Source: Pseudomonadota bacterium
GTDB lineage: Bacteria > Pseudomonadota > Alphaproteobacteria > Rhodobacterales > Rhodobacteraceae
Assembly: GCA_018240425.1 (NCBI GenBank)
Contig: JAFEFU010000071.1
Location: 124,001-188,000, forward strand
DNA: 64,000 nucleotides
Reading direction: 5' to 3'
Shown here: one piece after another, positions 1-64,000 of the stretch
Position numbering within the stretch: position 1 is the stretch's first letter
Layout: each line of letters begins with the position of its first letter
Program-made: the position numbers and the translations under genes
The notes under the pieces: generated by a model
What the model was told of the DNA's origin: nothing
The model's input: only the letters and a program-made list of their open reading frames with translations
The model's database searches: none

Positions 1-1
1 G

Positions 2-1135
2 CTGGCCATCCCCCTTGTGATCCACGCGGAACTCATCACCACCGAGGCCCTGAACGGCGACCAGATCCTCGTCGATGGCGACCAGGGCATCGTGCACCTG
101 CGCCCCGAGGAAACCGTCGCCCGCCATTTCCGCGAAAAGATCGCCATGCAGGCGGAGGCGCAGAAAAGCTATGCCTCGCTGCGCGAGCTGCCGGCCACCG
201 ACCGGTCCGGCCAGACCATCGCGCTTCTGATGAACGCGGGCCTGATCGCCGATCTTCCCTCGTTCGTCCGTTCAGGCGCCGAAGGGGTGGGTCTCTTTCG
301 CACCGAGCTGCAGTTCCTCATCCGCAGCCATGTCCCCAAGCGCGCCGAACTGGCCGCCCTCTACCTGAGGGTGATGGAGGCCGCCCACGGCAAGCGCGTC
401 GTGTTCCGCACCCTCGACATCGGCTCGGACAAGGTGCTGCCCTACATGAAGCGGATCGAAGAGCCGAACCCCGCGATGGGCTGGCGGGCGATCCGCGTCG
501 GGCTGGACAAGCCCGGCATCCTCAGGATGCAGCTTCAGGCCCTTCTGCGCGCCGCCGCCGGTCGGCCCCTGTCGGTGATGTTTCCCTTCGTCGCCGAATT
601 CGACGAGTTCCGGGAGGCCCGCCAGAGCCTGCTCGACGAGGCCGAGGGCGAGCGCCACCTGGGCCGCAAGCCGCCCACGGCAATCGAGGTGGGGGCGATG
701 CTCGAAACCCCCTCGCTCGCCTTCGCGCCCGACGCCTTCTTCGAGATGGCCGACTTCATCTCGGTTGGCGGCAACGACCTCAAGCAGTTCTTCTTCGCCG
801 CCGACCGCGAGAACGAACGGGTGCGCAAGCGCTATGACATGCTGAACACCAGCTACGTCACCTTTCTTGAAAAGATCGTGGCCCGCTGCGAGCGGGCGAA
901 GACGCCCTTGTCCTTCTGCGGCGAGGATGCCGGCCGCCCGATCGAGGCCCTGTGCCTTGCCGCCATCGGCTTTCGCACCCTGTCGATGCGGCCCGCCTCG
1001 ATCGGCCCGGTCAAGCACCTGATCCGCCGCGTCGATCTGGCCGGGCTGCGGGCGGTCCTCGACGGGGCGCGGGCCTCGGGGGCGACCAACCTGAGGCCGG
1101 CGGTGATGGAGTGGCTGGCCCGGCAGGATGTCTGA
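2..1135 (+). CDS. ptsP: PEP-protein phosphotransferase of the nitrogen PTS (PtsP), C-terminal part
   Basis: The frame is open from base 2, so the N-terminal part lies outside the window. The visible part is the PEP-utilising TIM-barrel domain of Enzyme I-type proteins. It contains GVGLFRTELQFL, which matches the PEP-binding segment, and a C-terminal SVGGNDL segment followed by FCGEDAGRP, where the family has its catalytic Cys. Alphaproteobacterial PtsP takes phosphate from PEP and passes it to NPr and EIIA-Ntr, a regulatory and not a sugar-transport chain. No other PTS gene is visible in the window. Enzyme I of the sugar PTS is the alternative, but the GGN variant and the context favour PtsP. 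It ends 126 bases before the next gene. Confidence 0.9.
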   Translation: MAIPLVIHAELITTEALNGDQILVDGDQGIVHLRPEETVARHFREKIAMQAEAQKSYASLRELPATDRSGQTIALLMNAGLIADLPSFVRSGAEGVGLFRTELQFLIRSHVPKRAELAALYLRVMEAAHGKRVVFRTLDIGSDKVLPYMKRIEEPNPAMGWRAIRVGLDKPGILRMQLQALLRAAAGRPLSVMFPFVAEFDEFREARQSLLDEAEGERHLGRKPPTAIEVGAMLETPSLAFAPDAFFEMADFISVGGNDLKQFFFAADRENERVRKRYDMLNTSYVTFLEKIVARCERAKTPLSFCGEDAGRPIEALCLAAIGFRTLSMRPASIGPVKHLIRRVDLAGLRAVLDGARASGATNLRPAVMEWLARQDV

Positions 1136-1261
1136 CCCGCCCTCCACGACCGGCCGTCATGCGCGCCGCACATGCCCGTCTGCCGGAATCGCCAGTTGTG
1201 CCGCACGGGCCCTGCCCTACATCCTGTGGCAAGCGCGCCAATGCCAGCCAAGGACATGCCG

Positions 1262-2128
1262 ATGACCTACAAGCCGCCGGAAATCTGGACCTGGGACAAG
1301 GAGAACGGCGGGGCCTTCGCCTCGACCAACCGTCCCATCGCAGGCGCCACCCACGACAAGGCCCTGCCGGTGGGCAGGCATCCGCTGCAGCTTTACTCGC
1401 AGGGCACGCCGAACGGCGTCAAGGTTTCGGTGATGCTCGAGGAGTTGCTGGCCGCCGGCCACAAGGGCGCCGAATACGACGCATGGCTGATCGACATCGG
1501 CAAGGGCGACCAGTTCGGTTCAGGCTTCACCGAGGTGAACCCCAATTCCAAGATCCCGGCGCTGGTCGACCGCTCCGGGCCCAAGCCGCTGCACCTCTTC
1601 GAATCCGGCTCGATCCTTCTCTATCTGGCCGAGAAGTTCGGGGCCTTCCTGCCTGCCGACATCGCGGGCCGGACCGAGGCCATGAACTGGCTCTTCTGGC
1701 AGGTCGGCAGCGCCCCCTTCCTCGGCGGCGGCTTCGGCCATTTCTACGTCTATGCGCCGCAGAAGTTCGAATATCCGATCAACCGCTACGCGATGGAATC
1801 CAAGCGCCAGCTTGACGTGCTCGACCGCCGGCTGGCCGACCGTCCCTTTGTCGCCGGCGGCAGCTACACCATCGCCGACATGGCGATCTGGCCCTGGTAT
1901 GGACAGCTCGCGCTCGGGCGGATCTATGGCGATTCCGCGCAGTTCCTCGACGCTGGCGCCTATCCGAACCTGCGCCGCTGGGCCGAAACCATCGCCGAGC
2001 GCCCGGCGGTCCGGCGCGGGCGTATGGTCAACCGCACCTCGGGCGCGCCCGCCGAACGCCTGCGCGAGCGCCACGAGGCCTCGGACTTCGAGACGATGAC
2101 CGACGACAAGCGCGCGGCCACTGGCTGA
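1262..2128 (+). CDS. yghU: YghU-type glutathione S-transferase
   Basis: This is a 288-residue cytosolic GST of the YghU/nu class. It tracks E. coli YghU almost throughout: WTWDKENGGAF, PVGRHPLQLYS, GTPNGVKV, NPNSKIPAL, FESGSILLYLAEKFG, MNWLFWQ, and a C-terminal RHEASDFET. The thioredoxin-like domain occupies about residues 35-130 and the helical domain about 140-270. Family members bind two glutathiones and act as disulfide-bond oxidoreductases or organic-peroxide reductases. In-frame ATGs exist at 1241 and 1256. I chose 1262 (MTYKPPE) because it matches the family N-terminus and has AAGGA eight bases upstream. It is probably monocistronic, ending five bases before the convergent EcsC gene. 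Confidence 0.93.
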   Translation: MTYKPPEIWTWDKENGGAFASTNRPIAGATHDKALPVGRHPLQLYSQGTPNGVKVSVMLEELLAAGHKGAEYDAWLIDIGKGDQFGSGFTEVNPNSKIPALVDRSGPKPLHLFESGSILLYLAEKFGAFLPADIAGRTEAMNWLFWQVGSAPFLGGGFGHFYVYAPQKFEYPINRYAMESKRQLDVLDRRLADRPFVAGGSYTIADMAIWPWYGQLALGRIYGDSAQFLDAGAYPNLRRWAETIAERPAVRRGRMVNRTSGAPAERLRERHEASDFETMTDDKRAATG

Positions 2129-2133
2129 TCAGG

Positions 2134-2883
2134 TCACGGGGCGCGGCGCCGCGCCGCCTCATAGGCGGCAACCACCGGTGCCTCGCCATGCTCGACCACC
2201 AGGCGTTGCAGGCCGAAGCGGACGCGGGCGATCTCCTCGTAATAGCCGGTGAAGGCATAGTTGATTCCCGCCCCCGCGGCCGCGCCGATCACCGGCACCG
2301 CCTTCGAGGCCAGCGACTTGCCCAGCATCGCCGAAAAGGCCGGCGCCACCCGCGCGACCAGGGCGCGGATCGTGGTTCCGTTCATGCTGAGGCGCGCGCC
2401 GAGGAAACTCGTGTCGATCCCGTCGTCCTCGCGCCCCGGCCCGCCCGAGCCGAAGATGTCGATGCAGGTCAGCCGCACCTCGGGGCTGTCGGGGTCGAAG
2501 CCGTTCTCGGCGGCGATCCTCTGCATGGCGGCGAACATCACCATGACCGTCGCCGGCAGCTCGACCACCGCCGAGGCGATCCCCGCCGCGCCGCCCGCCG
2601 CGCCGCTGACCGCCGCCGCGATCCGGTGGCCGTGCCGGCCGGCCGCGGGCAGCACCTTTCCCGCCCCGGCCGCGCCGCGATAAAGCCGCATCAGCAACTC
2701 CTCGGCCCCCGCGTCGGCCGCGCGCCGCGCCGGTGCGGGCAGCCGCGCCGCCCAGGCCTCGGCCTGCCCGCCCAGCCCGTTGATCGCCCGCATCAGCGGC
2801 CCGTTCGCCCGGCGCGCCCGCGCTGCAAGGTCCGCGATCCGCGCCACGGCCTCGGGCGGCAGGGAAGTGTCGGTGTCAGCCAT
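2134..2883 (-). CDS. EcsC family protein
   Basis: About 249 residues, Ala/Gly rich, with the EcsC-family pattern. A glycine-rich amphipathic stretch ([18 protein letters not shown]) is followed by FAAMQRIAAENGFDPDSPEVR and CIDIF, and near the C-terminus by PVIGAAAGAGINYAFTGYYEEIARVRF. The family is widespread but has no assigned biochemical role. It is named after the Bacillus EcsABC locus, without an ABC transporter here. The start at 2883 (MADTDTS) has AGGA seven bases upstream and is preferred over the in-frame ATG at 2898. It converges tail to tail with the GST gene. Confidence 0.75.
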   Translation of the reverse strand: MADTDTSLPPEAVARIADLAARARRANGPLMRAINGLGGQAEAWAARLPAPARRAADAGAEELLMRLYRGAAGAGKVLPAAGRHGHRIAAAVSGAAGGAAGIASAVVELPATVMVMFAAMQRIAAENGFDPDSPEVRLTCIDIFGSGGPGREDDGIDTSFLGARLSMNGTTIRALVARVAPAFSAMLGKSLASKAVPVIGAAAGAGINYAFTGYYEEIARVRFGLQRLVVEHGEAPVVAAYEAARRRAP

Positions 2884-2949
2884 CAGGGATTCCTGCATTC
2901 CATCCGCTTCATAGGTGGCCCCGCCGCGCCGCTTTTCAAGCCGCCGCCT

Positions 2950-3459
2950 TCACTCCGCCTTTTCCACGCGCCCGCGCACACCCTCCCAGGCGCCGGGCTG
3001 CAATTCCAGCGCCAGCACCCGGTCGGGGTTCGTCGGCGGCGGCATCTCGACGCCCTCGATCATGGCGAAACCGAAGCGCCGGTAATAGGGCGCGTCGCCC
3101 ACAAGCAGCACCCTTTCCCAGCCCAGCCTCCGCGCCTCGGACAGGCTTTCATGGATGAGAAGCCCGCCCAGCCCCTCGCCCTGCCGGGTCGGATGCACCG
3201 CCACCGGCCCCAGAAGCAGCACCCGCCACCCGCCGACCCTGACCGGCCAATAGCGGATCACCGCCGCGAGGATGCCGTCGCCGTCGCGCAGGACGAGGCA
3301 CAGCGGGCCGACCTTGCCGACCCCGTCGCGCAATCGGTAGGACGAGAGTGCCGTCCGCCCTGGCGCGAAGCACAGGTCATAAAGCGCCTCGACCTCCCAC
3401 CAGTCGGCGTCGGTCTCCTCTTCCAGCCTGTACAAGCCGCCCAACCCCCGTCCTGCCAA
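2950..3459 (-). CDS. GNAT N-acetyltransferase, YhbS-like
   Basis: A 169-residue acetyl-CoA-dependent acetyltransferase. The GNAT core is clear: LLGPVAVHPTRQGEGLGGLLIHESL is motif A with the Q/RxxGxG/A pyrophosphate loop, and GDAPYYRRFGF is the motif B region typical of YhbS/COG3153 proteins. The substrate cannot be told from sequence. It is transcribed divergently from the flavin-reductase gene, whose start is 71 bases away, so the promoters probably share this interval. Confidence 0.85.
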   Translation of the reverse strand: MAGRGLGGLYRLEEETDADWWEVEALYDLCFAPGRTALSSYRLRDGVGKVGPLCLVLRDGDGILAAVIRYWPVRVGGWRVLLLGPVAVHPTRQGEGLGGLLIHESLSEARRLGWERVLLVGDAPYYRRFGFAMIEGVEMPPPTNPDRVLALELQPGAWEGVRGRVEKAE

Positions 3460-3530
3460 CCGGGTCCGAATCCTCTGGCAAAGCGGGTAACATGGCCCTA
3501 GGTCATGGGCAAACGCGAATGAGGTGCGTG

Positions 3531-4115
3531 ATGTTCTACCGCCCCGAGGACGGCCACGGCCTGCCCCACAACCCGTTCACGGCGATCATCCAACCCCGCC
3601 CGATCGGCTGGATCTCGACCCGCGGGCCCTTGGGCGACAACCTCGCCCCCTATTCCTTCTTCAACGCCGTTGCCTATGCCCCGCCGCAGGTGATGTTCGC
3701 CTCGACCGGCCGCAAGGATAGCCTCACCGCCGTCGAGGCCTCGGGCGTCTTCGCCGTCAACATCGTGTCCTTCGCGCTGCGCGAGGCGATGAACCGCACC
3801 TCCGGCCCGTGGGAGCCCGGCGTCGATGAATTCGCGCTCGCGGGCATCGCCAAAGCCGAATGTGCGACCATCCCCTGCCCCCGCGTCGCCGACGCGCCGG
3901 CGACGCTGGAATGCCGCCTCGAACAGGTCGTCACGCTCCGGGGCCGCGACAATTTCCTGATCCTCGGACAGGTCACCGGCGTCCATCTGCGCGACGACTG
4001 CCTTGAAGGCGGCTACTTCCGCGCCACACGCTTCGTCCCGGTGGCGCGCGGCGGCTACAAGGACTATTCCACCGTCACCGAACACTTCCAGATGACCCGT
4101 CCTGGCGAGAACTGA
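3531..4115 (+). CDS. flavin reductase-like domain protein (FMN-binding split barrel)
   Basis: A 194-residue protein of the DIM6/NTAB flavoprotein class. It begins with the family N-terminus (NPFTAIIQPRPIGWIST), then LAPYSFFNAVAYAPPQVMF, the FMN-contacting loop, and TLECRLEQVVTL with a C-terminal GGYKDYSTV. Relatives bind FMN and act as NAD(P)H:flavin reductases or as flavin-binding proteins of unknown role. The start at 3531 has GAGG six bases upstream. An in-frame ATG at 3519 would add four residues. The OsmC-family gene follows after 16 bases, so the two are probably co-transcribed. Confidence 0.88.
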   Translation: MFYRPEDGHGLPHNPFTAIIQPRPIGWISTRGPLGDNLAPYSFFNAVAYAPPQVMFASTGRKDSLTAVEASGVFAVNIVSFALREAMNRTSGPWEPGVDEFALAGIAKAECATIPCPRVADAPATLECRLEQVVTLRGRDNFLILGQVTGVHLRDDCLEGGYFRATRFVPVARGGYKDYSTVTEHFQMTRPGEN

Positions 4116-4131
4116 GCAGAAGGAGCCATCC

Positions 4132-4551
4132 ATGAAAGCCACCGTCACCTGGGCCGGCGCCCGCACCTTCGTCGGCCAGACCGAGACCGGCCACGCCATT
4201 GCCTTCGGCACGGCCTTCGGCGACGCGCCCAAGCCCGGCCCCTCGCCGATGGAGCTTCTCCTGATCGGCACCGGCGGCTGTTCGGCATGGGACGTGATCT
4301 CGATCCTCGAAAAGGGGCGCGAACAGGTTCAGGACTGCGAGGTGCGCATCGATTCCGATCGGGCCGAAACCGACCCCAAGGTCTTCACCCGCATCCACCT
4401 GCATTTCATCGTCACCGGCCGCGGCCTCAGCCCCGAGAAGGTCGCCCGCGCGGTGCAGCTTTCGGCCGACAAATACTGCTCGGCCTCGGTGATGATGGCC
4501 AAGACGGCCGAGGTCACGCACGGGTTCGAGGTGGTGGAGGCCGGCGCCTGA
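4132..4551 (+). CDS. OsmC family protein
   Basis: A 139-residue OsmC/Ohr-superfamily protein, closest in pattern to the YhfA subgroup (SPMELLLIGTGGCSAWD, with no long N-terminal extension). The two redox cysteines expected for a thiol peroxidase are present at C50 and C116. Typed OsmC/Ohr members reduce organic hydroperoxides; the YhfA subgroup is poorly characterised. AGGAG lies eight bases upstream of the ATG. It sits in a two-gene unit with the upstream flavin reductase, which suggests, without proving, a redox role for the pair. Confidence 0.9.
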   Translation: MKATVTWAGARTFVGQTETGHAIAFGTAFGDAPKPGPSPMELLLIGTGGCSAWDVISILEKGREQVQDCEVRIDSDRAETDPKVFTRIHLHFIVTGRGLSPEKVARAVQLSADKYCSASVMMAKTAEVTHGFEVVEAGA

Positions 4552-4583
4552 GGCCGCGGCGGCCCACCCGGTTGCGCCCGCCC

Positions 4584-4648
4584 TTTCACCGTGGCCCAAG
4601 TATCCCGGGGTGAATGCGCCGCAAGGCGCAAAGGGGCGGCGCCCCCCG
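4584..4648 (+). repeat. dispersed intergenic terminator-like element, copy A
   Basis: This is one of four related elements in the window. It starts with CTTTCAcCgTGGCcCAAGTATC, continues into a G run, and ends in GC-rich inverted repeats (GCGCCGCAAGGCGC and GGCGGCGCC). It lies 33 bases after the OsmC stop, between convergent genes. This copy is the most diverged in its hairpin part. The likely role is transcription termination. Confidence 0.6.
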
Positions 4649-4651
4649 GCC

Positions 4652-6076
4652 TCAGTCCCCCGCGGGCAGCACCGCCCCGGGGTTCATGATCCCCAGGGGA
4701 TCAAGCGCGGCCTTGACCGCGCGCATCGCCGCCAGCCGCGCCGGATCGCCGAACCGTTCGAGGTCGGAGACCTTCAGCCGCCCGACCCCGTGTTCGGCGC
4801 TGAAGGATCCGCCGCGCGCCACGACCAGCGCGTGAACCCGGTCCTTGATCGCCCCGGCCCGGTCCAGGTAGGCGTCGCGCCGTTCGCCCTTCGGCGGAAA
4901 GACGTTGAAATGCAGGTTGCCGTCGCCGAGATGGCCGAAGGCGTTGATCCGCAGGGGACCGAAGGCCGCCACGTCGCCGGGCGCGCGCGCCAGGAAGTCG
5001 GGGATTTCCGTCAGCGGAAGCGCGATGTCATGCGACGAGATCGCCCCGATCCTCCGGTTGGCCTCGGGGATCGCCTCGCGCAGATGCCAGAAGTCCTGCG
5101 CCTGACGCTCGCCCCGGGCGACGACCGCCTCTCCGGCCAGCCCCGCTGCCTGCGCCGCCGCGTGAAGGCCGGCCAGCGCCTCGTCGGCGGGAAGGCCCTC
5201 GGGCAGGCCGGCCTCGATCAGCACCAGCCAGTCGGGGCGGGGGGCGAAGGGCTGGCGGACATCGGGCAGGACCTCGTCCATGAAGGCAAGGCCCTGCCCC
5301 GAGATCAGCTCGAACGCGCTGACGCAGCCCGCCAGACGCGCCTGCGCCAGCGCCAGAAGGTCGAGCGCCGCAGCCGGAGACGGGACCGTCATCAGGGCCA
5401 CGGCCGACTGCGGCGGGACCTGCGACAGTTTCAGGCTGGCGGCGGTGAGGATGCCCAGCGTGCCCTCGGCCCCCACCAGCAGATTGCGGATGTCGTAGCC
5501 GGTGTTGTCCTTCCTCAGCCGCCGCAGGCCGCTCAGGACCGAACCATCGGGCAGGACTGCCTCGATCCCGAGGCACAGGTCGCGCGCGGTGCCGTAACGC
5601 AGGACATGCACGCCCCCGGCGTTGGTCGAAAGAAGCCCGCCGATCCGCGCCGACCCCTGCGAGGCCAGCATCAGCGGGAAAAGCCGCCCGCCCGCCGCCG
5701 CCGCCGCCTGCACGTCAGCGAGAACCGCGCCCGCCTCGGCGATCAGGACGTTCTCGGCGGGATAGAGGCCGCGGATCGCTGACATCCGCTCGGTCGACAG
5801 GATCAGGGGCGCCACCCCCTGGGGCAGGATCTGCCCGAGGACCAGCCCGGTCCCCCCTGCCCTCGGAACAATCCCCACCCGTGCGGCGCCGCAGGCCCGG
5901 ACGATGGCCGCGACCTCGGCCGTGCTGCGCGGGCGGGCGACGAAATGGCCCTGCCCGGTGACGCGCCCGCGCGGCTCGTCGAGATCGCGGGGCGTGGCCG
6001 GCGCTATGGTTCCCGGGGGCAGAAGCCCCGCCAGCCCTTCGGCAAAGGCGGCATCGGCGGGGCGAAGGCCGCTCAT
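4652..6076 (-). CDS. FAD-binding oxidoreductase of the GlcD / D-2-hydroxyacid dehydrogenase type
   Basis: A 474-residue PCMH-fold flavoenzyme. The N-terminal FAD domain (about residues 30-215) has VARPRSTAEVAAIV, PRAGGTGLVLG and LLSTNAGGVHVLRYG. The C-terminal FAD-oxidase domain (about 225-470) has NAFGHLGDGNLHFNV and FSAEHGVGRLK, the substrate/metal-binding motifs of the D-lactate, D-2-hydroxyglutarate and glycolate oxidase group. It probably oxidises a D-2-hydroxyacid, but the substrate cannot be assigned. It is the last gene of the long minus-strand run that begins at ctaC and is separated from the GNAT gene by 69 bases. Confidence 0.9.
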   Translation of the reverse strand: MSGLRPADAAFAEGLAGLLPPGTIAPATPRDLDEPRGRVTGQGHFVARPRSTAEVAAIVRACGAARVGIVPRAGGTGLVLGQILPQGVAPLILSTERMSAIRGLYPAENVLIAEAGAVLADVQAAAAAGGRLFPLMLASQGSARIGGLLSTNAGGVHVLRYGTARDLCLGIEAVLPDGSVLSGLRRLRKDNTGYDIRNLLVGAEGTLGILTAASLKLSQVPPQSAVALMTVPSPAAALDLLALAQARLAGCVSAFELISGQGLAFMDEVLPDVRQPFAPRPDWLVLIEAGLPEGLPADEALAGLHAAAQAAGLAGEAVVARGERQAQDFWHLREAIPEANRRIGAISSHDIALPLTEIPDFLARAPGDVAAFGPLRINAFGHLGDGNLHFNVFPPKGERRDAYLDRAGAIKDRVHALVVARGGSFSAEHGVGRLKVSDLERFGDPARLAAMRAVKAALDPLGIMNPGAVLPAGD

Positions 6077-6145
6077 GGCACGGCCTTGCGCGCCGGGGTC
6101 CGGCTCACCACCCGCAAAGGCCCCTTCCCGACCGCCATCGAACCC

Positions 6146-6730
6146 TCAGCCCACATCCGTCCGGCCGCGCCGGTCATGGCGCAGATTGGCGTAAAGCACA
6201 TGGTTGCGCCAGCGGCCGTTGATCTGCAGATAGCTCTGGGCCACCCCCTCGTACTTGAAGCCGACCTTTTCCAGCACGCCGCGCGAGGCGGCATTCTCGG
6301 GCAGGCAGCCGGCCTCGAGCCGCGACAGGTCCAGCTGGGTGAAGGCATGGTGCACGACCGCCTCCAGCGCCTCGCGCATGTAGCCCTTGCGGGCATGGGG
6401 GGCGCCCACCCAATAGCCGAGCGTTCCTGCCTGCGCCGGCCCGCGGCGGATGTTGTCGAGGGTGATGCCGCCGACCAGCGCCCCGTCCTGGCGGCGGATC
6501 AGGAAGAGGGGCAGCGCCGTCCCGGCCGCCTCGGCCCGCGCCGCCCAGTAGACGCGGTTGGTGAAGGCCTTGCGCGACAGGGCATCCTCGACCCACAGGG
6601 GATCCCAGGGGGTCAGGAAATCGCGGCTGAGTTCGCGCAAGGAAGCCCAGGCCCGGTAGTCCGAATGGGCAGGCAGCCGCAGGGTCAGGCGTTCGGTCTC
6701 CAGCCGGAGCTTGCGGCGGAGAATGCTCAT
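6146..6730 (-). CDS. GNAT acetyltransferase, RimJ/RimL type
   Basis: A 194-residue protein with the RimJ/RimL/SpeG-like layout. LRLETERLTLRLP opens it, LVGGITLDNIRRG is the central strand, GYWVGAPHARKGYMREAL is the acetyl-CoA loop, and RLEAGCLPENAASRGVLEKVGF is the classic C-terminal motif. Members acetylate protein N-termini, ribosomal proteins or small amines. I do not assign RimJ itself. Its ATG overlaps the last base of the M16 peptidase stop codon (TGATG), so the two are translationally coupled. Confidence 0.88.
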   Translation of the reverse strand: MSILRRKLRLETERLTLRLPAHSDYRAWASLRELSRDFLTPWDPLWVEDALSRKAFTNRVYWAARAEAAGTALPLFLIRRQDGALVGGITLDNIRRGPAQAGTLGYWVGAPHARKGYMREALEAVVHHAFTQLDLSRLEAGCLPENAASRGVLEKVGFKYEGVAQSYLQINGRWRNHVLYANLRHDRRGRTDVG

Positions 6731-7992
6731 CAGGCGGCAAGCCTTTCCTTCAGCGCCTCAAGGCCGGGCGCGGCCGCCACCGGACCATAGAGCGCCAGCG
6801 CCGCCTCGGCCCCGGTCACCAGCCGCGCGCCATAGTCGCGCACCGCCGCCGGGCCGACCGCCTCGATCTCGGCGGTGGCTTCCTGCAAGCCCGGCACCCG
6901 GCCCCAGATCGTCAGGTAGCGCGCCATCCGCTCGGCCCGCGCCGAGGGGCTTTCCAGCCCCATCAGCAGCCCCGCCTTCAGCTGGGCCTTTGCCCGCGCC
7001 ACCTCGACATCGCTCATGTCGTCGGCGGCGCGCTTCAGTTCGTCCATCGTCAGCGCGCCCAGATCGGCGATCTCGTCGGCCGAGGTGCCGGCGTAAATGG
7101 TGATCATGCCGGTGTCGTCATAGCTGCCGGCCTGGGCGTAGATCGAATAGCACAGGCCCCTCTCCTCGCGGATCTTCTGGAAGAGGCGCGAGGACATGCC
7201 GCCCCCGATGGCTGTCGCATAGACCTGGGCCGCGTGCATGTCGGCGTCGCGGTAGGCCGGGCCGCGAAAGCCCATCGCGAAATGGACCTGCTCCAGTTCC
7301 TTGACCTCGCGCCGCTCGGCGCCGTGCCAGCGGGCGGGTTCGGGCATCGGGCGGGTGCCCGGCTTCAGGTTCCCGAACAGCTGTTCGGCGAGCGTGACGA
7401 GGGCTGCGTGATCGACGGCGCCCGCGGCCGACAGGATCATCCGCTCGGGCCCGTAATGGTCGGCGACGAAGGATTTCAGATCCTTGCGCTGGAAGGTCGC
7501 GACCCGGTCGGCTGGGCCGAGGATGGTCCGCCCCATCGCCTGATCAGGATAGGCGGCCTCCTGCAGCCAGTCGAAGATGATGTCGTCGGGCGTGTCCAGC
7601 GCCTGGCCGATCTCTTGCAGGATCACGTTGCGCTCGACCTCGATCTCCTTGCGGTCGAACAGGGGGTTCAGCACGATGTCGGCGATCACGTCCAGCGCCA
7701 TCGGCACGTCGGCCTGAAGCACCCGGGCATAGAAGGCCGTCATCTCGCGCGAGGTATAGGCGTTGATGTAGCCGCCAACGTCCTCGATCTCTTCGGCGAT
7801 CTGGAGCGCACTGCGCCGCCGCGTGCCCTTGAAGGCCATATGCTCGAGGAAATGCGCGACGCCGTTCTGGTCGGGCCGCTCGTGACGCCCGCCCGCGGTG
7901 ATCCAGAGGCCCACCGCCGCCGACAGAAGGCCGGGCATCTCCTCGCTGACGATGCGGAGCCCGTTGGGAAGGGTGGTCAGTTCGGTGTTCAA
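6730..7992 (-). CDS. M16 family zinc peptidase (processing-peptidase-like)
   Basis: A 420-residue M16 peptidase. The inverted zinc motif is HFLEH at residues 47-51, inside the family context NGVAHFLEHMAFKGT. The downstream EVERNVILQEI and GGGMSSRLFQKIREERGLCYSI are typical of bacterial homologues of mitochondrial processing peptidase beta. The start is a TTG at 7990-7992 that overlaps the thrC stop (TTGA), with AGGGAAAGG upstream. The frame stays open further upstream, but that part is antisense-like shadow of thrC and does not look like M16 sequence. Coupling to thrC is inferred from the overlap. Confidence 0.9.
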   Translation of the reverse strand: MNTELTTLPNGLRIVSEEMPGLLSAAVGLWITAGGRHERPDQNGVAHFLEHMAFKGTRRRSALQIAEEIEDVGGYINAYTSREMTAFYARVLQADVPMALDVIADIVLNPLFDRKEIEVERNVILQEIGQALDTPDDIIFDWLQEAAYPDQAMGRTILGPADRVATFQRKDLKSFVADHYGPERMILSAAGAVDHAALVTLAEQLFGNLKPGTRPMPEPARWHGAERREVKELEQVHFAMGFRGPAYRDADMHAAQVYATAIGGGMSSRLFQKIREERGLCYSIYAQAGSYDDTGMITIYAGTSADEIADLGALTMDELKRAADDMSDVEVARAKAQLKAGLLMGLESPSARAERMARYLTIWGRVPGLQEATAEIEAVGPAAVRDYGARLVTGAEAALALYGPVAAAPGLEALKERLAA

Positions 7993-9377
7993 CGGCGGCG
8001 CCTTTCCCTGACGATGCTTTCGATGGCGCGCAGATCGTTGGCCACCCTGGTCACGCGCTCGGGGCGGGCGAAGAGGTCGGCCATGCGCGGCGGCAGGGCC
8101 GAGCGCAGGCCGGTCGCCGCCTCGACCGCATCGGGGAACTTGGCCGGATGGGCGGTCGCGAGCGTGACCATCGGCGCGGCCCCCAGATGGCCCTGCGCCA
8201 CCCTGACGCCGACCGCCGTATGCGGGCACAGAAGCTCGCCGGTCGCGGCATGGACGGCGCGGATGGTGGCGAGCGTCTCCTCCTCGGACACCCGGCCCGA
8301 GGCGAACTGGTCGCGCAGCCAGTGCAGCGCGCCCTGGCTGACGGCAAAGGCGCCGGTCTGCTTCAGTTCGTCCATGATCCGGCCGATGGCGACCCCGTCG
8401 CGGCCATAGGCATCGAACAGCGCCCTCTCGAAGTTCGAGGAAATCTGGATGTCCATCGACGGCGAGATCGAGGGCCGGACCCCCTCGGTGCGGTAGGCCC
8501 CGCCGGTCAGGCAGCGGTGCAGGATGTCGTTCTGGTTGGTGGCGATGACCAGCCGGTCGATCGGCAGGCCCATGCGCCGGGCGATGTATCCCGCGAAGAT
8601 GTCGCCGAAATTGCCGGTGGGAACCGTGAAGCCGACCTTGCGGTGCGGCGCGCCCAGGCTGACGGCGGCGGTGAAGTAATAGACGACTTGCGCCAGCACC
8701 CGCGCCCAGTTGATCGAATTGACGCCGGCCAGCCCCACCTCGTCGCGGAAGGCGAAATCGTTGAACATGTCCTTCAGCCGCGACTGGCAATCGTCGAAGT
8801 CGCCGTCCAGCGCCAGCGCATGGACATTGGCCTCGGCCGGGGTGGTCATCTGCCGGCGCTGGACCTCGCTGACCCGGCCGTGCGGGTAAAGGATGAACAC
8901 ATCGACGTTCGCCAGCCCGCGGAAGGCCTCGATCGCCGCCGATCCGGTGTCGCCCGAAGTGGCGCCGACGATGGCGATCCGGCGCCCGTCGCGCGCCAGC
9001 GCAATCTGGAACAGCTGGCCGATCAGCTGCATGGCGAAGTCCTTGAAGGCGAGCGTCGGCCCGTGGAACAGCTCGAGCAGGAAATGGTTCGGGGCCAGTT
9101 GCACCAGGGGCGCGCGCGCCGCGTGGCCAAATCCCCGATAGGCCCGGGCGATGGCGCCCTGGAACTCATCGTCGGTGAACGCATCGCCCACGAAGGGCCG
9201 CATCACGCGAAAGGCCGCCTCCTCGTAGTCCAGCCCTGCCAGCGCGGCAATCTGGCCGGTCGACAGCGTGGGAACGGTTTCCGGGACATAGAGCCCGCCA
9301 TCCCTCGCCAGGCCGGTCAGCATCGCCTCGGCGAACCCCAGGGCCGGGGCCGCCCCCCGGGTGGACACATAACGCAT
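7989..9377 (-). CDS. thrC: threonine synthase
   Basis: A 462-residue PLP enzyme that converts O-phosphohomoserine to threonine. It starts with the family N-terminus MRYVSTRG. It has the PLP-lysine motif LAFKDFAMQ (K112), the phosphate-binding SGDTGSAAIEAF loop, and GNFGDIFAGY. This is the long, TS2-type enzyme of proteobacteria. AGAGG lies just upstream of the ATG, overlapping the SURF1 stop nine bases away. No other threonine-pathway gene is nearby; linkage to cytochrome oxidase genes is common in Rhodobacterales. Confidence 0.97.
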   Translation of the reverse strand: MRYVSTRGAAPALGFAEAMLTGLARDGGLYVPETVPTLSTGQIAALAGLDYEEAAFRVMRPFVGDAFTDDEFQGAIARAYRGFGHAARAPLVQLAPNHFLLELFHGPTLAFKDFAMQLIGQLFQIALARDGRRIAIVGATSGDTGSAAIEAFRGLANVDVFILYPHGRVSEVQRRQMTTPAEANVHALALDGDFDDCQSRLKDMFNDFAFRDEVGLAGVNSINWARVLAQVVYYFTAAVSLGAPHRKVGFTVPTGNFGDIFAGYIARRMGLPIDRLVIATNQNDILHRCLTGGAYRTEGVRPSISPSMDIQISSNFERALFDAYGRDGVAIGRIMDELKQTGAFAVSQGALHWLRDQFASGRVSEEETLATIRAVHAATGELLCPHTAVGVRVAQGHLGAAPMVTLATAHPAKFPDAVEAATGLRSALPPRMADLFARPERVTRVANDLRAIESIVRERRRR

Positions 9378-9386
9378 CGTTTCCTC

Positions 9387-10067
9387 TCACACCGTCCTTT
9401 GCCTGATACGCCACAGAAGATAGGCTGTCATCCCCGCCCAGACCGCCGCCAGAGAAAACCAGGTGATCGCATATTGCAGGTGGTCGTTGGGGATGCCGGA
9501 CGTATCCACGGGCACCGGCCGGATCGAGGGATCGCCCCCCTTGATGGTCCTGGCCACGATCATCAGCGGCTCGGTCTTCAGATACCCGGCCATCGCCTGG
9601 ACATCGCGCGCGAACCAGACCTTCTCCTTCAGGTCGGGGGCCGGCGTGTAGCTGTCGGCCTCATGTGGCCAGTCGAGGTTGCCGGTCACCGTCAGCGCGA
9701 CCGGCGGCCGCGGCTTGGTGCGGTCGGCCTCGGGAATGAAGCCGCGATCCAGAAGCACCCGCCGCCCGGCATCGGTGACGAAGGCGTCGATGACCTCGTA
9801 GCCCGCGCCCGCGTCGCGGCTGCCCGAGACCACGAGGATTTCGTCGCCGGTCGTCCGGCCGCTGGCGGTGACCGGGCGATAGCGCTGGCTGGCCTCGTCG
9901 GGGGGGCCAACCGTGGCAATGCCGGCGGGCGCGTCGTGTATCCGCGCGTCGATCGCCGCCAGAAGCGCCTCTTTCCAGTGCAGGCGCCGCACCTGCCAGG
10001 TGCCCAGCGACAGAAGGATGGCGATGCCGCCAAGGCCGAGGATCAGGGGAAAGATGTAACGCCGCAT
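9387..10067 (-). CDS. SURF1 family cytochrome oxidase assembly protein
   Basis: A 226-residue inner-membrane protein with the SURF1 topology: one TM helix near the N-terminus (about residues 5-26), a periplasmic domain, and one TM helix at the C-terminus (ITWFSLAAVWAGMTAYLLW). The motifs GTWQVRRLHWKEALL, YRPVTASG, VLLDRGFIP and the final LQYAITWF are diagnostic. SURF1 assists haem a insertion into subunit I of aa3 oxidases. The frame extends upstream, but the ATG at 10067 (MRRYIFP) matches the family start. It lies between ctaE and thrC. Confidence 0.93.
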   Translation of the reverse strand: MRRYIFPLILGLGGIAILLSLGTWQVRRLHWKEALLAAIDARIHDAPAGIATVGPPDEASQRYRPVTASGRTTGDEILVVSGSRDAGAGYEVIDAFVTDAGRRVLLDRGFIPEADRTKPRPPVALTVTGNLDWPHEADSYTPAPDLKEKVWFARDVQAMAGYLKTEPLMIVARTIKGGDPSIRPVPVDTSGIPNDHLQYAITWFSLAAVWAGMTAYLLWRIRQRTV

Positions 10068-10134
10068 CCGCCTACCCGGAATCACAAGGCGCGGGGGAAG
10101 GTCCCCGCGCCCTGCCTGCAAACGACCGGACGAC

Positions 10135-10950
10135 TCAGGCGCTGCCCCAGATGTAGATCGACGCGAAGAGGAACAGCCAGACCACGTCGACGAAGTGCCA
10201 GTACCAGGCCGCGGCCTCGAAGCCGACATGCTGTTCGGGGGTGAAATCGCCCCTCATGGCGCGGAACATGCAGACCAGCAGGAAGATGGTGCCGATGATG
10301 ACATGGGCGCCGTGGAAGCCGGTCGCCATGAAGAACGAGGCGCCATAGATGTTGCCGGCAAAGCCGAAGCCGGCATGGGCATATTCATAGGCCTGGAAGA
10401 AGGTGAACATCATCCCCAGTGCGGCGGCCAGCAAGAGGCCGTTGATCATGTCCTTGCGGTTGTTGTCGTGGGCGATGGCATGGTGGGCCCAGGTCGCCGC
10501 CGCGCCCGAGCACAGCAGGATCAGCGTGTTGATGATCGGCAGGTGCCAGGGATCGAAGGTCTGGATGCCCGCCGGCGGCCACACACCGTCAACCTTGGGC
10601 GACAGCGGCCCCATCGGGAACAGCGCGTACTTGAAGAAGGTCCAGAACCAGGCCGAGAAGAACATCACCTCGGAGGTGATGAACAGGATGAAGCCATAGC
10701 GCAGGCCGATGCGGACGACCGGCGTGTGATCGCCGGTATTGCCCTCGTGGACCACCTCGGACCACCAGCCGTACATGACATAGAGCACCAGGACCACGCC
10801 GATCAGGAACATCCAGGGCTGGCGGTGTTCGATCTGCGGCGACATCCACAGGACCAGGCCGAACAGCATGACAAAGCCGCCGATGGCGCCGAGAAGCGGC
10901 CAGAGCGAAGGTTTCAGGATGTGGTAGTCGTGGTTTTTTTCGTGCGCCAT
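10135..10950 (-). CDS. ctaE: cytochrome c oxidase subunit III
   Basis: A 271-residue, seven-helix subunit III of aa3 oxidase. It shows the family start [15 protein letters not shown], the [16 protein letters not shown] helix with the conserved carboxylate, the [10 protein letters not shown] and [11 protein letters not shown] segments, and a C-terminal [13 protein letters not shown]. The protein stabilises the catalytic core and proton uptake. It follows ctaG by 21 bases in the oxidase operon. Subunit I (ctaD) is not in this window. Confidence 0.97.
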
Positions 10951-10971
10951 GTCAGTTTCCCTGCTGGGGCC

Positions 10972-11574
10972 TCAGTTGTAGGCCGGCTTCGGCGCGGGCG
11001 TAAGGCTCGCCTGCGCCTTGGACGGCTGGGTTTGATAGAATGTGTAGGACAGGATGATCTGCTTGACCAGCTTGGTGTCGGCATCGCGGGTCAGGCCCGG
11101 ATCGACGTAGAAAGTGACCGGCATCAGCACCCGCTCGTGCGGCTTCAGGGTCTGTTCGGTGAAGCAGAAGCACTGGATCTTGGTGAAGTAGGCGCCGGCA
11201 ATGTCGGGCGCGACATTGTAGGCCGCCGTCCCGGTGATGGTGCGGTCGGTCGGGTTGTAGGCCTCGTAGAAGGCCATGCCGGTCTCGCCGATGCGGATGG
11301 TCATCTGGTTCTCTACCGGGCGGAACTCCCAGGGCATTCCCGGATCGACGTTGGCGTCGAAGCGGATCGAGATGGTCTGGTCGAGCACTTCGCCGGTCGA
11401 GGCCTTGGCCACCTGCGGCGTGCCGGCATAGCCGGTGGTGCGGCAGAACCAGGAATAGAAGGGAACCGCGGCGAAGCTGAGCGCCACCATCGTCAGGACT
11501 ATGCCGATCAGCCCCAGCGCCAGCCGGCCGTTGGGGCCGCGGCGGGGCGGAACGGGATCGGGCGGGCCGCTCAT
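10972..11574 (-). CDS. ctaG: cytochrome c oxidase assembly protein CtaG (Cox11-type copper chaperone)
   Basis: A 200-residue Cox11-family protein. A single N-terminal TM helix (about residues 16-38) is followed by FCRTTGYAG and the copper-binding CFCFTEQTL segment, then MPVTFYVDP. Cox11 delivers Cu(I) to the CuB site of subunit I on the periplasmic side. The ATG at 11572-11574 overlaps the stop of the small upstream ORF (ATGA), which sets the start. The same frame is open further upstream, but that part is a shadow of ctaB. Confidence 0.96.
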
Positions 11575-11756
11575 GGCGTTGCCCCTGCGGGCTGGGTCGC
11601 GGCGGGCGGGTTGCCGTGCGCGTCCTGGCGCGAGACCTTGACGATGGTCAGGCCGAAGACCAGCACCACGAAAGCCAGAAGCGACAGCCCCAGCCCGAGG
11701 TTGCGGCTCCAGCGGCGGCGGTGCAGCTCGTGATCCGGGCGGATGGCGCCTACCAT
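11571..11756 (-). CDS. small single-TM protein of the cta operon
   Basis: A 61-residue protein, [19 protein letters not shown] then one hydrophobic helix (about residues 21-42) and a polar Pro-rich tail. It starts seven bases inside ctaB and ends with TGA overlapping the ctaG ATG, so it is tightly coupled on both sides. A small ORF of this size occurs between ctaB and ctaG in related bacteria and is usually left unnamed. The HELHRRRxxRN sequence before a TM helix is its most recognisable feature. A role in oxidase assembly is inferred from position only. Confidence 0.7.
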
Positions 11757-12682
11757 GCCGCATACCCCGCCGAATGCAGCCCGGCCTCGGCCAGAAGGGC
11801 GGCAAAATGCAGGAAGAGATACGCCAGAGAATAGCGGAAGAAGGCCCGCTCGGCGCGGTAGCGGTCGGCCTCGGCCTCGGTCTCGCTGCGCCGGACGAGG
11901 CGCGCGCCGCCCCAGATGAAGCCCAGGTTCAGCAGGACCGCCACCGTGAGATAGACCGGCCCGCCCACCGAGGTCAGCCCGAGCGCCAGTGCGAAGGGCG
12001 CCAGCATCAGCGTGTAGGCCAGGATGTGGTTGCGCGTCACCGCCCGCCCGTGGGTCACGGTCAGCATCGGCACGCCAGCGCGCGAATAGTCGTCCTTCAT
12101 GAACAGCGCCAGCGCCCAGAAGTGCGGCGGGGTCCACATGAAGATCAGCGCGAACATCAAGAGCGATTCCACCGAGATGCCGCCGGTCGCGCAGGCCCAG
12201 CCGATCATCGGGGGAAAGGCCCCGGCCGCGCCGCCGATGACGATGTTCTGCGGGGTGCGGCGCTTCAGCCAGATGGTATAGACCACCGCGTAGAAGAAGA
12301 TCGTGAAGGCCAGGAAGGCGGCGGCGAACCAGTTCGCGGCCAGCCCCAGCATCAGGCACGAGACCAGGGACAGGCCGAGGCCGAAGCCCAGGGCCTCGCC
12401 GCCCGTCACCCTTCCCGCCGGAATCGGGCGGCCGCGGGTGCGCCGCATCTGCCGGTCGATGTCGGCGTCGTACCACATGTTCAGCGCCCCCGAGGCGCCG
12501 CCGCCAAGCGCGATGAACAGGATCGAGGCGAAGGCCACCAGCGGATGCAGGTGAACCGGCGCGACGATCAGACCGACCATCGCGGTGAAGACCACCAGCG
12601 ACATAACCCGCGGCTTCAGAAGCTGCACGAAATCGCCGAAGCCCGCGTCGCCGGTTCCGTCATAGGCGCTGATGTCGCTCAT
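11750..12682 (-). CDS. ctaB: haem O synthase (protohaem IX farnesyltransferase)
   Basis: A 310-residue UbiA-superfamily membrane enzyme that farnesylates haem b to give haem o, the precursor of haem a. The first Asp-rich motif reads [15 protein letters not shown], with RPIPAGRV after it. Later come [18 protein letters not shown] and [16 protein letters not shown], which are diagnostic for CtaB against UbiA. The start at 12682 (MSDISAYDG) has GGGGAAG upstream. It follows ctaC by 60 bases. Confidence 0.97.
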
Positions 12683-12742
12683 CGCTTCCCCCGCCCGAAC
12701 CGGCGTCCAGCCGCCGGCCCGTCCCGTTCCCATTGTCCGCCG

Positions 12743-13678
12743 TCAGTTCGACTGTGCAACCTGCACCGGCGCCGAGGTGCCGTTGGCAGCCTGCTTGGTG
12801 CGCGCCACCCAGTCGTCATAGACCTTCTGGCTGACGGCCTTGACCACGATCGGCATGTAGGCGTGGTCCTTGCCGCAGAGCGTGGTGCATTGCCCGAAAT
12901 AGATGCCTTCCTTTTCCACGTTGAACCACAGTTCGCCGATCCGGCCCGGCACCGCGGAATGCTGCACCGCCAGCGCCGGCACGAACCAGCCGTGGATCAC
13001 GTCCGAGGCGGTGACCTGGACGACGACGTTCTTGTTGACCGGCACGACCACGGCGTTGTCGGCGGCCAGCAGGAACTCGTCAGGCGTATAGCCGAGCGCC
13101 TTCAGCTTCATGTCGGCGATCTCGTCGTGGATTTCGGGAGTACCCATCGGCTGGCTGTCGCCGAGCGAGGCCACCTTGGTCGAGCCGTCGACGCGCAGGG
13201 CATCGAAGGAAATGCCGAGGTCGGGATAGTCGTACGACCAGTACCACTGGTTGCCGGTGACCTTGATCGTCACGTCGGCGGTGGGCGTTTCCACCTGCTT
13301 GAAGAGGATCGGCAGCGCGAAGGCCGCCAGCACCACCAGCGTCAGGATGGGGATCAGGGTCCAGATGATCTCGAGCGGCGTGTTGTGGGTAAAGCGCGCC
13401 GGCGTCGGGTTGGCGCGGCGGTTGAAGCGCAGGATGACGATCAGCAGCAGCGCCATCACCAGGATGGTGACGCCAAAGCAGATGTACATGAGCATCCCGT
13501 CCAGCCACTGCTGGTCGCGGGCCAGTTCGGACGAGGCAGGCTGGAAGCCGACCCCCTCCAAATGGGGCTTGCCGACGGCTTCCAGCCCGGTGATCCCGTC
13601 CTCGGCCAGGGCCGCGCCCGCCGCCGTGATCGAGGTGAGGCCGGCGCCGATGGCCGGAAGAATCCTGGAAAAACGCAT
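12743..13678 (-). CDS. ctaC: cytochrome c oxidase subunit II (CuA-containing)
   Basis: A 311-residue precursor with a signal sequence (AAGAALAED) and two TM helices. A periplasmic cupredoxin domain follows, with [11 protein letters not shown] as the aromatic electron-entry segment. The CuA ligands are complete: H229 in VIHGW, then C264, C268, H272 and M275 in [13 protein letters not shown]. The usual CSELC Glu is replaced by Thr; this residue contributes a backbone carbonyl, so CuA should still form. It is the first gene of the minus-strand oxidase operon, with a promoter-like sequence upstream. Confidence 0.97.
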
Positions 13679-13769
13679 CTTCTGTTCCCGCTCCTGCTGC
13701 GGCTGTACCGCCGTCCCCGGTCCTTCTGCATCCTCCTGCGTCGGGCCGGTTGTATCCGGCATTCCTAAA

Positions 13770-13797
13770 ATCATATTAGTCGGAGGGCGACAAGCAA
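13770..13797 (-). promoter_or_regulatory. predicted promoter of the ctaC operon
   Basis: On the minus strand TTGCTT (13797-13792) and TATGAT (13775-13770) are spaced by 16 bases, about 90 bases before the ctaC ATG. This is a reasonable sigma-70-type match in an otherwise GC-rich region. It is predicted from sequence only. Confidence 0.45.
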
Positions 13798-13822
13798 AAC
13801 CAGAGCGGCCCGGTCTTGCTTT

Positions 13823-13836
13823 TTGATCGAAATCAA
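13823..13836. promoter_or_regulatory. FNR/FnrL-type box between ctaC and tldD
   Basis: TTGATCGAAATCAA is a perfect TTGAT-N4-ATCAA palindrome, the consensus of FNR-family oxygen regulators (FnrL/FnrP in Rhodobacterales). Its centre is about 27 bases before the tldD ATG and about 150 bases before the ctaC ATG. At tldD it would sit on or next to the promoter. For the oxidase operon it lies upstream of the predicted -35. Confidence 0.65.
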
Positions 13837-13856
13837 GGACCGCGCGGAGGCAGGGC

Positions 13857-15278
13857 ATGGAAGAAGACAGATTCAGGCCATTCGAGACGACGCTGGACCA
13901 GGCGGCGGCCCTGACGATTCTGCGCGGTGCGCTGGCGGGGGCGGACGACGGCGAACTGTTCATCGAGCGGCGGCGCTCCGAGGCGCTGGTCTTCGACGAC
14001 GGGCGGCTGCGCAATGCCAGCTATGACGCCTCGGAGGGCTTCGGCCTTCGCGCGGTGCGCGGCGAGGTGTCGGGATTCGGCCATTCGACCGAACTGTCCG
14101 AAAAGGCCCTGCGCCGCGCCGCCGAGACCGCGCGGCTTGCGGTGGGCGACGGCGGCGGCCGGCTTGCCGCGCCGCCCGCGGGCACCAACCGCCGGCTTTA
14201 TGGCGACGCCGATCCCATGCTCGACGCGACCTTCGGCCTGAAGGTCGAGACCCTGCGCGAGATCGACGCCTTTGCCCGCGGTCTCGATCCCCGGGTGGTG
14301 CAGGTCTCGGCCACGGTCGCGGCAAGCCTCCAGGAGGTGTTCATCCTGCGCCCCGAGGGCGGCCTCGTCTCGGACGTCCGCCCGATGAGCCGGCTGAACG
14401 TCTCGGTCATCGTCGAAGAGAACGGCCGCCGCGAATCCGGCGAATACGGCGGCGGCGGCCGGTCGGGGCTGACCGCCCTGATCCAGCCCAGCCACTGGCA
14501 GTCGGTCGCGCGCGAGGCCTTGCGCATCGCGCTGGTCAACCTGCGGGCGGTGGCCGCGCCGGCGGGGGTCATGGACGTGGTCGTCGGCCCCGGCTGGCCC
14601 GGCGTCCTTCTCCACGAGGCGGTGGGCCACGGGCTCGAGGGCGACTTCAACCGCAAGAAGACCTCGGCCTTTGCAGGCCTGATGGGCCAGCGCGTCGCCG
14701 CGCCGGGCGTCACCGTTCTTGATGACGGCACCATCCCCGACCGCCGCGGCTCGATCACCGTGGACGACGAGGGCACGGCCTCGGGCAGGAACGTGCTGAT
14801 CGAGGACGGGATCCTCGTCGGCTACATGCAGGACCGCCAGAACGCGCGCCTGATGGGGGTCGCCCCCACCGGCAACGGGCGGCGCGAAAGCCACGCCCAC
14901 ATCCCGATGCCGCGCATGACCAACACCTACATGCTGGGCGGCGGCGCCAGCCCGGCCGAGATCCTCGCCGACCTCAAGGACGGAATCTATGCCGTGGGCT
15001 TTTCCGGCGGCCAGGTCGACATCACCAACGGCAAGTTCGTCTTCAACTGCACCGAGGCCTACCGGGTCAGGAACGGCGTGGTGGGCGAGCCAGTCCGGGG
15101 CGCGACCCTGATCGGCGACGGGGCGACGGCGCTGAAGCACATCCGCGCGATCGGCAACGACATGGCGCTTGATCCCGGCATCGGCAACTGCGGCAAGGCT
15201 GGCCAGTGGGTGCCGGTGGGCGTGGGCCAGCCGACGCTGATGATCGGCGGGCTGACGGTGGGCGGCTCGGCGGCCTGA
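13857..15278 (+). CDS. tldD: TldD metalloprotease
   Basis: A 473-residue TldD/PmbA-family protease subunit. The zinc motif is [11 protein letters not shown] (HExxxH), the form found in TldD and not in TldE/PmbA. The C-terminal [17 protein letters not shown] is also diagnostic. TldD pairs with TldE to degrade unfolded peptides and mature some RiPP-type peptides; TldE is not in this window. GGAGG precedes the ATG by about seven bases. The FNR-type box lies directly upstream. Confidence 0.96.
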
Positions 15279-15366
15279 CCCCTCGGCATTCGCGGATTGC
15301 GCCGGCGGCAATGGACCTGCTAGCAATGGATCAAGCCGCGCGGGTCCGAACACCGGGGACGACGCC

Positions 15367-15954
15367 ATGAGACTGCTGCCGTTCGCCTCTATCATCCTTC
15401 TGGCCCTCGCGGCGCTGGCCCCGTCATGGGCCCCGTCATGGGCCCAGTCGGGGGCCGGTCAGGCCCGCGGCCGCTGGGGAGGGCCGAACGGGGCCGGCCC
15501 GAACTATCTGGCGGTGACGCAGATGACCTCGGGCGGGCTGGGGTTGCGCCTTTATCAGAGCGACGCCCCCGATCCCTCGGAGTCCGACCTTTTGTTCGAC
15601 AACCCCGCCATCATCAGCCTGCCGGCCGGCGCCGCGTCGGTCAGCCTGACACCACAGGGCGACGGCAGCCTGCAACTCGAGGCCCTGGCCCGCGACCAGG
15701 TCTCGACCTATGGCGAGACGCTTTATCTGTCACTGATCGGCAATCAGGTTTCGGTCGTCCGCTTCGCGCAGGAGGACTGGCCCGCCGATGGATCGCGGCC
15801 GCAGGTGATCTGCGACGTCGACCTGCAAAGCGGCCAGGCGATCTGGGCGGACGAGCAGACCACCGTGGCCTTGCCGCAGGCGCCCATGCTGGACGCGGCC
15901 AGCTGGACATCGCAGTCCGCTGGCGACCTCAGCCTCTGCCCGTCGCAAGACTGA
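15367..15954 (+). CDS. predicted secreted protein of unknown function
   Basis: A 195-residue protein with a clear Sec signal peptide (hydrophobic core about residues 5-20, probable cleavage after WA near residue 26). The mature part is acidic and probably beta-rich, with two cysteines (in VICDVD and near the end, LCPSQ) that could form a disulfide. I recognise no family. The signal peptide contains a tandem PSWA-PSWA duplication caused by a direct 12-base repeat (15419-15442). It is 88 bases downstream of tldD and may be co-transcribed. Confidence 0.7.
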   Translation: MRLLPFASIILLALAALAPSWAPSWAQSGAGQARGRWGGPNGAGPNYLAVTQMTSGGLGLRLYQSDAPDPSESDLLFDNPAIISLPAGAASVSLTPQGDGSLQLEALARDQVSTYGETLYLSLIGNQVSVVRFAQEDWPADGSRPQVICDVDLQSGQAIWADEQTTVALPQAPMLDAASWTSQSAGDLSLCPSQD

Positions 15955-16100
15955 GGCGACGATCGGCGACCGGCGGCAGCACCGGGAGAGAGGGAGCATT
16001 TTTCGCGCGGCGCGCGGATCCGGCGCGAATCGTAACCTTTGATTAACCCTGGCCCGGCATGGTGGCCCTGCGAATGAGGCGCAGGCACGAGGGACAAGGT

Positions 16101-17282
16101 TTGTTTTCTTACCCCACCCCCTTCACCCCACCCACCACGGAAGATGACAGACTGTCGTGGCTGCGCCTCATTCGCTCCCGCAGGGTCGGGGTGGCGACCT
16201 TCTACCGGCTTCTCGGCGAACATGGCTCGGCCGGCGCGGCACTCGCGGCGCTGCCCGATCTGGCGCGGGCCGCCGGGGTCGAGGGGTACGAATGCTGCCC
16301 CGAAGGCGTGGCGCTGGCCGAACTCCGCGCGGCGCGCAAGGCCGGGGCCAGGATGATCTGCCGGGGAGAAACCGGCTATCCCGCCGGCCTCGCCCTGATA
16401 TCCGATCCGCCGCCGGTCCTCTGGGCGATCGGCGACGCGGGCCTTCTCGCCCGCCCGATGGTGGCGCTGGTCGGGGCCCGCAACGCCTCGTCCCTCGGGC
16501 TGCGCATGGCGCGGCGGCTGGCCGAAGGCCTGGCCGGGGCCGGGGTGACGGTGGTGTCGGGCCTTGCCCGCGGCATCGACACCGCCGCCCATCAGGCCGC
16601 GCTGGCGGGAGGCACCGTCGCGGTCCTCGCCGGCGGGGCCGACGTGGTCTATCCCGCCGAGAATGCGGCGCTGGCCGCCGACATTGCCCTGCGCGGCCTG
16701 TGCCTTTCCGAACAGCCCTTGGGACTGGTGGCGCAGGCCCGCCACTTCCCCTTGCGCAACCGCATCATCGCGGGCCTCTCGCGCGCCGTCGTGGTGGTCG
16801 AGGCCGCCGCCCAGTCGGGCAGCCTCATCACCGCGCGGCAGGCACTCGAACAGGGCCGCGAGGTGCTGGCGGTGCCCGGGCATCCGTTCGACGGCAGGGC
16901 CAGCGGCTGCAACATGCTGATCCGCGACGGGGCGGCGCTGGTGCGCGGGCCGGACGACGTGCTTGCGGCGCTGGAGATTGCCGCCCCCGCCGCCCCTGCC
17001 GGCAATCCGCCCGCCCAGGCCGCCGGAGTGCGCCCGGCAGTCGGCCGGACCGCCGCCGCCGCGCCCGAGGCGTCCATTGCCGAGGCCCCGCCGCCATCAC
17101 GGCAGGACCAGGCCGGGCTGCACCGTCAGATTCTCGACCGTCTCGGCCCCAGCCCGGTCGCCGAGGACCAGCTCTTGCGCGACCTGTCGCTCAGCCCCGC
17201 CACCGCCGCGCCCGAACTTCTGACGCTGGAACTTGACGGCCTGATCCGCCGGGCGCCGGGCGGCCTCCTGTCACGCGCCTGA
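16101..17282 (+). CDS. dprA: DNA processing protein DprA
   Basis: A DprA/Smf protein of 393 residues from this start. It loads RecA on incoming single-stranded DNA during transformation. A short N-terminal helical region is followed by the Rossmann-like domain with GARNASSLG, GLARGIDTAAHQAAL, FPLRNRIIAGLS and SGSLITARQALEQGREVLAVPG. A Pro/Ala linker and a C-terminal winged helix (LSPATAAPELLTLELDGLIRR) complete it. I prefer the TTG at 16101, which has GAGGG about seven bases upstream and gives a family-like short N-terminus. ATGs at 16059 and 16074 are possible but lack a good ribosome site. Confidence 0.93.
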   Translation: MFSYPTPFTPPTTEDDRLSWLRLIRSRRVGVATFYRLLGEHGSAGAALAALPDLARAAGVEGYECCPEGVALAELRAARKAGARMICRGETGYPAGLALISDPPPVLWAIGDAGLLARPMVALVGARNASSLGLRMARRLAEGLAGAGVTVVSGLARGIDTAAHQAALAGGTVAVLAGGADVVYPAENAALAADIALRGLCLSEQPLGLVAQARHFPLRNRIIAGLSRAVVVVEAAAQSGSLITARQALEQGREVLAVPGHPFDGRASGCNMLIRDGAALVRGPDDVLAALEIAAPAAPAGNPPAQAAGVRPAVGRTAAAAPEASIAEAPPPSRQDQAGLHRQILDRLGPSPVAEDQLLRDLSLSPATAAPELLTLELDGLIRRAPGGLLSRA

Positions 17283-17311
17283 CCCTGCCGCCGGGACCCG
17301 GGGGCAGGGTC
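17281..17311 (+). terminator. GC-rich hairpin after dprA
   Basis: GACCCTGCC and GGCAGGGTC form a 9-bp stem over a 13-base loop, starting inside the dprA stop codon. There is no T tract, so it may be a weak or factor-dependent terminator. Confidence 0.4.
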
Positions 17312-17615
17312 CGCTGTGCCTGCCTGCCGCACCAGAGTCCCCACCCGCGCGCCTGATGGCAGCCTGTCCCCCTTGTCGAACTCGGCCGCGCCCCGGAGCC
17401 CCCGCGCGCGCCTGACGGGCCGGGGTCGCGGGACATCCGTTGCCGGACCACCGAACCACACCCCTCGCCCTTGTCGCCCCCTGCCCGCGCGCCCCTCGTC
17501 CCGCCGCCGTTGCCGACCGCTTTCCCGGGCCATTCCCCGGGTGGCATTGACAATGCCCGTCCTTGCCCCCCATGTTCCGCCCCCATACCAAAACAGCGTC
17601 CACCCCGAGGAAGTC
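17312..17615. other. intergenic stretch before topA
   Basis: These 304 bases between dprA and topA are C-rich and carry no supported gene. The topA frame stays open through them, but the residues do not resemble the topoisomerase N-terminus, and the GAGGAAG site fixes the topA start at 17616. The interval probably holds the topA promoter and leader; I see no clear -35/-10 pair. Confidence 0.5.
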
Positions 17616-20255
17616 ATGGCCGTCGTCGTCGTCGAATCCCCCGCCAAGGCCAAGACAATCAACAAATATCTCGGCTCCGATTTCACTGTCCTCGCCTCCT
17701 ACGGCCATGTCCGCGACCTGCCCCCCAAGGACGGGTCGGTCGATCCCGACCACGATTTCGGCATGACATGGGAGGTCGCGGCCGAAAGCCGCAAACATGT
17801 CCGCGCCATTGCCGAGGCGCTGAAATCCGACGACACGCTGATCCTCGCCACCGACCCCGACCGCGAGGGCGAGGCGATTTCATGGCACCTGAAGGAGGCC
17901 TTGGCCACAAGCCTGAAGAAGGGCAAGACCGTCCGCCGCGTCACCTTCAACGCCATCACCAAATCCGCCGTGACCGAGGCGATGGCCCGGCCGCGCGATG
18001 TCGACATGGAACTGGTCGAGGCCTACCTCGCACGCCGCGCGCTCGACTATCTGGTCGGCTTCAACCTCTCGCCGGTCCTCTGGCGCAAGCTGCCCGGCGC
18101 GAAGTCGGCCGGCCGGGTCCAGTCCGTCACCCTCCGCCTGATCGTCGAGCGCGAACTGGAGATCGAGGCCTTCCGCGCCCGTGAGTACTGGACGGTGACC
18201 GCCCTTCTCCGCACCCCTCGCGGCCAGGACTATCAGGCCAGGCTGACCGTGCTTGGCGGCAAGAAGCTGGACAAGTACGACCTTTCTTCCTCGGCGTCGG
18301 CCGAACTCGCGGTCCAGGCCGTCACTTCCCGGCCCCTGACGGTCAAGCGGGTCGAGGCGAAGCCCGCCGCGCGCAACCCCTATCCGCCCTTCATGACCTC
18401 GACCCTCCAGCAGGAGGCCAGCCGCAAGTTCGGCATGGGCGCCAAGGCCTGCATGTCGGCGGCCCAGCGGCTCTACGAGGCCGGGCACATCACCTACATG
18501 CGCACCGACGGCATCGACATGGCGCCGGAGGCGGTGATGGCGGCGCGCGACGAAATCCGCCGCCGCTTCGGCGCGGACTATGTTCCCGACAGCCCGCGCA
18601 TGTACAAGAACAAGGCCAAGAACGCGCAGGAAGCGCACGAATGCATCCGCCCGACCGACATGGCGGCCTCGCCCGACAAGCTCCACCTCGAGGATGACCA
18701 GCGCAAGATCTACGAACTTGTGTGGAAGCGCACTCTTGCCAGCCAGATGTCGGCGGCGCGGCTCGAGCGCACCACCGTCGACGTGGGCAGCGCCGACGGT
18801 GATGTGGAATTGCGCGCCACCGGGCAGGTCGTGCTCTTCGACGGTTTCCTCAAGGTCTATGACGAGGGCCGCGACGACGACGAGGGCGACGACAGCGCCC
18901 GCCTGCCGCAGATCATGGAGGGCGAGCCCGCCGAGAAACGGGCGATCACGCCCGAGCAGCACTTCACCCAGCCGCCCGCGCGCTACACCGAGGCCACGCT
19001 CGTGAAGCGGATGGAGGAGCTGGGGATCGGGCGGCCTTCGACCTATGCCTCGATCGTCACCACCATCCAGGACCGCGACTATGTCAGGAAAGAGAAGAAC
19101 CGCCTGATCCCCGAGGACAAGGGCCGGCTGGTGACCGCCTTCCTGACCAATTTCTTCCGCCGCTATGTCGAATATGACTTTACCGCCGACCTGGAAAACG
19201 AGCTGGACGAGATTTCGGCGGGCGAACGCAACTACAAGGATGTTCTGGCGCGCTTCTGGCGCGACTTCACCGCCGCCATCGCCGAGACCGCCGAACTGCG
19301 CATCGGCGAGGTGCTGGAGAAGATCGACGATTTCCTCGCGCCGCACCTTTACCCGGCACGCGCCGACGGGAGCGACCCGCGCCTGTGCCCGACCTGCGGC
19401 AAGGGGCGGCTGAACCTCAAGACCGCGCGCTCGGGCGGGGCCTTCATCGGCTGCTCGAACTATCCCGACTGCCGCTATACAAGGCCGATCTCGGCCCCGA
19501 ACGGCGAGGCCGCCGCCGCCGACGGCAGGGTTCTGGGCCAGGACGGGGCGGGCAACGACATCACGCTGCGCGCCGGCCGCTTCGGCCCCTATGTCCAGCG
19601 CGGCGAGGCGACCGAGGCCGACCCCAAGCCCGACCGCGCCAGCCTGCCCAAGGGCTGGGGGGCCGACGGCCTCGGCCTCGAGCGGGCGCTGATGCTTCTC
19701 GACCTGCCGCGCCCGATCGGCCCCCACCCCGCCGATGGCGCGCTGGTCGAGGCCGGGATCGGCCGCTACGGGCCTTACGTGAAGCACAACGCCACCTACG
19801 CGAACCTGCCCGAGGTCGAGGAGGTCTTCACCATCGGCATGAACCGCGCGGTCGAGGTCCTGGCCCAGAAGGCCACCCGCGGCGCGCGCGCCGCGGCGCC
19901 CGCACCGCTGAAAGAGTTGGGCCAGCATCCCGACGGCGGCGCGATCCAGGTCATGGCCGGCCGTTACGGCCCCTACGTCAAGTGGGAGAAGGTCAACGCC
20001 ACCCTGCCCAAGGGGCGCGAGCCCGACAGCCTGACCCTTGACGAGGCGCTGGCGCTGATCGCCGAAAAGGCGGCCAAGGGGCCGAAGTCGCGATCGGCGC
20101 GCGCCACCAGTGGCCCGGCAAAGGCCAAGGCGCCGGCAAAAGCCAAGGCTGCAAGGCCCAAGGGCCCCTCCAAGGCCACCACCAAGGCCACCGCCTCGCG
20201 CGCGGCCGCAAAGCGGGTCAGGGCCGAGGCGGTGGACGACATCATCGAAGGCTGA
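17616..20255 (+). CDS. topA: DNA topoisomerase I
   Basis: An 879-residue type IA topoisomerase that relaxes negative supercoils. The TOPRIM domain starts at once (VVVESPAKAKTI) and has the acidic DPDREGEAISWHL motif. The active-site tyrosine is Y294 in ITYMRTDG. Around residues 591-619 a four-cysteine zinc ribbon is visible (C591, C594, C613, C619). Three Topo C repeats follow (GRFGPYVQRG, GRYGPYVKHN, GRYGPYVKWE), then a Lys/Ala-rich tail that probably binds DNA. The start at 17616 has GAGGAAG just upstream. Confidence 0.97.
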   Translation: MAVVVVESPAKAKTINKYLGSDFTVLASYGHVRDLPPKDGSVDPDHDFGMTWEVAAESRKHVRAIAEALKSDDTLILATDPDREGEAISWHLKEALATSLKKGKTVRRVTFNAITKSAVTEAMARPRDVDMELVEAYLARRALDYLVGFNLSPVLWRKLPGAKSAGRVQSVTLRLIVERELEIEAFRAREYWTVTALLRTPRGQDYQARLTVLGGKKLDKYDLSSSASAELAVQAVTSRPLTVKRVEAKPAARNPYPPFMTSTLQQEASRKFGMGAKACMSAAQRLYEAGHITYMRTDGIDMAPEAVMAARDEIRRRFGADYVPDSPRMYKNKAKNAQEAHECIRPTDMAASPDKLHLEDDQRKIYELVWKRTLASQMSAARLERTTVDVGSADGDVELRATGQVVLFDGFLKVYDEGRDDDEGDDSARLPQIMEGEPAEKRAITPEQHFTQPPARYTEATLVKRMEELGIGRPSTYASIVTTIQDRDYVRKEKNRLIPEDKGRLVTAFLTNFFRRYVEYDFTADLENELDEISAGERNYKDVLARFWRDFTAAIAETAELRIGEVLEKIDDFLAPHLYPARADGSDPRLCPTCGKGRLNLKTARSGGAFIGCSNYPDCRYTRPISAPNGEAAAADGRVLGQDGAGNDITLRAGRFGPYVQRGEATEADPKPDRASLPKGWGADGLGLERALMLLDLPRPIGPHPADGALVEAGIGRYGPYVKHNATYANLPEVEEVFTIGMNRAVEVLAQKATRGARAAAPAPLKELGQHPDGGAIQVMAGRYGPYVKWEKVNATLPKGREPDSLTLDEALALIAEKAAKGPKSRSARATSGPAKAKAPAKAKAARPKGPSKATTKATASRAAAKRVRAEAVDDIIEG

Positions 20256-20271
20256 TGCCGCATTGCGGCAA

Positions 20272-20301
20272 TTGACAAGGGCGGCGCGGTCGGGCGACTA
20301 A
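20272..20301 (+). promoter_or_regulatory. candidate promoter of the CoA-transferase operon
   Basis: TTGACA at 20272 and GACTAA at 20296 are 18 bases apart, about 45 bases before the first gene's ATG. The -35 is perfect and the -10 is weak. Confidence 0.35.
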
Positions 20302-20344
20302 TCGGACGGGAAGCCGCAGCGCGCGCAGCCGCAGGAGGAGACTC

Positions 20345-21049
20345 ATGAAGAAAATCTACGGATCGGCGCGAGAGGCGCTTGACGGCCTGCTTGCCGACGG
20401 GATGCTGATCGCCGCGGGAGGCTTCGGCCTGTGCGGCATTCCCGAACTCCTGATCGCCGCGATCAGGGACGCCGGAACAAAGAACCTGACCATCGCCTCG
20501 AACAATGCAGGCGTTGACGGCTTCGGGCTGGGCGTCCTTCTCGCCACCCGCCAGGTGAAGAAGATGATCTCGTCCTATGTCGGCGAGAACGCCGAATTCA
20601 TGCGCCAGTATCTTTCCGGCGAACTCGAACTTGAATTCAATCCGCAGGGCACGCTTGCCGAACGGATGCGCGCCGGCGGCGCCGGCATCCCCGGCTTCTA
20701 CACCCGCACCGGCGTCGGCACGGTGATCGCCGAGGGCAAGGACTCCAAGGTCTTCGACGGCAAGGAATATATCCTCGAGCGCGGCCTCGTCGCCGACCTG
20801 TCGATCGTCAAGGCCTGGAAGGCCGATCCCTCGGGCAACCTCGTCTTCCGCAAGACCGCGCGCAACTTCAATGCCCCCGCCGCCACCTGCGGCCGGGTCT
20901 GCGTCGCCGAGGTCGAAGAGATCGTGCCGCTTGGCTCGCTCGACCCCGACAAGATCCACCTGCCCGGCATCTATGTCCACCGGCTGATCCAGGGCCCGCA
21001 CGAAAAGCGCATCGAGAACCGCACGGTTCGCACGAAGGAGACCGCGTAA
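20345..21049 (+). CDS. scoA: succinyl-CoA:3-ketoacid CoA-transferase subunit A
   Basis: A 234-residue class I CoA-transferase alpha subunit. It has the [13 protein letters not shown] start, the [15 protein letters not shown] segment, the oxyanion-type [15 protein letters not shown] loop, and the [20 protein letters not shown] tail. With the B subunit it moves CoA from succinyl-CoA to acetoacetate, feeding ketone-body or polyhydroxyalkanoate carbon into the TCA cycle. GGAGGAG lies before the ATG. Its stop TAA overlaps the ATG of subunit B (TAATG). Confidence 0.94.
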
Positions 21050-21693
21050 TGGCCGAGACAGCGAAAGGCTGGGACCGCAATCAAATGGCCGCCCGCGCCG
21101 CGCAGGAACTGCAGGACGGCTGGTATGTGAACCTCGGCATCGGCATCCCGACGCTGGTGTCGAACTACATTCCCAAGGGCGTCGAGGTGACGCTGCAATC
21201 GGAAAACGGCATGCTCGGCATGGGCCCCTTTCCCTTCGAGGGCGAGGAGGACGCCGACCTCATCAACGCCGGCAAGCAGACCATCACCGAACTGCCGCAG
21301 ACCGCCTATTTCGATTCTGCCCAGTCGTTCGCCATGATCCGCGGCGGCAAGATCGCGATGGCGATCCTCGGCGCGATGGAAGTGGCCGAGAACGGCGATC
21401 TCGCCAACTGGATGATCCCCGGCAAGCTGGTCAAGGGGATGGGCGGCGCGATGGACCTGGTGGCCGGCGTCGGCCGGGTGGTGGTGGTCATGGACCATAC
21501 GTCCAAGCACGGCGAATCCAAGGTGCTGAAGGCCTGCACCCTGCCGCTGACCGGCAAGGGTGTGGTGGACCGGATCATCACCAACCTCGGCGTCCTCGAC
21601 GTGGTGCCGGGCGGGCTGAAGCTCGTCGAACTGGCCGACGGCGTGACCGAGGCCGAACTGCGTGCCGCCACCGAGGCCACCCTCGTCGGCTGA
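21049..21693 (+). CDS. scoB: succinyl-CoA:3-ketoacid CoA-transferase subunit B
   Basis: A 214-residue beta subunit with the catalytic glutamate E52 in the diagnostic [12 protein letters not shown] motif, which forms the covalent glutamyl-CoA intermediate. [13 protein letters not shown] precedes it, and [20 protein letters not shown] is the conserved central segment. It is coupled to subunit A by a one-base overlap. A terminator-like repeat element follows ten bases after the stop. Confidence 0.95.
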
Positions 21694-21702
21694 TGCCCGC
21701 TG

Positions 21703-21761
21703 CCTTCATTGTGGCGCAAGTATCCTCGGGGGAGCGCGAGGGGGCCGACAGCCCCCTCGCC
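21703..21761 (+). repeat. dispersed intergenic terminator-like element, copy B
   Basis: CCTTCATTGTGGCGCAAGTATC leads into a GGGGGAGCGC core and the hairpin GAGGGGGC-cgaca-GCCCCCTC. This is the cleanest of the four copies and starts ten bases after the scoB stop. Confidence 0.7.
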
Positions 21762-21857
21762 CGCCGCGCCGCCTGCCAGGGAATTGCGGCAGCGATTGTC
21801 GGAAATTCCGAAACAGCTTCATAATCCTGCCCAAATCTGTCTCTAGTTCCCTTGGCA

Positions 21858-22877
21858 ATGATGAGCGTCACACCGACATTGCCCCGCCCGCCCGCAGGCC
21901 CCGCGTCCGGCCGGGCCACCCGCCGCCCGCTGCGCCGCGACCGGCTGGTGCTCGCGGGCCTTCTCCTGCTCTTCGCCCTCGGCGTCGTCGGCATCGCGCG
22001 GGCGACCGACTGGCACGACATCGCCCGGCTCTTCGCCCGCCTGTCGCTTGGCCAGGTGGCGGCGCTTCTCGCCCTGTCGGCCCTGAACTACGCCCTGCGC
22101 GGCCTGCGCTGGCATATCCTGGTGCAAAGCCTCGGCCTGCATCCCCGGCTTCTGGCCAATGTCCTGCATTTCGTCGGCGGCTTCGCGATGAGCGTGACCC
22201 CCGGCCGGGTGGGCGAACTGGTGCGGCTGCGCTGGCTGGCGCGCGACTCGGGCGTCGGGCTTGACCGCGCCGCGCCGGTGGTGGTGGGCGACCGCGCCTC
22301 GGATCTCGCGGCGCTCGCCCTCCTTCTCGCCGGGGCGCTCGGCCTTGCCACCCTGTCGATCAGCGGGGCCGTTCCCCTCACCCTCCTCGCGCTTGCCGCT
22401 GCCCTTGCCGTGACCCACCCGCGCCTGACCGCGGCGGCGGTGGCGCTTGGCCACCGGCTGACCGGCCGCCGCGCCCCCCGCCTCTTCGCCCGCCTGCGCC
22501 GGATGTCGCGCAGCCTCGACCGCTTCGCCCGCCCCGCCGTCCTGGTCCCCGCCCTTCTCTGCGGCCTGATCGGCTGGTCGGCCGAAGCCTGGGCCTTCCA
22601 CCTGCTTCTGGGCTGGTTCGGCGCGCCCACCGGCTTTGCGACCGCACTCGCCATCTTCGTCTTCGCGACGCTGGCGGGCGGGCTGACCGGCGCCCCCGGC
22701 GGCCTTGGCGGGGCCGAAGCGGCGATGATCGCGCTTCTTGCCCTTGACGGCACCCCCCTCGGCATCGCCATCGCCGCCACCGCCCTGATCCGCGCCACCA
22801 CGCTCTGGTTCGCCGTGGGCCTCGGCATCATTGCCTTCCCCTTTGCCGAACGCGCCGGCGCCACGAGGACCGGATGA
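21858..22877 (+). CDS. lysylphosphatidylglycerol synthase TM region-like (UPF0104) membrane protein
   Basis: A 339-residue polytopic protein with about eight hydrophobic segments and the UPF0104 signature LNYALRGLRWHILVQSLG, then GGFAMSVTPGRVGELVRLRWL and GGLTGAPGGLGGAEAAMIALL. Members include the membrane half of MprF and proteins thought to move lipid-linked substrates. Its TGA overlaps the ATG of the DprE1-like gene (ATGA). A role as transporter or flippase for polyprenyl-phosphoryl-arabinose is therefore plausible but inferred. ATGs at 21858 and 21861 are equivalent, and the ribosome site is weak. Confidence 0.75.
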   Translation: MMSVTPTLPRPPAGPASGRATRRPLRRDRLVLAGLLLLFALGVVGIARATDWHDIARLFARLSLGQVAALLALSALNYALRGLRWHILVQSLGLHPRLLANVLHFVGGFAMSVTPGRVGELVRLRWLARDSGVGLDRAAPVVVGDRASDLAALALLLAGALGLATLSISGAVPLTLLALAAALAVTHPRLTAAAVALGHRLTGRRAPRLFARLRRMSRSLDRFARPAVLVPALLCGLIGWSAEAWAFHLLLGWFGAPTGFATALAIFVFATLAGGLTGAPGGLGGAEAAMIALLALDGTPLGIAIAATALIRATTLWFAVGLGIIAFPFAERAGATRTG

Positions 22878-24187
22878 CCTGGAATTCCACCACCTATTCC
22901 GGCTGGGGCCGGGCACTGAAGGCCAAGGGCGAAATCGCCCGCCCCGAACGCCAGGGCGCGCTCGAGGCCTGCCTCTCCGACGGACTTCTGCCCGCCTGCG
23001 GGATGCGGCGCAGCTACGGCGACGCGGCGCTGAACGACGGCGGCCGGCTCATCGACATGACCCGGCTTGACCGGATGCTGGGCTTCGATCCCGAGACCGG
23101 CATCCTCGAGGTCGAGGCCGGCGCCCGCATCGGCGACATCGCCGCCGCCTTCGCGCCCCGCGGCTGGCTGCCCGCCGTCATGCCCGGCACCGGCCTTGCC
23201 ACCGTCGGCGGCTGCATCGCCCAGGACGTGCACGGCAAGAACCACCACCATATCGGCTCCTTCTGCCAGCATGTCGTCGCGCTGCGGCTGCGGCAGGCCA
23301 AGGGCACGGTCGCGGTCAGCCCGGACAAGACCCCCGACCTCTTCCGCGCCACCGCTGGCGGTCTCGGACAGACCGGGATCATCCTGTCGGCCCGCATCCG
23401 CCTGATCCCCTGCAAGGGCGACGTGATGGTGGTGACCGAACGGCGCATCGAGGACTGGGACCAGCACCTGGCACTTCTCGACGCCTCGACCGCCACCTAT
23501 ACCGTCGGCTGGATCGACGCGACCGCGACCGGCGCCGCGCTCGGGCGCGGCATCCTCGAGGAAGGCGAAACCGGCGCGGGCCTCGTGCCGAAACGGGTCA
23601 GCACCCGCCGCGTGCCGCTCGACGCGCCCGCCTTCGCGCTCTCCGGCCCGGTGGTCCGCGCCTTCAACGCCGCCTACTACCGCCGGGTGCCCGCCCGGGG
23701 CCGCACCGTGGTCAAGCCGATCGCCGATTTTTTCTTCCCGCTCGACAAGATCCACGACTGGAACCGCCTTTACGGCAAGCGCGGCTTTCACCAGTTCCAG
23801 TGCGTGGTGCCGCTCGCCGCCGCCCCGGCACTGCGCCAGATGCTTGAATCGGTTGCGGCATCGGGCCTCGCCTCGCCGCTCGCGGTCCTCAAGCGCATGG
23901 GGCCGGGGCGCGCGGGCTTCCTCTCCTTCCCGATGGAGGGCTACACGCTCGCCGTCGATTTCCCTAACCGCGACGAGGCCCGCGCCCTGATCGCGCGGCT
24001 TCAGGCGATGACCGCCGCGGCGGGGGGGCGGATCTATTTCGCCAAGGACAGCCTGGCGCGTGGCACCGATGCCGCCGCCATGTATCCCGAACTTGCCGAC
24101 TGGCGCGCCCAGGTGGCCAAGGCCGATCCCGGCCGCCGGCTGGCGACCGACATGGTCCGCCGCCTGAACCTGAGGAGCGAGGCATGA
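22874..24187 (+). CDS. DprE1-like FAD-dependent decaprenylphosphoryl-ribose 2'-oxidase
   Basis: A 437-residue VAO/PCMH-fold oxidase with the DprE1 pattern: MRRSYGDAALN, GTGLATVGGCIAQDVHGKNHHHIGSF around the FAD site, FFFPLDKIHDWNRLYG, GFHQFQCVVP, and a C-terminal FPMEGYTLAVDF plus GGRIYFAKD. DprE1 oxidises polyprenyl-phosphoryl-ribose at C2' to the keto intermediate, which DprE2 reduces. The gene overlaps both neighbours by ATGA, as expected for coupled partners. It is slightly shorter than the mycobacterial enzyme. Substrate identity is inferred from the whole cluster. Confidence 0.85.
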   Translation: MTWNSTTYSGWGRALKAKGEIARPERQGALEACLSDGLLPACGMRRSYGDAALNDGGRLIDMTRLDRMLGFDPETGILEVEAGARIGDIAAAFAPRGWLPAVMPGTGLATVGGCIAQDVHGKNHHHIGSFCQHVVALRLRQAKGTVAVSPDKTPDLFRATAGGLGQTGIILSARIRLIPCKGDVMVVTERRIEDWDQHLALLDASTATYTVGWIDATATGAALGRGILEEGETGAGLVPKRVSTRRVPLDAPAFALSGPVVRAFNAAYYRRVPARGRTVVKPIADFFFPLDKIHDWNRLYGKRGFHQFQCVVPLAAAPALRQMLESVAASGLASPLAVLKRMGPGRAGFLSFPMEGYTLAVDFPNRDEARALIARLQAMTAAAGGRIYFAKDSLARGTDAAAMYPELADWRAQVAKADPGRRLATDMVRRLNLRSEA

Positions 24188-24921
24188 GCGACACCTGGAT
24201 CATCCTCGGGGCCACCTCCTCGATGGCGCGCGCCTTCGCCCGCAAGGCCGCCGCCTCGGGCGCCGCCGTCCTTCTGGCGGGCCGCGACCAGCCCGACATC
24301 GCCATCCTGGCCGAGGATTGCCGCCTGCGCGGCGCGCGGCTGGCCGAGGCGCTCCCGTTCGACGCCCGCGCCCCCGAGGGGTTCGCCCCCCTGATCGACC
24401 GCCTCACGCGCGAGGAGGGCCGCCTGAACGCCGCCGTCTTCGTGGGCTCCATGCCCCCCCAGTCCGCAATCGACGCCGACCCGGCGCTGATCGACGGCAC
24501 GGTGACAGACAGCTTCACCGGCCCCGCCCGCTTCCTCCAGCTCTTCGCGCCCCTCGTCGAGGCGCGCGCCGGCGGCACCGTAGTCGGCGTCGGCTCGGTC
24601 GCGGGCGACCGCGGCCGGATCGGCAACTATGTCTACGGATCGGCCAAGGCCGGGTTCCACACCTATCTCTCCGGCCTGAGAAACCGCCTGACCCGCGCCG
24701 GCGGTCATGTGGTGACGGTCAAGCCCGGCTTCGTCGACACTTCGATGACCTGGGGCCTGCCGGGCATGTTCCTCGTGGCCTCGCCCGAGGCGGTGGCCGA
24801 CGACATCTGGAAGGCGGTGACCAAGCGGAAAAACGTGATCTACACGCCGTTCTTCTGGCGGTTCATCATGCTCATTATCCGCCATATCCCGGAATTCATC
24901 TTCAAGAAGATGAAGATCTGA
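24184..24921 (+). CDS. DprE2-like short-chain dehydrogenase
   Basis: A 245-residue SDR with the N-terminal dinucleotide loop ILGATSSMARAFA, the catalytic YVYGSAKAGF (YxxxK), and VKPGFVDTSMTWGLPG. The C-terminal IYTPFFWRFIMLIIRHIPEFIFKK is a membrane-associating amphipathic tail typical of DprE2-type reductases. It would reduce the 2'-keto product of the adjacent DprE1-like enzyme to polyprenyl-phosphoryl-D-arabinose with NAD(P)H. Its ATG overlaps the DprE1-like stop (ATGA). Confidence 0.83.
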   Translation: MSDTWIILGATSSMARAFARKAAASGAAVLLAGRDQPDIAILAEDCRLRGARLAEALPFDARAPEGFAPLIDRLTREEGRLNAAVFVGSMPPQSAIDADPALIDGTVTDSFTGPARFLQLFAPLVEARAGGTVVGVGSVAGDRGRIGNYVYGSAKAGFHTYLSGLRNRLTRAGGHVVTVKPGFVDTSMTWGLPGMFLVASPEAVADDIWKAVTKRKNVIYTPFFWRFIMLIIRHIPEFIFKKMKI

Positions 24922-24933
24922 CGGATCCGTCGC

Positions 24934-24992
24934 CCCTTCACTCTGGTCCAGATATCCGCGGGGGAGCGCGAGCGGGCGCAGCGCCCCTCGCC
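24934..24992 (+). repeat. dispersed intergenic terminator-like element, copy C
   Basis: CCCTTCACTCTGGTCCAGATATC is followed by GGGGGAGCGC and the hairpin-forming GAGCGGGCGCAGCGCCCCTC. It starts 13 bases after the DprE2-like stop and separates it from the convergent HAD-UbiA gene. Confidence 0.65.
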
Positions 24993-24997
24993 TTTCC

Positions 24998-26431
24998 CTA
25001 CCCCCCGAACCACTGCGACCACAGCCCCGCCGCCCAGAACATCAGGCTGAGGATGATCATCAGAAGCCCGATGCCGAACTTGTCGCGCATCGCGAAGACG
25101 ATCGGGTCGTAGTCCTGCTTGCCGAACCAGCCCAGAAGCACCATGCGGATCAGCCACAGCGCCATCGGCACCATCGCCACCCACAGGATCCAGGTGGTCG
25201 GATAAAGCTCGTGCCCCTGCTCGCTGACCGAATAGAGGAAGAAGATCACCAGCGCCCCGACCGTGCCCAGGCAGGCGACGTTCAGAAGGTCGCCCCGGTC
25301 CGGCCGCCCGTAGCCCCGGCCCGGCAAGGGTTCGTCCGATGTGGCCAGCGTCAGCTCGGTCAGCCGCTTGACGCAGCCAAGCGTGATGAAGATCGGGAAG
25401 ATGAAGATCAGCATGTAGATCGAGACAAAGACCTGCGCCGCCGCAGCGCCCGCCACCACGCGGATCGTGTAAAGGCCCGCGAGCGTCGCCACGTCCACCC
25501 ACCGCATCCGCTTCAGCCGCAGCGAATAGGCGAGCGACGTGACCATGTAGAGCAGAACGACCCCCAGGAAGGCGGCGTTCAGTGACAGCGCGATGCCAAG
25601 CGCCGCCAGCGCGCACAGGACGAACACCGCCATCCCGGTCAGGATCGGCACCTGCCCCGAGGCGAAGGGGCGGTTGCGCTTGGTCGGGTGCAGCCGGTCG
25701 GCCTCGAGATCGAGCAGGTCGTTGACGACATAGATCGACGAGGCCGCCAGCGAAAAGGCCACCATCGCCCAGAGGATCGGCACCAGCGTCGCCAGGTCGA
25801 AGCGGTGGGCGGCGATCATCGGCAGGATCAGAAGGACGTTCTTGACCCATTGGTGCGGGCGCAGCGCCTTGAGGATCGCCTGCGGACGCACCGGGTTTTC
25901 CAGCTCGACCACATTGTGCCCGCCCGCCGCCAGCTCGCGCGCCGAGGCGGGATGGCCGACGACCAGGGCATTGTCGGCACGCTCCCACACCGCCATGTCC
26001 ACCCTGCCGTTGCCGGCATAGTCAAAGCCCTTTTCGCCGAAGGCCTCGACCAGCGCCGCCGCCTTGGCCTTCCCGGTCAGGTTGGTGCGCCCGTCCGAGG
26101 CGAAGACCCGGTCCGAAAGGCCGTAGTCGCTGGCCAGGCGCCGCACGAGGCCCCCGTCCGAGCCCGAGGCAAGGATGACCTCGCGCCCCGCCACCCGGCT
26201 TTGCAGCGCAAGGTCGGCGACCTCGGGGTTGACGGGCAGCAGGTCGGTCCTGATCCCGGCGATGCGGGCAAGTCCTTCCTTCAGCGAGGCCCGGTGCCCG
26301 AGGCTGGCGAAACAGCAGCGGATCGTGGCCAGGGGATCGCGCCCGAGGCCCGCCCAGAAACACTCCCACAGCATGTCGGTCTTGAGAAACGTCCCGTCCA
26401 CGTCGAGAACCAGCGGCTTGACCATGCTCAT
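24998..26431 (-). CDS. HAD phosphatase-UbiA prenyltransferase fusion (polyprenyl-phosphoryl-ribose synthesis)
   Basis: A 477-residue two-domain protein. Residues 1-185 are a HAD-type phosphatase (LDVDGT with D10 and D12, ASGSDGG, then NGRVDMAVW). Residues 195-477 are a UbiA-superfamily membrane domain with PHQWVKN, the Asp-rich NDLLDLEADRLHPTKRNRP and a second YSLRLKRMRWVDV segment. This matches the decaprenyl-phosphate phosphoribosyltransferase group (mycobacterial Rv3806c, NoeC-like) and not quinone or haem prenyltransferases. The fusion could both make 5-phosphoribosyl-polyprenyl phosphate and remove the 5-phosphate. Its ATG overlaps the stop of the upstream transglycosylase gene. Confidence 0.85.
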   Translation of the reverse strand: MSMVKPLVLDVDGTFLKTDMLWECFWAGLGRDPLATIRCCFASLGHRASLKEGLARIAGIRTDLLPVNPEVADLALQSRVAGREVILASGSDGGLVRRLASDYGLSDRVFASDGRTNLTGKAKAAALVEAFGEKGFDYAGNGRVDMAVWERADNALVVGHPASARELAAGGHNVVELENPVRPQAILKALRPHQWVKNVLLILPMIAAHRFDLATLVPILWAMVAFSLAASSIYVVNDLLDLEADRLHPTKRNRPFASGQVPILTGMAVFVLCALAALGIALSLNAAFLGVVLLYMVTSLAYSLRLKRMRWVDVATLAGLYTIRVVAGAAAAQVFVSIYMLIFIFPIFITLGCVKRLTELTLATSDEPLPGRGYGRPDRGDLLNVACLGTVGALVIFFLYSVSEQGHELYPTTWILWVAMVPMALWLIRMVLLGWFGKQDYDPIVFAMRDKFGIGLLMIILSLMFWAAGLWSQWFGG

Positions 26432-27309
26432 AGGGCCTGCCCCGGCGCCGTGAACACGCAGCCGTCAGTCACAAGCTCGGGCGGGGTCATGCACAGGCTG
26501 CGCGCCACCGCCCAGGCCGCCAGCACCTTGGGCACATAGTCGCGCGTCTCGGCGATCGGCGGAACGCCTCGGTTGTCCTTCACCGTGTTCTCTCCGGAAT
26601 TGTAGGCCGCCAGCACCATGACGGGATCGTGGTCGAACTCTTTCATCAGCCAGTCCAGGTAGGCCACCCCGCCGCGGATGTTCTGCATCGGATCGCGGCT
26701 GTCGGCGACGCCGAACCGGTCGGCGGTGGCCGGGATCAGCTGCATCAGCCCGACCGCGCCCGCGTGCGAAACCGCCTGGGGGTTGCCGGCGCTTTCGATG
26801 CTGATGACCGCGAGGACCAGCGCCGGCGACACGTCGGTTCCGACCGTCGCCTGCAATATTTCCGCACCGTGGGTCGCGGCGATATCCTGAAGCGCCTGCA
26901 TCCGGGGCGCGGCGACCGTGGCTCCGCCCGGCCCCTTGGTCAGGCTGTCGAGCGCCAGCGAGAAACGCCCGGCTGAATCGCCGAGGTTGGGCGAGACCAG
27001 CGACCAGTACCAGTCATAGGCACCCGGCTTCAGCGCCGGCAGGCCTGTGTCGGGGAGCGGCAGGGGCGCCGTCGGGGCCGAAGCGGCCTCGGCCTTCGGC
27101 ACCTCCGGCCAGGGCGGCATCGAGGCCAGCCGCGCCGCCTGCTCGGCCGGGTCGATCTGCACGAGGATGCGCTTTTGCGTTCCCGGCTTGGGGGCCGCGA
27201 TCCGCTTGAAGGTAAAGGGTTCCTCGCCGCCGGACGCAGGAACGCCCGCGGCCGGGACCGCGCCCAAAAGGGAAAGGGCGGTCACTGCCCAAAATGCCGC
27301 GCGTATCAT
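26428..27309 (-). CDS. lytic murein transglycosylase (SLT-type)
   Basis: A 293-residue secreted protein with an N-terminal signal sequence (MIRAAFWAVTALSLLG...). A linker of about 120 residues follows. The SLT domain shows ISIESAGNPQAVSHAGAVGLMQLIP, with the catalytic Glu in SIESAG, then IRGGVAYLDWLMKEFDHD and LAAYNSGENTV. It cleaves peptidoglycan glycan strands to anhydro-muropeptides. It is coupled to the HAD-UbiA gene by ATGA and divergent from the first pilin gene. Transglycosylases often open the wall for trans-envelope machines, so a link with the adjacent Tad pilus is possible. The start at 27309 is set by the signal peptide. Confidence 0.9.
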   Translation of the reverse strand: MIRAAFWAVTALSLLGAVPAAGVPASGGEEPFTFKRIAAPKPGTQKRILVQIDPAEQAARLASMPPWPEVPKAEAASAPTAPLPLPDTGLPALKPGAYDWYWSLVSPNLGDSAGRFSLALDSLTKGPGGATVAAPRMQALQDIAATHGAEILQATVGTDVSPALVLAVISIESAGNPQAVSHAGAVGLMQLIPATADRFGVADSRDPMQNIRGGVAYLDWLMKEFDHDPVMVLAAYNSGENTVKDNRGVPPIAETRDYVPKVLAAWAVARSLCMTPPELVTDGCVFTAPGQAL

Positions 27310-27617
27310 GTCCGCGCCTCTGAAACTGCCTCGGTTTTCTGTTCTTGGCCCCAGCCAAGCAAAATTCCGCCGCGAAACCAAATCCTTTCCACGCGGCCCC
27401 CCGGAAAAGCCCGCGCCGCCGCCTTTCGGCAACAGGCGCCGACAGCGCCGCCTCCGCGAGCCCTCCGCCAAAAGAATTAAAAATGTACGAAACGGGTCAA
27501 AATCGCGCCACGTTTGCAAGGCTAATTGGTCCCATGCCGCGATGGTGACGGCAGAGACGACGCCCACCAGCCAAGCGGGCACCGGGACGCAACCTTAGAC
27601 AGCAACGGAGACTGACC
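27310..27617. promoter_or_regulatory. divergent intergenic region between transglycosylase and first pilin gene
   Basis: 308 bases without a supported gene. The part from about 27470 to 27525 is A/T-richer and carries the pilin-leader element (27496-27522). Promoters for both directions must lie here; I cannot place a convincing -35/-10 pair. Confidence 0.5.
27496..27522 (+). promoter_or_regulatory. pilin-leader element 1
   Basis: GTCAAAATCGCGCCACGTTTGC then aaggc, aligned to the same position before each of the five pilin genes; 122 bases from element start to the flp ATG. Confidence 0.5.
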
Positions 27618-27812
27618 ATGAAATTCTTCAAGCTCTACAAGAAGTTCAATGACGAGGAAGACGGCGCCGTGACCGTGGACTGGGTCGTGCTGACCGCCGC
27701 CGTCGTCGGCCTGGGCGTTGCCGCGCTGGCCGCGGTCAAGGGCGGTGTCGGCAAGCTGTCGAGCACCATCAACAACTACCTGTCGAGCCAGACCATCGCC
27801 TCGACCTTCTGA
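27618..27812 (+). CDS. flp: Flp-family type IVb pilin (copy 1)
   Basis: A 64-residue prepilin: a short basic/acidic leader (residues 1-16, ending EEDG), predicted cleavage after G16, then the hydrophobic assembly helix AVTVDWVVLTAAVVGLG and a C-terminal STF. Positions 5 and 6 of the mature protein are Asp and Trp, where classical Flp pilins have Glu and Tyr. The product is the major Tad pilus subunit, processed by the CpaA peptidase encoded downstream. GGAGA lies before the ATG. The gene has its own leader element and terminator, so it can be transcribed alone. The protein is identical to copy 2. Confidence 0.93.
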   Translation: MKFFKLYKKFNDEEDGAVTVDWVVLTAAVVGLGVAALAAVKGGVGKLSSTINNYLSSQTIASTF

Positions 27813-27837
27813 TAGCCGATATTCCGCCGGGTATCCT

Positions 27838-27863
27838 GAGCCGCGCCCCCTGGGGCGCGGTTC
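27838..27863 (+). terminator. terminator of pilin copy 1
   Basis: Hairpin CCGCGCCCC/GGGGCGCGG followed by TTCTGCCTTTT, 25 bases after the stop. Confidence 0.75.
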
Positions 27864-27993
27864 TGCCTTTTCTGCGGGCGCAGGTTCCGGCCAGTCACCC
27901 GGGTGCGGACTCCCCCGGCCGCCGGGCGTCCAGGGAGCCGGAAACGCGTTGTTTCGCACTTTTGCCATTTCGCACGAACTCGGTCGCCTGGCC

Positions 27994-28020
27994 GCCCAAG
28001 TTGGGTCACGATTCGCCGGC
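27994..28020 (+). promoter_or_regulatory. pilin-leader element 2
   Basis: GCCCAAGTTGGGTCACG then attcgccggc; contains the palindrome CCCAAgTTGGG. 110 bases from element start to the flp ATG. Confidence 0.5.
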
Positions 28021-28103
28021 AAGTTCACCCCATGCCGCGACGGACAGCGCAGACCGCCTTCCGGTACCGGCGATTGGTGCATACGAAACAAAGGAATCTG
28101 ATC

Positions 28104-28298
28104 ATGAAATTCTTCAAGCTCTACAAGAAGTTCAATGACGAGGAAGACGGCGCCGTGACCGTGGACTGGGTCGTGCTGACCGCCGCCGTCGTCGGCCTGG
28201 GCGTCGCGGCGCTGGCCGCCGTCAAGGGCGGTGTCGGCAAGCTGTCGAGCACCATCAACAACTACCTGTCCAGCCAGACCATCGCCTCGACCTTCTGA
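28104..28298 (+). CDS. flp: Flp-family type IVb pilin (copy 2)
   Basis: This 64-residue prepilin is identical in protein to copy 1, with only a few silent changes in the DNA, so the duplication is recent or kept uniform by gene conversion. It has the same cleavage site after G16 and the same D5/W6 variant. AAAGGAA precedes the ATG. The frame is open further upstream, but the leader length of the other copies fixes the start at 28104. It has an independent leader element and terminator. Confidence 0.93.
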   Translation: MKFFKLYKKFNDEEDGAVTVDWVVLTAAVVGLGVAALAAVKGGVGKLSSTINNYLSSQTIASTF

Positions 28299-28322
28299 TC
28301 CGGCCCGGACATTCCGACCCAG

Positions 28323-28344
28323 AACCGCGCCTTCGGGCGCGGTT
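28323..28344 (+). terminator. terminator of pilin copy 2
   Basis: Hairpin AACCGCGCC/GGCGCGGTT followed directly by TTCTTTT, a canonical Rho-independent terminator 25 bases after the stop. Confidence 0.85.
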
Positions 28345-28458
28345 TTCTTTTGCCCGCTTACGGGGCCGCAAGCCGCCGCGAACCGGCCCGACCGGCCGGA
28401 AAGTGTAAACGGATTGTTCACGAACCGGCAGCAGATGTACCGAAAATGACTATGCGCT

Positions 28459-28485
28459 GCCCAACTTGGGTCACGTTTGACCGGC
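28459..28485 (+). promoter_or_regulatory. pilin-leader element 3
   Basis: GCCCAACTTGGGTCACGTTTG then accggc; contains the palindrome CCCAAcTTGGG. 121 bases from element start to the flp ATG. Confidence 0.5.
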
Positions 28486-28579
28486 AAAACAGTCCCATGC
28501 CGCGACGGTGACGGCAAAGACGGCGCCCACCGACGAAACGGGCAACCAGGTGCAACATTAGCAAAGGACGGAGACAGAC

Positions 28580-28774
28580 ATGAAGTTCTTCAAACTCTAC
28601 AAGAAATTCAATGATGAAGAAGACGGCGCCGTGACCGTGGACTGGGTCGTGCTGACCGCCGCCGTCGTCGGCCTCGGCGTTGCCGCGCTGGCCGCGGTTC
28701 GCGGTGGCGTCGGCAAGCTGTCGAGCACCATCAACAACTACCTGTCGAGCCAGACCATCGCCTCGACCTTCTGA
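28580..28774 (+). CDS. flp: Flp-family type IVb pilin (copy 3)
   Basis: A 64-residue prepilin differing from copies 1 and 2 by one residue (Lys to Arg in AAVRGGVG). It has the same predicted cleavage after G16 and the same C-terminal STF. The leader DNA from about 28494 resembles that of copy 1 (CCCATGCCGCGA...GGTGACGGC), showing that the duplication included the upstream region. GGAGA precedes the ATG. Confidence 0.93.
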   Translation: MKFFKLYKKFNDEEDGAVTVDWVVLTAAVVGLGVAALAAVRGGVGKLSSTINNYLSSQTIASTF

Positions 28775-28799
28775 TAGCCCGCCTTCCGCCGGGTATCCC

Positions 28800-28826
28800 G
28801 AACCGCGCCCCCAAGGGGCGCGGTTC
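28800..28826 (+). terminator. terminator of pilin copy 3
   Basis: A 12-bp perfect stem, GAACCGCGCCCC/GGGGCGCGGTTC, with loop CAA, followed by TGCTTTT. Confidence 0.85.
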
Positions 28827-28862
28827 TGCTTTTCGGGCGGCTTTGCGCCCACCGGCCCCGCC

Positions 28863-28889
28863 GCCCAACTTCTGCCTTATTTTTGCCAC
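28863..28889 (+). promoter_or_regulatory. pilin-leader element 4
   Basis: GCCCAACTTCTGCCTTATTT then ttgccac, the most diverged copy. 123 bases from element start to the flp ATG. Confidence 0.35.
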
Positions 28890-28985
28890 CTGAAGCGCGC
28901 AGATTTTTCCCACAGCCGATTGAGCGAAACCATTGACCTTCTGCCCCGGCAGTTTTTCAGCCCCTCGACACACAGGATGCCAACC

Positions 28986-29180
28986 ATGAAACATTTCAAG
29001 CGACTCAGGACTTTCCGATCCGAGGAAGACGGCGCCGTGACCGTGGACTGGGTGGTGCTGACCGCCGCCGTCGTCGGCCTGGGCGTTGCCGCCCTCGGTG
29101 CGATCAAGGGCGGGGTCGGCAGCCTCTCGTCCCTCATCAACAACTACCTCTCGAGCCAGACGATCTCGTCGACCTTCTGA
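28986..29180 (+). CDS. flp: Flp-family type IVb pilin (copy 4, diverged)
   Basis: A 64-residue prepilin with a different, more basic leader (MKHFKRLRTFRSEEDG) but the same helix AVTVDWVVLTAAVVGLG. Its C-terminal half differs (GAIKGGVGSLSSLINNY...ISSTF). Cleavage is predicted after G16. The divergence confined to the leader and tail suggests either an older duplicate or a distinct minor subunit. The start at 28986 is fixed by alignment with the other copies. Confidence 0.9.
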   Translation: MKHFKRLRTFRSEEDGAVTVDWVVLTAAVVGLGVAALGAIKGGVGSLSSLINNYLSSQTISSTF

Positions 29181-29203
29181 TCCCCCGCAGCTCATGCCGG
29201 ACG

Positions 29204-29226
29204 GGCCGCGCCATCCGGGCGCGGCC
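29204..29226 (+). terminator. terminator of pilin copy 4
   Basis: Hairpin GGCCGCGCC/GGCGCGGCC, loop ATCCG, followed by TCTTTGTTT. Confidence 0.75.
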
Positions 29227-29296
29227 TCTTTGTTTCCCCCAGGCGGATTCACTGTTCAGCCGCATCCCGGCCAGGGTCGAAAATTGTCAAGTCACT

Positions 29297-29323
29297 GCCC
29301 AAATCGCGCCATCTTGCAAGGGC
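29297..29323 (+). promoter_or_regulatory. pilin-leader element 5
   Basis: GCCCAAATCGCGCCATCTTGC then aagggc; closest to element 1. 84 bases from element start to the flp ATG. Confidence 0.5.
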
Positions 29324-29380
29324 TTACTGCGGACAGGACATTCAGACCTGCCACTTGCATCTTCGGGACAAGGCAAAGAC

Positions 29381-29578
29381 ATGATGAATTTCGCAAAAAG
29401 AGTTCGGGCTTTCCGCCGCGCCGAGGATGGTGCGGTCACTGTCGACTGGGTGGTCCTGACCGCCAGCGTGATCGGGCTGGTCCTGATCGCGATGCAGGGC
29501 CTGCGCGGCAACATGACCTCGGTCGGCCAGAAGGCCGGCGACTTCCTCAGCAGCAACACGATCAACACCAGCTTCTGA
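29381..29578 (+). CDS. flp: Flp-family pilin-like protein (copy 5, most diverged)
   Basis: A 65-residue prepilin with leader MMNFAKRVRAFRRAEDG, the conserved AVTVDWVVLTA, and then a different helix and tail (SVIGLVLIAMQGLRGN...INTSF). It keeps the D5/W6 variant and the processing glycine. It lacks the GGVG segment shared by copies 1-4, so it may be a minor pilin with another role. ATGs at 29381 and 29384 are both possible. It is the last pilin before cpaB and is followed by a long perfect hairpin. Confidence 0.88.
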   Translation: MMNFAKRVRAFRRAEDGAVTVDWVVLTASVIGLVLIAMQGLRGNMTSVGQKAGDFLSSNTINTSF

Positions 29579-29613
29579 CCTGCGGCGCCCCCTTTCGGGC
29601 TCTGCCGCGATCC

Positions 29614-29648
29614 ACAGCGCCGGACAGGCCCGCCCTGTCCGGCGCTGT
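29614..29648 (+). terminator. 15-bp perfect hairpin between pilin copy 5 and cpaB
   Basis: ACAGCGCCGGACAGG and CCTGTCCGGCGCTGT form a 15-bp perfect stem with loop CCCGC, 35 bases after the pilin stop. There is no strong T tract. It could terminate most pilin transcripts, or stabilise the 3' end of the pilin mRNA while allowing some read-through into the assembly genes. Confidence 0.65.
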
Positions 29649-29809
29649 CGTTGTGCCCCGGGGAAGTGTTTCCCCAACGTGCAATATTCCATCAGCTTTG
29701 CCCGCTTTGAACACGGTTTTGCCTTGATCTTCGCGAATAGTCCGGCTTGTGCTTTGCAGCGGCCCGCAGCGGCCGCCCCCGCGGGGCGTGATCGGAAAGG
29801 GACGCGAGA

Positions 29810-30682
29810 ATGCGTATGGTTTTCGGACTGGTTCTGGTGGTCGGGCTGGCCCTGGCGGGCTTTGCCGTCTACATGGCCCAGAATTACATGGCAGACATTC
29901 AGGCGCAGCGCGACCAGCTCCTGGCCGCCCAGGCCAAGGCCCCGCAGCTCGTCGATGTGGTCGTCGCCAAGAAGGCGCTGAAGTACGGCGACAAGTTCAC
30001 CCGCGGCGATCTCGACATCGTCAAGTGGCAGGCCGACAAGGTGCCCGAAGGCGCCTTTCACCAGATGGTCGCGGCCCAGGGCGGCGATCCGGCCAATCCG
30101 CCGGTCTTCTTCGAGGGAGAGACCCGCCCGCGCGCCGTCCTGCGCAGCGTCGAGGTGTTCGAGCCGATCCTCGCCAAGAAGATCACCGATCCCGGCGTCG
30201 ATGCCGGCATCAATGCCAACCTGACGCCGGGGATGCGGGCGCTGGCGATCAACGTCGATGTCTCGACCGGGGTCTCGGGCTTCCTGCGGCCCGGCGACAA
30301 GGTGGATGTCTATTGGAGCGGCAACGCCAACGGCCGCGACGTGACCAAGCTGATCCAGGCCTCGGTCCGGCTGATCGCCATCGACCAGAGCGCCGACGCC
30401 GACCGCACCGACGCCACCCAGATCGCCCGCACCGTCACCGTCGAGGCAACGTCCGAGCAGGTCGCGGCGCTGGCGCTGGCCCAGTCGTCGGGGCGCCTGA
30501 CGCTGGCGCTGGTCGGCGCGGGCGACACCGCCAAGACCGGCTCGGTCGAGATCGACCGCAACACGCTTCTGGGCATCGCCGACGCGCCGGCGCCGGTCGA
30601 GGCCGCCGCACCCAAGGTCTGCACCATCAAGACCAACAAGGGCGGCGAGACCGTCGAGACCCAGATCCCCTGCACCAACTGA
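29810..30682 (+). CDS. cpaB: Tad pilus assembly protein CpaB (RcpC)
   Basis: A 290-residue protein with an N-terminal TM anchor (about residues 4-24). A SAF-type domain starts at VDVVVAKKALKYGDKFTRGDL, and the CpaB domain has RALAINVDVSTGVSGFLRPGDKVDVYWSG. CpaB sits in the periplasm and is thought to interact with the CpaC secretin during pore assembly. It is the first gene of the assembly block. AAGGGA lies a little upstream of the ATG. Confidence 0.93.
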   Translation: MRMVFGLVLVVGLALAGFAVYMAQNYMADIQAQRDQLLAAQAKAPQLVDVVVAKKALKYGDKFTRGDLDIVKWQADKVPEGAFHQMVAAQGGDPANPPVFFEGETRPRAVLRSVEVFEPILAKKITDPGVDAGINANLTPGMRALAINVDVSTGVSGFLRPGDKVDVYWSGNANGRDVTKLIQASVRLIAIDQSADADRTDATQIARTVTVEATSEQVAALALAQSSGRLTLALVGAGDTAKTGSVEIDRNTLLGIADAPAPVEAAAPKVCTIKTNKGGETVETQIPCTN

Positions 30683-30687
30683 CCACT

Positions 30688-30717
30688 TTCGCGCCTCGCC
30701 GCGTTGCGGCGGGGCGC
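30688..30717 (+). terminator. hairpin between cpaB and cpaC
   Basis: GCGCCtCGCCGC and GCGGCGgGGCGC can pair around GTT a few bases after the cpaB stop, without a T tract. It is probably an attenuating or RNA-stabilising structure and not a full terminator. Confidence 0.4.
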
Positions 30718-30894
30718 ACCCGATCTGGTGGTCGGACCGCGCCGCGGCAACTACTAATCCCCAGTGTTGCGGCGAACCCACATAAGAGTCGGCCAGCAAC
30801 CATCTGATTCTTGCAAAAAAACCACCACTCGCGCATTCTTGCGCAAATATGGGCGAAAAGACCCGTCACAACGTGATCCGAGAGGCAGGTCACA

Positions 30895-32301
30895 ATGAAC
30901 ACCGTAAAGATTCTCGCAGCCGGTCTGATTGGCGTGCAGGTCGCCTTCGCGGCACTGCCGGTTCAGGCCGAAACGCTGAAGGTCGTGCAGGGCTCGGCAA
31001 CCAACGTCCTCGCCGTGCCGATGAACCGGGCGGTGGTCGTGCAGAGCGACCAGCCCTTCGCCGAGCTTTCGATCGCAAACCCCGGCATCGCCGACATCTC
31101 GACCCTGTCGGACAAGTCGATCTACGTGCTGGGCAAGGCGCCGGGGCGCACGACGCTGACGCTTCTCGGCCCCGAGGGCAAGCTCATCACCAACGTCGAT
31201 GTGCAGGTCAGCCTTGATGTCGCCGAATTCAAGGAGCGGCTGAAGGAGATCCTGCCCAACGAGAACATCGAGGTCCGCTCGGCCAACGACGGGATCGTCC
31301 TGTCGGGCACCGTGTCGTCGATCGTGTCGCTCGACAAGGCACTGGATCTCGCCAACCGCTATGCGCCGCAGAAAGTGTCGAACCTGATGGGCGTCGGCGG
31401 GGTGCAGCAGGTCATGCTGCAGGTCCGCTTCGCCGAGATGCAGCGCTCGGTAACGAAAAGCCTGAGCGCCAGCCTTGGCGTCCACACCACCGGCACCGGC
31501 GGCACCAACGTCGAGGGCCTCTCGGGCTCGAACGCGAACGGCGCGGTCAGCGTCGGGACCGGCGGCGGCTTCGCCACTCAGAAGACCGGCGCGCTCGGCC
31601 TTGGCTTCACGATGGGCAACGTCCAGCTGGGCGTCCTCCTCGAAGCCCTGGAAAGCAAGGGCCTCGTGCGCACTCTGGCCGAACCGAACCTGACCGCGCT
31701 GTCGGGGCAGGAGGCGAAATTCCTGGCCGGGGGCGAATATCCGATCCCGGTGGCTTCGGGCAACAACAACAACTCGATCACCATCCAGTACAAGCCCTTC
31801 GGCGTCGAGCTTGCCTTCACCCCCCGAGTGGTGGACGGCAACATCATCAACCTCGAGATGAACGCCGCGGTCTCGGCCATCGACTCGACGATCACCATTC
31901 AGAACGGCGGCTTCGCAGTGAACGCCTTCAAGCGCCGCGAAACCTCGACGACCGTGGAAATGCGCGACGGCGAAAGCTTTGCCGTCGCCGGCCTTCTCCA
32001 GGACGACTTCCGCGACCTGAACGGACAGGTGCCGTGGCTGGGCGACATCCCGATCCTCGGCTCGCTGTTCCGCAGCGCCGAATATCAGCGCAACCAGTCC
32101 GAACTGGTGATCCTCATCACCCCCCACCTCGTGTCGCCGACCCGCGGCGAGGCCTTCGCCCTGCCGACCGACCGGGTCCGCCCGCCGTCCGAGGCGCAGC
32201 TGTTCCTGTTCGGCAAGACCGGCGCGACCGGCGGCAAGGGCGCGGCAGGTGAAGTGGCCAAGCAGGACTATACCAGCCCCTACGGCTATGTGATGGAGTG
32301 A
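30895..32301 (+). CDS. cpaC: Tad secretin CpaC (RcpA)
   Basis: A 468-residue outer-membrane secretin. A signal peptide ends near VQAE (residues 1-24), followed by the N-terminal pilus-secretin domain, then a BON-like domain (EFKERLKEILPNENIEVRSANDG...LSGTVSS). The C-terminal secretin domain has VMLQVRFAEMQRS, LGVLLEALESKGLVRTLAEPNL, FLAGGEYPIPV and PWLGDIPILGSLFRS. It forms the pore through which the Flp pilus leaves the cell. The OmpA lipoprotein gene follows after four bases. Confidence 0.96.
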   Translation: MNTVKILAAGLIGVQVAFAALPVQAETLKVVQGSATNVLAVPMNRAVVVQSDQPFAELSIANPGIADISTLSDKSIYVLGKAPGRTTLTLLGPEGKLITNVDVQVSLDVAEFKERLKEILPNENIEVRSANDGIVLSGTVSSIVSLDKALDLANRYAPQKVSNLMGVGGVQQVMLQVRFAEMQRSVTKSLSASLGVHTTGTGGTNVEGLSGSNANGAVSVGTGGGFATQKTGALGLGFTMGNVQLGVLLEALESKGLVRTLAEPNLTALSGQEAKFLAGGEYPIPVASGNNNNSITIQYKPFGVELAFTPRVVDGNIINLEMNAAVSAIDSTITIQNGGFAVNAFKRRETSTTVEMRDGESFAVAGLLQDDFRDLNGQVPWLGDIPILGSLFRSAEYQRNQSELVILITPHLVSPTRGEAFALPTDRVRPPSEAQLFLFGKTGATGGKGAAGEVAKQDYTSPYGYVME

Positions 32302-32305
32302 CGGG

Positions 32306-32977
32306 ATGAAACCGCAGATCAGACTCGTCCTTCTGTCGGCATCGCTGGTGGCGTTGTCGGCCTGCTCGAAGGAAACCAACTTCGCGCGCGCCTTCTACTC
32401 CGAGGCCGGAAGCGAGATCGAGACCGCCGACTTCGGCAAGTCGACCTCCTACAACCTCGCGGTCCAGAAGGGCGAGCGCGACTATGCCATCGACCTGACC
32501 CGCCGCTTCGGCGCCGACGTGCCGGCCACGGTGCATTTCGCCTTCAACAGCTATGCGCTGGAACCCGAGACCCGGCAGGCGCTGATGCAGCAGGCCAACT
32601 GGATCCGCCAGTTCCCCGAAGTCCGCTTCCGCGTCTATGGCCATACCGACCTCGTCGGTTCGGAGGCCTACAACAAGCGGCTGGGCCTGCGCCGCGCCCA
32701 GGCGGTGGTGAACTTCCTGGTCAGCCAGGGCGTCAGCCGCTCGCGGCTCGAGGCGGTGGCCTCGTTCGGCAAGACCCAGCCCCTCGTCTTCGTCCAGGGG
32801 CCCGAGCGCAAGAACCGCCGCACCGTCACCGAGGTCTCGGGCTTCGTCCGCTCGAGCAACCTCGTCCTGAACGGCAAGTATGCCGAGATCATCATGCGCG
32901 AATACACGACCAGCGCGCCGCTGCCCAAGCCTGGCCAGCAGCCCGTGACCTCGGGCGGCACCGCCAGCGGCACCTGA
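32306..32977 (+). CDS. OmpA-domain lipoprotein of the Tad locus
   Basis: A 223-residue lipoprotein with a type II signal peptide ending in LSAC (lipidated C20). It has a C-terminal OmpA/MotB peptidoglycan-binding domain (VHFAFNSYALEPETRQAL, VYGHTDLVGSEAYNKRLGLRRAQAVVNFLVSQG). It occupies the position where many Tad loci have cpaD/rcpB and may anchor the secretin to the wall. A strong terminator follows, ending the cpaB-cpaC-ompA unit. Confidence 0.88.
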   Translation: MKPQIRLVLLSASLVALSACSKETNFARAFYSEAGSEIETADFGKSTSYNLAVQKGERDYAIDLTRRFGADVPATVHFAFNSYALEPETRQALMQQANWIRQFPEVRFRVYGHTDLVGSEAYNKRLGLRRAQAVVNFLVSQGVSRSRLEAVASFGKTQPLVFVQGPERKNRRTVTEVSGFVRSSNLVLNGKYAEIIMREYTTSAPLPKPGQQPVTSGGTASGT

Positions 32978-33007
32978 CCGGCGCCCTCACAGGATTGTTT
33001 CTTGCCG

Positions 33008-33045
33008 CCGGCGGCCTTTGGCAACAAAGGCCGCCGGTGCCTTTT
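33008..33045 (+). terminator. terminator after the OmpA lipoprotein gene
   Basis: A 13-bp perfect stem (CCGGCGGCCTTTG/CAAAGGCCGCCGG) with loop GCAA, followed by TGCCTTTT. It is a strong Rho-independent terminator. The following 180 bases up to cpaE contain an A/T-richer stretch and presumably a second promoter. Confidence 0.88.
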
Positions 33046-33226
33046 GATCGTCCAAACAAATCGCACAATTTCGATCTTTTGGCCGCATTCTCGCCCAGTT
33101 TGTCAGGGAATTTCGAAACTGGAAAGTAAGGCCCGGACGCTTTCGTCGCGGCCGGTTGGTTGATGTGTTTTGGGGGTGGGCAAGGCCCGCCTGCTCGCCG
33201 GGGGTATCCCGCGTGGAAAAGGACGT

Positions 33227-34480
33227 ATGGGAATGAGCAGCGTAGCAGCATTGCAGGCAGAGCCGGCACCGATCCTGGCCTGCACCATTTCGCGGGATGT
33301 CAGCAATTTCGACCTCCTGATCGAGGACATGGAGGCCGAGCTTGGCGAGAACTGGGGCGACCTCACCTTTTCGGACGCGATGGTCTTTCTCGGCCAGCCC
33401 GACGCATCCGCACTAGAGTTTGTGGCCATCGCCGTCGACAACCACGATGAAAGCGATCTGGCGCGGATTTCGGCGATCATCACCGCCGCGAAAGAGCGCG
33501 GCATCAAGGTGATCCTGATCGCCGACGAGGTCAGCCCGATCGCGCTTCACCAGCTCCTGAAATTGGGGGCGGACGGGTTCGTGCCCTACCCGCTGCCCGA
33601 ACAGGCGCTGCACGAGGCGATCGAACGTCTGCACCAGGCGCAGATGCCCGACACCACCGCGCCCGGGGTCCATGCCCCGAACTTCAAGGGCAAGGGCGAC
33701 CGCGACGGGGTGATTCTCCCCGTGCACGGACTGGTCGGCGGCGCCGGCGCCACGACCTTTGCCGTCAACCTCGCCTGGGAGCTGGCGACCATCCAGAAGG
33801 ACAATCCGCCGCGCGTCTGCCTGCTGGACTTCAACTTCCAGTTCGGCTCGGTCTCGACCTATCTTGACCTGCCGCGCCGCGAGACGGTCTACGAGATGCT
33901 GTCGGACACCGCCTCGATGGACGCCGACGCCTTCCTTCAGGCGCTCCTGACCTTCAACGACCGGCTGAACGTGCTGACCGCGCCCGCCGACATGCTGCCT
34001 CTGGACATCGTGACGCCCGAGGACATCAACCGCATCCTCGACGTGGCACGGGCGAACTTCGATTTCGTCGTGATCGACATGCCGCAGACCATCGTGCAAT
34101 GGACCGAGGCGGTGCTCAGCCACGCCCACGTCTATTTCGCGCTGCTGGAACTCGACATGCGGTCGGCCCAGAACACGCTTCGCATGATCCGGGCGCTGAA
34201 GGCCGAGGAACTCCCGTTCGAGAAACTGCGCTTCATCCTGAACCGGGCGCCCAAGTTCACCGACCTGTCGGGCAAGGGCCGGGCCAAGCGGCTGGCCGAA
34301 AGCCTGGACATCACGCTGGAGTTGCAGCTTTCCGACGGCGCGCGCCAGGTCACCCAGTCCAACGACCACGGGCTGCCGCTGGCCGAGACCGCAGCCAAGA
34401 ACCCGCTGCGCAAGGAAATCGCCAAGCTCGCCAAGCAGCTTTTCGACCTGAACAAGGCCACCGAAACCGCCAAGGCCTGA
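33227..34480 (+). CDS. cpaE: Tad pilus localisation ATPase CpaE (TadZ)
   Basis: About 417 residues: an N-terminal receiver-like domain (about 15-140) and a C-terminal MinD/ParA-like domain (from about 155). The P-loop reads HGLVGGAGATTFAVN: the usual K-G-G-x-G-K-T is degenerate, with Ala at the catalytic Lys position, as in other atypical TadZ proteins. LLDFNFQFGS and VIDMPQ follow. CpaE marks the cell site of pilus assembly. AAAAGGA precedes both the ATG at 33227 and that at 33233; either may be used. It starts a new unit after the strong terminator. Confidence 0.93.
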   Translation: MGMSSVAALQAEPAPILACTISRDVSNFDLLIEDMEAELGENWGDLTFSDAMVFLGQPDASALEFVAIAVDNHDESDLARISAIITAAKERGIKVILIADEVSPIALHQLLKLGADGFVPYPLPEQALHEAIERLHQAQMPDTTAPGVHAPNFKGKGDRDGVILPVHGLVGGAGATTFAVNLAWELATIQKDNPPRVCLLDFNFQFGSVSTYLDLPRRETVYEMLSDTASMDADAFLQALLTFNDRLNVLTAPADMLPLDIVTPEDINRILDVARANFDFVVIDMPQTIVQWTEAVLSHAHVYFALLELDMRSAQNTLRMIRALKAEELPFEKLRFILNRAPKFTDLSGKGRAKRLAESLDITLELQLSDGARQVTQSNDHGLPLAETAAKNPLRKEIAKLAKQLFDLNKATETAKA

Positions 34481-34496
34481 TCCCGGGGGATAGACC

Positions 34497-35963
34497 ATGT
34501 TCTCGCGCTTCAAGAAACCGGACCAGTCCGCCGTCCGGGCCGCCGCCCCCGCCAGCACGCCCGTCCGGCCGCTGAGCGAGGTTGCCGGCCAGCCGGCCCA
34601 GCCCGCCCGTCCCACCACCGTGGCCCGCAAGCCGATGGCCGGCGGTCAGCCGCCGTCGGCGCAGGCCGTCGCCGCCGACAAGGAGAAGAAGCGCAAGGAG
34701 CGGATGGGCGAGATCAAGGTCGAGCTGCACAAGCGGCTTCTCGACAACCTGAACCTGTCAGCGCTCGAACATGCGACAGAGGCCGACCTCAAGCAGGAAA
34801 TCAGCGCCATCGCCGCCGAGGCGATGGACGAGATCGGCATGGTCCTGAACAAGGACGAGCGCGCCACCCTGAACCAGGAGCTTTATGACGAGGTGATGGG
34901 CCTCGGCCCGCTCGAGCCGCTGCTCAAGGACGAGACGGTCAACGACATCCTGGTGAACGGCCCCCAGCAGATCTTCGTCGAACGGGCGGGCAAGCTGACG
35001 CTCACCGACATCACCTTCAAGGACGAGCGCCACCTTCTGCGCATCATCGACAAGATCGTCTCGGCGGTCGGCCGGCGAGTCGATGAATCCAACCCTTACG
35101 TCGACGCCCGCCTTGCCGACGGCTCGCGCTTCAACGCGATGGTGCCGCCCGTTGCGGTCGACGGCTCGCTGGTCTCGATCCGCAAGTTCAAGAAGGAAAA
35201 GCTGGGCGTCGATGATCTGGTGCGCTTCGGCGCCTTCACCGAGGAGATGGCCGCCTACCTCCAGGCCGCCGTCGCCACCCGCCTGAACGTGATCGTCTCG
35301 GGCGGCACGGGCTCGGGCAAGACCACCACGCTCAACGCGCTCTCGTCCTTCATCGACAACCACGAGCGCATCCTGACCATCGAGGACACGGCGGAACTCC
35401 AGTTGCAGCAGACCCATGTGGGCCGGATGGAAAGCCGCCCGCCGAACGTCGAGGGCAAGGGTGCGGTGACGCAGCGCGACTGCCTTCGCAACGCGCTCAG
35501 GATGCGTCCCGACCGCATCATCGTCGGCGAAACCCGCGGCGAGGAAGTCATCGACATGCTTCAGGCGATGAACACCGGCCACGACGGCTCGATGACCACG
35601 ATCCACGCCAACTCGGCGCGCGACGGCATCTCGCGCCTGGAAAACATGGTGGCGATGGCCGGGATCGAAATGCCCTTGAAGGCTGTGCGCGCCCAGATCG
35701 CCTCGGCCGTCAACCTGATAGTGCAGGCCTCGCGCCTTCAGGACGGCTCGCGCCGCATGACCTCGATCACCGAGATCACCGGCATGGAGGGCGAAGTGAT
35801 CTCGATGCAGGAAATCTTCCGCTACGAGCGGCTGGGCATCCAGCCCGACGGCAAGATCATCGGGCGCTTCACCGCCACCGGCGTGCGCTCGGCCTTCGCC
35901 GACCGTTTCAAGCAATGGGGCTACGACCTGCCGCCCTCGATCTACGAACCCGTTGGGACATAA
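34497..35963 (+). CDS. cpaF: Tad secretion ATPase CpaF (TadA)
   Basis: A 488-residue type II/IV secretion hexameric ATPase. A Pro/Ala-rich N-terminal tail of about 55 residues precedes the N-terminal domain ([19 protein letters not shown]). The Walker A is [10 protein letters not shown] with K275. [14 protein letters not shown] is the Asp box, then [36 protein letters not shown] gives the Walker B and His box. It powers assembly, and in some systems retraction, of the Flp pilus with TadB and TadC. It follows cpaE after 16 bases. Confidence 0.97.
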
Positions 35964-35966
35964 GCC

Positions 35967-36935
35967 ATGATCATCAGCCCCACCCCGATCATCTATGGCC
36001 TGATCTTCCTGGCCGTCCTCGTGCTGGTCGAAGGCATCTACCTGGTGGCCTTCGGCAAGTCGATCTCGCTGAACAGCCGCGTCAACCGCCGGCTGGAACT
36101 GCTGGAAAAGGGTGGGCAGCGCGAAAAGGTGCTGGAGCAGCTGCGCAAGGAGGCCAGCCAGCACCTCAAGGCCTCGGGCATCCCGCTCTACTCGCTTCTC
36201 GCCAAGAAGGCGCAGATGGCCAACATCGCCTTCTCGCCCAAGGCGCTGATCGCGGTCATGGGTCTTTTGACCGTGGTGGCCTTCCTCGCGCTCAAGATCG
36301 GCACGCAGGCCGGAACCGGGGTGCAGATCGCGGTGTCGCTGCTCATGGGGGTCGGCGGCGTCTATCTGTGGGTGGCCCGAAAGGCCAAGAAGCGCCTGAC
36401 CCTGATCGAGGAACAGCTTCCCGACGCGGTCGAGCTGATGGTGCGCTCGCTGCGCGTGGGCCACCCCTTCGCCTCGGCGATCCAGATCGTCTCGCGCGAG
36501 GTGCCCGATCCCCTGGGCACCGAATTCGGCATGATCTCGGACGAGGCCGCCTATGGCCGTGACGTGACGGAATCGCTGAAGGACCTCGCCGAGCGCGTCG
36601 ACATGCAGGATCTGCGCTTCCTCGCGGTGGCGGTGACGATCCAGAGCCAGTCCGGCGGCAATCTGGCCGAGATCCTCGACGGCCTCGCCAAGGTGATCCG
36701 CGCCCGCTTCCGCCTGTTCCGCCGGGTCAAGGCCATCACCGCCGAGGCGAAATGGTCGGGCATGTTCCTGTCGGGCTTCCCGCTGGCGGTCCTTGCCGTC
36801 ATCCAGATCCTGAAGCCCGACTATTTCGACACGGTCAAGGACACTCCCGCCTTCATCCCGGCGGCACTGGTCGTCTTCACCTTCCTCGGCATCAATGTGG
36901 TGTTCATGAAGGTCATGACCAACATCAAGGTCTGA
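35967..36935 (+). CDS. tadB: Tad inner-membrane platform protein TadB
   Basis: A 322-residue GspF-family protein with an N-terminal TM helix, a second TM pair (about 90-130) and two C-terminal helices. The T2SSF domain shows QLPDAVELMVRSLRVGHPFASAIQIVSREV and VTIQSQSGGNLAEILDGLAKVIRARF. With TadC it forms the platform on which the CpaF ATPase works. It lies three bases after cpaF and nine before tadC. Confidence 0.95.
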   Translation: MIISPTPIIYGLIFLAVLVLVEGIYLVAFGKSISLNSRVNRRLELLEKGGQREKVLEQLRKEASQHLKASGIPLYSLLAKKAQMANIAFSPKALIAVMGLLTVVAFLALKIGTQAGTGVQIAVSLLMGVGGVYLWVARKAKKRLTLIEEQLPDAVELMVRSLRVGHPFASAIQIVSREVPDPLGTEFGMISDEAAYGRDVTESLKDLAERVDMQDLRFLAVAVTIQSQSGGNLAEILDGLAKVIRARFRLFRRVKAITAEAKWSGMFLSGFPLAVLAVIQILKPDYFDTVKDTPAFIPAALVVFTFLGINVVFMKVMTNIKV

Positions 36936-36944
36936 GAGGCAATA

Positions 36945-37937
36945 ATGGGTGCACTTGGCGAATTCCTGACCGACCGTTTCGGTCCGCTTGGGCCGCTCTA
37001 TGCGGTGGGCCTTCTCGGGCTACTCCTGATCCTGTCGGTCCTCCCGATCCTGATGAAAAAGCAGGACGATCCTCTGGCGCGCTTCCGCGACCAGGTGAAG
37101 CCCCAGGCCGAGGCCCGCGCCGCCAAGGGCCGCACCCCGGCCAAGCAGACGCTGCGCCAGCGCCGGGGGTCCGACAAGCTGGACAAGTTCGCCACCTTCC
37201 TCGAACCCAAGACCGAGGAAGAGATGAGCACCGCGCGCCTCAAGATGACCCGCGCCGGCTACCGCGGCCGCCACGCGGTGCGCACCTTCCACGCCATCCA
37301 GTTCACGCTCGGCCTGGCCTGCCTTCTGACGGGCGTCGCCTACGCGATCTTCGCCTCGGCCACCTCGGGCATTTCCACGACCCGGCTGATCCTCGTCGTG
37401 CTTCTGCCGGGCGGCATCGGCTATTACCTGCCCAAATACTGGGTCGAACGGCGCGTCCAGTCCCGCCAGAGCGAGATCCAGAACGGCTTTCCCGACGCTC
37501 TCGACATGCTTCTCGTGTGCGTCGAGGCCGGCCAGTCGCTGGATCAGGGCATCATCCGCGTGTCCAAGGAGCTCAGCGCCGGCTACCCCGCCCTTGCCGA
37601 GGAGTTCGAGATCGTCTCGCAGGAGGTCAAGGCCGGAAAGGACAAGACCAACGTGCTGCGCGCCTTCTCGGAGCGGGCCGGCGTGCCGGATGTCGCCTCG
37701 TTCGTGACCGTGATGATCCAGTCTCAGCAGTTCGGCACATCGATCGCCGACGCGCTGCGCGTCTATGCGTCGGAAATGCGCGACAAGCGGGTGATGCGCG
37801 CCGAAGAGGCCGCCAACAAGCTGCCGACCAAGATGACCCTGGGCACCATGATGTTCACGGTTCCGCCCCTGCTCATTATCCTTGTCGGCCCGTCCGTCTA
37901 CGATATGCTGCAACTGTTCAAGAACTTCAAAATGTAG
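36945..37937 (+). CDS. tadC: Tad inner-membrane platform protein TadC
   Basis: A 330-residue paralogue of TadB. It has an N-terminal TM helix, a central TM pair (about 115-160), and a T2SSF domain with GFPDALDMLLVCVEAGQSLDQGIIRVSKEL and VTVMIQSQQFGTSIADALRVYASEMRDKRVMRAEE. The C-terminal TM helix carries the usual GPSVYDML tail. It follows tadB directly, so the two are made together. Confidence 0.95.
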   Translation: MGALGEFLTDRFGPLGPLYAVGLLGLLLILSVLPILMKKQDDPLARFRDQVKPQAEARAAKGRTPAKQTLRQRRGSDKLDKFATFLEPKTEEEMSTARLKMTRAGYRGRHAVRTFHAIQFTLGLACLLTGVAYAIFASATSGISTTRLILVVLLPGGIGYYLPKYWVERRVQSRQSEIQNGFPDALDMLLVCVEAGQSLDQGIIRVSKELSAGYPALAEEFEIVSQEVKAGKDKTNVLRAFSERAGVPDVASFVTVMIQSQQFGTSIADALRVYASEMRDKRVMRAEEAANKLPTKMTLGTMMFTVPPLLIILVGPSVYDMLQLFKNFKM

Positions 37938-37941
37938 GTTC

Positions 37942-38508
37942 ATGCGCTGCACGCTTCCCGGCCTGGCCGCCGCTATCCTTCTTCTGGCCGCCTGCACCAG
38001 CGCAGGCGGCCTTTTCGCGCCCAAAGCGAAATCGCCCTATGCCCCCGGCACCGTTCCCGACGAACAGGGGATCGACGGGCTGATCGTCGGCCACCGGCTG
38101 ATGGCCGCCGGCGAATACAGCCTGGCGCTCCGGGCCTATTACCGCGGCGCCGAGGAGCATGGGGCGACGGTCGATGTCCTGTCGGCGATCGGCTCGGCCG
38201 ACCTGAAGCTCGGCCGCCTGGGCCAGGCCGAACGGCTTCTGCGCCGGGCGGTCGAGGTGGATGCCCGCTTCGTGCCGGCCTGGAACAACCTGGGCGTGGT
38301 GCTGATGGAAAAGGGCGAGGTCGCCGAGGCCAGCCGGGTGTTCAGGACCGCCTTCGCGCTCGACAGTGGCCAATCGGACGAGATCCGCGACAATCTGCGG
38401 CTGGCGCTCGCCAAACTGGACGATCCCGCCTATGATTCGGCTCCGGAAGACCATTTCTCGTTGGTGAGACGCGGATACGGCGAGTATCTTCTGCTTACCA
38501 AACTTTGA
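37942..38508 (+). CDS. tadD: TPR lipoprotein of the Tad locus (TadD-like, first copy)
   Basis: A 188-residue lipoprotein with lipobox LLAAC (C18) and two to three TPR-like helix pairs (RLMAAGEYSLALRAYYRGAEEHG, SADLKLGRLGQAERLLRRAVEVD, NLGVVLMEKGEVAEASRVFRTAF). TadD proteins act as pilotins or scaffolds for the secretin. The start at 37942 is five bases after the tadC stop; an upstream in-frame extension would run through tadC. The ribosome site is weak, suggesting coupling to tadC. Confidence 0.85.
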   Translation: MRCTLPGLAAAILLLAACTSAGGLFAPKAKSPYAPGTVPDEQGIDGLIVGHRLMAAGEYSLALRAYYRGAEEHGATVDVLSAIGSADLKLGRLGQAERLLRRAVEVDARFVPAWNNLGVVLMEKGEVAEASRVFRTAFALDSGQSDEIRDNLRLALAKLDDPAYDSAPEDHFSLVRRGYGEYLLLTKL

Positions 38509-38533
38509 GGCAGAGCAGAAAAGGACGCAGACA

Positions 38534-39391
38534 ATGCGCCACCCGTTCGTGACGATCCTGCTGGTCGCAGGGGTGATCGGCCTGTCGGCCTGTGCCCGCA
38601 ACGAGGGCGCCGAGGCCGATAAGGCCCTGAAGGACCTGGACGTCGTCGACAATGCCAACCTGAACGACGTGATGATGACGGTCAGCGACCCGGCGCAGGC
38701 CGTCGACTATTTCGCCAAGGCATCCGCGCAGAACCCCGGTCGCGTCGACCTGAAGCGCAACCTCGCCAAATCGCTGGCCCGCGCCAACCGCGCCCCCGAG
38801 GCCGCGAAGATCTGGCGCGAGGTCGCCTACAGCGCCGAAGGCACCAACGAGGACCGGATCGGCCTGACCGACGCGCTGATCCGCCAGAACGACTGGAAGG
38901 GCGCCAAGGCCGAGCTGAACACCATCCCGCCCACCTACGAGACCTATGAACGCTACCGGCTCGAGGCGATGGTCGCCGATGCCAACAAGCAGTGGAAGAA
39001 GGCCGACAGCTTCTACGAGACCGCCTTCGGGCTGACCACGAAGCCGGCGGGCATCCTGAACAACTGGGGTTACTCCAAGCTGACGCGCAGCGATTTCGCC
39101 GGGGCGGAAAAGCTGTTCACCCAGGCCCTGACCTACGACAGCACCCAGTTCACCACCAAGAACAACCTGGTGCTGGCCCGCGCCGCACAGCACAAATACG
39201 ACATGCCGATGGTGCAGATGACCCAGTCCGAACGGGCACAGCTTCTCTATACCGCGGCACTGACGGCAGTGAAGCAGGGCGATGTCGATACCGGAAAGGC
39301 GCTCTTGCAGCAGGCCATCGACACCTCGCCGCAATATTTCGAAGAGGCCGTGCGCGCGCTCCAGACGCTCGACAGCGGCGCGAAAGGCTGA
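38534..39391 (+). CDS. TPR lipoprotein of the Tad locus (second copy)
   Basis: A 285-residue lipoprotein with lipobox LSAC (C20), followed by several TPR-like units (AVDYFAKASAQNPGRVDLKRNLAKSL, WKKADSFYETAFGL, FAGAEKLFTQALTYD, GDVDTGKALLQQAID). It differs in sequence from the preceding TadD-like lipoprotein and may contact a different part of the machine. It lies 25 bases downstream of the first and three bases upstream of cpaA, in the same operon. Confidence 0.85.
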   Translation: MRHPFVTILLVAGVIGLSACARNEGAEADKALKDLDVVDNANLNDVMMTVSDPAQAVDYFAKASAQNPGRVDLKRNLAKSLARANRAPEAAKIWREVAYSAEGTNEDRIGLTDALIRQNDWKGAKAELNTIPPTYETYERYRLEAMVADANKQWKKADSFYETAFGLTTKPAGILNNWGYSKLTRSDFAGAEKLFTQALTYDSTQFTTKNNLVLARAAQHKYDMPMVQMTQSERAQLLYTAALTAVKQGDVDTGKALLQQAIDTSPQYFEEAVRALQTLDSGAKG

Positions 39392-39394
39392 TCC

Positions 39395-39925
39395 ATGCTG
39401 CACCTGACCGCCCCCCAGGCCTACCTTGCCCTCCTGATCGCGGCCCTGCCCGTCTGCGGCTGGGTCTGCTGGACCGACCTGAAGTTCATGAAGATCCCCA
39501 ACCGCGCCGTCCTCGCGCTCGGCGCAATCTTCCTTGTGGTCGGCGCCCTGACCTTCCCGCCCGTGGCCTTCGCGCTGCGCTGGATCAACCTGCCGGTGGT
39601 GCTGGCGATCGGCTTCCTTCTGAACGCCATTGCCAATGTGGGCGCGGGCGACGCCAAGTTCGCCGCCGCCGCCGCTCCCTTCTTCGCGCCGGTGCACCTG
39701 CCCTTGATCCTGCCCCTGTTCGCGGCCTTCCTTCTCGGGGCCTTCGCCGCCCACCGCATCCTGCGCGCCGTCCCCGCGGTCAGGGCGCTGACGCCCGACT
39801 GGGTGTCGTGGACGCGCAAGGACTTCCCGATGGGACTTGCCCTGGTCGGAACCTTCGTCGCCTATCTGGCGATCATGGCCTTCCCGTCACTTCACGGCGC
39901 CCTCTTCGCCTCGACCACGATGTAG
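39395..39925 (+). CDS. cpaA: prepilin peptidase CpaA (TadV)
   Basis: A 176-residue A24-family aspartic membrane peptidase that removes the Flp leader after the conserved glycine. Both catalytic aspartates are visible: D28 in WTDLKFMKIPN and D86 in GAGDAKF. It lacks the N-terminal methylase domain of PilD, as is normal for TadV. It is the last pilus gene. Its 3' end overlaps the 3' end of the convergent GT-C-like gene by 34 bases. Confidence 0.93.
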   Translation: MLHLTAPQAYLALLIAALPVCGWVCWTDLKFMKIPNRAVLALGAIFLVVGALTFPPVAFALRWINLPVVLAIGFLLNAIANVGAGDAKFAAAAAPFFAPVHLPLILPLFAAFLLGAFAAHRILRAVPAVRALTPDWVSWTRKDFPMGLALVGTFVAYLAIMAFPSLHGALFASTTM

Positions 39926-41517
39926 AGCGGGCGGCGCTCCTTCACGGTCAGCGTGTAGTTCGCGGCCTTCAGCGCCTTCAGCACGCTTGACCGGATCTGC
40001 TGCGAGCCGGGGCACAGCGGCACCACCAGATAGTCGGCATCATCGACCCCCGACAGCCCGCCATAGTTCCAGGGCGCGGCATGGGGGACCGGCGCCAGAT
40101 CGCCATAGAGGTAAAAGGCCGAAAACAGGTCGACCGCCAGCATCTTCTTGCCGCGGTAGCCCGCCGCCTCCATGTCGTGGGCCGCGGTCTCGAACCAGGC
40201 GCGTAGGCCCGACTGCTGTTCGCAATAGGGCAGTTCCTCACCATTGAGGACCGATGGATCCGGGCGCCCCTCCCGCGACCGATAGGTCGCGTAGGGCGTG
40301 CCGGGATCATCGCCCGCCCGCATCTCTCTCACGTCGTACAGCCGGCTTTGCAGGACCTTGATGTCGCTCTGCCCGGGAATGCCGATCAGCGAGCCCATTT
40401 TTTCGGTCGCCGCGAACAGATGCCGGATCGGGCTGTAGGCCAGGTTGACCGCCGAGGGAAAGCCGAAGGCCGCCGCCAGAAGGCCCGCGACCATGATCCC
40501 GGCGCGCAGGTCGAACCCCTTTGCCGTCAGCACCGGCGCATCGGGCCGCAGTGTCCAGGCGAAGAAGGCGACGGCGGGCAGCCATTGCGGATCGTTGCCG
40601 TAGTTCTGAAAGACGATGTAGATGAACCCCGGCGCCAGGAAGAGAAGGACCATCCCCTCGGTCAGCCGTCCGGCCTGGCGCAGGAAGATCACGATCGCCA
40701 GAAGCGCGATGGTTCCGCCCATGTAGGCCGGCGCCGCCGCCACCATGCCGAACGTCTCGCCCGGCTGCGGCCGCGCGCTCGACCGCGCCACGGTCAGAAG
40801 ATCGCCCGCATAGGCCGTCCAGAACTGCACCCCCGCCAGAGCCGTCACCAGCCCCGCCACCGCCAGACCCGCCAGCACCGCGACCGCCATCGTCCGCCAC
40901 CAGCGTCGCGCGATCAGCCCGATCGCCAGGCCGGGGGCGAGCGAGACGAAATAGGTGGCCTTGATCAGGACCAGCGCCGCCAGTCCGAGGCCGAGGATCA
41001 CCCCCTCGCTTGCCGGGCGCTCGCCGCCTCGCGGGGCCAGCATCACGATCGGCACCAGCACATAGGTGATCGCCCAGGCCCAGCGGTTGTAGTGCATCGA
41101 GATCGAGATGCTGTTTTGCGCCTCGCCATGCACCAGCGCCACGCACAGAACCATGATGAAGGCCCCGTAGATCCAGCCTGACCAGTCGTCGCGCGCGCGC
41201 CGCGAGATCACGGCAACCGCCGCCGGCAGAAGGACCAGCGCCACCAGCAGCTGCGCGGCGAAGATCGCATGGCCGAACTGCATCCCGAGGCGCACGAACA
41301 GCGCGATCGGCGCGGCCGCCAGGACCCCGATCGGGGTCATGAAATCCAGATGCGGCCAGTTGCCGGCGGCCATGCGAAAGACGATGTCCGCCATCTGCAG
41401 CGTGTCGCCTTCGTGCTTGCCGATGTAGAAGCCGCCCTTCAGGAACGGCAGACCGCCCAACACCAGCGCGACCGCCAGAAGACACAGGGTCAAGCCCCGC
41501 CAGTCCGTTTTGCTCAT
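39892..41517 (-). CDS. GT-C-like polytopic membrane protein, candidate lipid-sugar glycosyltransferase
   Basis: A 541-residue protein with roughly ten or more hydrophobic segments in residues 8-370, then a soluble C-terminal domain of about 160 residues. After the first helix there is a periplasm-facing loop FYIGKHEGDTLQMADIVFRMAAGNWPHLDFMTP. An acidic motif (EGD) in the first loop is the hallmark of GT-C enzymes that use polyprenyl-phosphate sugars. I do not recognise a named family. The site beside the pilus genes, and an arabinose-donor pathway 13 kb upstream, make it a candidate pilin or envelope glycosyltransferase. That role is inferred. Confidence 0.6.
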   Translation of the reverse strand: MSKTDWRGLTLCLLAVALVLGGLPFLKGGFYIGKHEGDTLQMADIVFRMAAGNWPHLDFMTPIGVLAAAPIALFVRLGMQFGHAIFAAQLLVALVLLPAAVAVISRRARDDWSGWIYGAFIMVLCVALVHGEAQNSISISMHYNRWAWAITYVLVPIVMLAPRGGERPASEGVILGLGLAALVLIKATYFVSLAPGLAIGLIARRWWRTMAVAVLAGLAVAGLVTALAGVQFWTAYAGDLLTVARSSARPQPGETFGMVAAAPAYMGGTIALLAIVIFLRQAGRLTEGMVLLFLAPGFIYIVFQNYGNDPQWLPAVAFFAWTLRPDAPVLTAKGFDLRAGIMVAGLLAAAFGFPSAVNLAYSPIRHLFAATEKMGSLIGIPGQSDIKVLQSRLYDVREMRAGDDPGTPYATYRSREGRPDPSVLNGEELPYCEQQSGLRAWFETAAHDMEAAGYRGKKMLAVDLFSAFYLYGDLAPVPHAAPWNYGGLSGVDDADYLVVPLCPGSQQIRSSVLKALKAANYTLTVKERRPLYIVVEAKRAP

Positions 41518-41659
41518 GCCCTAATTTCCTGCCCGATCTACCCTTTTTTGGCCACATTAGCCCGCCACTGTCGGCTTTGAAAACGGAAATGAGCAGGCGG
41601 CCCGGCGCAACGTCGATTCTTTCGGCGCGCGGGCTCCTGCAAGGGTCGGGAAGCGGGCA

Positions 41660-42970
41660 ATGAACATCCAGGTCGCCAATGTCCTCGCGCCGGTTCCGCC
41701 AAGGAACATGGCCGAAACCGGACTGAACCAGGTGATGATGCGGGACATCCTGCTCAAGACCATGTTCCGCATGAACCTCGACATGGTTTCCGACATCTCG
41801 CGCGTGATCGCGGTGCCGACCGGGGTGACGCAGGAACTGATCGACCTCGCGCGAGGCCAGCGCCTTCTGGAGGCGACGGGGACGCTCCATGCCAACTCGG
41901 GCGGCGAGATGGGCTATCAGCTGACCGACGCCGGCAAGGCGCGCGCCCTCGATGCGCTGGCCCAGTCCGAGTATTACGGCGCCATGCCGGTGCCGCTCGA
42001 CATCTACCGCGAGCAGGTCAAGCGCCAGTCGATCCGCAACATCACCATGACCCGCCAGCAGCTGACCGGCGCGATGGGCCACCTGATCCTGCCCGACGAG
42101 CTTCTCGACCACCTCGGCCCCGCCGTCGGCTCGGGCCGCTCGATCCTGATGTACGGCCCGCCCGGCAACGGGAAATCCTCGATCTCGAACGGCATCCGCG
42201 ACGCGCTCGGCGACAAGATCTTCATCCCGCGCGCGATCGAATATGCGGGCCAGGTCATCACCGTCTACGACCCGATCGTCCATTCCGCCGCCCAGTCGTC
42301 CGAGGACGACCCGACCAGCCTGCGCCGGTCCTCGAACCGTTTCGACAACCGTTATGTGCTGTGCGAGCGCCCGACCGTCATCACCGGCGGCGAACTCACG
42401 CTCGACATGCTCGACCTGACCTACAACCCCAACGCCAAGACCTATACCGCGTCCCTGCAGCTCAAGGCCACCGGCGGTGTCTTCATCATCGACGACCTCG
42501 GCCGCCAGTCCGAGCCGCCGCAGAAGATCGTCAACCGCTGGATCGTGCCGCTCGAGGAAAGCCGCGACATCCTGGCCCTGCAATCGGGCGAAAAGTTCGA
42601 GGTGCCGTTCGATACGCTGGTGATCTTCTCGACCAACTTCCACCCCAACCAGATCTTCGACAAGGCGGCGCTGAGGCGGATCTTCTTCAAGATCAAGATC
42701 GACGGGCCGAACCAGGAAAACTTCCTCAAGATCTTCGCGCTTGTTGCCAAGAAGAAGAAAATGCCGCTTGATGAACGGGCATTGTTGCACCTTCTCAAGG
42801 TCAAATATCCGACCATCAACAACGAATACGCCAATTACCAGCCGGTGTTCCTCATCGACCAGATGATCGCCATCTGCAACTTCGAGGGCATTCCCTACCA
42901 GATGACTCCCGAACTCATCGACCGTGCCTGGGCCAACATGTTTGTCAAAGAAGAGAAGATCGTCCATTGA
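41660..42970 (+). CDS. AAA+ ATPase of unknown role
   Basis: A 436-residue protein with a N-terminal region of about 160 residues (TGLNQVMMRDILLKTMFRMNLDMVSDISRVIAVPTGVT). An AAA-type ATPase module follows: Walker A GPPGNGKSS at residues 166-174, Walker B VFIIDDLG, sensor-1-like IFSTNFHP, and an Arg-rich ALRRIFFKI. Relatives are annotated as ATPases with chaperone activity and occur near Tad loci in alphaproteobacteria. Its exact client is unknown. The following dehydrogenase-like gene starts inside its stop codon, so the two are made together. Confidence 0.75.
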   Translation: MNIQVANVLAPVPPRNMAETGLNQVMMRDILLKTMFRMNLDMVSDISRVIAVPTGVTQELIDLARGQRLLEATGTLHANSGGEMGYQLTDAGKARALDALAQSEYYGAMPVPLDIYREQVKRQSIRNITMTRQQLTGAMGHLILPDELLDHLGPAVGSGRSILMYGPPGNGKSSISNGIRDALGDKIFIPRAIEYAGQVITVYDPIVHSAAQSSEDDPTSLRRSSNRFDNRYVLCERPTVITGGELTLDMLDLTYNPNAKTYTASLQLKATGGVFIIDDLGRQSEPPQKIVNRWIVPLEESRDILALQSGEKFEVPFDTLVIFSTNFHPNQIFDKAALRRIFFKIKIDGPNQENFLKIFALVAKKKKMPLDERALLHLLKVKYPTINNEYANYQPVFLIDQMIAICNFEGIPYQMTPELIDRAWANMFVKEEKIVH

Positions 42971-43737
42971 CCCGCTCCATTACCATTGCCGGCACCGGCG
43001 CCGCCGCCCCTTTCTTCGCCGAACGGCTCGCGGGCCTCGGCCATCAGGTCGCCTGCCTGCCCCGCGGCGACGCTGAGCCTGCCCGCCTCGATCTCGTGTT
43101 CCTCCTGCCGCGCGACATCATCGAATGCGAGGCGCTTCTCTTCGACGAGGCCCGCCTGGCCCGCCGCGCCGCGCCGCCCGCCGCCATCATTCTCTGCGCC
43201 ACCCTCTCGCCGCGCTATGTGCGCGCCCTGCGCGCCCGGGTGCCTGCCGCCATCGTCCTGATCGACGCTCCCGTGGTCGGCACGCAGCGCCAGGTCGAGG
43301 GCGGCGTCGGCAGCTTTCTCCTCGGCGGCGAGACGGCCGCCATCGCGCCCCTTGTCCCGATGTTCGACCGGCTCGGCCGGTCGGCCGCGCGCATGGGCGG
43401 CTTCGGCGCCGGCGCCGCCGCCAAGGCGCTCCGCGACTGTTTCGCTGCCGCCACCTCGGCCATGACCCGCAGCGCGCTCGACTGGGCCTCGGCCCAGGGG
43501 ATCGAGGAGGGACGCCTGATCCGCCTCCTGGAATCGACCTTCGACACCCGCGGCGCCGGCGACATCGCCGATCCGGCGGCACTGGTGGCGAATGCGCTGC
43601 CCGGCGACGACGCCGGCGTGACACTGGTGCGCAATGTCGAGAACGCACTCGATCTTGCGCTGAAGGGCGTCCACCTGACCCCGCCACGCAGCCTCGCCAA
43701 GGGCTTCAGTTCGGTGCGCAGCCGCCACCTGCACTGA
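42967..43737 (+). CDS. NAD-binding 3-hydroxyisobutyrate/6-phosphogluconate dehydrogenase-like protein
   Basis: A 256-residue protein starting at a TTG that overlaps the upstream TGA (TTGA). The N-terminal Rossmann-like ITIAGTGAAAPFFAERLAGLGH resembles the dinucleotide fold. LIDAPVVGTQRQVEGGVGSFLLGG matches the DAPVxGG segment of beta-hydroxyacid dehydrogenases. AKALRDCFAAATSAMTRSALDWA corresponds to the helix with the catalytic Lys (GxxxKxxxN), here degenerate, so activity is uncertain. A terminator-like repeat element follows eight bases after the stop. Confidence 0.65.
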   Translation: MTRSITIAGTGAAAPFFAERLAGLGHQVACLPRGDAEPARLDLVFLLPRDIIECEALLFDEARLARRAAPPAAIILCATLSPRYVRALRARVPAAIVLIDAPVVGTQRQVEGGVGSFLLGGETAAIAPLVPMFDRLGRSAARMGGFGAGAAAKALRDCFAAATSAMTRSALDWASAQGIEEGRLIRLLESTFDTRGAGDIADPAALVANALPGDDAGVTLVRNVENALDLALKGVHLTPPRSLAKGFSSVRSRHLH

Positions 43738-43744
43738 CCGGCTT

Positions 43745-43790
43745 TTTCCTTGCCCGAATACTCCGGGAGCGCGAGGGCAGAGCCCTCGCC
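43745..43790 (+). repeat. dispersed intergenic terminator-like element, copy D
   Basis: TTCCTTGCCCGAATACTCCG leads to GGGAGCGC and the hairpin GAGGGC-aga-GCCCTC. This is the shortest copy, eight bases after the dehydrogenase-like stop and before the convergent TauE/SafE gene. Confidence 0.6.
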
Positions 43791-43802
43791 CGCCCTGCCC
43801 TT

Positions 43803-44549
43803 TCAGGCCGCACCGACGCCATCGGCAACCAGCTTTACCGAGACCAGCAGAAGCGCCCAGGTCACCAGCCGGAAGAACAGCGCCTGTGGCAGGATCCTGA
43901 CCAGCCGCACCCCGGCCAGCACCGACAACGCCGCGACCGGCACCAGCAGCACCGCCACCTTCAGGTTCTGCGCCGACAGCTGGCCCAGGGCCCAGTAGGG
44001 CACCAGCTTGATCGCGTTCAGCCAGGCAAAGAGGATGGTGTTGGTGCCGGCATAGACCATCTTCGGCAGGCCGAGCGGCAGGACATAGATCTGGAAGGGC
44101 GGCGCGCCGGAATGGCTGACGAAGCTGGTGAACCCGGTCAGTGCGCCCCAGCCCAGCCCCGGCGCCACCTCGGCCCGCCGCACCCGGGGCGCCGCCCCTG
44201 CCGACCACAGAAGACGCAGGGCAAACAGCGCCCCGATCAATCCGACCAGCGCCGTCACCAGCCACTCGGGCGTGATTGCCGCCGTGGCCCAACCCAGGCC
44301 CACGCCCGCCGTCACCGCGGGGATCAGGATCGCCAGCACCCGCCGGTCGAAGGCGCCGCGATAGGCCCAAAGCCCGAACAGGTCCGACACGACATAGACC
44401 GGCAAGAGCAGCCCCGCCGCCGTCACCGGCGGCAGCGCCAACGACAGGACCGGCACTCCCAGCATGCCGACAACCGGCATGCCACCCTTGCCCATGCCGA
44501 CCAGCGCCGCCGCCAGCGCGGCCATCGCCCAGAAGAACCCGCCGTCCAT
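43803..44549 (-). CDS. TauE/SafE family membrane transporter
   Basis: A 248-residue protein with about eight TM segments and the family signatures GMGKGGMPVVGMLGVPVLSLALPP in the first repeat and GFTSFVSHSGAPPFQIYVLPLGLPKMVYAGT in the second. TauE/SafE proteins export sulfite, sulfonates or related small anions. The substrate cannot be named here. The frame is open for more than a kilobase upstream, antisense to mdh and pepT, but the family N-terminus (MDGGFFWAMAAL) fixes the start at 44549. Confidence 0.88.
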   Translation of the reverse strand: MDGGFFWAMAALAAALVGMGKGGMPVVGMLGVPVLSLALPPVTAAGLLLPVYVVSDLFGLWAYRGAFDRRVLAILIPAVTAGVGLGWATAAITPEWLVTALVGLIGALFALRLLWSAGAAPRVRRAEVAPGLGWGALTGFTSFVSHSGAPPFQIYVLPLGLPKMVYAGTNTILFAWLNAIKLVPYWALGQLSAQNLKVAVLLVPVAALSVLAGVRLVRILPQALFFRLVTWALLLVSVKLVADGVGAA

Positions 44550-44657
44550 GCCGCCCCCTGTCCCCTTCCGACCCTTAGCGCCAAGATCGGCGCTTGGACA
44601 GGGCGCAGGCCCATGCCGCGCCGCGGCGGGCTTGCACGGCGAAAGCGAACCCTTTAG

Positions 44658-45656
<999 letters not shown>

Positions 45657-45663
45657 CCCATCC

Positions 45664-45695
45664 GACCGGACCCGCCACTGGGTCCGGTCCCTTTT
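45664..45695 (+). terminator. terminator after mdh
   Basis: A 10-bp perfect stem, GACCGGACCC/GGGTCCGGTC, with loop GCCACT, then CCCTTTT, eight bases after the mdh stop. Confidence 0.85.
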
Positions 45696-45701
45696 CCCGA
45701 C

Positions 45702-46370
45702 ATGACGCGGCACATCTCTCCCTACCACGCCCCCGGCTTCTACGACGACGCCCTGGCGCGCGGCCGCCACCGCGACATCGTCGGTGGCCGCTGGGACGAG
45801 ACCGGCCGCCTCCAGATGCAGATCCTGCGCGAGGCCGGCCTTCTGCCGCACCACCGTCTCCTCGACATCGGTTGCGGCAGCCTGCGCCTCGGCTGCAAGG
45901 CGGTGCCCTACCTGAACCCCGGCCACTACTGGGGCACCGACCTGTCGGCCGCGCTGATGCGGCGGGGGTATGAAACCGAACTCGCCGACAAGGACCGCCT
46001 GCCCCCCGGCCAGCTTGTCGAGGATAAGGACTTCGCCTTCCCCGGCATCCCCGTCGACATCGACCATGCCATCGCCTTCGCGGTCTTCACCCACCTGCCC
46101 GCCGCCCATCTCGGCCGCGCGCTCATCCGCCTGCGCGCCCGCTTTCCGCGCCTGCAACGGTTCCTCTTCACGGTATTCCTGGCCGACGCAGCCCGGGCGC
46201 AGGAAGCGATCCGCCAGCCCGACGGGGTCGTGACCCACCCCGACCGGCCGCCCTACCATGTCCAAGCGCAGGACGTCGCCGCCCTTGCCCAGAGCGCGGG
46301 CTTTGCCGCCCGCCCCCTGCCCGGCCGCCTGCCGCGCGGCCAGATCCTGTGGGAGGCGATCCCCGCCTGA
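45702..46370 (+). CDS. class I SAM-dependent methyltransferase
   Basis: A 222-residue protein with a Rossmann-fold methyltransferase core: LLDIGCGSLRLGCKAVPYLNPGHYWGTDLS is motif I with the acidic post-I residue, and DIDHAIAFAVFTHLP is the post-motif II region. The substrate cannot be told. It starts only 12 bases after the mdh terminator hairpin and 66 bases before pepT, without a clear ribosome site, so its expression is uncertain. Confidence 0.75.
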   Translation: MTRHISPYHAPGFYDDALARGRHRDIVGGRWDETGRLQMQILREAGLLPHHRLLDIGCGSLRLGCKAVPYLNPGHYWGTDLSAALMRRGYETELADKDRLPPGQLVEDKDFAFPGIPVDIDHAIAFAVFTHLPAAHLGRALIRLRARFPRLQRFLFTVFLADAARAQEAIRQPDGVVTHPDRPPYHVQAQDVAALAQSAGFAARPLPGRLPRGQILWEAIPA

Positions 46371-46436
46371 TCCGCGCCCGCCGGTTGACTCTGCCGCCCC
46401 GCCCGTCCCAGATCGGGGGTGACAGAGGAGAGAGAG

Positions 46437-47675
46437 ATGACCGCCCCCTTCGACGCCGAACTGGAAAGCCGCCTGACCCGCTACTGCGCCGTCGACACGC
46501 AAAGCGACGAGACCTCGGACAGCGCCCCGTCGACCGCCCGCCAGCTCGACCTCCAGCGCCTCCTCCTGCGCGAGCTGGCCGAGATCGGCGCCGCCGACGT
46601 GCGGCTGACCGACTATGGCGCGGTCCTCGCCACCATCCCCGCGACCGCCCCCGGCCCGACCATCGGCTTTTTCGCCCATGTCGATACCGCCCCCCAGTTC
46701 AACGCCACCGACGTGAAGCCCCGCGTCGTCCGCCGCTACAACGGCGGCGCGATCACCTTTCCCGACAATCCCGCCCTCACCCTCTCGCCCGAGGTCTCGC
46801 CCTACCTGGCCGGCAAGGTCGGCCAGGACATCGTCACCGCCTCGGGCACCACGCTTCTTGGCGCCGACGACAAGGCCGGGGTCGCGGTGATCATGACGGC
46901 CGCCCGCCACCTGATCGCCAACCCCGCCATCGCCCACGGCCCGATCCGCATCGCCTTCACCCCCGACGAGGAAATCGGCCGAGGCGTGGACGCGCGCCTG
47001 CCCGCCGACCTCGGCGCCGACTTCGCCTATACGTTCGACGGCGCCGGGCTGGGCGAGATCGAGTATGAAAGCTTTTCCGCCGACGGCGCCGCCGTCACCA
47101 TCACCGGCGTCTCGGCCCATCCCGGCACCGCGAAAGGCAAGATGGTCAACGCGCTCCACCTTGCCGCGAAGATCGTCGCCACCCTGCCGCAGGCGACGAT
47201 GACGCCCGAGACGACCGAGGGCCGCGACGGGTTCCTGCATGTCTACGAGCTGAAGGGCACCGCTGCCGAGGCCACGCTGAAATTCATCCTCCGCGACTTC
47301 GAACGGGACGGGCTCCAGGCCAAGGGCGATCTTCTCCGTCAGGTCTGCGCCGCCATCGCCGCGACCGAGCCCCGCGCCGTGATCGACTGCACCATCCGCC
47401 CCCAGTACCGCAACATGCGCTACTGGCTGGAAAAGGACATGCGCCCCGTCGAGCTTGCCCGCGCCGCCTGCCGCGACCTCGGGATCGAACCGGTCTCGGT
47501 GCCGATCCGCGGCGGCACCGACGGCTCGCGCCTGACCGAGATGGGCGTGCCCTGCCCGAACCTCTTCACCGGGATGCAGGAGATCCACGGCCCCCTCGAA
47601 TGGATCAGCGTGCAGGACATGGCCCGGGCCGCCGATCTGTGCCTGAGCATCGTCCGGCGCGCCGCCACCGCCTGA
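46437..47675 (+). CDS. pepT: peptidase T (tripeptide aminopeptidase)
   Basis: A 412-residue M20B zinc peptidase. The metal ligands sit in GFFAHVDTA, LGADDKAGVAV and FTPDEEIGRGV, with the dimerisation domain in between and a C-terminal RGGTDGSRLTEMGVPCPNLFTG. It removes N-terminal residues from tripeptides in the cytoplasm. The ATG at 46437 has GAGGAGAGAG directly upstream; an in-frame GTG at 46419 is less likely. A 13-bp inverted repeat follows 16 bases after the stop. Confidence 0.95.
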   Translation: MTAPFDAELESRLTRYCAVDTQSDETSDSAPSTARQLDLQRLLLRELAEIGAADVRLTDYGAVLATIPATAPGPTIGFFAHVDTAPQFNATDVKPRVVRRYNGGAITFPDNPALTLSPEVSPYLAGKVGQDIVTASGTTLLGADDKAGVAVIMTAARHLIANPAIAHGPIRIAFTPDEEIGRGVDARLPADLGADFAYTFDGAGLGEIEYESFSADGAAVTITGVSAHPGTAKGKMVNALHLAAKIVATLPQATMTPETTEGRDGFLHVYELKGTAAEATLKFILRDFERDGLQAKGDLLRQVCAAIAATEPRAVIDCTIRPQYRNMRYWLEKDMRPVELARAACRDLGIEPVSVPIRGGTDGSRLTEMGVPCPNLFTGMQEIHGPLEWISVQDMARAADLCLSIVRRAATA

Positions 47676-47690
47676 GTCGCATCCTCGCGC

Positions 47691-47725
47691 TTTGTGATCA
47701 CGCGCAAAAAATGCGTGATCACAAA
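47691..47725. promoter_or_regulatory. 13-bp perfect inverted repeat between pepT and sucC
   Basis: TTTGTGATCACGC (47691-47703) and GCGTGATCACAAA (47713-47725) flank a 9-base A-rich spacer. Each arm contains TGATCA, itself a palindrome. About 110 bases before sucC, it could be a paired operator site for a regulator of the TCA-cycle block. The later TTTTTT at 47732 also allows a terminator for pepT. I cannot choose from sequence alone. Confidence 0.55.
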
Positions 47726-47834
47726 CGCCACTTTTTTCGGCCCGCGCCGCCCCGTAACGCATTTATCGTTTTGACACGCCCCCGCTCTATGTCATGCCGC
47801 CAGTCAGGCAGTGACCAGCACGGGACGGACCCCC

Positions 47835-49028
47835 ATGAACATCCACGAATATCAGGCCAAGGCCCTCTTGCGCGCCTACGGGGCGCCGGTTTCCGATGGC
47901 CGCGTGGTGCTGAAGGCAGAGGATGCCAAGACCGCGGCGGGCGAGCTTGACGGCCCGATCTGGGTGGTCAAGTCGCAGATCCACGCCGGCGGCCGCGGCA
48001 AGGGCCATTTCAAGGAGGCCGAGGCCGGCGACAAGGGCGGGGTCCGCATCGCCCGCTCGGTCTCCGAGGCCGCCGAACTCGCCCGCCAAATGCTGGGTCG
48101 CACCCTCGTCACCCACCAGACCGGCCCCGCCGGCAAGCAGGTCAACCGCATCTATATCGAGGACGGCTCCGACATCGCCCGCGAACTTTACCTCGCGCTC
48201 CTCGTCGACCGCCAGACCAGCCGCATCTCCTTCGTCTGCTCGACCGAGGGCGGCATGGACATCGAACAGGTTGCCCACGACACGCCGGAAAAGATCCTGT
48301 CGTTCTCTGTCGACCCCGCCACCGGCCTTTCCGACTTCCACGGCCGCCGCGTCGCCTTCGCCCTTGGCCTCGAAGGCGCGCAGGTCAAGCAGTGCGTCGC
48401 CCTCATCAAGACCCTCTACCGGCTCTTCGTCGAAAAGGACATGGAGATGCTGGAGATCAACCCACTGGTCCTCACCAAGGACGGCGCGGTCAAGTGCCTC
48501 GACGCCAAGATGGGCTTCGACGGCAACGCCCTCTACCGCCACCCCGACATCCTGGCGCTGCGGGACGAGACCGAGGAAGACCCCAAGGAACTCGCGGCCA
48601 GCAAATTCGACCTGAACTATATCGCGCTTGATGGCGAGATCGGCTGCATGGTCAACGGCGCCGGCCTTGCCATGGCGACGATGGACATCATCAAGCTTTA
48701 CGGCGCAGAACCGGCCAACTTCCTCGACGTCGGCGGCGGGGCGACCAAGGAGAAGGTGACCGAAGCCTTCAAGATCATCACCTCGGACCCGAACGTGAAG
48801 GGCATCCTGGTCAACATCTTCGGCGGCATCATGCGCTGCGACATCATCGCCGAAGGCATCATCGCCGCGGTGAAGGAAGTCGGCCTCAAGGTGCCGCTGG
48901 TGGTGCGGCTGGAAGGGACGAACGTCGAACTCGGGAAAGAGATCATCAAGAACTCCGGCCTGAACGTGATCGCAGCGGACGACCTGAAGGACGGCGCGCA
49001 GAAGATCGTCAAGGCGGTACGGGGGTAA
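47835..49028 (+). CDS. sucC: succinate-CoA ligase (ADP-forming) subunit beta
   Basis: A 397-residue ATP-grasp protein: [19 protein letters not shown], then [11 protein letters not shown], the [16 protein letters not shown] segment and the C-terminal CoA-ligase part [30 protein letters not shown] and [12 protein letters not shown]. With SucD it interconverts succinyl-CoA and succinate with substrate-level phosphorylation. The start at 47835 is set by the family N-terminus. Unusually, an unrelated small gene separates it from sucD. Confidence 0.97.
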
Positions 49029-49032
49029 TCCG

Positions 49033-49569
49033 TTGTTCTGGAGAGCCCCTCATTGGCACTATTTGTTGGTGGTGTTTGCCTGCCTAGCTGTCATTGCACC
49101 AACCGCAGGACGTGCGGGTGACGAACTCGAGGAAGAGGGCGAAAACATCTTTCTTGGCACCATGCTCCAAGAATTTTGCGTCGATACCTTTCCGCGCTTT
49201 GCCAAGGCTGCATCGGTCATTGATTCCGCGCCCTACTTCAAGCGGCGGGCGGGCCAACTTGTGTGGGATCACCAGAAGCTTGCCGTGACGATGGCGCTTT
49301 TCCGAGTGGGCAAGAGACCCGCCTGCGTCATGCAGATAACGGCCAGACGCTGGGTGGAAGGCACATGGGCCGATTTCGCGGTGCCCGCCTTCGGCAAGAC
49401 ATGGGACAGCGATCAGACAATCATTGATCTGGGGAAAGGTCACCCCGGAGACTATGACGATCAGCATATGGTGGTGCGCTTCCCAACACACCAACTGTTT
49501 CGTTTCGACGCAGATCAACGCGAAGATGGTCGGTGGACCTACAAAATCTATCTCATTGCTGCCAATTAG
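49033..49569 (+). CDS. predicted secreted protein of unknown function inserted between sucC and sucD
   Basis: A 178-residue protein with an N-terminal signal sequence (hydrophobic about residues 9-24, GRAGDE after it), then a mostly polar domain with cysteines at FCVDTFP and ACVMQ. I recognise no family. It begins with TTG only four bases after the sucC stop and ends 17 bases before sucD, so it is carried inside the operon. Its DNA is clearly richer in A and T, and its codons are less GC-biased than those of sucC and sucD, which suggests later acquisition. Confidence 0.65.
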
Positions 49570-49586
49570 CCCAACAGGAGTTGAGC

Positions 49587-50468
49587 ATGTCCGTCCTCGT
49601 CAACAAGAACACCCGCGTCATCTGCCAGGGGATCACCGGCAGCCAGGGCACTTTCCACACCGAACAGGCGATCGCCTACGGCACGAAGATGGTCGGAGGC
49701 GTCACCCCCGGCAAGGGCGGCACCACGCACCTGAACCTGCCGGTCTTCGACAGCGTGCATGAGGCGATGGCGAAAACCGGCGCCGACGCCTCGGTCATCT
49801 ACGTCCCCCCGCCCTTCGCCGCCGATTCCATTCTGGAAGCCATCGACGCCGAAATCCCGCTGGTGGTCTGCATCACCGAGGGGATCCCGGTCCTCGACAT
49901 GATGAAGGTCAAGCGCGCGCTCCTCAATTCGAAGACCCGGCTGATCGGCCCGAACTGCCCCGGCGTCATCACCCCCGGCGCCTGCAAGATCGGCATCATG
50001 CCCGGCCATATCCACAAACGCGGCTCGGTCGGCGTGGTCAGCCGTTCGGGCACGCTGACCTACGAGGCGGTCAAGCAGACCTCGGACCTCGGCCTCGGCC
50101 AGTCCTCGGCGGTGGGCATCGGCGGCGACCCGATCAAGGGCACCGAACATATCGACGTCTTGGAGATGTTCCTGGCCGACCCCGAAACCAAATCCATCAT
50201 CATGATCGGCGAGATCGGCGGCTCGGCCGAGGAAGAGGCCGCCCAGTTCCTCGCCGACGAGAGGAAACGCGGCCGCTGGAAGCCCACCGCCGGCTTCATC
50301 GCCGGCCGCACCGCGCCCAAGGGCCGCCGCATGGGCCACGCCGGCGCCATCGTCGCCGGCGGCAAGGGCGACGCGGAGAGCAAGATCGCGGCGATGAAGG
50401 CCGCCGGCATCGTCGTCGCCGACAGCCCGGCGGGCCTGGGCGAGGCGGTGATGAAGGCGATCGGGTGA
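49587..50468 (+). CDS. sucD: succinate-CoA ligase (ADP-forming) subunit alpha
   Basis: A 293-residue CoA-binding subunit: [46 protein letters not shown], the [12 protein letters not shown] loop, [13 protein letters not shown] and the phosphohistidine H251 in [13 protein letters not shown] lies seven bases before the ATG. The next gene starts with GTG overlapping the stop (GTGA). Confidence 0.97.
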
Positions 50469-51010
50469 TAGAGATGGGTCCAGGAGCCGCCCTTGCAACT
50501 TCGATCCGGCGCGCGTTCCAGTTTTCGGGGCGCGCCACCCGGTCCGAGTTTTGGTGGACCTGGCTCATCCTTTACTTCGTTGGGATTCAAATCCGCATGT
50601 ACCGGGGCCTGCAGCCGACCGGCTCGCGTGAAGAGTCCCTCCTGACCGTCGCGCTTTGCCTCGTCGCGCTGCCAATGATCGCTGTCGGCACGCGAAGGTT
50701 GGCCGATGCAGGCTTCTGGCGTTGGCTTTTCGTGTTGACCGTTGCACTCGGAACTGCAACGCAGCTTGCCTACATGTTCGCCATGCCATCGCCCTCCGAC
50801 TTCGCAATGATGACCATCATGGCCGAGCGAAATGACGTAGACCTCCCGATGACCGGCTATGAGCTTCAGAGCGTCATGCGGACAGTTCGCAATGACATTC
50901 TGCCCTGGTCGTCACGGATATGCGCCATTGCCTGCCTGATCCTCGCCGCATTCCCGTCGCGCCGTGTCGACCTTCAGCCAGGACAAAGTGCCTCCGAGGC
51001 CACCCGATGA
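50465..51010 (+). CDS. DUF805-like membrane protein
   Basis: A 181-residue protein with the DUF805 opening: a short amphipathic part then [21 protein letters not shown], followed by three further hydrophobic segments (about 57-75, 85-105 and 148-165). DUF805 proteins are small inner-membrane proteins of unknown role. The GTG at 50465 overlaps the sucD stop; an ATG at 50474 is an alternative. Codon use is less GC-biased than in sucD and sucA. It is the second insertion in the suc operon. Confidence 0.7.
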
Positions 51011-51121
51011 CACAGCACTCCAAATCTCGTCCAGCGGAGATGGCGCTGACCCTGCTGGCGCAGGGACGGACCTCTCTTTCCTCCTGCACTCCTACGGTCC
51101 CAACCCCCTTGAGGTGACCCC

Positions 51122-54070
51122 ATGACCGACCATCCCCAGAACGACCAGTTCCACGCCTCCTCCTTCCTGCAGGGTGCGAACGCCGGCTATGTCGAACAGA
51201 TGTATGCCCGCTTCGCCGCCGACCCGCAGGCGGTCGACGCCACCTGGGCCGCCTTCTTCCGCTCGCTCGGCGACAGTGAACGCGACGTGCGGCGCGAGGC
51301 GCAGGGGGCGTCCTGGGACCGGCCCGACTGGCCGCCGCAGCCCGCCGACGACCTGACCGCGGCCCTGACCGGCGAATGGGCGCCGGACCCGAAGGCCGCC
51401 GCCGACAAGATCCGCGCCAAGGCGGCCGAGGCCGGGGTCACGATCACCGACGAGCAGATGAAGCGCGCCGTCCTCGACAGCTTGCGCGCGCTGATGCTGA
51501 TCCGCGCCTACCGCATCCGCGGCCACCTCGCCGCCGACCTCGACCCCCTGGGCCTCGCCGAGCGCGGCCACCACCCCGAGCTTGACCCCGCCTCCTACGG
51601 CTTCACCGAGGCCGACATGGACCGGCCGATCTTCATCGACATGGTGCTCGGCCTCGAACATGCCTCGCTGCGCGAGATCGTCGAGATCGTCCGGCGCACC
51701 TACTGCGGAACCTTCGCGCTCCAGTACATGCACATCTCGGACCCGGCCCAGTCCTCGTGGCTGAAGGAGCGGATCGAAGGCTACGGCAAGGAGATCACCT
51801 TCACCCGCGAGGGGCGCCGCGCCATCCTGAACAAGCTGGTCGAGGCCGAAGGGTTCGAGAAGTTCCTGCACGTCAAATACACCGGCACCAAGCGCTTCGG
51901 CCTTGATGGCGGCGAGGCGCTGATCCCGGCGATGGAACAGATCGTCAAGCGCGGCGGCGCGCTCGGCGTCAAGGAAGTGGTGATCGGGATGCCCCACCGC
52001 GGGCGGCTGAACATCCTCGCGAACGTCATGCAGAAACCCTACCGGGCGATCTTCAACGAGTTCCAGGGCGGCAGCTTCAAGCCCGACTCGGTCGATGGTT
52101 CGGGCGACGTGAAATACCACCTCGGTGCTTCGTCGGACCGCACCTTCGACGACAACACCGTGCACCTGTCGCTGACCGCCAACCCCAGCCACCTCGAGGC
52201 GGTCAATCCCGTCGTCCTCGGCAAGGTCCGCGCCAAGCAGGACCAGATGAACGACCAGGCCGAACGCGCCGCCGTGCTGCCGATCCTCCTGCATGGCGAT
52301 GCGGCCTTTGCCGGCCAGGGGGTGGTGGCCGAGTGCTTCGGCCTGTCGGGCCTCAAGGGCCACCGCACCGGCGGCACCATGCACATCGTGGTCAACAACC
52401 AGATCGGCTTCACCACCGCGCCCTCCTACTCGCGCTCGTCCCCCTATCCGACCGACATCGCCCTGATGGTCGAGGCGCCGATCTTCCATGTGAACGGCGA
52501 CGACCCCGAGGCCGTGGTCCATGCCGCCAAGGTCGCCACCGAGTTCCGCCAGAAGTTCCACAAGGACGTGGTCATCGACATCTTCTGCTACCGCCGCTTC
52601 GGGCACAACGAAGGCGACGAGCCGATGTTCACCAACCCGGCGATGTATGCCCGCATCCGCAAGCAGAAGACCACGCTCCAGCTCTACACCGAACGGCTGG
52701 TCGCCGACGGGCTGATCCCCGAAGGCGAGATCGAGGACATGAAGGCCGCCTTCCAGGCCCGGCTGAATCAGGATTTCGAGGTCGCCAAGGACTACAAGCC
52801 CAACAAGGCCGACTGGCTCGACGGCCGCTGGGGCCGGATGAAGACCAAGGATCTCGACAACTACCAGCGCGGCGAGACCTGGATCAAGCCCGAGACCCTG
52901 GCCGAGGTCGGCGCGGCGCTGACCCGGGTGCCCGACGGCTTCGACCTGCACAAGACCGTGGCCCGCCTGCTCGAGGCCAAGCGCCACATGTTCGCCACCG
53001 GCAAGGGTTTCGACTGGGCCACCGCCGAGGCCCTGGCCTTCGGCTCGCTCCTGACCGAGGGATTCCCGGTGCGCCTCTCGGGCCAGGACTGCATCCGTGG
53101 CACCTTCAGCCAGCGTCATTCCGCCTTCGTCGACCAGACGACCGAGGAGCGCTATTTCCCGCTGAACCACATCCGCCCCGGACAGGCGCGCTATGAAGGC
53201 ATCGACTCGATGCTGTCGGAATATGCGGTCCTCGGCTTCGAATACGGCTATTCACTGTCCGAACCGAACGCGCTGACCCTGTGGGAGGCGCAGTTCGGCG
53301 ACTTCGCCAACGGCGCGCAGATCATGTTCGACCAGTTCATCAACTCGGGCGAATCGAAATGGCTGCGCATGTCGGGCCTCGTCTGCCTGCTGCCGCACGG
53401 GTTCGAGGGGCAGGGCCCGGAACATTCCTCGGCGCGGCTCGAACGCTTCCTGCAGATGTCCGCCCATGACAACTGGATCGTCGCCAACTGCACGACGCCG
53501 TCGAACTATTTCCACGCGCTGCGCCGCCAGATGCACCGCGACTTCCGCAAACCCCTGATCCTGATGACGCCGAAGTCGCTTCTGCGCCATCCGATGTGCG
53601 TCTCGGACGCCGAGGACTTCACCGAGGGCAGCTATTTCCACCGCGTCCTTTGGGACGACGCGCAGAAGGGCCATTCCAGCCTGAAGCTGAAGCCCGACGC
53701 GCAGATCAAGCGGGTCGTCCTCTGTTCGGGCAAGGTCTACTTCGACCTCCTGGCCGAACGCGACGCGCGCGGGCAGGACGACACCTATCTGCTGCGCATC
53801 GAACAGCTTTACCCGACCCCCGGCCGCTCGCTCAGGGCGGAACTGAGCCGCTTCCTGCAGGCCGAATGGGTCTGGTGCCAGGAAGAGCCGCGCAACCAGG
53901 GCGCCTGGTTCCACATCGAGCCGGAACTGGAGCTGATCCTGACCGAGCTTGGCGCCAGGCACAAACGCGCCCGCTATGCCGGCCGCGTCGCCTCGGCCTC
54001 GCCCGCGACCGGGCTCGCCTCGAAGCACAAGCATGAACAGGAAACCCTAGTCAAAGAGGCCCTGGGCTGA
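51122..54070 (+). CDS. sucA: 2-oxoglutarate dehydrogenase E1 component
   Basis: A 982-residue thiamine-diphosphate-dependent decarboxylase. It opens with the E1o N-terminus (SFLQGANAGYVEQMYARFAADP...). The RRTYCGTFALQYMHI segment, GMPHRGRLNILANVM, HLSLTANPSHLEAVNPVV and the ThDP/Mg site HGDAAFAGQGVVAE to NNQIGFTT follow. The C-terminal part has FSQRHSAF, GFEYGYSLSEPNALTLWEAQFGDFANGAQIMFDQF and LLPHGFEGQGPEHSSARLERFL. It forms the 2-oxoglutarate dehydrogenase complex with SucB and a lipoamide dehydrogenase. Confidence 0.97.
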   Translation: MTDHPQNDQFHASSFLQGANAGYVEQMYARFAADPQAVDATWAAFFRSLGDSERDVRREAQGASWDRPDWPPQPADDLTAALTGEWAPDPKAAADKIRAKAAEAGVTITDEQMKRAVLDSLRALMLIRAYRIRGHLAADLDPLGLAERGHHPELDPASYGFTEADMDRPIFIDMVLGLEHASLREIVEIVRRTYCGTFALQYMHISDPAQSSWLKERIEGYGKEITFTREGRRAILNKLVEAEGFEKFLHVKYTGTKRFGLDGGEALIPAMEQIVKRGGALGVKEVVIGMPHRGRLNILANVMQKPYRAIFNEFQGGSFKPDSVDGSGDVKYHLGASSDRTFDDNTVHLSLTANPSHLEAVNPVVLGKVRAKQDQMNDQAERAAVLPILLHGDAAFAGQGVVAECFGLSGLKGHRTGGTMHIVVNNQIGFTTAPSYSRSSPYPTDIALMVEAPIFHVNGDDPEAVVHAAKVATEFRQKFHKDVVIDIFCYRRFGHNEGDEPMFTNPAMYARIRKQKTTLQLYTERLVADGLIPEGEIEDMKAAFQARLNQDFEVAKDYKPNKADWLDGRWGRMKTKDLDNYQRGETWIKPETLAEVGAALTRVPDGFDLHKTVARLLEAKRHMFATGKGFDWATAEALAFGSLLTEGFPVRLSGQDCIRGTFSQRHSAFVDQTTEERYFPLNHIRPGQARYEGIDSMLSEYAVLGFEYGYSLSEPNALTLWEAQFGDFANGAQIMFDQFINSGESKWLRMSGLVCLLPHGFEGQGPEHSSARLERFLQMSAHDNWIVANCTTPSNYFHALRRQMHRDFRKPLILMTPKSLLRHPMCVSDAEDFTEGSYFHRVLWDDAQKGHSSLKLKPDAQIKRVVLCSGKVYFDLLAERDARGQDDTYLLRIEQLYPTPGRSLRAELSRFLQAEWVWCQEEPRNQGAWFHIEPELELILTELGARHKRARYAGRVASASPATGLASKHKHEQETLVKEALG

Positions 54071-54094
54071 GGCCCGGTCTTTCAGGAGCGTATG

Positions 54095-55315
54095 ATGACT
54101 GACGTTATGGTCCCCACCCTTGGCGAAAGCGTGACCGAGGCCACCGTCTCGACCTGGTTCAAGAAGGTCGGCGATGCGGTCAAGGCCGACGAGATGCTGT
54201 GCGAACTGGAAACCGACAAGGTGTCGGTCGAGGTGCCATCGCCGGTCGCCGGCGTCCTTGCCGAAATCCTCGCGCCCGAAGGCGCGACCGTCGATCCGAA
54301 GGCCCGCCTCGCGATCATCACCGAAGGCGCCGCCGCCCCCGCCAAGGCACCCGCGGCCCCGGCCGCGGCCCCCGCGCCCGCCCCTGCCGCCCCGGCGAAG
54401 GCCAGGGATGTCGAGGACGCTCCCGCCGCCAAGAAGGCGATGGCCGAGGCCGGGCTTTCCCGCGATCAGGTCCAGCCCTCGGGCCGCGACGGACGGGTGA
54501 TGAAGGAGGACGTGGCCCGCGCCGTCGCGGGGCAAGCCGCCGCCGCGCCCGCCGCCGCCTCGGCCATTCCCGCCCCCGCCGCCGCGCCCCGCGCCCCGGT
54601 CCCGGCCGAGGACGCCGCGCGCGAGGAACGGGTCAAGATGACCCGCCTCCGCGCCACCATCGCCAAGCGGCTCAAGGACGCGCAGAACACCGCCGCGATG
54701 CTGACGACCTACAACGAGGTCGACATGTCGGGCATCATGGCGCTGCGCAACGAGTACAAGGACCAGTTCGAGAAGAAGCACGGCGTCAAGCTCGGCTTCA
54801 TGTCCTTCTTCGTCAAGGCCTGCTGCCACGCGCTGAAGGAAGTGCCCGAGGTCAACGCCGAAATCGACGGCGGCGACGTGGTCTACAAGAACTTCGTCCA
54901 CATGGGCGTCGCCGTCGGCACCCCCTCGGGCCTCGTCGTCCCGGTGGTGCGCGACGCCGACGTGATGGGCTTCGCCGCGATCGAGAAGAAGATCGCCGAA
55001 CTGGGCCTCCGCGCCCGCGACGGCAAGCTCAGCATGGCCGAGATGCAGGGCGGCAGCTTCACCATCTCGAACGGCGGCGTCTACGGCAGCCTGATGTCCG
55101 CGCCGATCCTCAACCCGCCGCAGTCGGGCATCCTCGGCATGCACAAGATCCAGGACCGCCCGGTGGTGGTCGCCGGCCAGATCGTGGTGCGGCCGATGAT
55201 GTATCTGGCACTGAGCTACGACCACCGGATCGTCGACGGCAAGGGCGCGGTCACGTTCCTGGTGCGGGTCAAGGAGGCGCTGGAGGATCCGAGACGGTTG
55301 CTGATGGATTTGTGA
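54095..55315 (+). CDS. sucB: dihydrolipoyllysine succinyltransferase (E2 of 2-oxoglutarate dehydrogenase)
   Basis: A 406-residue E2. The lipoyl domain (1-78) has lipoylated K42 in ETDKVSV. An Ala/Pro linker, the E3-binding domain (about 110-150, [30 protein letters not shown]) and a second linker precede the catalytic domain (about 175-406), which ends with the [16 protein letters not shown] active site. AGGAG is six bases before the ATG at 54095; the ATG at 54092 is too close. It follows sucA by 24 bases. Confidence 0.97.
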
Positions 55316-55343
55316 TCGTTGCTCTCGGCGAGGAGATATTCCT

Positions 55344-55796
55344 ATGGCGTTCAGGATAACAGACTCGTTCGTTGGTGCGGTGCTGGGCGCAGCCATTACG
55401 TCGTTGGTCGGGCCAGCAATCTCAGACTGGTATAAAGATCGGTTTGTCCGGGACAGCAACTGGGAAGGCGACTGGAAAGCAATCGCCTGCACTCCGAACA
55501 GTAGCTCCAACTGGAACATAAACTTCACACAGAAACGAAACTTGGTAAGCGGTATGTTCGCGAGCGTAGACGGCAACACAAGCAACGGCCTCGGGTTATT
55601 TCTTGGCGAAGTAAAAGGTAGAGTCTTTAGCGGAACTTGGGCGCAGCTTTCAAACCGTACGCCGCACGGTGGACCCTTTATTTTTGGCCTCGGGTCGGAC
55701 GGTCAGTCGTTCTTTGGAAATTACACTGACGAAAGCAACAAGATTCAGAGCGTCTGGCTCGGAAGCCAGGGTGAACGTCCGACATGCGGCCAATAG
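55344..55796 (+). CDS. protein of unknown function downstream of sucB
   Basis: A 150-residue protein with one possible N-terminal membrane segment (SFVGAVLGAAITSLVGPAI, about residues 8-26) and a Gly/Ser/Asn/Trp-rich, probably beta-structured remainder (SNWEGDWKAIAC, GRVFSGTWAQL, FGNYTDESNKIQSVWLG). I recognise no family. GGAG lies before the ATG. Its DNA is markedly less GC-rich than sucB and lpdA. It is the third such gene in the suc-lpd region. Confidence 0.6.
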   Translation: MAFRITDSFVGAVLGAAITSLVGPAISDWYKDRFVRDSNWEGDWKAIACTPNSSSNWNINFTQKRNLVSGMFASVDGNTSNGLGLFLGEVKGRVFSGTWAQLSNRTPHGGPFIFGLGSDGQSFFGNYTDESNKIQSVWLGSQGERPTCGQ

Positions 55797-55899
55797 CAAG
55801 CAGCAGTGTAGCTCCGCTCCACGCCCCGGCGGAGGTCAGGGCTTCGCTCTGTCGCGCCCGGCGCGGTGAGGCCCCCGGGCCTAGCCTAGGAGTGATGGG

Positions 55900-56112
55900 T
55901 TGAGGAACTTAGCCATACTTGTTTTGCTGGGGCTACTTTTTTGGTTCGGAAAAGCCATCGTTCGCCTCGAGAACTACCACTACGCTTCACAGATCGGCAT
56001 GTGCGGCAATATTGATTTGGCTCGGCTCGTTGAACGCGACAAATGCCTGAACAGCATAGAAACGCGGACCAGCGCATTTTGGCACCTCTACTACGCGTTG
56101 CTAAGCCCATGA
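55900..56112 (+). CDS. small predicted membrane protein
   Basis: A 70-residue ORF with an N-terminal hydrophobic helix (LAILVLLGLLFWFGKAIV) and a polar tail with two cysteines (GMCGN, DKCLN). It starts with TTG, seven bases after AGGAG. Base composition is low in GC like its upstream neighbour, so both may have arrived together. No family is recognised, and it could be spurious. Confidence 0.45.
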   Translation: MRNLAILVLLGLLFWFGKAIVRLENYHYASQIGMCGNIDLARLVERDKCLNSIETRTSAFWHLYYALLSP

Positions 56113-56196
56113 CCCCCGAACTCATCGCCGTCGCCGGTCCTATGCAGTCAATGTAGGGTGCGCATGCTTTCCGCATCCTGTCTCCCGAGGAACCCC

Positions 56197-56439
56197 ATGC
56201 ACCTGATCGTCCGCTTCCCCCCCGCCCCCTACCCGGCCTGGAAAGCCGACTTCGACGCCCATGCCGAAGACCGCGACCAGTCCGGCCTCGGCCTTCTGCA
56301 ACTCTGGCGCTCCGCCGACGCCCCCGACCGGGCCCTGGCGCTGTTCGAGGTTCATGACCGCGCCGCCGCCCAGGGCTGGCTTGATCGCCAGCAGGCGCTC
56401 CACGGCGCCATCGACGCCGATTTCGTGAGACCCGCATGA
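56197..56439 (+). CDS. small alpha/beta protein of unknown function
   Basis: An 80-residue protein starting MHLIVRFPPAPYPAWKADFDAH with GAGGAA about six bases upstream. The length and the alternating strand-helix pattern (LLQLWRSADAPDRALALFEVHDRAAAQGWLDRQ) resemble dimeric alpha+beta-barrel (antibiotic-monooxygenase-like) folds, but no catalytic motif is visible. GC-rich codons return here. Its stop overlaps the MAPEG gene start (ATGA), so the two are coupled. Confidence 0.6.
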   Translation: MHLIVRFPPAPYPAWKADFDAHAEDRDQSGLGLLQLWRSADAPDRALALFEVHDRAAAQGWLDRQQALHGAIDADFVRPA

Positions 56440-56831
56440 CATCAGAGCTGACCGTCCTCGCCCTCGCCGGCCTGTTGCAGGCCGTCCAGATCGCGCTTTT
56501 TGCCACCGCGGCCAACCGCGACCTCGGCCCCGGCTACACCATGTCGGCGCGCGACCGGCCGCCGTCGCGGCAACTCTCGACCCTCGCCGGGCGCCTGCAA
56601 CGGGCGATGAACAACCATTTCGAGGGGCTGATCCTCTTCACCCTCGGCGTCCTCGTCGTCACGCTCTCGGGCCGGTCCTCTCCCCTCACCCATGCCGCCG
56701 CCTGGGCCTACCTCGGCGCCCGCCTCCTCTACGTCCCCGCCTATGCCCTGGGCCTGCGCCCCTGGCGCTCGGCGATCTGGGGCGCGGGCTTCGCCGCCAC
56801 GCTGACCATGATCGCCGCGGCCCTCGTCTGA
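56436..56831 (+). CDS. MAPEG family membrane protein
   Basis: A 131-residue protein with four hydrophobic segments and MAPEG-family features: an N-terminal helix, LAGRLQRAMNNHFEGLILFTLGVLVV (the RxxxNxxE glutathione-binding type segment), and AAWAYLGARLLYVPAYALGLRPWRSAIWG. MAPEG proteins are membrane glutathione transferases or leukotriene-synthase relatives; bacterial roles are mostly unknown. It overlaps the upstream small gene and lies 71 bases before lpdA. Confidence 0.85.
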   Translation: MTSELTVLALAGLLQAVQIALFATAANRDLGPGYTMSARDRPPSRQLSTLAGRLQRAMNNHFEGLILFTLGVLVVTLSGRSSPLTHAAAWAYLGARLLYVPAYALGLRPWRSAIWGAGFAATLTMIAAALV

Positions 56832-56902
56832 CCACCCGCATTGCCAAAAACCACGCACAACGCCTACGTTTGCCATAGATTGAGATCCGAAGGACCAGAC
56901 CC

Positions 56903-58291
56903 ATGCCCAGCTTTGACGTCATCATCATCGGCGCCGGCCCCGGCGGCTATGTCTGCGCCATCCGCTGCGCCCAGCTTGGCCTGAAAACCGCCGTGGTCGA
57001 AGGCCGCGACACGCTCGGCGGCACCTGCCTGAACGTGGGCTGCATCCCATCGAAGGCGCTTCTCCACGCCAGCCACTCGCTGCACGAGGCCGAGGCGAAC
57101 TTCGCCAAGATGGGGCTGATCGGCGCGCCGCCCGCCGTCGACTGGGCGCAGATGCAGGCCTACAAGGCCGATGTCGTGGCGACCAACACCAAGGGCATCG
57201 AATTCCTGTTCAAGAAGAACAAGATAACCTGGATCAAGGGCTGGGGATCGGTCCCGGCCCCCGGCCAGGTCAAGGTCGGCGACGAGGTGCACGAGGCGAA
57301 ATTCATCGTCATCGCCACCGGGTCGGAACCCTCGGCCCTGCCCGGCGTCACGGTCGACGAAAAGGTGGTCGTCACTTCGACCGGGGCGCTGGCGCTCGAC
57401 CGGATTCCGCAGAAACTGGTGGTGATCGGGGCGGGCGTCATCGGGCTGGAACTGGGCTCGGTCTATGCGCGCCTCGGCGCCGAGGTCACGGTCGTCGAAT
57501 ACCTCGACGCGATCACCCCCGGCATGGACGGCGAAGTCGCCAAGACCCTGGAAAGAATCCTGAAGAAACAGGGGCTCAAATTCATCCTCGGCGCCGCGGT
57601 GCAAGACGTCTCCGTCACCGGCGGCACCGCGTCGGTGCGCTACAAGCTGCGCAAGAACGACAAGGAGGACATGCTGTCCGCCGACTGCGTGCTGGTCGCC
57701 ACCGGCCGGCGGTCCTTCACCGATGGCCTTGGCCTTGCCGCCCTGGGCGTGGAACTGACCCCGCGCGGACAGGTCAGGACCGACAGCCATTTCGCCACCA
57801 GCATCAACGGCCTATACGCCATCGGCGACGCGATCGAAGGGCCGATGCTGGCGCACAAGGCCGAGGACGAAGGCATGGCGCTGGCCGAACTCCTCGCCGG
57901 CCGGGCCGGGCACGTCAACTATTCGGTCATCCCCGGCGTGATCTACACCACGCCCGAGGTGGCCAGCGTCGGCCAGACCGAGGAACAGCTGAAGGACGAG
58001 GGCCGCGCGTACAAGGCCGGCAAATTCCCGTTCATGGGCAATGCGCGGGCCAAGGCGGTGTTCCAGGGCGAGGGCTTCGTGAAACTGCTGGCCGACGCCG
58101 AAACCGACCGGGTGCTCGGCGCCCACATCATCGGCCCGGCGGCGGGCGAACTGATCCACGAGATCTGCGTGGCGATGGAATTCGGCGCCAGCGCGCAGGA
58201 CGTGGCCCTGACCTGTCACGCCCACCCGACCTTTTCGGAAGCCGTGCGCGAGGCCGCGCTCGCCTGCGGCGACGGCGCGATCCACGCCTGA
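56903..58291 (+). CDS. lpdA: dihydrolipoyl dehydrogenase (E3)
   Basis: A 462-residue flavoprotein disulfide reductase. The FAD site [21 protein letters not shown] is followed by the redox disulfide C42/C47 in [13 protein letters not shown]. The NAD site reads [48 protein letters not shown] and the C-terminal catalytic pair H441/E446 in HAHPTFSE complete it. It reoxidises the lipoyl arm of SucB. Its place at the end of the suc block fits the E3 of 2-oxoglutarate dehydrogenase. Confidence 0.97.
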
Positions 58292-58296
58292 GGGCG

Positions 58297-58330
58297 CAAA
58301 AAAGGGCGCCGGGAATCGCCCCGGCGCCCT
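58297..58330 (-). terminator. terminator between lpdA and the pirin gene
   Basis: An 11-bp stem (AGGGCGCCGGG/CCCGGCGCCCT) is followed on the minus strand by TTTTTT (58302-58297), a canonical terminator for the pirin gene. The same hairpin can serve lpdA from the other side. Confidence 0.88.
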
Positions 58331-58346
58331 GCGCTGCAACGGGCCG

Positions 58347-59258
58347 TCAGTGCTGCGGCTGGATGAACGTGCCGTTGCGCAGGTCACTCATCGCCTGCAC
58401 CAGTTCCTCGCGCGTGTTCATCACGATCGGCCCGTGCCAGGCCACCGGCTCCTCGAGCGGCGCGCCCGAGATCAGCAGGAAGCGGATCCCCTGATCGCCC
58501 GCCTGCACCGTCACCTCGTCGCCCGAGCCGAACCGGATCAGGGTGCGGTTGCCGGACATGTCGCGGATATTGACATCCCGGCCCATCACTTCCTTCTCCA
58601 GCCGCACGCCCTGCGGCCGGCTGGCGTCGGCGAACCGGCCCGCCCCTTCGAACACATAGGCAAAGGCGCGGCGGTAAGTATCGACGCGGAAGGCCTTTTT
58701 CACCCCCGCCGGGACAAAGATGTCCAGATACTGCGGATCGCCCGCCGTGCCCTCGACCGGGCCGGACTTGCCCCAGAAGTTGCCGATCACCACCTTCACG
58801 CGGGTGCCGTCGTCGTCGATCACCTCGGGGATGTCAGCCGATTTGACATCCTGATAGCGCGGTGCCGTCATCTTCAGCCGCGCGGGCAGGTTGGCCCAGA
58901 GCTGGAACCCGTGCATCTGGCCCACGGCGTTGCCCTGCGGCATTTCCTGATGCAGGATGCCCGACCCCGCCGTCATCCATTGCAGGTCGCCCGCGCCAAG
59001 CGTGCCGCGGTTGCCAAGGCTGTCGCCATGCTCGACGGTGCCCGCCAGCACATAGGTGATCGTCTCGATCCCCCGGTGCGGATGCCAGGGAAAGCCGGCG
59101 CGGTAGTCGCGCGGATCGTCATTGCGGAAATCGTCGAACAGCAGGAACGGGTCAAGCTCGGTCGGATCGGCAAAGCCGAAGGCGCGGTGCAGCTTCACCC
59201 CCGCCCCCTCACGGGTCTGGACGGCCGAGCGGGATTCAAGAACCGGACGAATGGACAT
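58347..59258 (-). CDS. pirin family protein
   Basis: A 303-residue bicupin of the pirin family. The N-terminal cupin shows DPFLLFDDFRN, GFPWHPHRGIETITYVLAGTVEHGDS and WMTAGSGILHQEMPQ, with the iron-binding His/Glu ligands. The C-terminal cupin follows (about 170-290). Bacterial pirins have quercetinase-like or regulatory roles. GGGAGA lies before the ATG at 59258. It is monocistronic between a terminator and the GntR gene. Confidence 0.93.
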   Translation of the reverse strand: MSIRPVLESRSAVQTREGAGVKLHRAFGFADPTELDPFLLFDDFRNDDPRDYRAGFPWHPHRGIETITYVLAGTVEHGDSLGNRGTLGAGDLQWMTAGSGILHQEMPQGNAVGQMHGFQLWANLPARLKMTAPRYQDVKSADIPEVIDDDGTRVKVVIGNFWGKSGPVEGTAGDPQYLDIFVPAGVKKAFRVDTYRRAFAYVFEGAGRFADASRPQGVRLEKEVMGRDVNIRDMSGNRTLIRFGSGDEVTVQAGDQGIRFLLISGAPLEEPVAWHGPIVMNTREELVQAMSDLRNGTFIQPQH

Positions 59259-59349
59259 GATGGTCTCCCTTCTGGGTGCTGCCCGGACATGTGGGAACGC
59301 CCCCGCCCCGTGCCAATGGTCTGCGGCGCACAAGCGTTGTGCGCCCCGT

Positions 59350-60003
59350 TCAGCCCAGCAGATGGCGCAGCCCCTGGGTCACGTCGGTGCGCACCGCCAG
59401 CCGCAGGCCCGGCTCGTCCCCCGCCTTCAGCGCCGCAAGGATCAGCCGGTGGTGCTGGGGCGGCTCACGCCGGTCAATCCGGGCGTAGAGATTTCGCATC
59501 GTCGGGCCAAGCTGCAGCCAGACGGTCTCGACCACCGCAAGGATCGCCGGCGCCTGGGCGCGCAGGTAAAGCAGGCGGTGGAACTCGAGGTTCGAGCGCA
59601 CATAGGCCACCGCGTCGCGCCGGAGCGCCGCCTCGCGGTTGGCGACGTCGATGGCCTGCATCCGCTCGATCAGGGCCATGTGGGCGCGCGGCAGCGCCCG
59701 GCTGGCCAGCTCGGGCTCGAGCAGGGCGCGCAGCGCTGCCAGTTCCTCGATCCGGTCGGCGCTCAGTTCCGGCGTCGACACTCGCCCCGAGGCCGAAATC
59801 GTCAGGGCCCCCTCGGCCGACAGCCGGCGAAAGGCCTCGCGCACCGGGGTCATCGACAGGCCGCTGTCCGCCCCGGTGCCGCGCAGCGTCAGGGGATGGC
59901 CGGGCGGCAGTTCGCCATGCATGATCTGCTGGCGCAGCTGCCGGTAAAGCCGCTCGTGGGACGAGGGGCCGGAGTCCTTGGGGCGTCGGGCCGGGCCGGT
60001 CAT
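59350..60003 (-). CDS. GntR family transcriptional regulator (FCD/FadR type)
   Basis: A 217-residue regulator. An N-terminal winged helix (SSHERLYRQLRQQIMHGELPPGHPL, SMTPVREAFRRLSAEGALTISASGRVSTP) is joined to an all-helical FCD ligand domain (LRALLEPELASRAL, YVRSNLEFHRLLYLRA, HHRLILAALKAGD). Such proteins repress catabolic genes and release DNA on binding an organic acid or metal-ligand complex. The target is unknown. The ATG overlaps the stop of the metallopeptidase gene (ATGA). Confidence 0.9.
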   Translation of the reverse strand: MTGPARRPKDSGPSSHERLYRQLRQQIMHGELPPGHPLTLRGTGADSGLSMTPVREAFRRLSAEGALTISASGRVSTPELSADRIEELAALRALLEPELASRALPRAHMALIERMQAIDVANREAALRRDAVAYVRSNLEFHRLLYLRAQAPAILAVVETVWLQLGPTMRNLYARIDRREPPQHHRLILAALKAGDEPGLRLAVRTDVTQGLRHLLG

Positions 60004-60692
60004 GGCGTGGCGAAACGATAGCGGTGCAGATCGTGGCCCGACCCCTTCAGCCAGCGCCGGTGCGCCTCGTAGTCCGGCATCAGCCGGCGCACCACCGACC
60101 AGAAGGCCGGCGAATGGTTCATCTCGACCAGATGCGCGACCTCGTGGGCGGCGACATAGTCCAGAACCTCGCGCGGGGCCATGATCAGCCGCCAGGAATA
60201 CATCAGCCGCCCGTCGGCAGAGCACGAGCCCCACCGCGACCGGGTATCGCGCAGCGTCACGCCGCCGTGGCTGCGCCCCGCGAGTCTGGCGAAATGGTCC
60301 GACGCCTCCTGCAGCCGCACCCGCGCCCGAAGCCGCAGGAAAGCCTCGGCCCGGACCGGCGCCCGCGCCTCGCCGGGGGGCAGCAACAACTGATCGCCCG
60401 CCAGCATCGGCGCCCGGACCGCCCCCACGGCCAACGTGACCGGCCGCCCCTCGAACGGCAGGACGGATCCGACGCCCACGACCGCGGGCAACGGCGTCCG
60501 CTGAAGCGCCTGACGGATCCAGCCCACCTGCGACCGCGCGAACGCCAGCGCCTCGCTTTCGCGGGCGCGCTCGGGCATCGACAGGGTCACCCGCCCGTCC
60601 AGCCGCGAGACGCGCAGCGAAAAGCGCCGCGCCCGTGCCGCGCGCCGCAGAATCAGTTCCACCGGCGGATCGCCGTCAAGCCAGCGCTGCAT
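60000..60692 (-). CDS. YgjP-type (WHH) metallopeptidase
   Basis: A 230-residue protein of the YgjP/DUF45 family, related to M48 peptidases. The core TLRDTRSRWGSCSADGRLMYSWRLIMAPREVLDYVAAHEVAHLVEMNHSPAFW has zinc ligands H183 and H187, the catalytic E184 and a later His in MNHSPAFW. The cellular substrate is unknown. The start at 60692 (MQRWLDGDP) is chosen from the family N-terminus; the frame is open upstream. It is coupled to the GntR gene. Confidence 0.88.
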   Translation of the reverse strand: MQRWLDGDPPVELILRRAARARRFSLRVSRLDGRVTLSMPERARESEALAFARSQVGWIRQALQRTPLPAVVGVGSVLPFEGRPVTLAVGAVRAPMLAGDQLLLPPGEARAPVRAEAFLRLRARVRLQEASDHFARLAGRSHGGVTLRDTRSRWGSCSADGRLMYSWRLIMAPREVLDYVAAHEVAHLVEMNHSPAFWSVVRRLMPDYEAHRRWLKGSGHDLHRYRFATP

Positions 60693-60849
60693 GGGTCTCC
60701 CTTTCGGCGCGCATGATGGCCGCTTTCGCCGGCGGCGGAAAGGGCAAAGCCGCGCCCGCGTGCACCGCGGCAAAAGCCTTTGACAGCCCCGGCGACTTGT
60801 GGCAGTTGGCTGCGACTCTGACATAGACGTGCATCGGACGGAGATTTCC

Positions 60850-61179
60850 ATGCCCAAGGACGAATGGGGCGCCAAGCGCCTCTGCCCGCATTGCGCCAGC
60901 CGCTTCTACGACCTGCGGCGCGACCCGATGACCTGCCCCGAATGCGGACACAGCTTCTCGGCCGAAAGCCTGATGGTGAACCGCGGGCGGACGTTGATCG
61001 CCGAGAAGTCGGCGGTCAAGGAACGCGACATCGACCTCGACGATCTGGCCGAAGAGACCGACATCGACGCCGAGGGCGGCGATGTCGAGCTGGACGACGA
61101 CCTGCTCGAGGATGACGAGGACGACAATGTCTCGCTCGACGAGATCGCCGACGTGGGATCGGGCGACGACGAGGGCTGA
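60850..61179 (+). CDS. FYDLN-type zinc-ribbon protein (TIGR02300 family)
   Basis: A 109-residue protein. It opens with MPKDEWGAKRLCPHCASRFYDLRRDPMTCPECG, a CxxC...CxxC zinc ribbon around the FYDLN-like motif. The second half is very acidic (DDDLLEDDEDDN). The family is conserved in alphaproteobacteria with no established role. GGAG is close to the ATG at 60850. It is divergent from the metallopeptidase gene. Confidence 0.9.
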   Translation: MPKDEWGAKRLCPHCASRFYDLRRDPMTCPECGHSFSAESLMVNRGRTLIAEKSAVKERDIDLDDLAEETDIDAEGGDVELDDDLLEDDEDDNVSLDEIADVGSGDDEG

Positions 61180-61208
61180 GCCACGCCCCTCGTTCACCGG
61201 CATTTGAC

Positions 61209-61233
61209 AAGGCGCCGCCCCCCGCGGCGCCTT
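61209..61233 (+). terminator. terminator after the FYDLN gene
   Basis: A 10-bp stem, AAGGCGCCGC/GCGGCGCCTT, with a five-base C-rich loop, ending in TTT. Confidence 0.7.
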
Positions 61234-61291
61234 TGACGTCTCGGGGGCGGCGCATGGGCCGCCGCAGCCGGCGAAAGGCCCGAATTTTCCC

Positions 61292-61320
61292 CTTGCACCC
61301 CCCGCCCGCCTTGCCTATAC
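61292..61320 (+). promoter_or_regulatory. promoter of tRNA-Ala
   Basis: TTGCAC (61292-61297) and TATACG (61315-61320) are spaced by exactly 17 bases, 47 bases before the tRNA. A close sigma-70-type match in a GC-rich background. Confidence 0.65.
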
Positions 61321-61367
61321 GGACCCCCACGCGGGCGGCGGCACCAGCCAATGCCCGGACCTCCGGT

Positions 61368-61443
<76 letters not shown>

Positions 61444-61465
61444 AATCACCTCTCCTCACACAACC

Positions 61466-62335
61466 TCAATAGGTCAGCATCAGCCGGTCGCTGACCAGTT
61501 CGCCTTCCAGCGTCTGCCCGCCCATCTGGAAGCGTCTCAGCATCGAGCGGCCGAGGTTGACGCGTTCCTCGCGCGGGAAAAGGCCCTGCGGGAAGGCGAT
61601 GGGGCATTCGGCGTCCCCTGATTTCTTGCTGCCGTCGATGCTCAGCGCGACGCTCACGCCGCGCGCCTTGCAGGCCTCGATCTCGGCCCACAGATCCTCG
61701 AGCCGGAAGGACTGCGCGCCGTAGAGGATCGTCTGCGAGAAGCTGTAGGGCGGGTCGCAATAGACGAGGTCGCCGGGGCGGGCGCGGGCCATCGCCTCGC
61801 GGTAGTCCAGCCGGGCGAACTCGGCCCCGGCCAGGCGCGCTGTCCACAGGTCGACCCGCCGCGCGAAACTTCGGGCGGGCATCGGTTCGTGCGCGCCGAT
61901 GGGCGTGGACATAAGGCCGTCGCGGCGACGGAAACGCACCACCCCGCCATAGCAGGCGCGGCAGAGGAACAGGAAGTCGGCCCCGTTTGGCGCGGCGTTG
62001 TAGCGGGCCTTGACCGCCTCGTAGCGCTCGACCCGGTCGCCCGCGCGGTAGAAGGCCAGGCGTTCGGCATACCAGTCCTTGACCAGGCCGGGATCGCACC
62101 GCAGGGCCTGCCAGATCTCGACCAGGGGCGCGAAGATGTCCGAGCCGAGGGCACGGGGCGGCGCCAGCACGGCCATCACCCCGGCCGATCCCAGGAACGG
62201 CTCGTGATAGGTACCGAACTGCCTCGGAAAGCGGGCGATGATCTCGTGGGCGAACTTCTGCTTGCTGCCCACCCATTTCAGGAGCTGGCTCTTGAACGGC
62301 GCCGCCGGGCGCAAGGGCTCGACCCTCTGGTCCAT
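61466..62335 (-). CDS. Dam-family DNA adenine methylase
   Basis: A 289-residue N6-adenine methyltransferase of the D12/Dam class. The SAM motif is LLKWVGSKQKF (residues 18-28), the FLGSAGVMAVL segment follows, and the catalytic DPPY is at residues 194-197. The target-recognition part lies between (FLFLCRACYGGVVRFRR). The target sequence cannot be read from the protein. No restriction partner is adjacent, so it looks like a solitary methylase. It lies just beyond the 3' end of tRNA-Ala, convergent with it. ATG at 62335. Confidence 0.88.
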   Translation of the reverse strand: MDQRVEPLRPAAPFKSQLLKWVGSKQKFAHEIIARFPRQFGTYHEPFLGSAGVMAVLAPPRALGSDIFAPLVEIWQALRCDPGLVKDWYAERLAFYRAGDRVERYEAVKARYNAAPNGADFLFLCRACYGGVVRFRRRDGLMSTPIGAHEPMPARSFARRVDLWTARLAGAEFARLDYREAMARARPGDLVYCDPPYSFSQTILYGAQSFRLEDLWAEIEACKARGVSVALSIDGSKKSGDAECPIAFPQGLFPREERVNLGRSMLRRFQMGGQTLEGELVSDRLMLTY

Positions 62336-62348
62336 CGCCTCGCCGTCC

Positions 62349-63047
62349 CTACCAGCGCAGCGCGGCAATGGCGTCGTGCTTGACGCCGCGATGGATGATC
62401 CGGCTGGCGCCCCAGCTGTCGATGACCTCGCGCCCCTCGGCGCCGCGCCGGCGGCGGACATCCATGAGAAGCCCCTTGCTCACATGGCTGCGGACAAAGT
62501 CGACGTAGGTGGCGACCGGATAGTGAAAGCCGCAGGACAAAAGGCTTATCGCCATCTCGACCCTGGGCGCGCGGGCCAGGTCCTGCTTGCCCGGGTTGAT
62601 GGTGGTGATCGCCGCATCCGGCACGCCATTGGCAGTCAGGAAGGCGCGGGCGGTGGCGAGGTTGCTGTAGCCCGCGCCCTTCTCGCGGTACATGAAATAG
62701 ATCTCGCCGGTTTCCTCGATGTCGATCAGCGCCAGCTTGCAGCCATACCGGCGATGGATCAGCAGGTCGATGAAGGCATAGCCGCACCCGATGTCGGCCA
62801 GACTTTTCGGGCGGATCTTCTCGAAGGCCGGCAGGATCGCATCGAAATTGCGCTCGACCTCGCCCATGACGAAACCGGTGATCCGGGTGCGCAGCCGCTC
62901 GAACGCCGGCCCTTCCTCGCCCACGTCGGCAAGCCGGGCCTGCATCTCGGTGGTCTCGGGGTAGGTGCGCTGGTGGCAGAGGTTCACGAGGTCGGCCCGG
63001 CTGAACATCGAGACGTCGAGGGCGGGCGGGGGTTTGTCCAGCGGCAC
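62349..63047 (-). CDS. SAM-dependent methyltransferase-like protein
   Basis: A 232-residue protein with a Rossmann motif I (LADIGCGYAFIDLLIHRRYGCKLALIDIEE) and a region MAISLLSCGFHYPVATYVDFV in the position of motif II. This suggests a class I methyltransferase, perhaps for a glycan or lipid, but the substrate is unknown. I chose the GTG at 63045-63047 because AGGAG lies eight bases before it; a TTG at 63116 would add 23 residues. The Dam-type gene follows after 13 bases, probably in the same transcript. Confidence 0.7.
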   Translation of the reverse strand: MPLDKPPPALDVSMFSRADLVNLCHQRTYPETTEMQARLADVGEEGPAFERLRTRITGFVMGEVERNFDAILPAFEKIRPKSLADIGCGYAFIDLLIHRRYGCKLALIDIEETGEIYFMYREKGAGYSNLATARAFLTANGVPDAAITTINPGKQDLARAPRVEMAISLLSCGFHYPVATYVDFVRSHVSKGLLMDVRRRRGAEGREVIDSWGASRIIHRGVKHDAIAALRW

Positions 63048-63131
63048 GGGCGGAACTCCTGGCTTGGCGGGTGTCGGGCGCTGGCGGACGTTAGCCGCGG
63101 CCCCCGCCCCGGACAAGTCCGATCGCCCGGA

Positions 63132-64000
63132 TCAGGGCGACCAGACGAGCGAGGCCCAGACCGTTCCGGCCCCGAAGGCCGACAGAAGCACCGGCCCTAC
63201 CGGCGGCGCACCCCGCGCATGGGCGAGCGACAGGGACAGGGGAATGGTCGCCGCCGACGAATTGCCGAACTCCGCCAGCGAGCCGATCAGCCGCGCACGC
63301 CCGAGGCCCAGCCGTTCGCCCACGGCCCGCACGATGCGGGCGTTGGCCTGATGGGGCACCCAGGTGGCGATCTCGTCGGCACGCAGGCCCGCCGAACGCA
63401 GCGCCCGCTGGCCCGATCCCACCATGCCCTCGACCGCCGCGGCAAAGACCGCCGGCCCGTCGGGCATGGCCATGCGGGTTTCGGCCGGGTCCATCGCTGG
63501 CGCCCAGGGCCGGCGCGAGCCGCCGGCGGGAACCGAGATCAGACCATAGCCCGCCCCGTCCGACCCGAGGTCGGCCGCCCGCGGCCCCCGTCGCGGGTCG
63601 TCCGAAGGGCGCAGCAGGACCGCGCCGGCCGCGTCGGCGAAGAGCACCCGGCTGGCGGTCTCGGCGGGGTTGATGCGGCGGCTGAGCAGGTTCGCGCCGA
63701 TCACCAGAACCGCCTGTCCGGTCAGCCGGACATGCGCGCCGCCAAGATGCAGCGCGTAGAGAAAGCCCGAGCAGGCGCCGGCCAGATCGACCGCTCCGCA
63801 GCGAAGGCCCAGCTGATGGGCCACAAGCGGCGCCGTCGGCGGCAGCGCGTGGTCGGGCGTCGAGGTGGCCAGAAGCAGCAGGCCCACCTCGCCGGGGCCG
63901 GTGTCCGCCGCCGCCAGCGCCGCCGCGCCCGCCGGCCGGGCCAGATCGCTCAGTGCCTGGTCCGGGGCAGCGTAGCGGCGGGCCTCGATCCCGGTGCGCC
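63132..64000 (-). CDS. beta-ketoacyl-ACP synthase III-like protein, N-terminus outside the window
   Basis: The frame runs off the window end, so about the first 40-60 residues are missing. The visible part starts RTGIEARRYAAPDQALSDLA and has all catalytic residues: Cys in GACSGFLYAL, His in VPHQANARIV and Asn in FGNSSAATIP. The enzyme condenses an acyl-CoA with malonyl-ACP. It may be FabH itself or a FabH-like synthase of a secondary pathway. The usual FabH neighbours (plsX, ihf) are not visible, so I leave the symbol blank. Confidence 0.85.
   Translation of the reverse strand, partial: RTGIEARRYAAPDQALSDLARPAGAAALAAADTGPGEVGLLLLATSTPDHALPPTAPLVAHQLGLRCGAVDLAGACSGFLYALHLGGAHVRLTGQAVLVIGANLLSRRINPAETASRVLFADAAGAVLLRPSDDPRRGPRAADLGSDGAGYGLISVPAGGSRRPWAPAMDPAETRMAMPDGPAVFAAAVEGMVGSGQRALRSAGLRADEIATWVPHQANARIVRAVGERLGLGRARLIGSLAEFGNSSAATIPLSLSLAHARGAPPVGPVLLSAFGAGTVWASLVWSP

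Follow-up and report, generated by a model that had tools for sequence, protein, structure and literature searches.

The window analysed here is a 64,000-nt stretch of a Rhodobacteraceae (Pseudomonadota) assembly (GCA_018240425.1, contig JAFEFU010000071.1, positions 124,001–188,000 of the forward strand). It contains a cassette of putative D-arabinose donor genes, an adjoining Tad pilus locus and, at the far end of that locus, a membrane protein gene designated P0001 (Table 1).

Table 1. Features of the cassette, the Tad locus and the P0001 gene in the window
Feature	Coordinates	Strand	Evidence
UPF0104/PF03706 membrane protein, candidate polyprenyl-P-arabinose flippase	21858..22877	+	PF03706 1.4e-42; TIGR00374 flippase-like
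DprE1-like FAD oxidase, class I	22874..24187	+	NF053785 378 bits; PDB DprE1 E 9e-71
DprE2-like SDR reductase	24184..24921	+	Top PDB match DprE2 in 21gq, E 1e-23
HAD-UbiA fusion (phosphoribose phosphatase + polyprenyl-phosphate phosphoribosyltransferase)	24998..26431	-	PRK08238 532 bits; Rv3806c 8j8j E 8e-30
Lytic transglycosylase (SLT)	26428..27309	-	PF01464 1e-27; ATGA overlap with HAD-UbiA
Flp-type prepilin 1, candidate acceptor	27618..27812	+	Sequence read: ...EEDG/AVTVDWVVLTA..., S/T-rich C-terminus
Flp-type prepilin 2	28104..28298	+	Sequence read
Flp-type prepilin 3	28580..28774	+	Sequence read
Flp-type prepilin 4	28986..29180	+	Sequence read
Flp-type prepilin 5, more divergent	29381..29578	+	Sequence read
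cpaB/rcpC and cpaC secretin	29810..32301	+	PF16976 3e-26; PF00263 1e-44 with PF13629
tadZ, tadA, tadB, tadC	33170..37937	+	PF13614; PF00437 8e-69; PF19360 with PF00482; PF00482
TPR (TadD-like) protein and prepilin peptidase tadV	38534..39925	+	TPR families; PF01478 9e-10
P0001, GT-C family membrane protein, proposed D-arabinosyltransferase	39892..41517	-	541 aa; AF2 fold; profile matching dprE1

The four proteins that the original prediction had placed together (HAD-UbiA, DprE1-like, DprE2-like and UPF0104) were all found where it had located them. Its claim that all four genes are coupled by ATGA overlaps holds for UPF0104, dprE1 and dprE2, which form a plus-strand operon joined in this manner in the window ORFs, but not for HAD-UbiA, which lies convergently on the minus strand, separated from dprE2 by a 76-bp gap, and shares its ATGA overlap with the transglycosylase gene; a single operon of HAD-UbiA with dprE1 and dprE2 is thus ruled out. 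An alternative start, TTG at 21852, is available to the UPF0104 ORF. The gene order of the cassette is repeated across the family in the neighbourhood comparison, so the grouping is not due to chance. Genomes devoid of the cassette keep the scoB-slt-tad and tadV-AAA ATPase junctions and an intact Tad locus, with both inserts absent. The lytic transglycosylase was considered as a pathway member and ruled out, given that it adjoins Tad in cassette-positive and cassette-negative genomes alike. The same conserved neighbourhood includes dprA, topA and scoAB, which have no pilus role.

Donor enzymes and the predicted flippase

The HAD-UbiA fusion scores above the PRK08238 cut-off, and its similarity to Rv3806c extends across the UbiA domain, where the Mg-binding NDxxDxxxD motif is intact (N237, D238, D241 and D245 in 39/39). 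The HAD nucleophile motif DxDGT is likewise retained (D10 and D12 in 39/39), with a Pfam HAD score under the cut-off of that family, and the window protein has the N-terminal HAD (PRP)-PPPRS fusion seen in Citrobacter ORF15. In the G047/G064 clade, the N-terminal HAD domain with its DxDGT nucleophile has been lost. The DprE1-like protein resembles DprE1 over its full length and retains the catalytic lysine (K391, equivalent to Lys418; 54/54), and the SDR residues S138, Y151 and K155 of the DprE2-like protein, whose nearest solved relative is DprE2, are conserved in 52/52. Both fall short of the corresponding equivalog cut-offs, namely 500 bits for NF053785 and, with 143 bits against 250, NF053786. 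The DprE1-like protein is a homologue outside the curated equivalog, expected to catalyse the same reaction.

Because the catalytic residues are conserved, polyprenyl-phosphoryl-D-arabinofuranose is the expected product. Homology and these residues give good support to the originally predicted synthesis of a lipid-linked D-arabinose donor; the pathway that was then called complete did not include the transferase, the GT-C protein described below having been overlooked.

The UPF0104 protein combines a PF03706 family match with a predicted MprF-type fold (AF2 pLDDT 87; the top five Foldseek matches are all MprF). Two classes of dprE1 loci differ in the accompanying membrane protein: UPF0104 is present in 41/42 class I loci and in none of class II, whereas GtrA is present in all 11 class II loci and in none of class I. 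The class II operons are sited in polysaccharide loci that also contain Wzx and GT2 genes. On the basis of its fold and of this replacement of GtrA, UPF0104 is a candidate flippase of polyprenyl-P-arabinose. The single GtrA of this genome was set aside for that function, being encoded on another contig, whereas UPF0104 sits in the operon.

A GT-C family at the Tad locus

The P0001 gene adjoins the prepilin peptidase gene tadV, at the opposite end of the Tad locus from the dprE cassette. Its product has no match among Pfam or NCBIfam families, and 28 members of its family compared with curated GT-C families produced stray matches only (best, GT87, E 0.02). Nevertheless, the AlphaFold2 model (pLDDT 92, pTM 0.92) adopts a GT-C fold, with Z scores of 10-13 to solved structures of the arabinosyltransferase AftA (13.4), PMT, ArnT, OST and AftD, the best solved matches being AftA, protein mannosyltransferases and ArnT, with ArnT as the top Foldseek match. 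Invariant residues of the family include E36/D38, directly past TM1, and H56/D58, and the first periplasmic loop contains the acidic residue that marks the GT-C superfamily. Among the 80 best relatives, 73 are encoded beside tadV. Outside Rhodobacteraceae, a single weak match, away from Tad genes of the window type, was detected in 387 alphaproteobacterial genomes, and none was found in plasmids. P0001 would represent a new, previously unnamed GT-C family that is nearly confined to Rhodobacteraceae in these searches.

The phyletic distribution of this family follows that of class I dprE1. Across 150 genera, 45 have both genes, none has dprE1 only, 5 have GT-C only and 100 have neither (p 5e-33), and a held-out set of 259 further genomes gave the same picture (59 both, 2 dprE1 only, 8 GT-C only, 190 neither; p 8e-47). 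On a tree of 79 genomes, dprE1 changes at least 10 times, and in 10 independent pairs GT-C changes in the same direction in 9.7 and in the opposite direction in 0 (p 0.002). The association survives tree correction as well as gene scattering in Rhodobacter, where the cassette parts are dispersed, yet all retained. Overall, GT-C is present in 110/396 sampled Rhodobacteraceae genomes. Six genomes with GT-C but without class I dprE1 carry class II dprE1, and in four GT-C genomes no dprE1 was seen. Three genera that form a clade (G072, G135, G140) keep all parts except HAD-UbiA, for which an NF008978 search for a substitute yielded nothing above the level of pathway-negative genomes. Marivivens (G108/G164) has dprE1 and GT-C and lacks both Tad and HAD-UbiA, which looks like one deletion.

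The expectation that the dprE genes co-occur with Tad across relatives was borne out: of 35 loci unbroken by a contig end, 31 have tad genes as neighbours, and the Tad secretin is found in 44/45 genomes with class I dprE1 compared to 80/105 others. Because Tad is common (124/150 genomes), this link is only moderate (p 7e-4), and it could partly reflect shared ancestry of one locus.

Proposed mechanism and its alternatives

In the proposed scheme, the UbiA half of the fusion would move 5-phosphoribose from PRPP onto polyprenyl phosphate and the HAD half would strip the 5-phosphate, after which oxidation at C2 by DprE1 and reduction by DprE2 would yield polyprenyl-phosphoryl-D-arabinofuranose; strong homology and intact catalytic residues argue for these two steps. 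The UPF0104 protein, with its MprF-like fold, would then flip the lipid to the periplasm, where the Tad-embedded GT-C would pass D-Araf to an acceptor of the Tad locus. Structure prediction and the phylogenetic profile back the fold of this enzyme and its reliance on the donor pathway, and the acceptor, suggested by the locus and the co-occurrence, would most likely be Ser/Thr in the C-terminal, exposed half of the Flp pilins, by analogy with TfpW and the type IVa pilin. Many Rhodobacter-type bacteria, with donor genes and GT-C at the Tad cluster, are accordingly predicted to carry D-arabinose on the pilus or on something built with it. It is likely, in our assessment, that the region serves to D-arabinofuranosylate the Tad (Flp) pilus in the manner of TfpW, and we lean towards the GT-C family being a dedicated Tad-pilus D-arabinosyltransferase, fed by the DprE1/DprE2 pathway with a UPF0104 flippase.

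The pilins themselves were considered as proof of the acceptor and rejected in that capacity, the Ser/Thr and C-terminal motif bias not being established after tree correction. Prepilin 1 had no match in a Pfam search. A C-terminal T[FY] ending, a motif picked post hoc, marks Flp of 15/34 cassette-positive genomes against 3/40 without the cassette (p 3e-4; tree-corrected p 0.22), and the Ser/Thr fraction of Flp is 0.31 and 0.26, respectively (p 0.015 without tree correction).

The donor and the GT-C might act jointly on a different glycan of the envelope (LPS, lipid A or core, or capsule), with the position at Tad being inherited synteny. The top structural match, ArnT, is a lipid A transferase, the class II operons lie in polysaccharide loci, Marivivens retains dprE1 and GT-C without Tad, and the non-pilus genes dprA, topA and scoAB share the conserved neighbourhood; we nonetheless regard this as rather unlikely, considering that GT-C is embedded beside tadV in most of its best relatives, that both inserts are gained or lost together around a fixed Tad locus and that the secretin is missing from only 1/45 class I genomes. 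The same locus evidence, together with the transglycosylase gene overlapping HAD-UbiA in the window, would suit a target other than the Flp subunit, such as a pseudopilin, the secretin, RcpC or peptidoglycan at the pilus exit. This possibility appears very remote: known pilus glycosylation falls on the major subunit (TfpW, TfpO; PMC11841053), and the transglycosylase gene is as frequent in genomes without the cassette.

It is also improbable that the final sugar is not D-arabinofuranose but, say, ribofuranose or a pentose with additional modification, with the DprE1 and DprE2 relatives yielding another 2-keto or epimer product. The scores below the equivalog cut-offs and a related three-component system that adds alpha-ribofuranose without DprE (PMC11127046) would be compatible with such an outcome, but the two proteins occur as a pair, their catalytic residues are conserved, and the solved structures closest to them are those of DprE1 and DprE2.

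Significance and comparison with known systems

D-arabinofuranose is rare outside mycobacteria and most familiar from the cell wall of the tuberculosis bacterium. If the proposed function is correct, about a quarter of sampled Rhodobacteraceae put this sugar on an attachment appendage, which bears on how members of a major aquatic family attach to particles and algae; no Tad pilus would have been known to carry arabinose before, and UPF0104 would for the first time be assigned the flipping of polyprenyl-phospho-arabinose. Among the papers searched, none links Tad pili and Flp pilin with glycosylation, which is also unmentioned in a Tad survey of Rhodobacterales. Contact with phages may be affected as well, because in Pseudomonas the arabinose on pilins confers protection against phages that use the pilus (PMC11841053). 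Two testable functions are offered, one for the nameless GT-C family and the other for UPF0104 as a substitute for Rv3789/GtrA, whose flippase role is disputed. Rhodobacter capsulatus, where the pathway is presumably dispensable, would provide a genetic model for DprE1/DprE2 and flipping, topics that are difficult to address in mycobacteria.

The donor chemistry is that of the mycobacterial DPA pathway (Rv3806c, DprE1, DprE2, Rv3789; AftA/Emb/Aft), which provides the best sequence and fold matches. In mycobacteria, however, the acceptor is arabinogalactan/LAM, the phosphatase is unrelated to HAD, Rv3789 (GtrA/SMR-type) stands in place of UPF0104, and DprE1 has Cys387 where the window protein has Ala. 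The Citrobacter pentofuranose system (ORF15, MATE flippase, GT136 encoded by ORF12; PMC11127046) shares with the predicted system the N-terminal HAD phosphatase fused to a C-terminal UbiA-type PPPRS, a flippase and a periplasmic GT-C, but it builds ribofuranose side chains on O antigen, with a MATE flippase and without DprE1/DprE2. The noeCHOP genes of Azorhizobium (PMC2443382) are also alphaproteobacterial and proposed for a D-arabinose precursor, and differ in acting on Nod factors. The TfpW system of Pseudomonas (par)aeruginosa PA7/Pa5196 (PSPA7_6245-6251; PMC12369383, PMC11841053) combines, as is proposed here, lipid-linked D-Araf donor genes with a GT-C dedicated to a pilin-type filament. 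It serves a type IVa rather than a Tad pilus, its donor genes reside on a genomic island, apart from the pilin locus, whereas here the GT-C lies inside the Tad locus, and its phosphatase is unfused, in contrast to the HAD-UbiA fusion and the additional UPF0104 protein described here.

Donor genes and a candidate transferase in the window

The protein identities of the four donor-pathway genes are firm. The DprE1-like and DprE2-like proteins score below the NCBIfam equivalog cut-offs, and their closest solved structures are DprE1 and DprE2. The original prediction had all four genes coupled by ATGA overlaps, which holds for the plus-strand UPF0104, dprE1-like, and dprE2-like genes, whereas the HAD-UbiA gene lies on the minus strand and overlaps the lytic transglycosylase gene.

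Coordinates of the features discussed in the window
Feature	Position	Strand	Remarks
UPF0104	21858-22877	+	TTG 21852 = alternative start; ATGA overlap with dprE1-like
dprE1-like	22874-24187	+	ATGA overlaps on both sides (UPF0104, dprE2-like)
dprE2-like	24184-24921	+	ATGA overlap with dprE1-like
HAD-UbiA	24998-26431	-	convergent with dprE2, 76-bp gap
Lytic transglycosylase gene	26428-27309		ATGA overlap with HAD-UbiA
Flp genes	27618-29578		tandem
GT-C (P0001)	39892-41517	-	541 aa; convergent with prepilin peptidase gene tadV
AAA ATPase gene	41660-42970		no family above cut-off

Scanning the window for membrane proteins revealed the proposed D-arabinosyltransferase, denoted GT-C, for which no match was obtained in Pfam, NCBIfam, or a PDB sequence search. 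An AlphaFold2 model built with 28 relatives (pLDDT 92, pTM 0.92) had ArnT (9e-5), AftA, and AftD as top Foldseek matches, and a second structural aligner retrieved AftA (Z 13.4), protein O-mannosyltransferases (12.6-13.3), ArnT (12.5), OST/AglB/PglB (10-12), AftD (10.6), and EmbB (7.7). Because middling Z scores are common among helical proteins, the stronger point is that the top rows consist near-uniformly of GT-C enzymes. Residues E36 and D38 (directly after TM1), H56, and D58 are invariant (28/28). By GT-C, the closest named relatives of this Rhodobacteraceae-type genome are Frigidibacter and Defluviimonas; nearly all of the 80 best named relatives are labelled Rhodobacteraceae or Rhodobacterales, and beyond those groups a single weak relative was detected among 387 alphaproteobacterial genomes.

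Joint distribution of the cassette and GT-C

Among 150 family genomes searched for dprE1, one per genus, the window type (class I, at least 53% identity) was found in 45, including one partial gene at a contig edge. The order is upf-dprE1-dprE2 followed by slt and Tad genes, mostly with HAD-UbiA in between, and tad genes adjoin 31 of the 35 class I loci whose flank on that side is not truncated at a contig end. The upstream topA, dprA, and scoAB are conserved too, so that synteny by itself could be inherited. In 40 genomes with Tad and without class I dprE1, the genes around Tad are mostly the same (including scoB, slt, flp, and cpaB) and the gap of the cassette sits between scoB and slt, which makes the cassette a block that is present or absent beside a fixed Tad locus.

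Tad (cpaC) was found in 124 of the 150 genomes (44/45 with class I dprE1 vs 80/105 others, p 7e-4), whereas GT-C occurs in 45/45 class I genomes vs 5/105 others (Fisher 5e-33) and therefore tracks the arabinose pathway rather than Tad itself. Where the cassette is lacking, the AAA ATPase gene otherwise located beyond GT-C comes immediately after tadV. In a larger draw of 396 genomes, 100 had both genes, 2 class I dprE1 only, 10 GT-C only, and 284 neither; the respective counts for the genomes absent from the first draw (about 259, a number derived from completeness) were 59, 2, 8, and 190. Six of the 10 genomes with GT-C only carry class II dprE1 and 4 have no dprE1 seen, at least one of these assemblies having GT-C at a contig start. 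To allow for kinship, an 11-gene tree of 79 genomes was built, on which supported branches carry at least 10 changes of dprE1 state; across 10 independent pairs, GT-C went in the same direction in 9.7 and in the opposite direction in 0 (p 0.002). GT-C is located apart from Tad in Rhodobacter capsulatus, R. viridis, and Rhodobacter sp. TJ_12, and in the first two dprE1 is apart as well, with HAD-UbiA remaining with Tad. Despite this scattering, no part is missing where tested, and the association is thus independent of linkage.

Catalytic residues, domain variants, and a candidate flippase

The equivalent of DprE1 Lys418 is kept in 54/54 relatives, the Ser-Tyr-Lys of the DprE2-like SDR in 52/52, and both N237/D238/D241/D245 of the UbiA half and D10/D12 of the HAD half in 39/39. 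The position of Mtb DprE1 Cys387, the target of benzothiazinones, is Ala in 53/54 relatives (A360 in the window protein), so that covalent inhibition by these compounds is not expected.

Citrobacter ORF15, with the same order of N-terminal HAD and C-terminal UbiA domains, makes polyprenyl-phosphoribose and then dephosphorylates it (PMC11127046). In L066 and L067 (genomes G047 and G064), the HAD half is shortened and has lost the DxDGT nucleophile motif, with the UbiA half intact, so another phosphatase would be needed there. In the G072/G135/G140 clade (L048, L060, L051), dprE1, dprE2, UPF0104, GT-C, and Tad are all kept, and a genome-wide search found no recognisable polyprenyl-phosphate phosphoribosyltransferase, for which a replacement may exist.

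Class II dprE1 (11/150 genomes, 40-50% identity) lies in an operon of HAD-UbiA, GtrA, dprE1, and dprE2, with polysaccharide genes (Wzx-type, GT2) at the loci examined closely. GtrA is present in 11/11 class II and 0 class I loci, and UPF0104 in 41/42 class I and 0 class II loci. This swap suggests UPF0104, a PF03706 member whose predicted structure has MprF as all five best matches, as a candidate flippase in the role proposed for GtrA/Rv3789. Among the class II loci (L074-L084), those examined also encode large membrane proteins without a Pfam match (e.g., L075:13024-14757, L082:1794-3446), which may be further GT-Cs.

The acceptor and known systems

The pilus or its parts is the probable acceptor: GT-C adjoins tadV in 73/80 named relatives, the Tad locus is flanked by both inserts and accompanies class I dprE1 almost invariably, and TfpW, a GT-C that places D-Araf on type IVa pilin and confers phage defence, provides a precedent (PMC12369383, PMC11841053). 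Another envelope glycan, a less probable acceptor, is favoured by GT-C resembling the lipid A transferase ArnT no less than protein transferases, and by Marivivens, which keeps dprE1, dprE2, and GT-C, with Tad and HAD-UbiA absent. In Marivivens donghaensis (L063, L184), upf-dprE1-dprE2 adjoins tadD, tadV, and GT-C, and HAD-UbiA through tadC appears to have been removed by one deletion.

The window holds five genes for Flp-type pilins, whose C-termini are rich in Ser/Thr. Three are nearly identical, a fourth is close to those, and one is divergent; no Pfam model matched the two scanned. Pilin sequence differences between cassette-positive and -negative genomes also pointed to the pilus as acceptor, were lost after tree correction, and are not counted as acceptor evidence. 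The AAA ATPase gene, about 80% identical among relatives, adjoins GT-C or tadV in nearly all of them, with or without the cassette, and its product is a possible Tad partner.

Neither Tad pilus arabinosylation nor this GT-C is described in the literature searched, drawn mostly from outside subscription journals. Donor chemistry of this kind and pilin arabinosylation as an idea were already known; what is new is the setting at Tad, the GT-C family, and the proposed flippase role of UPF0104.
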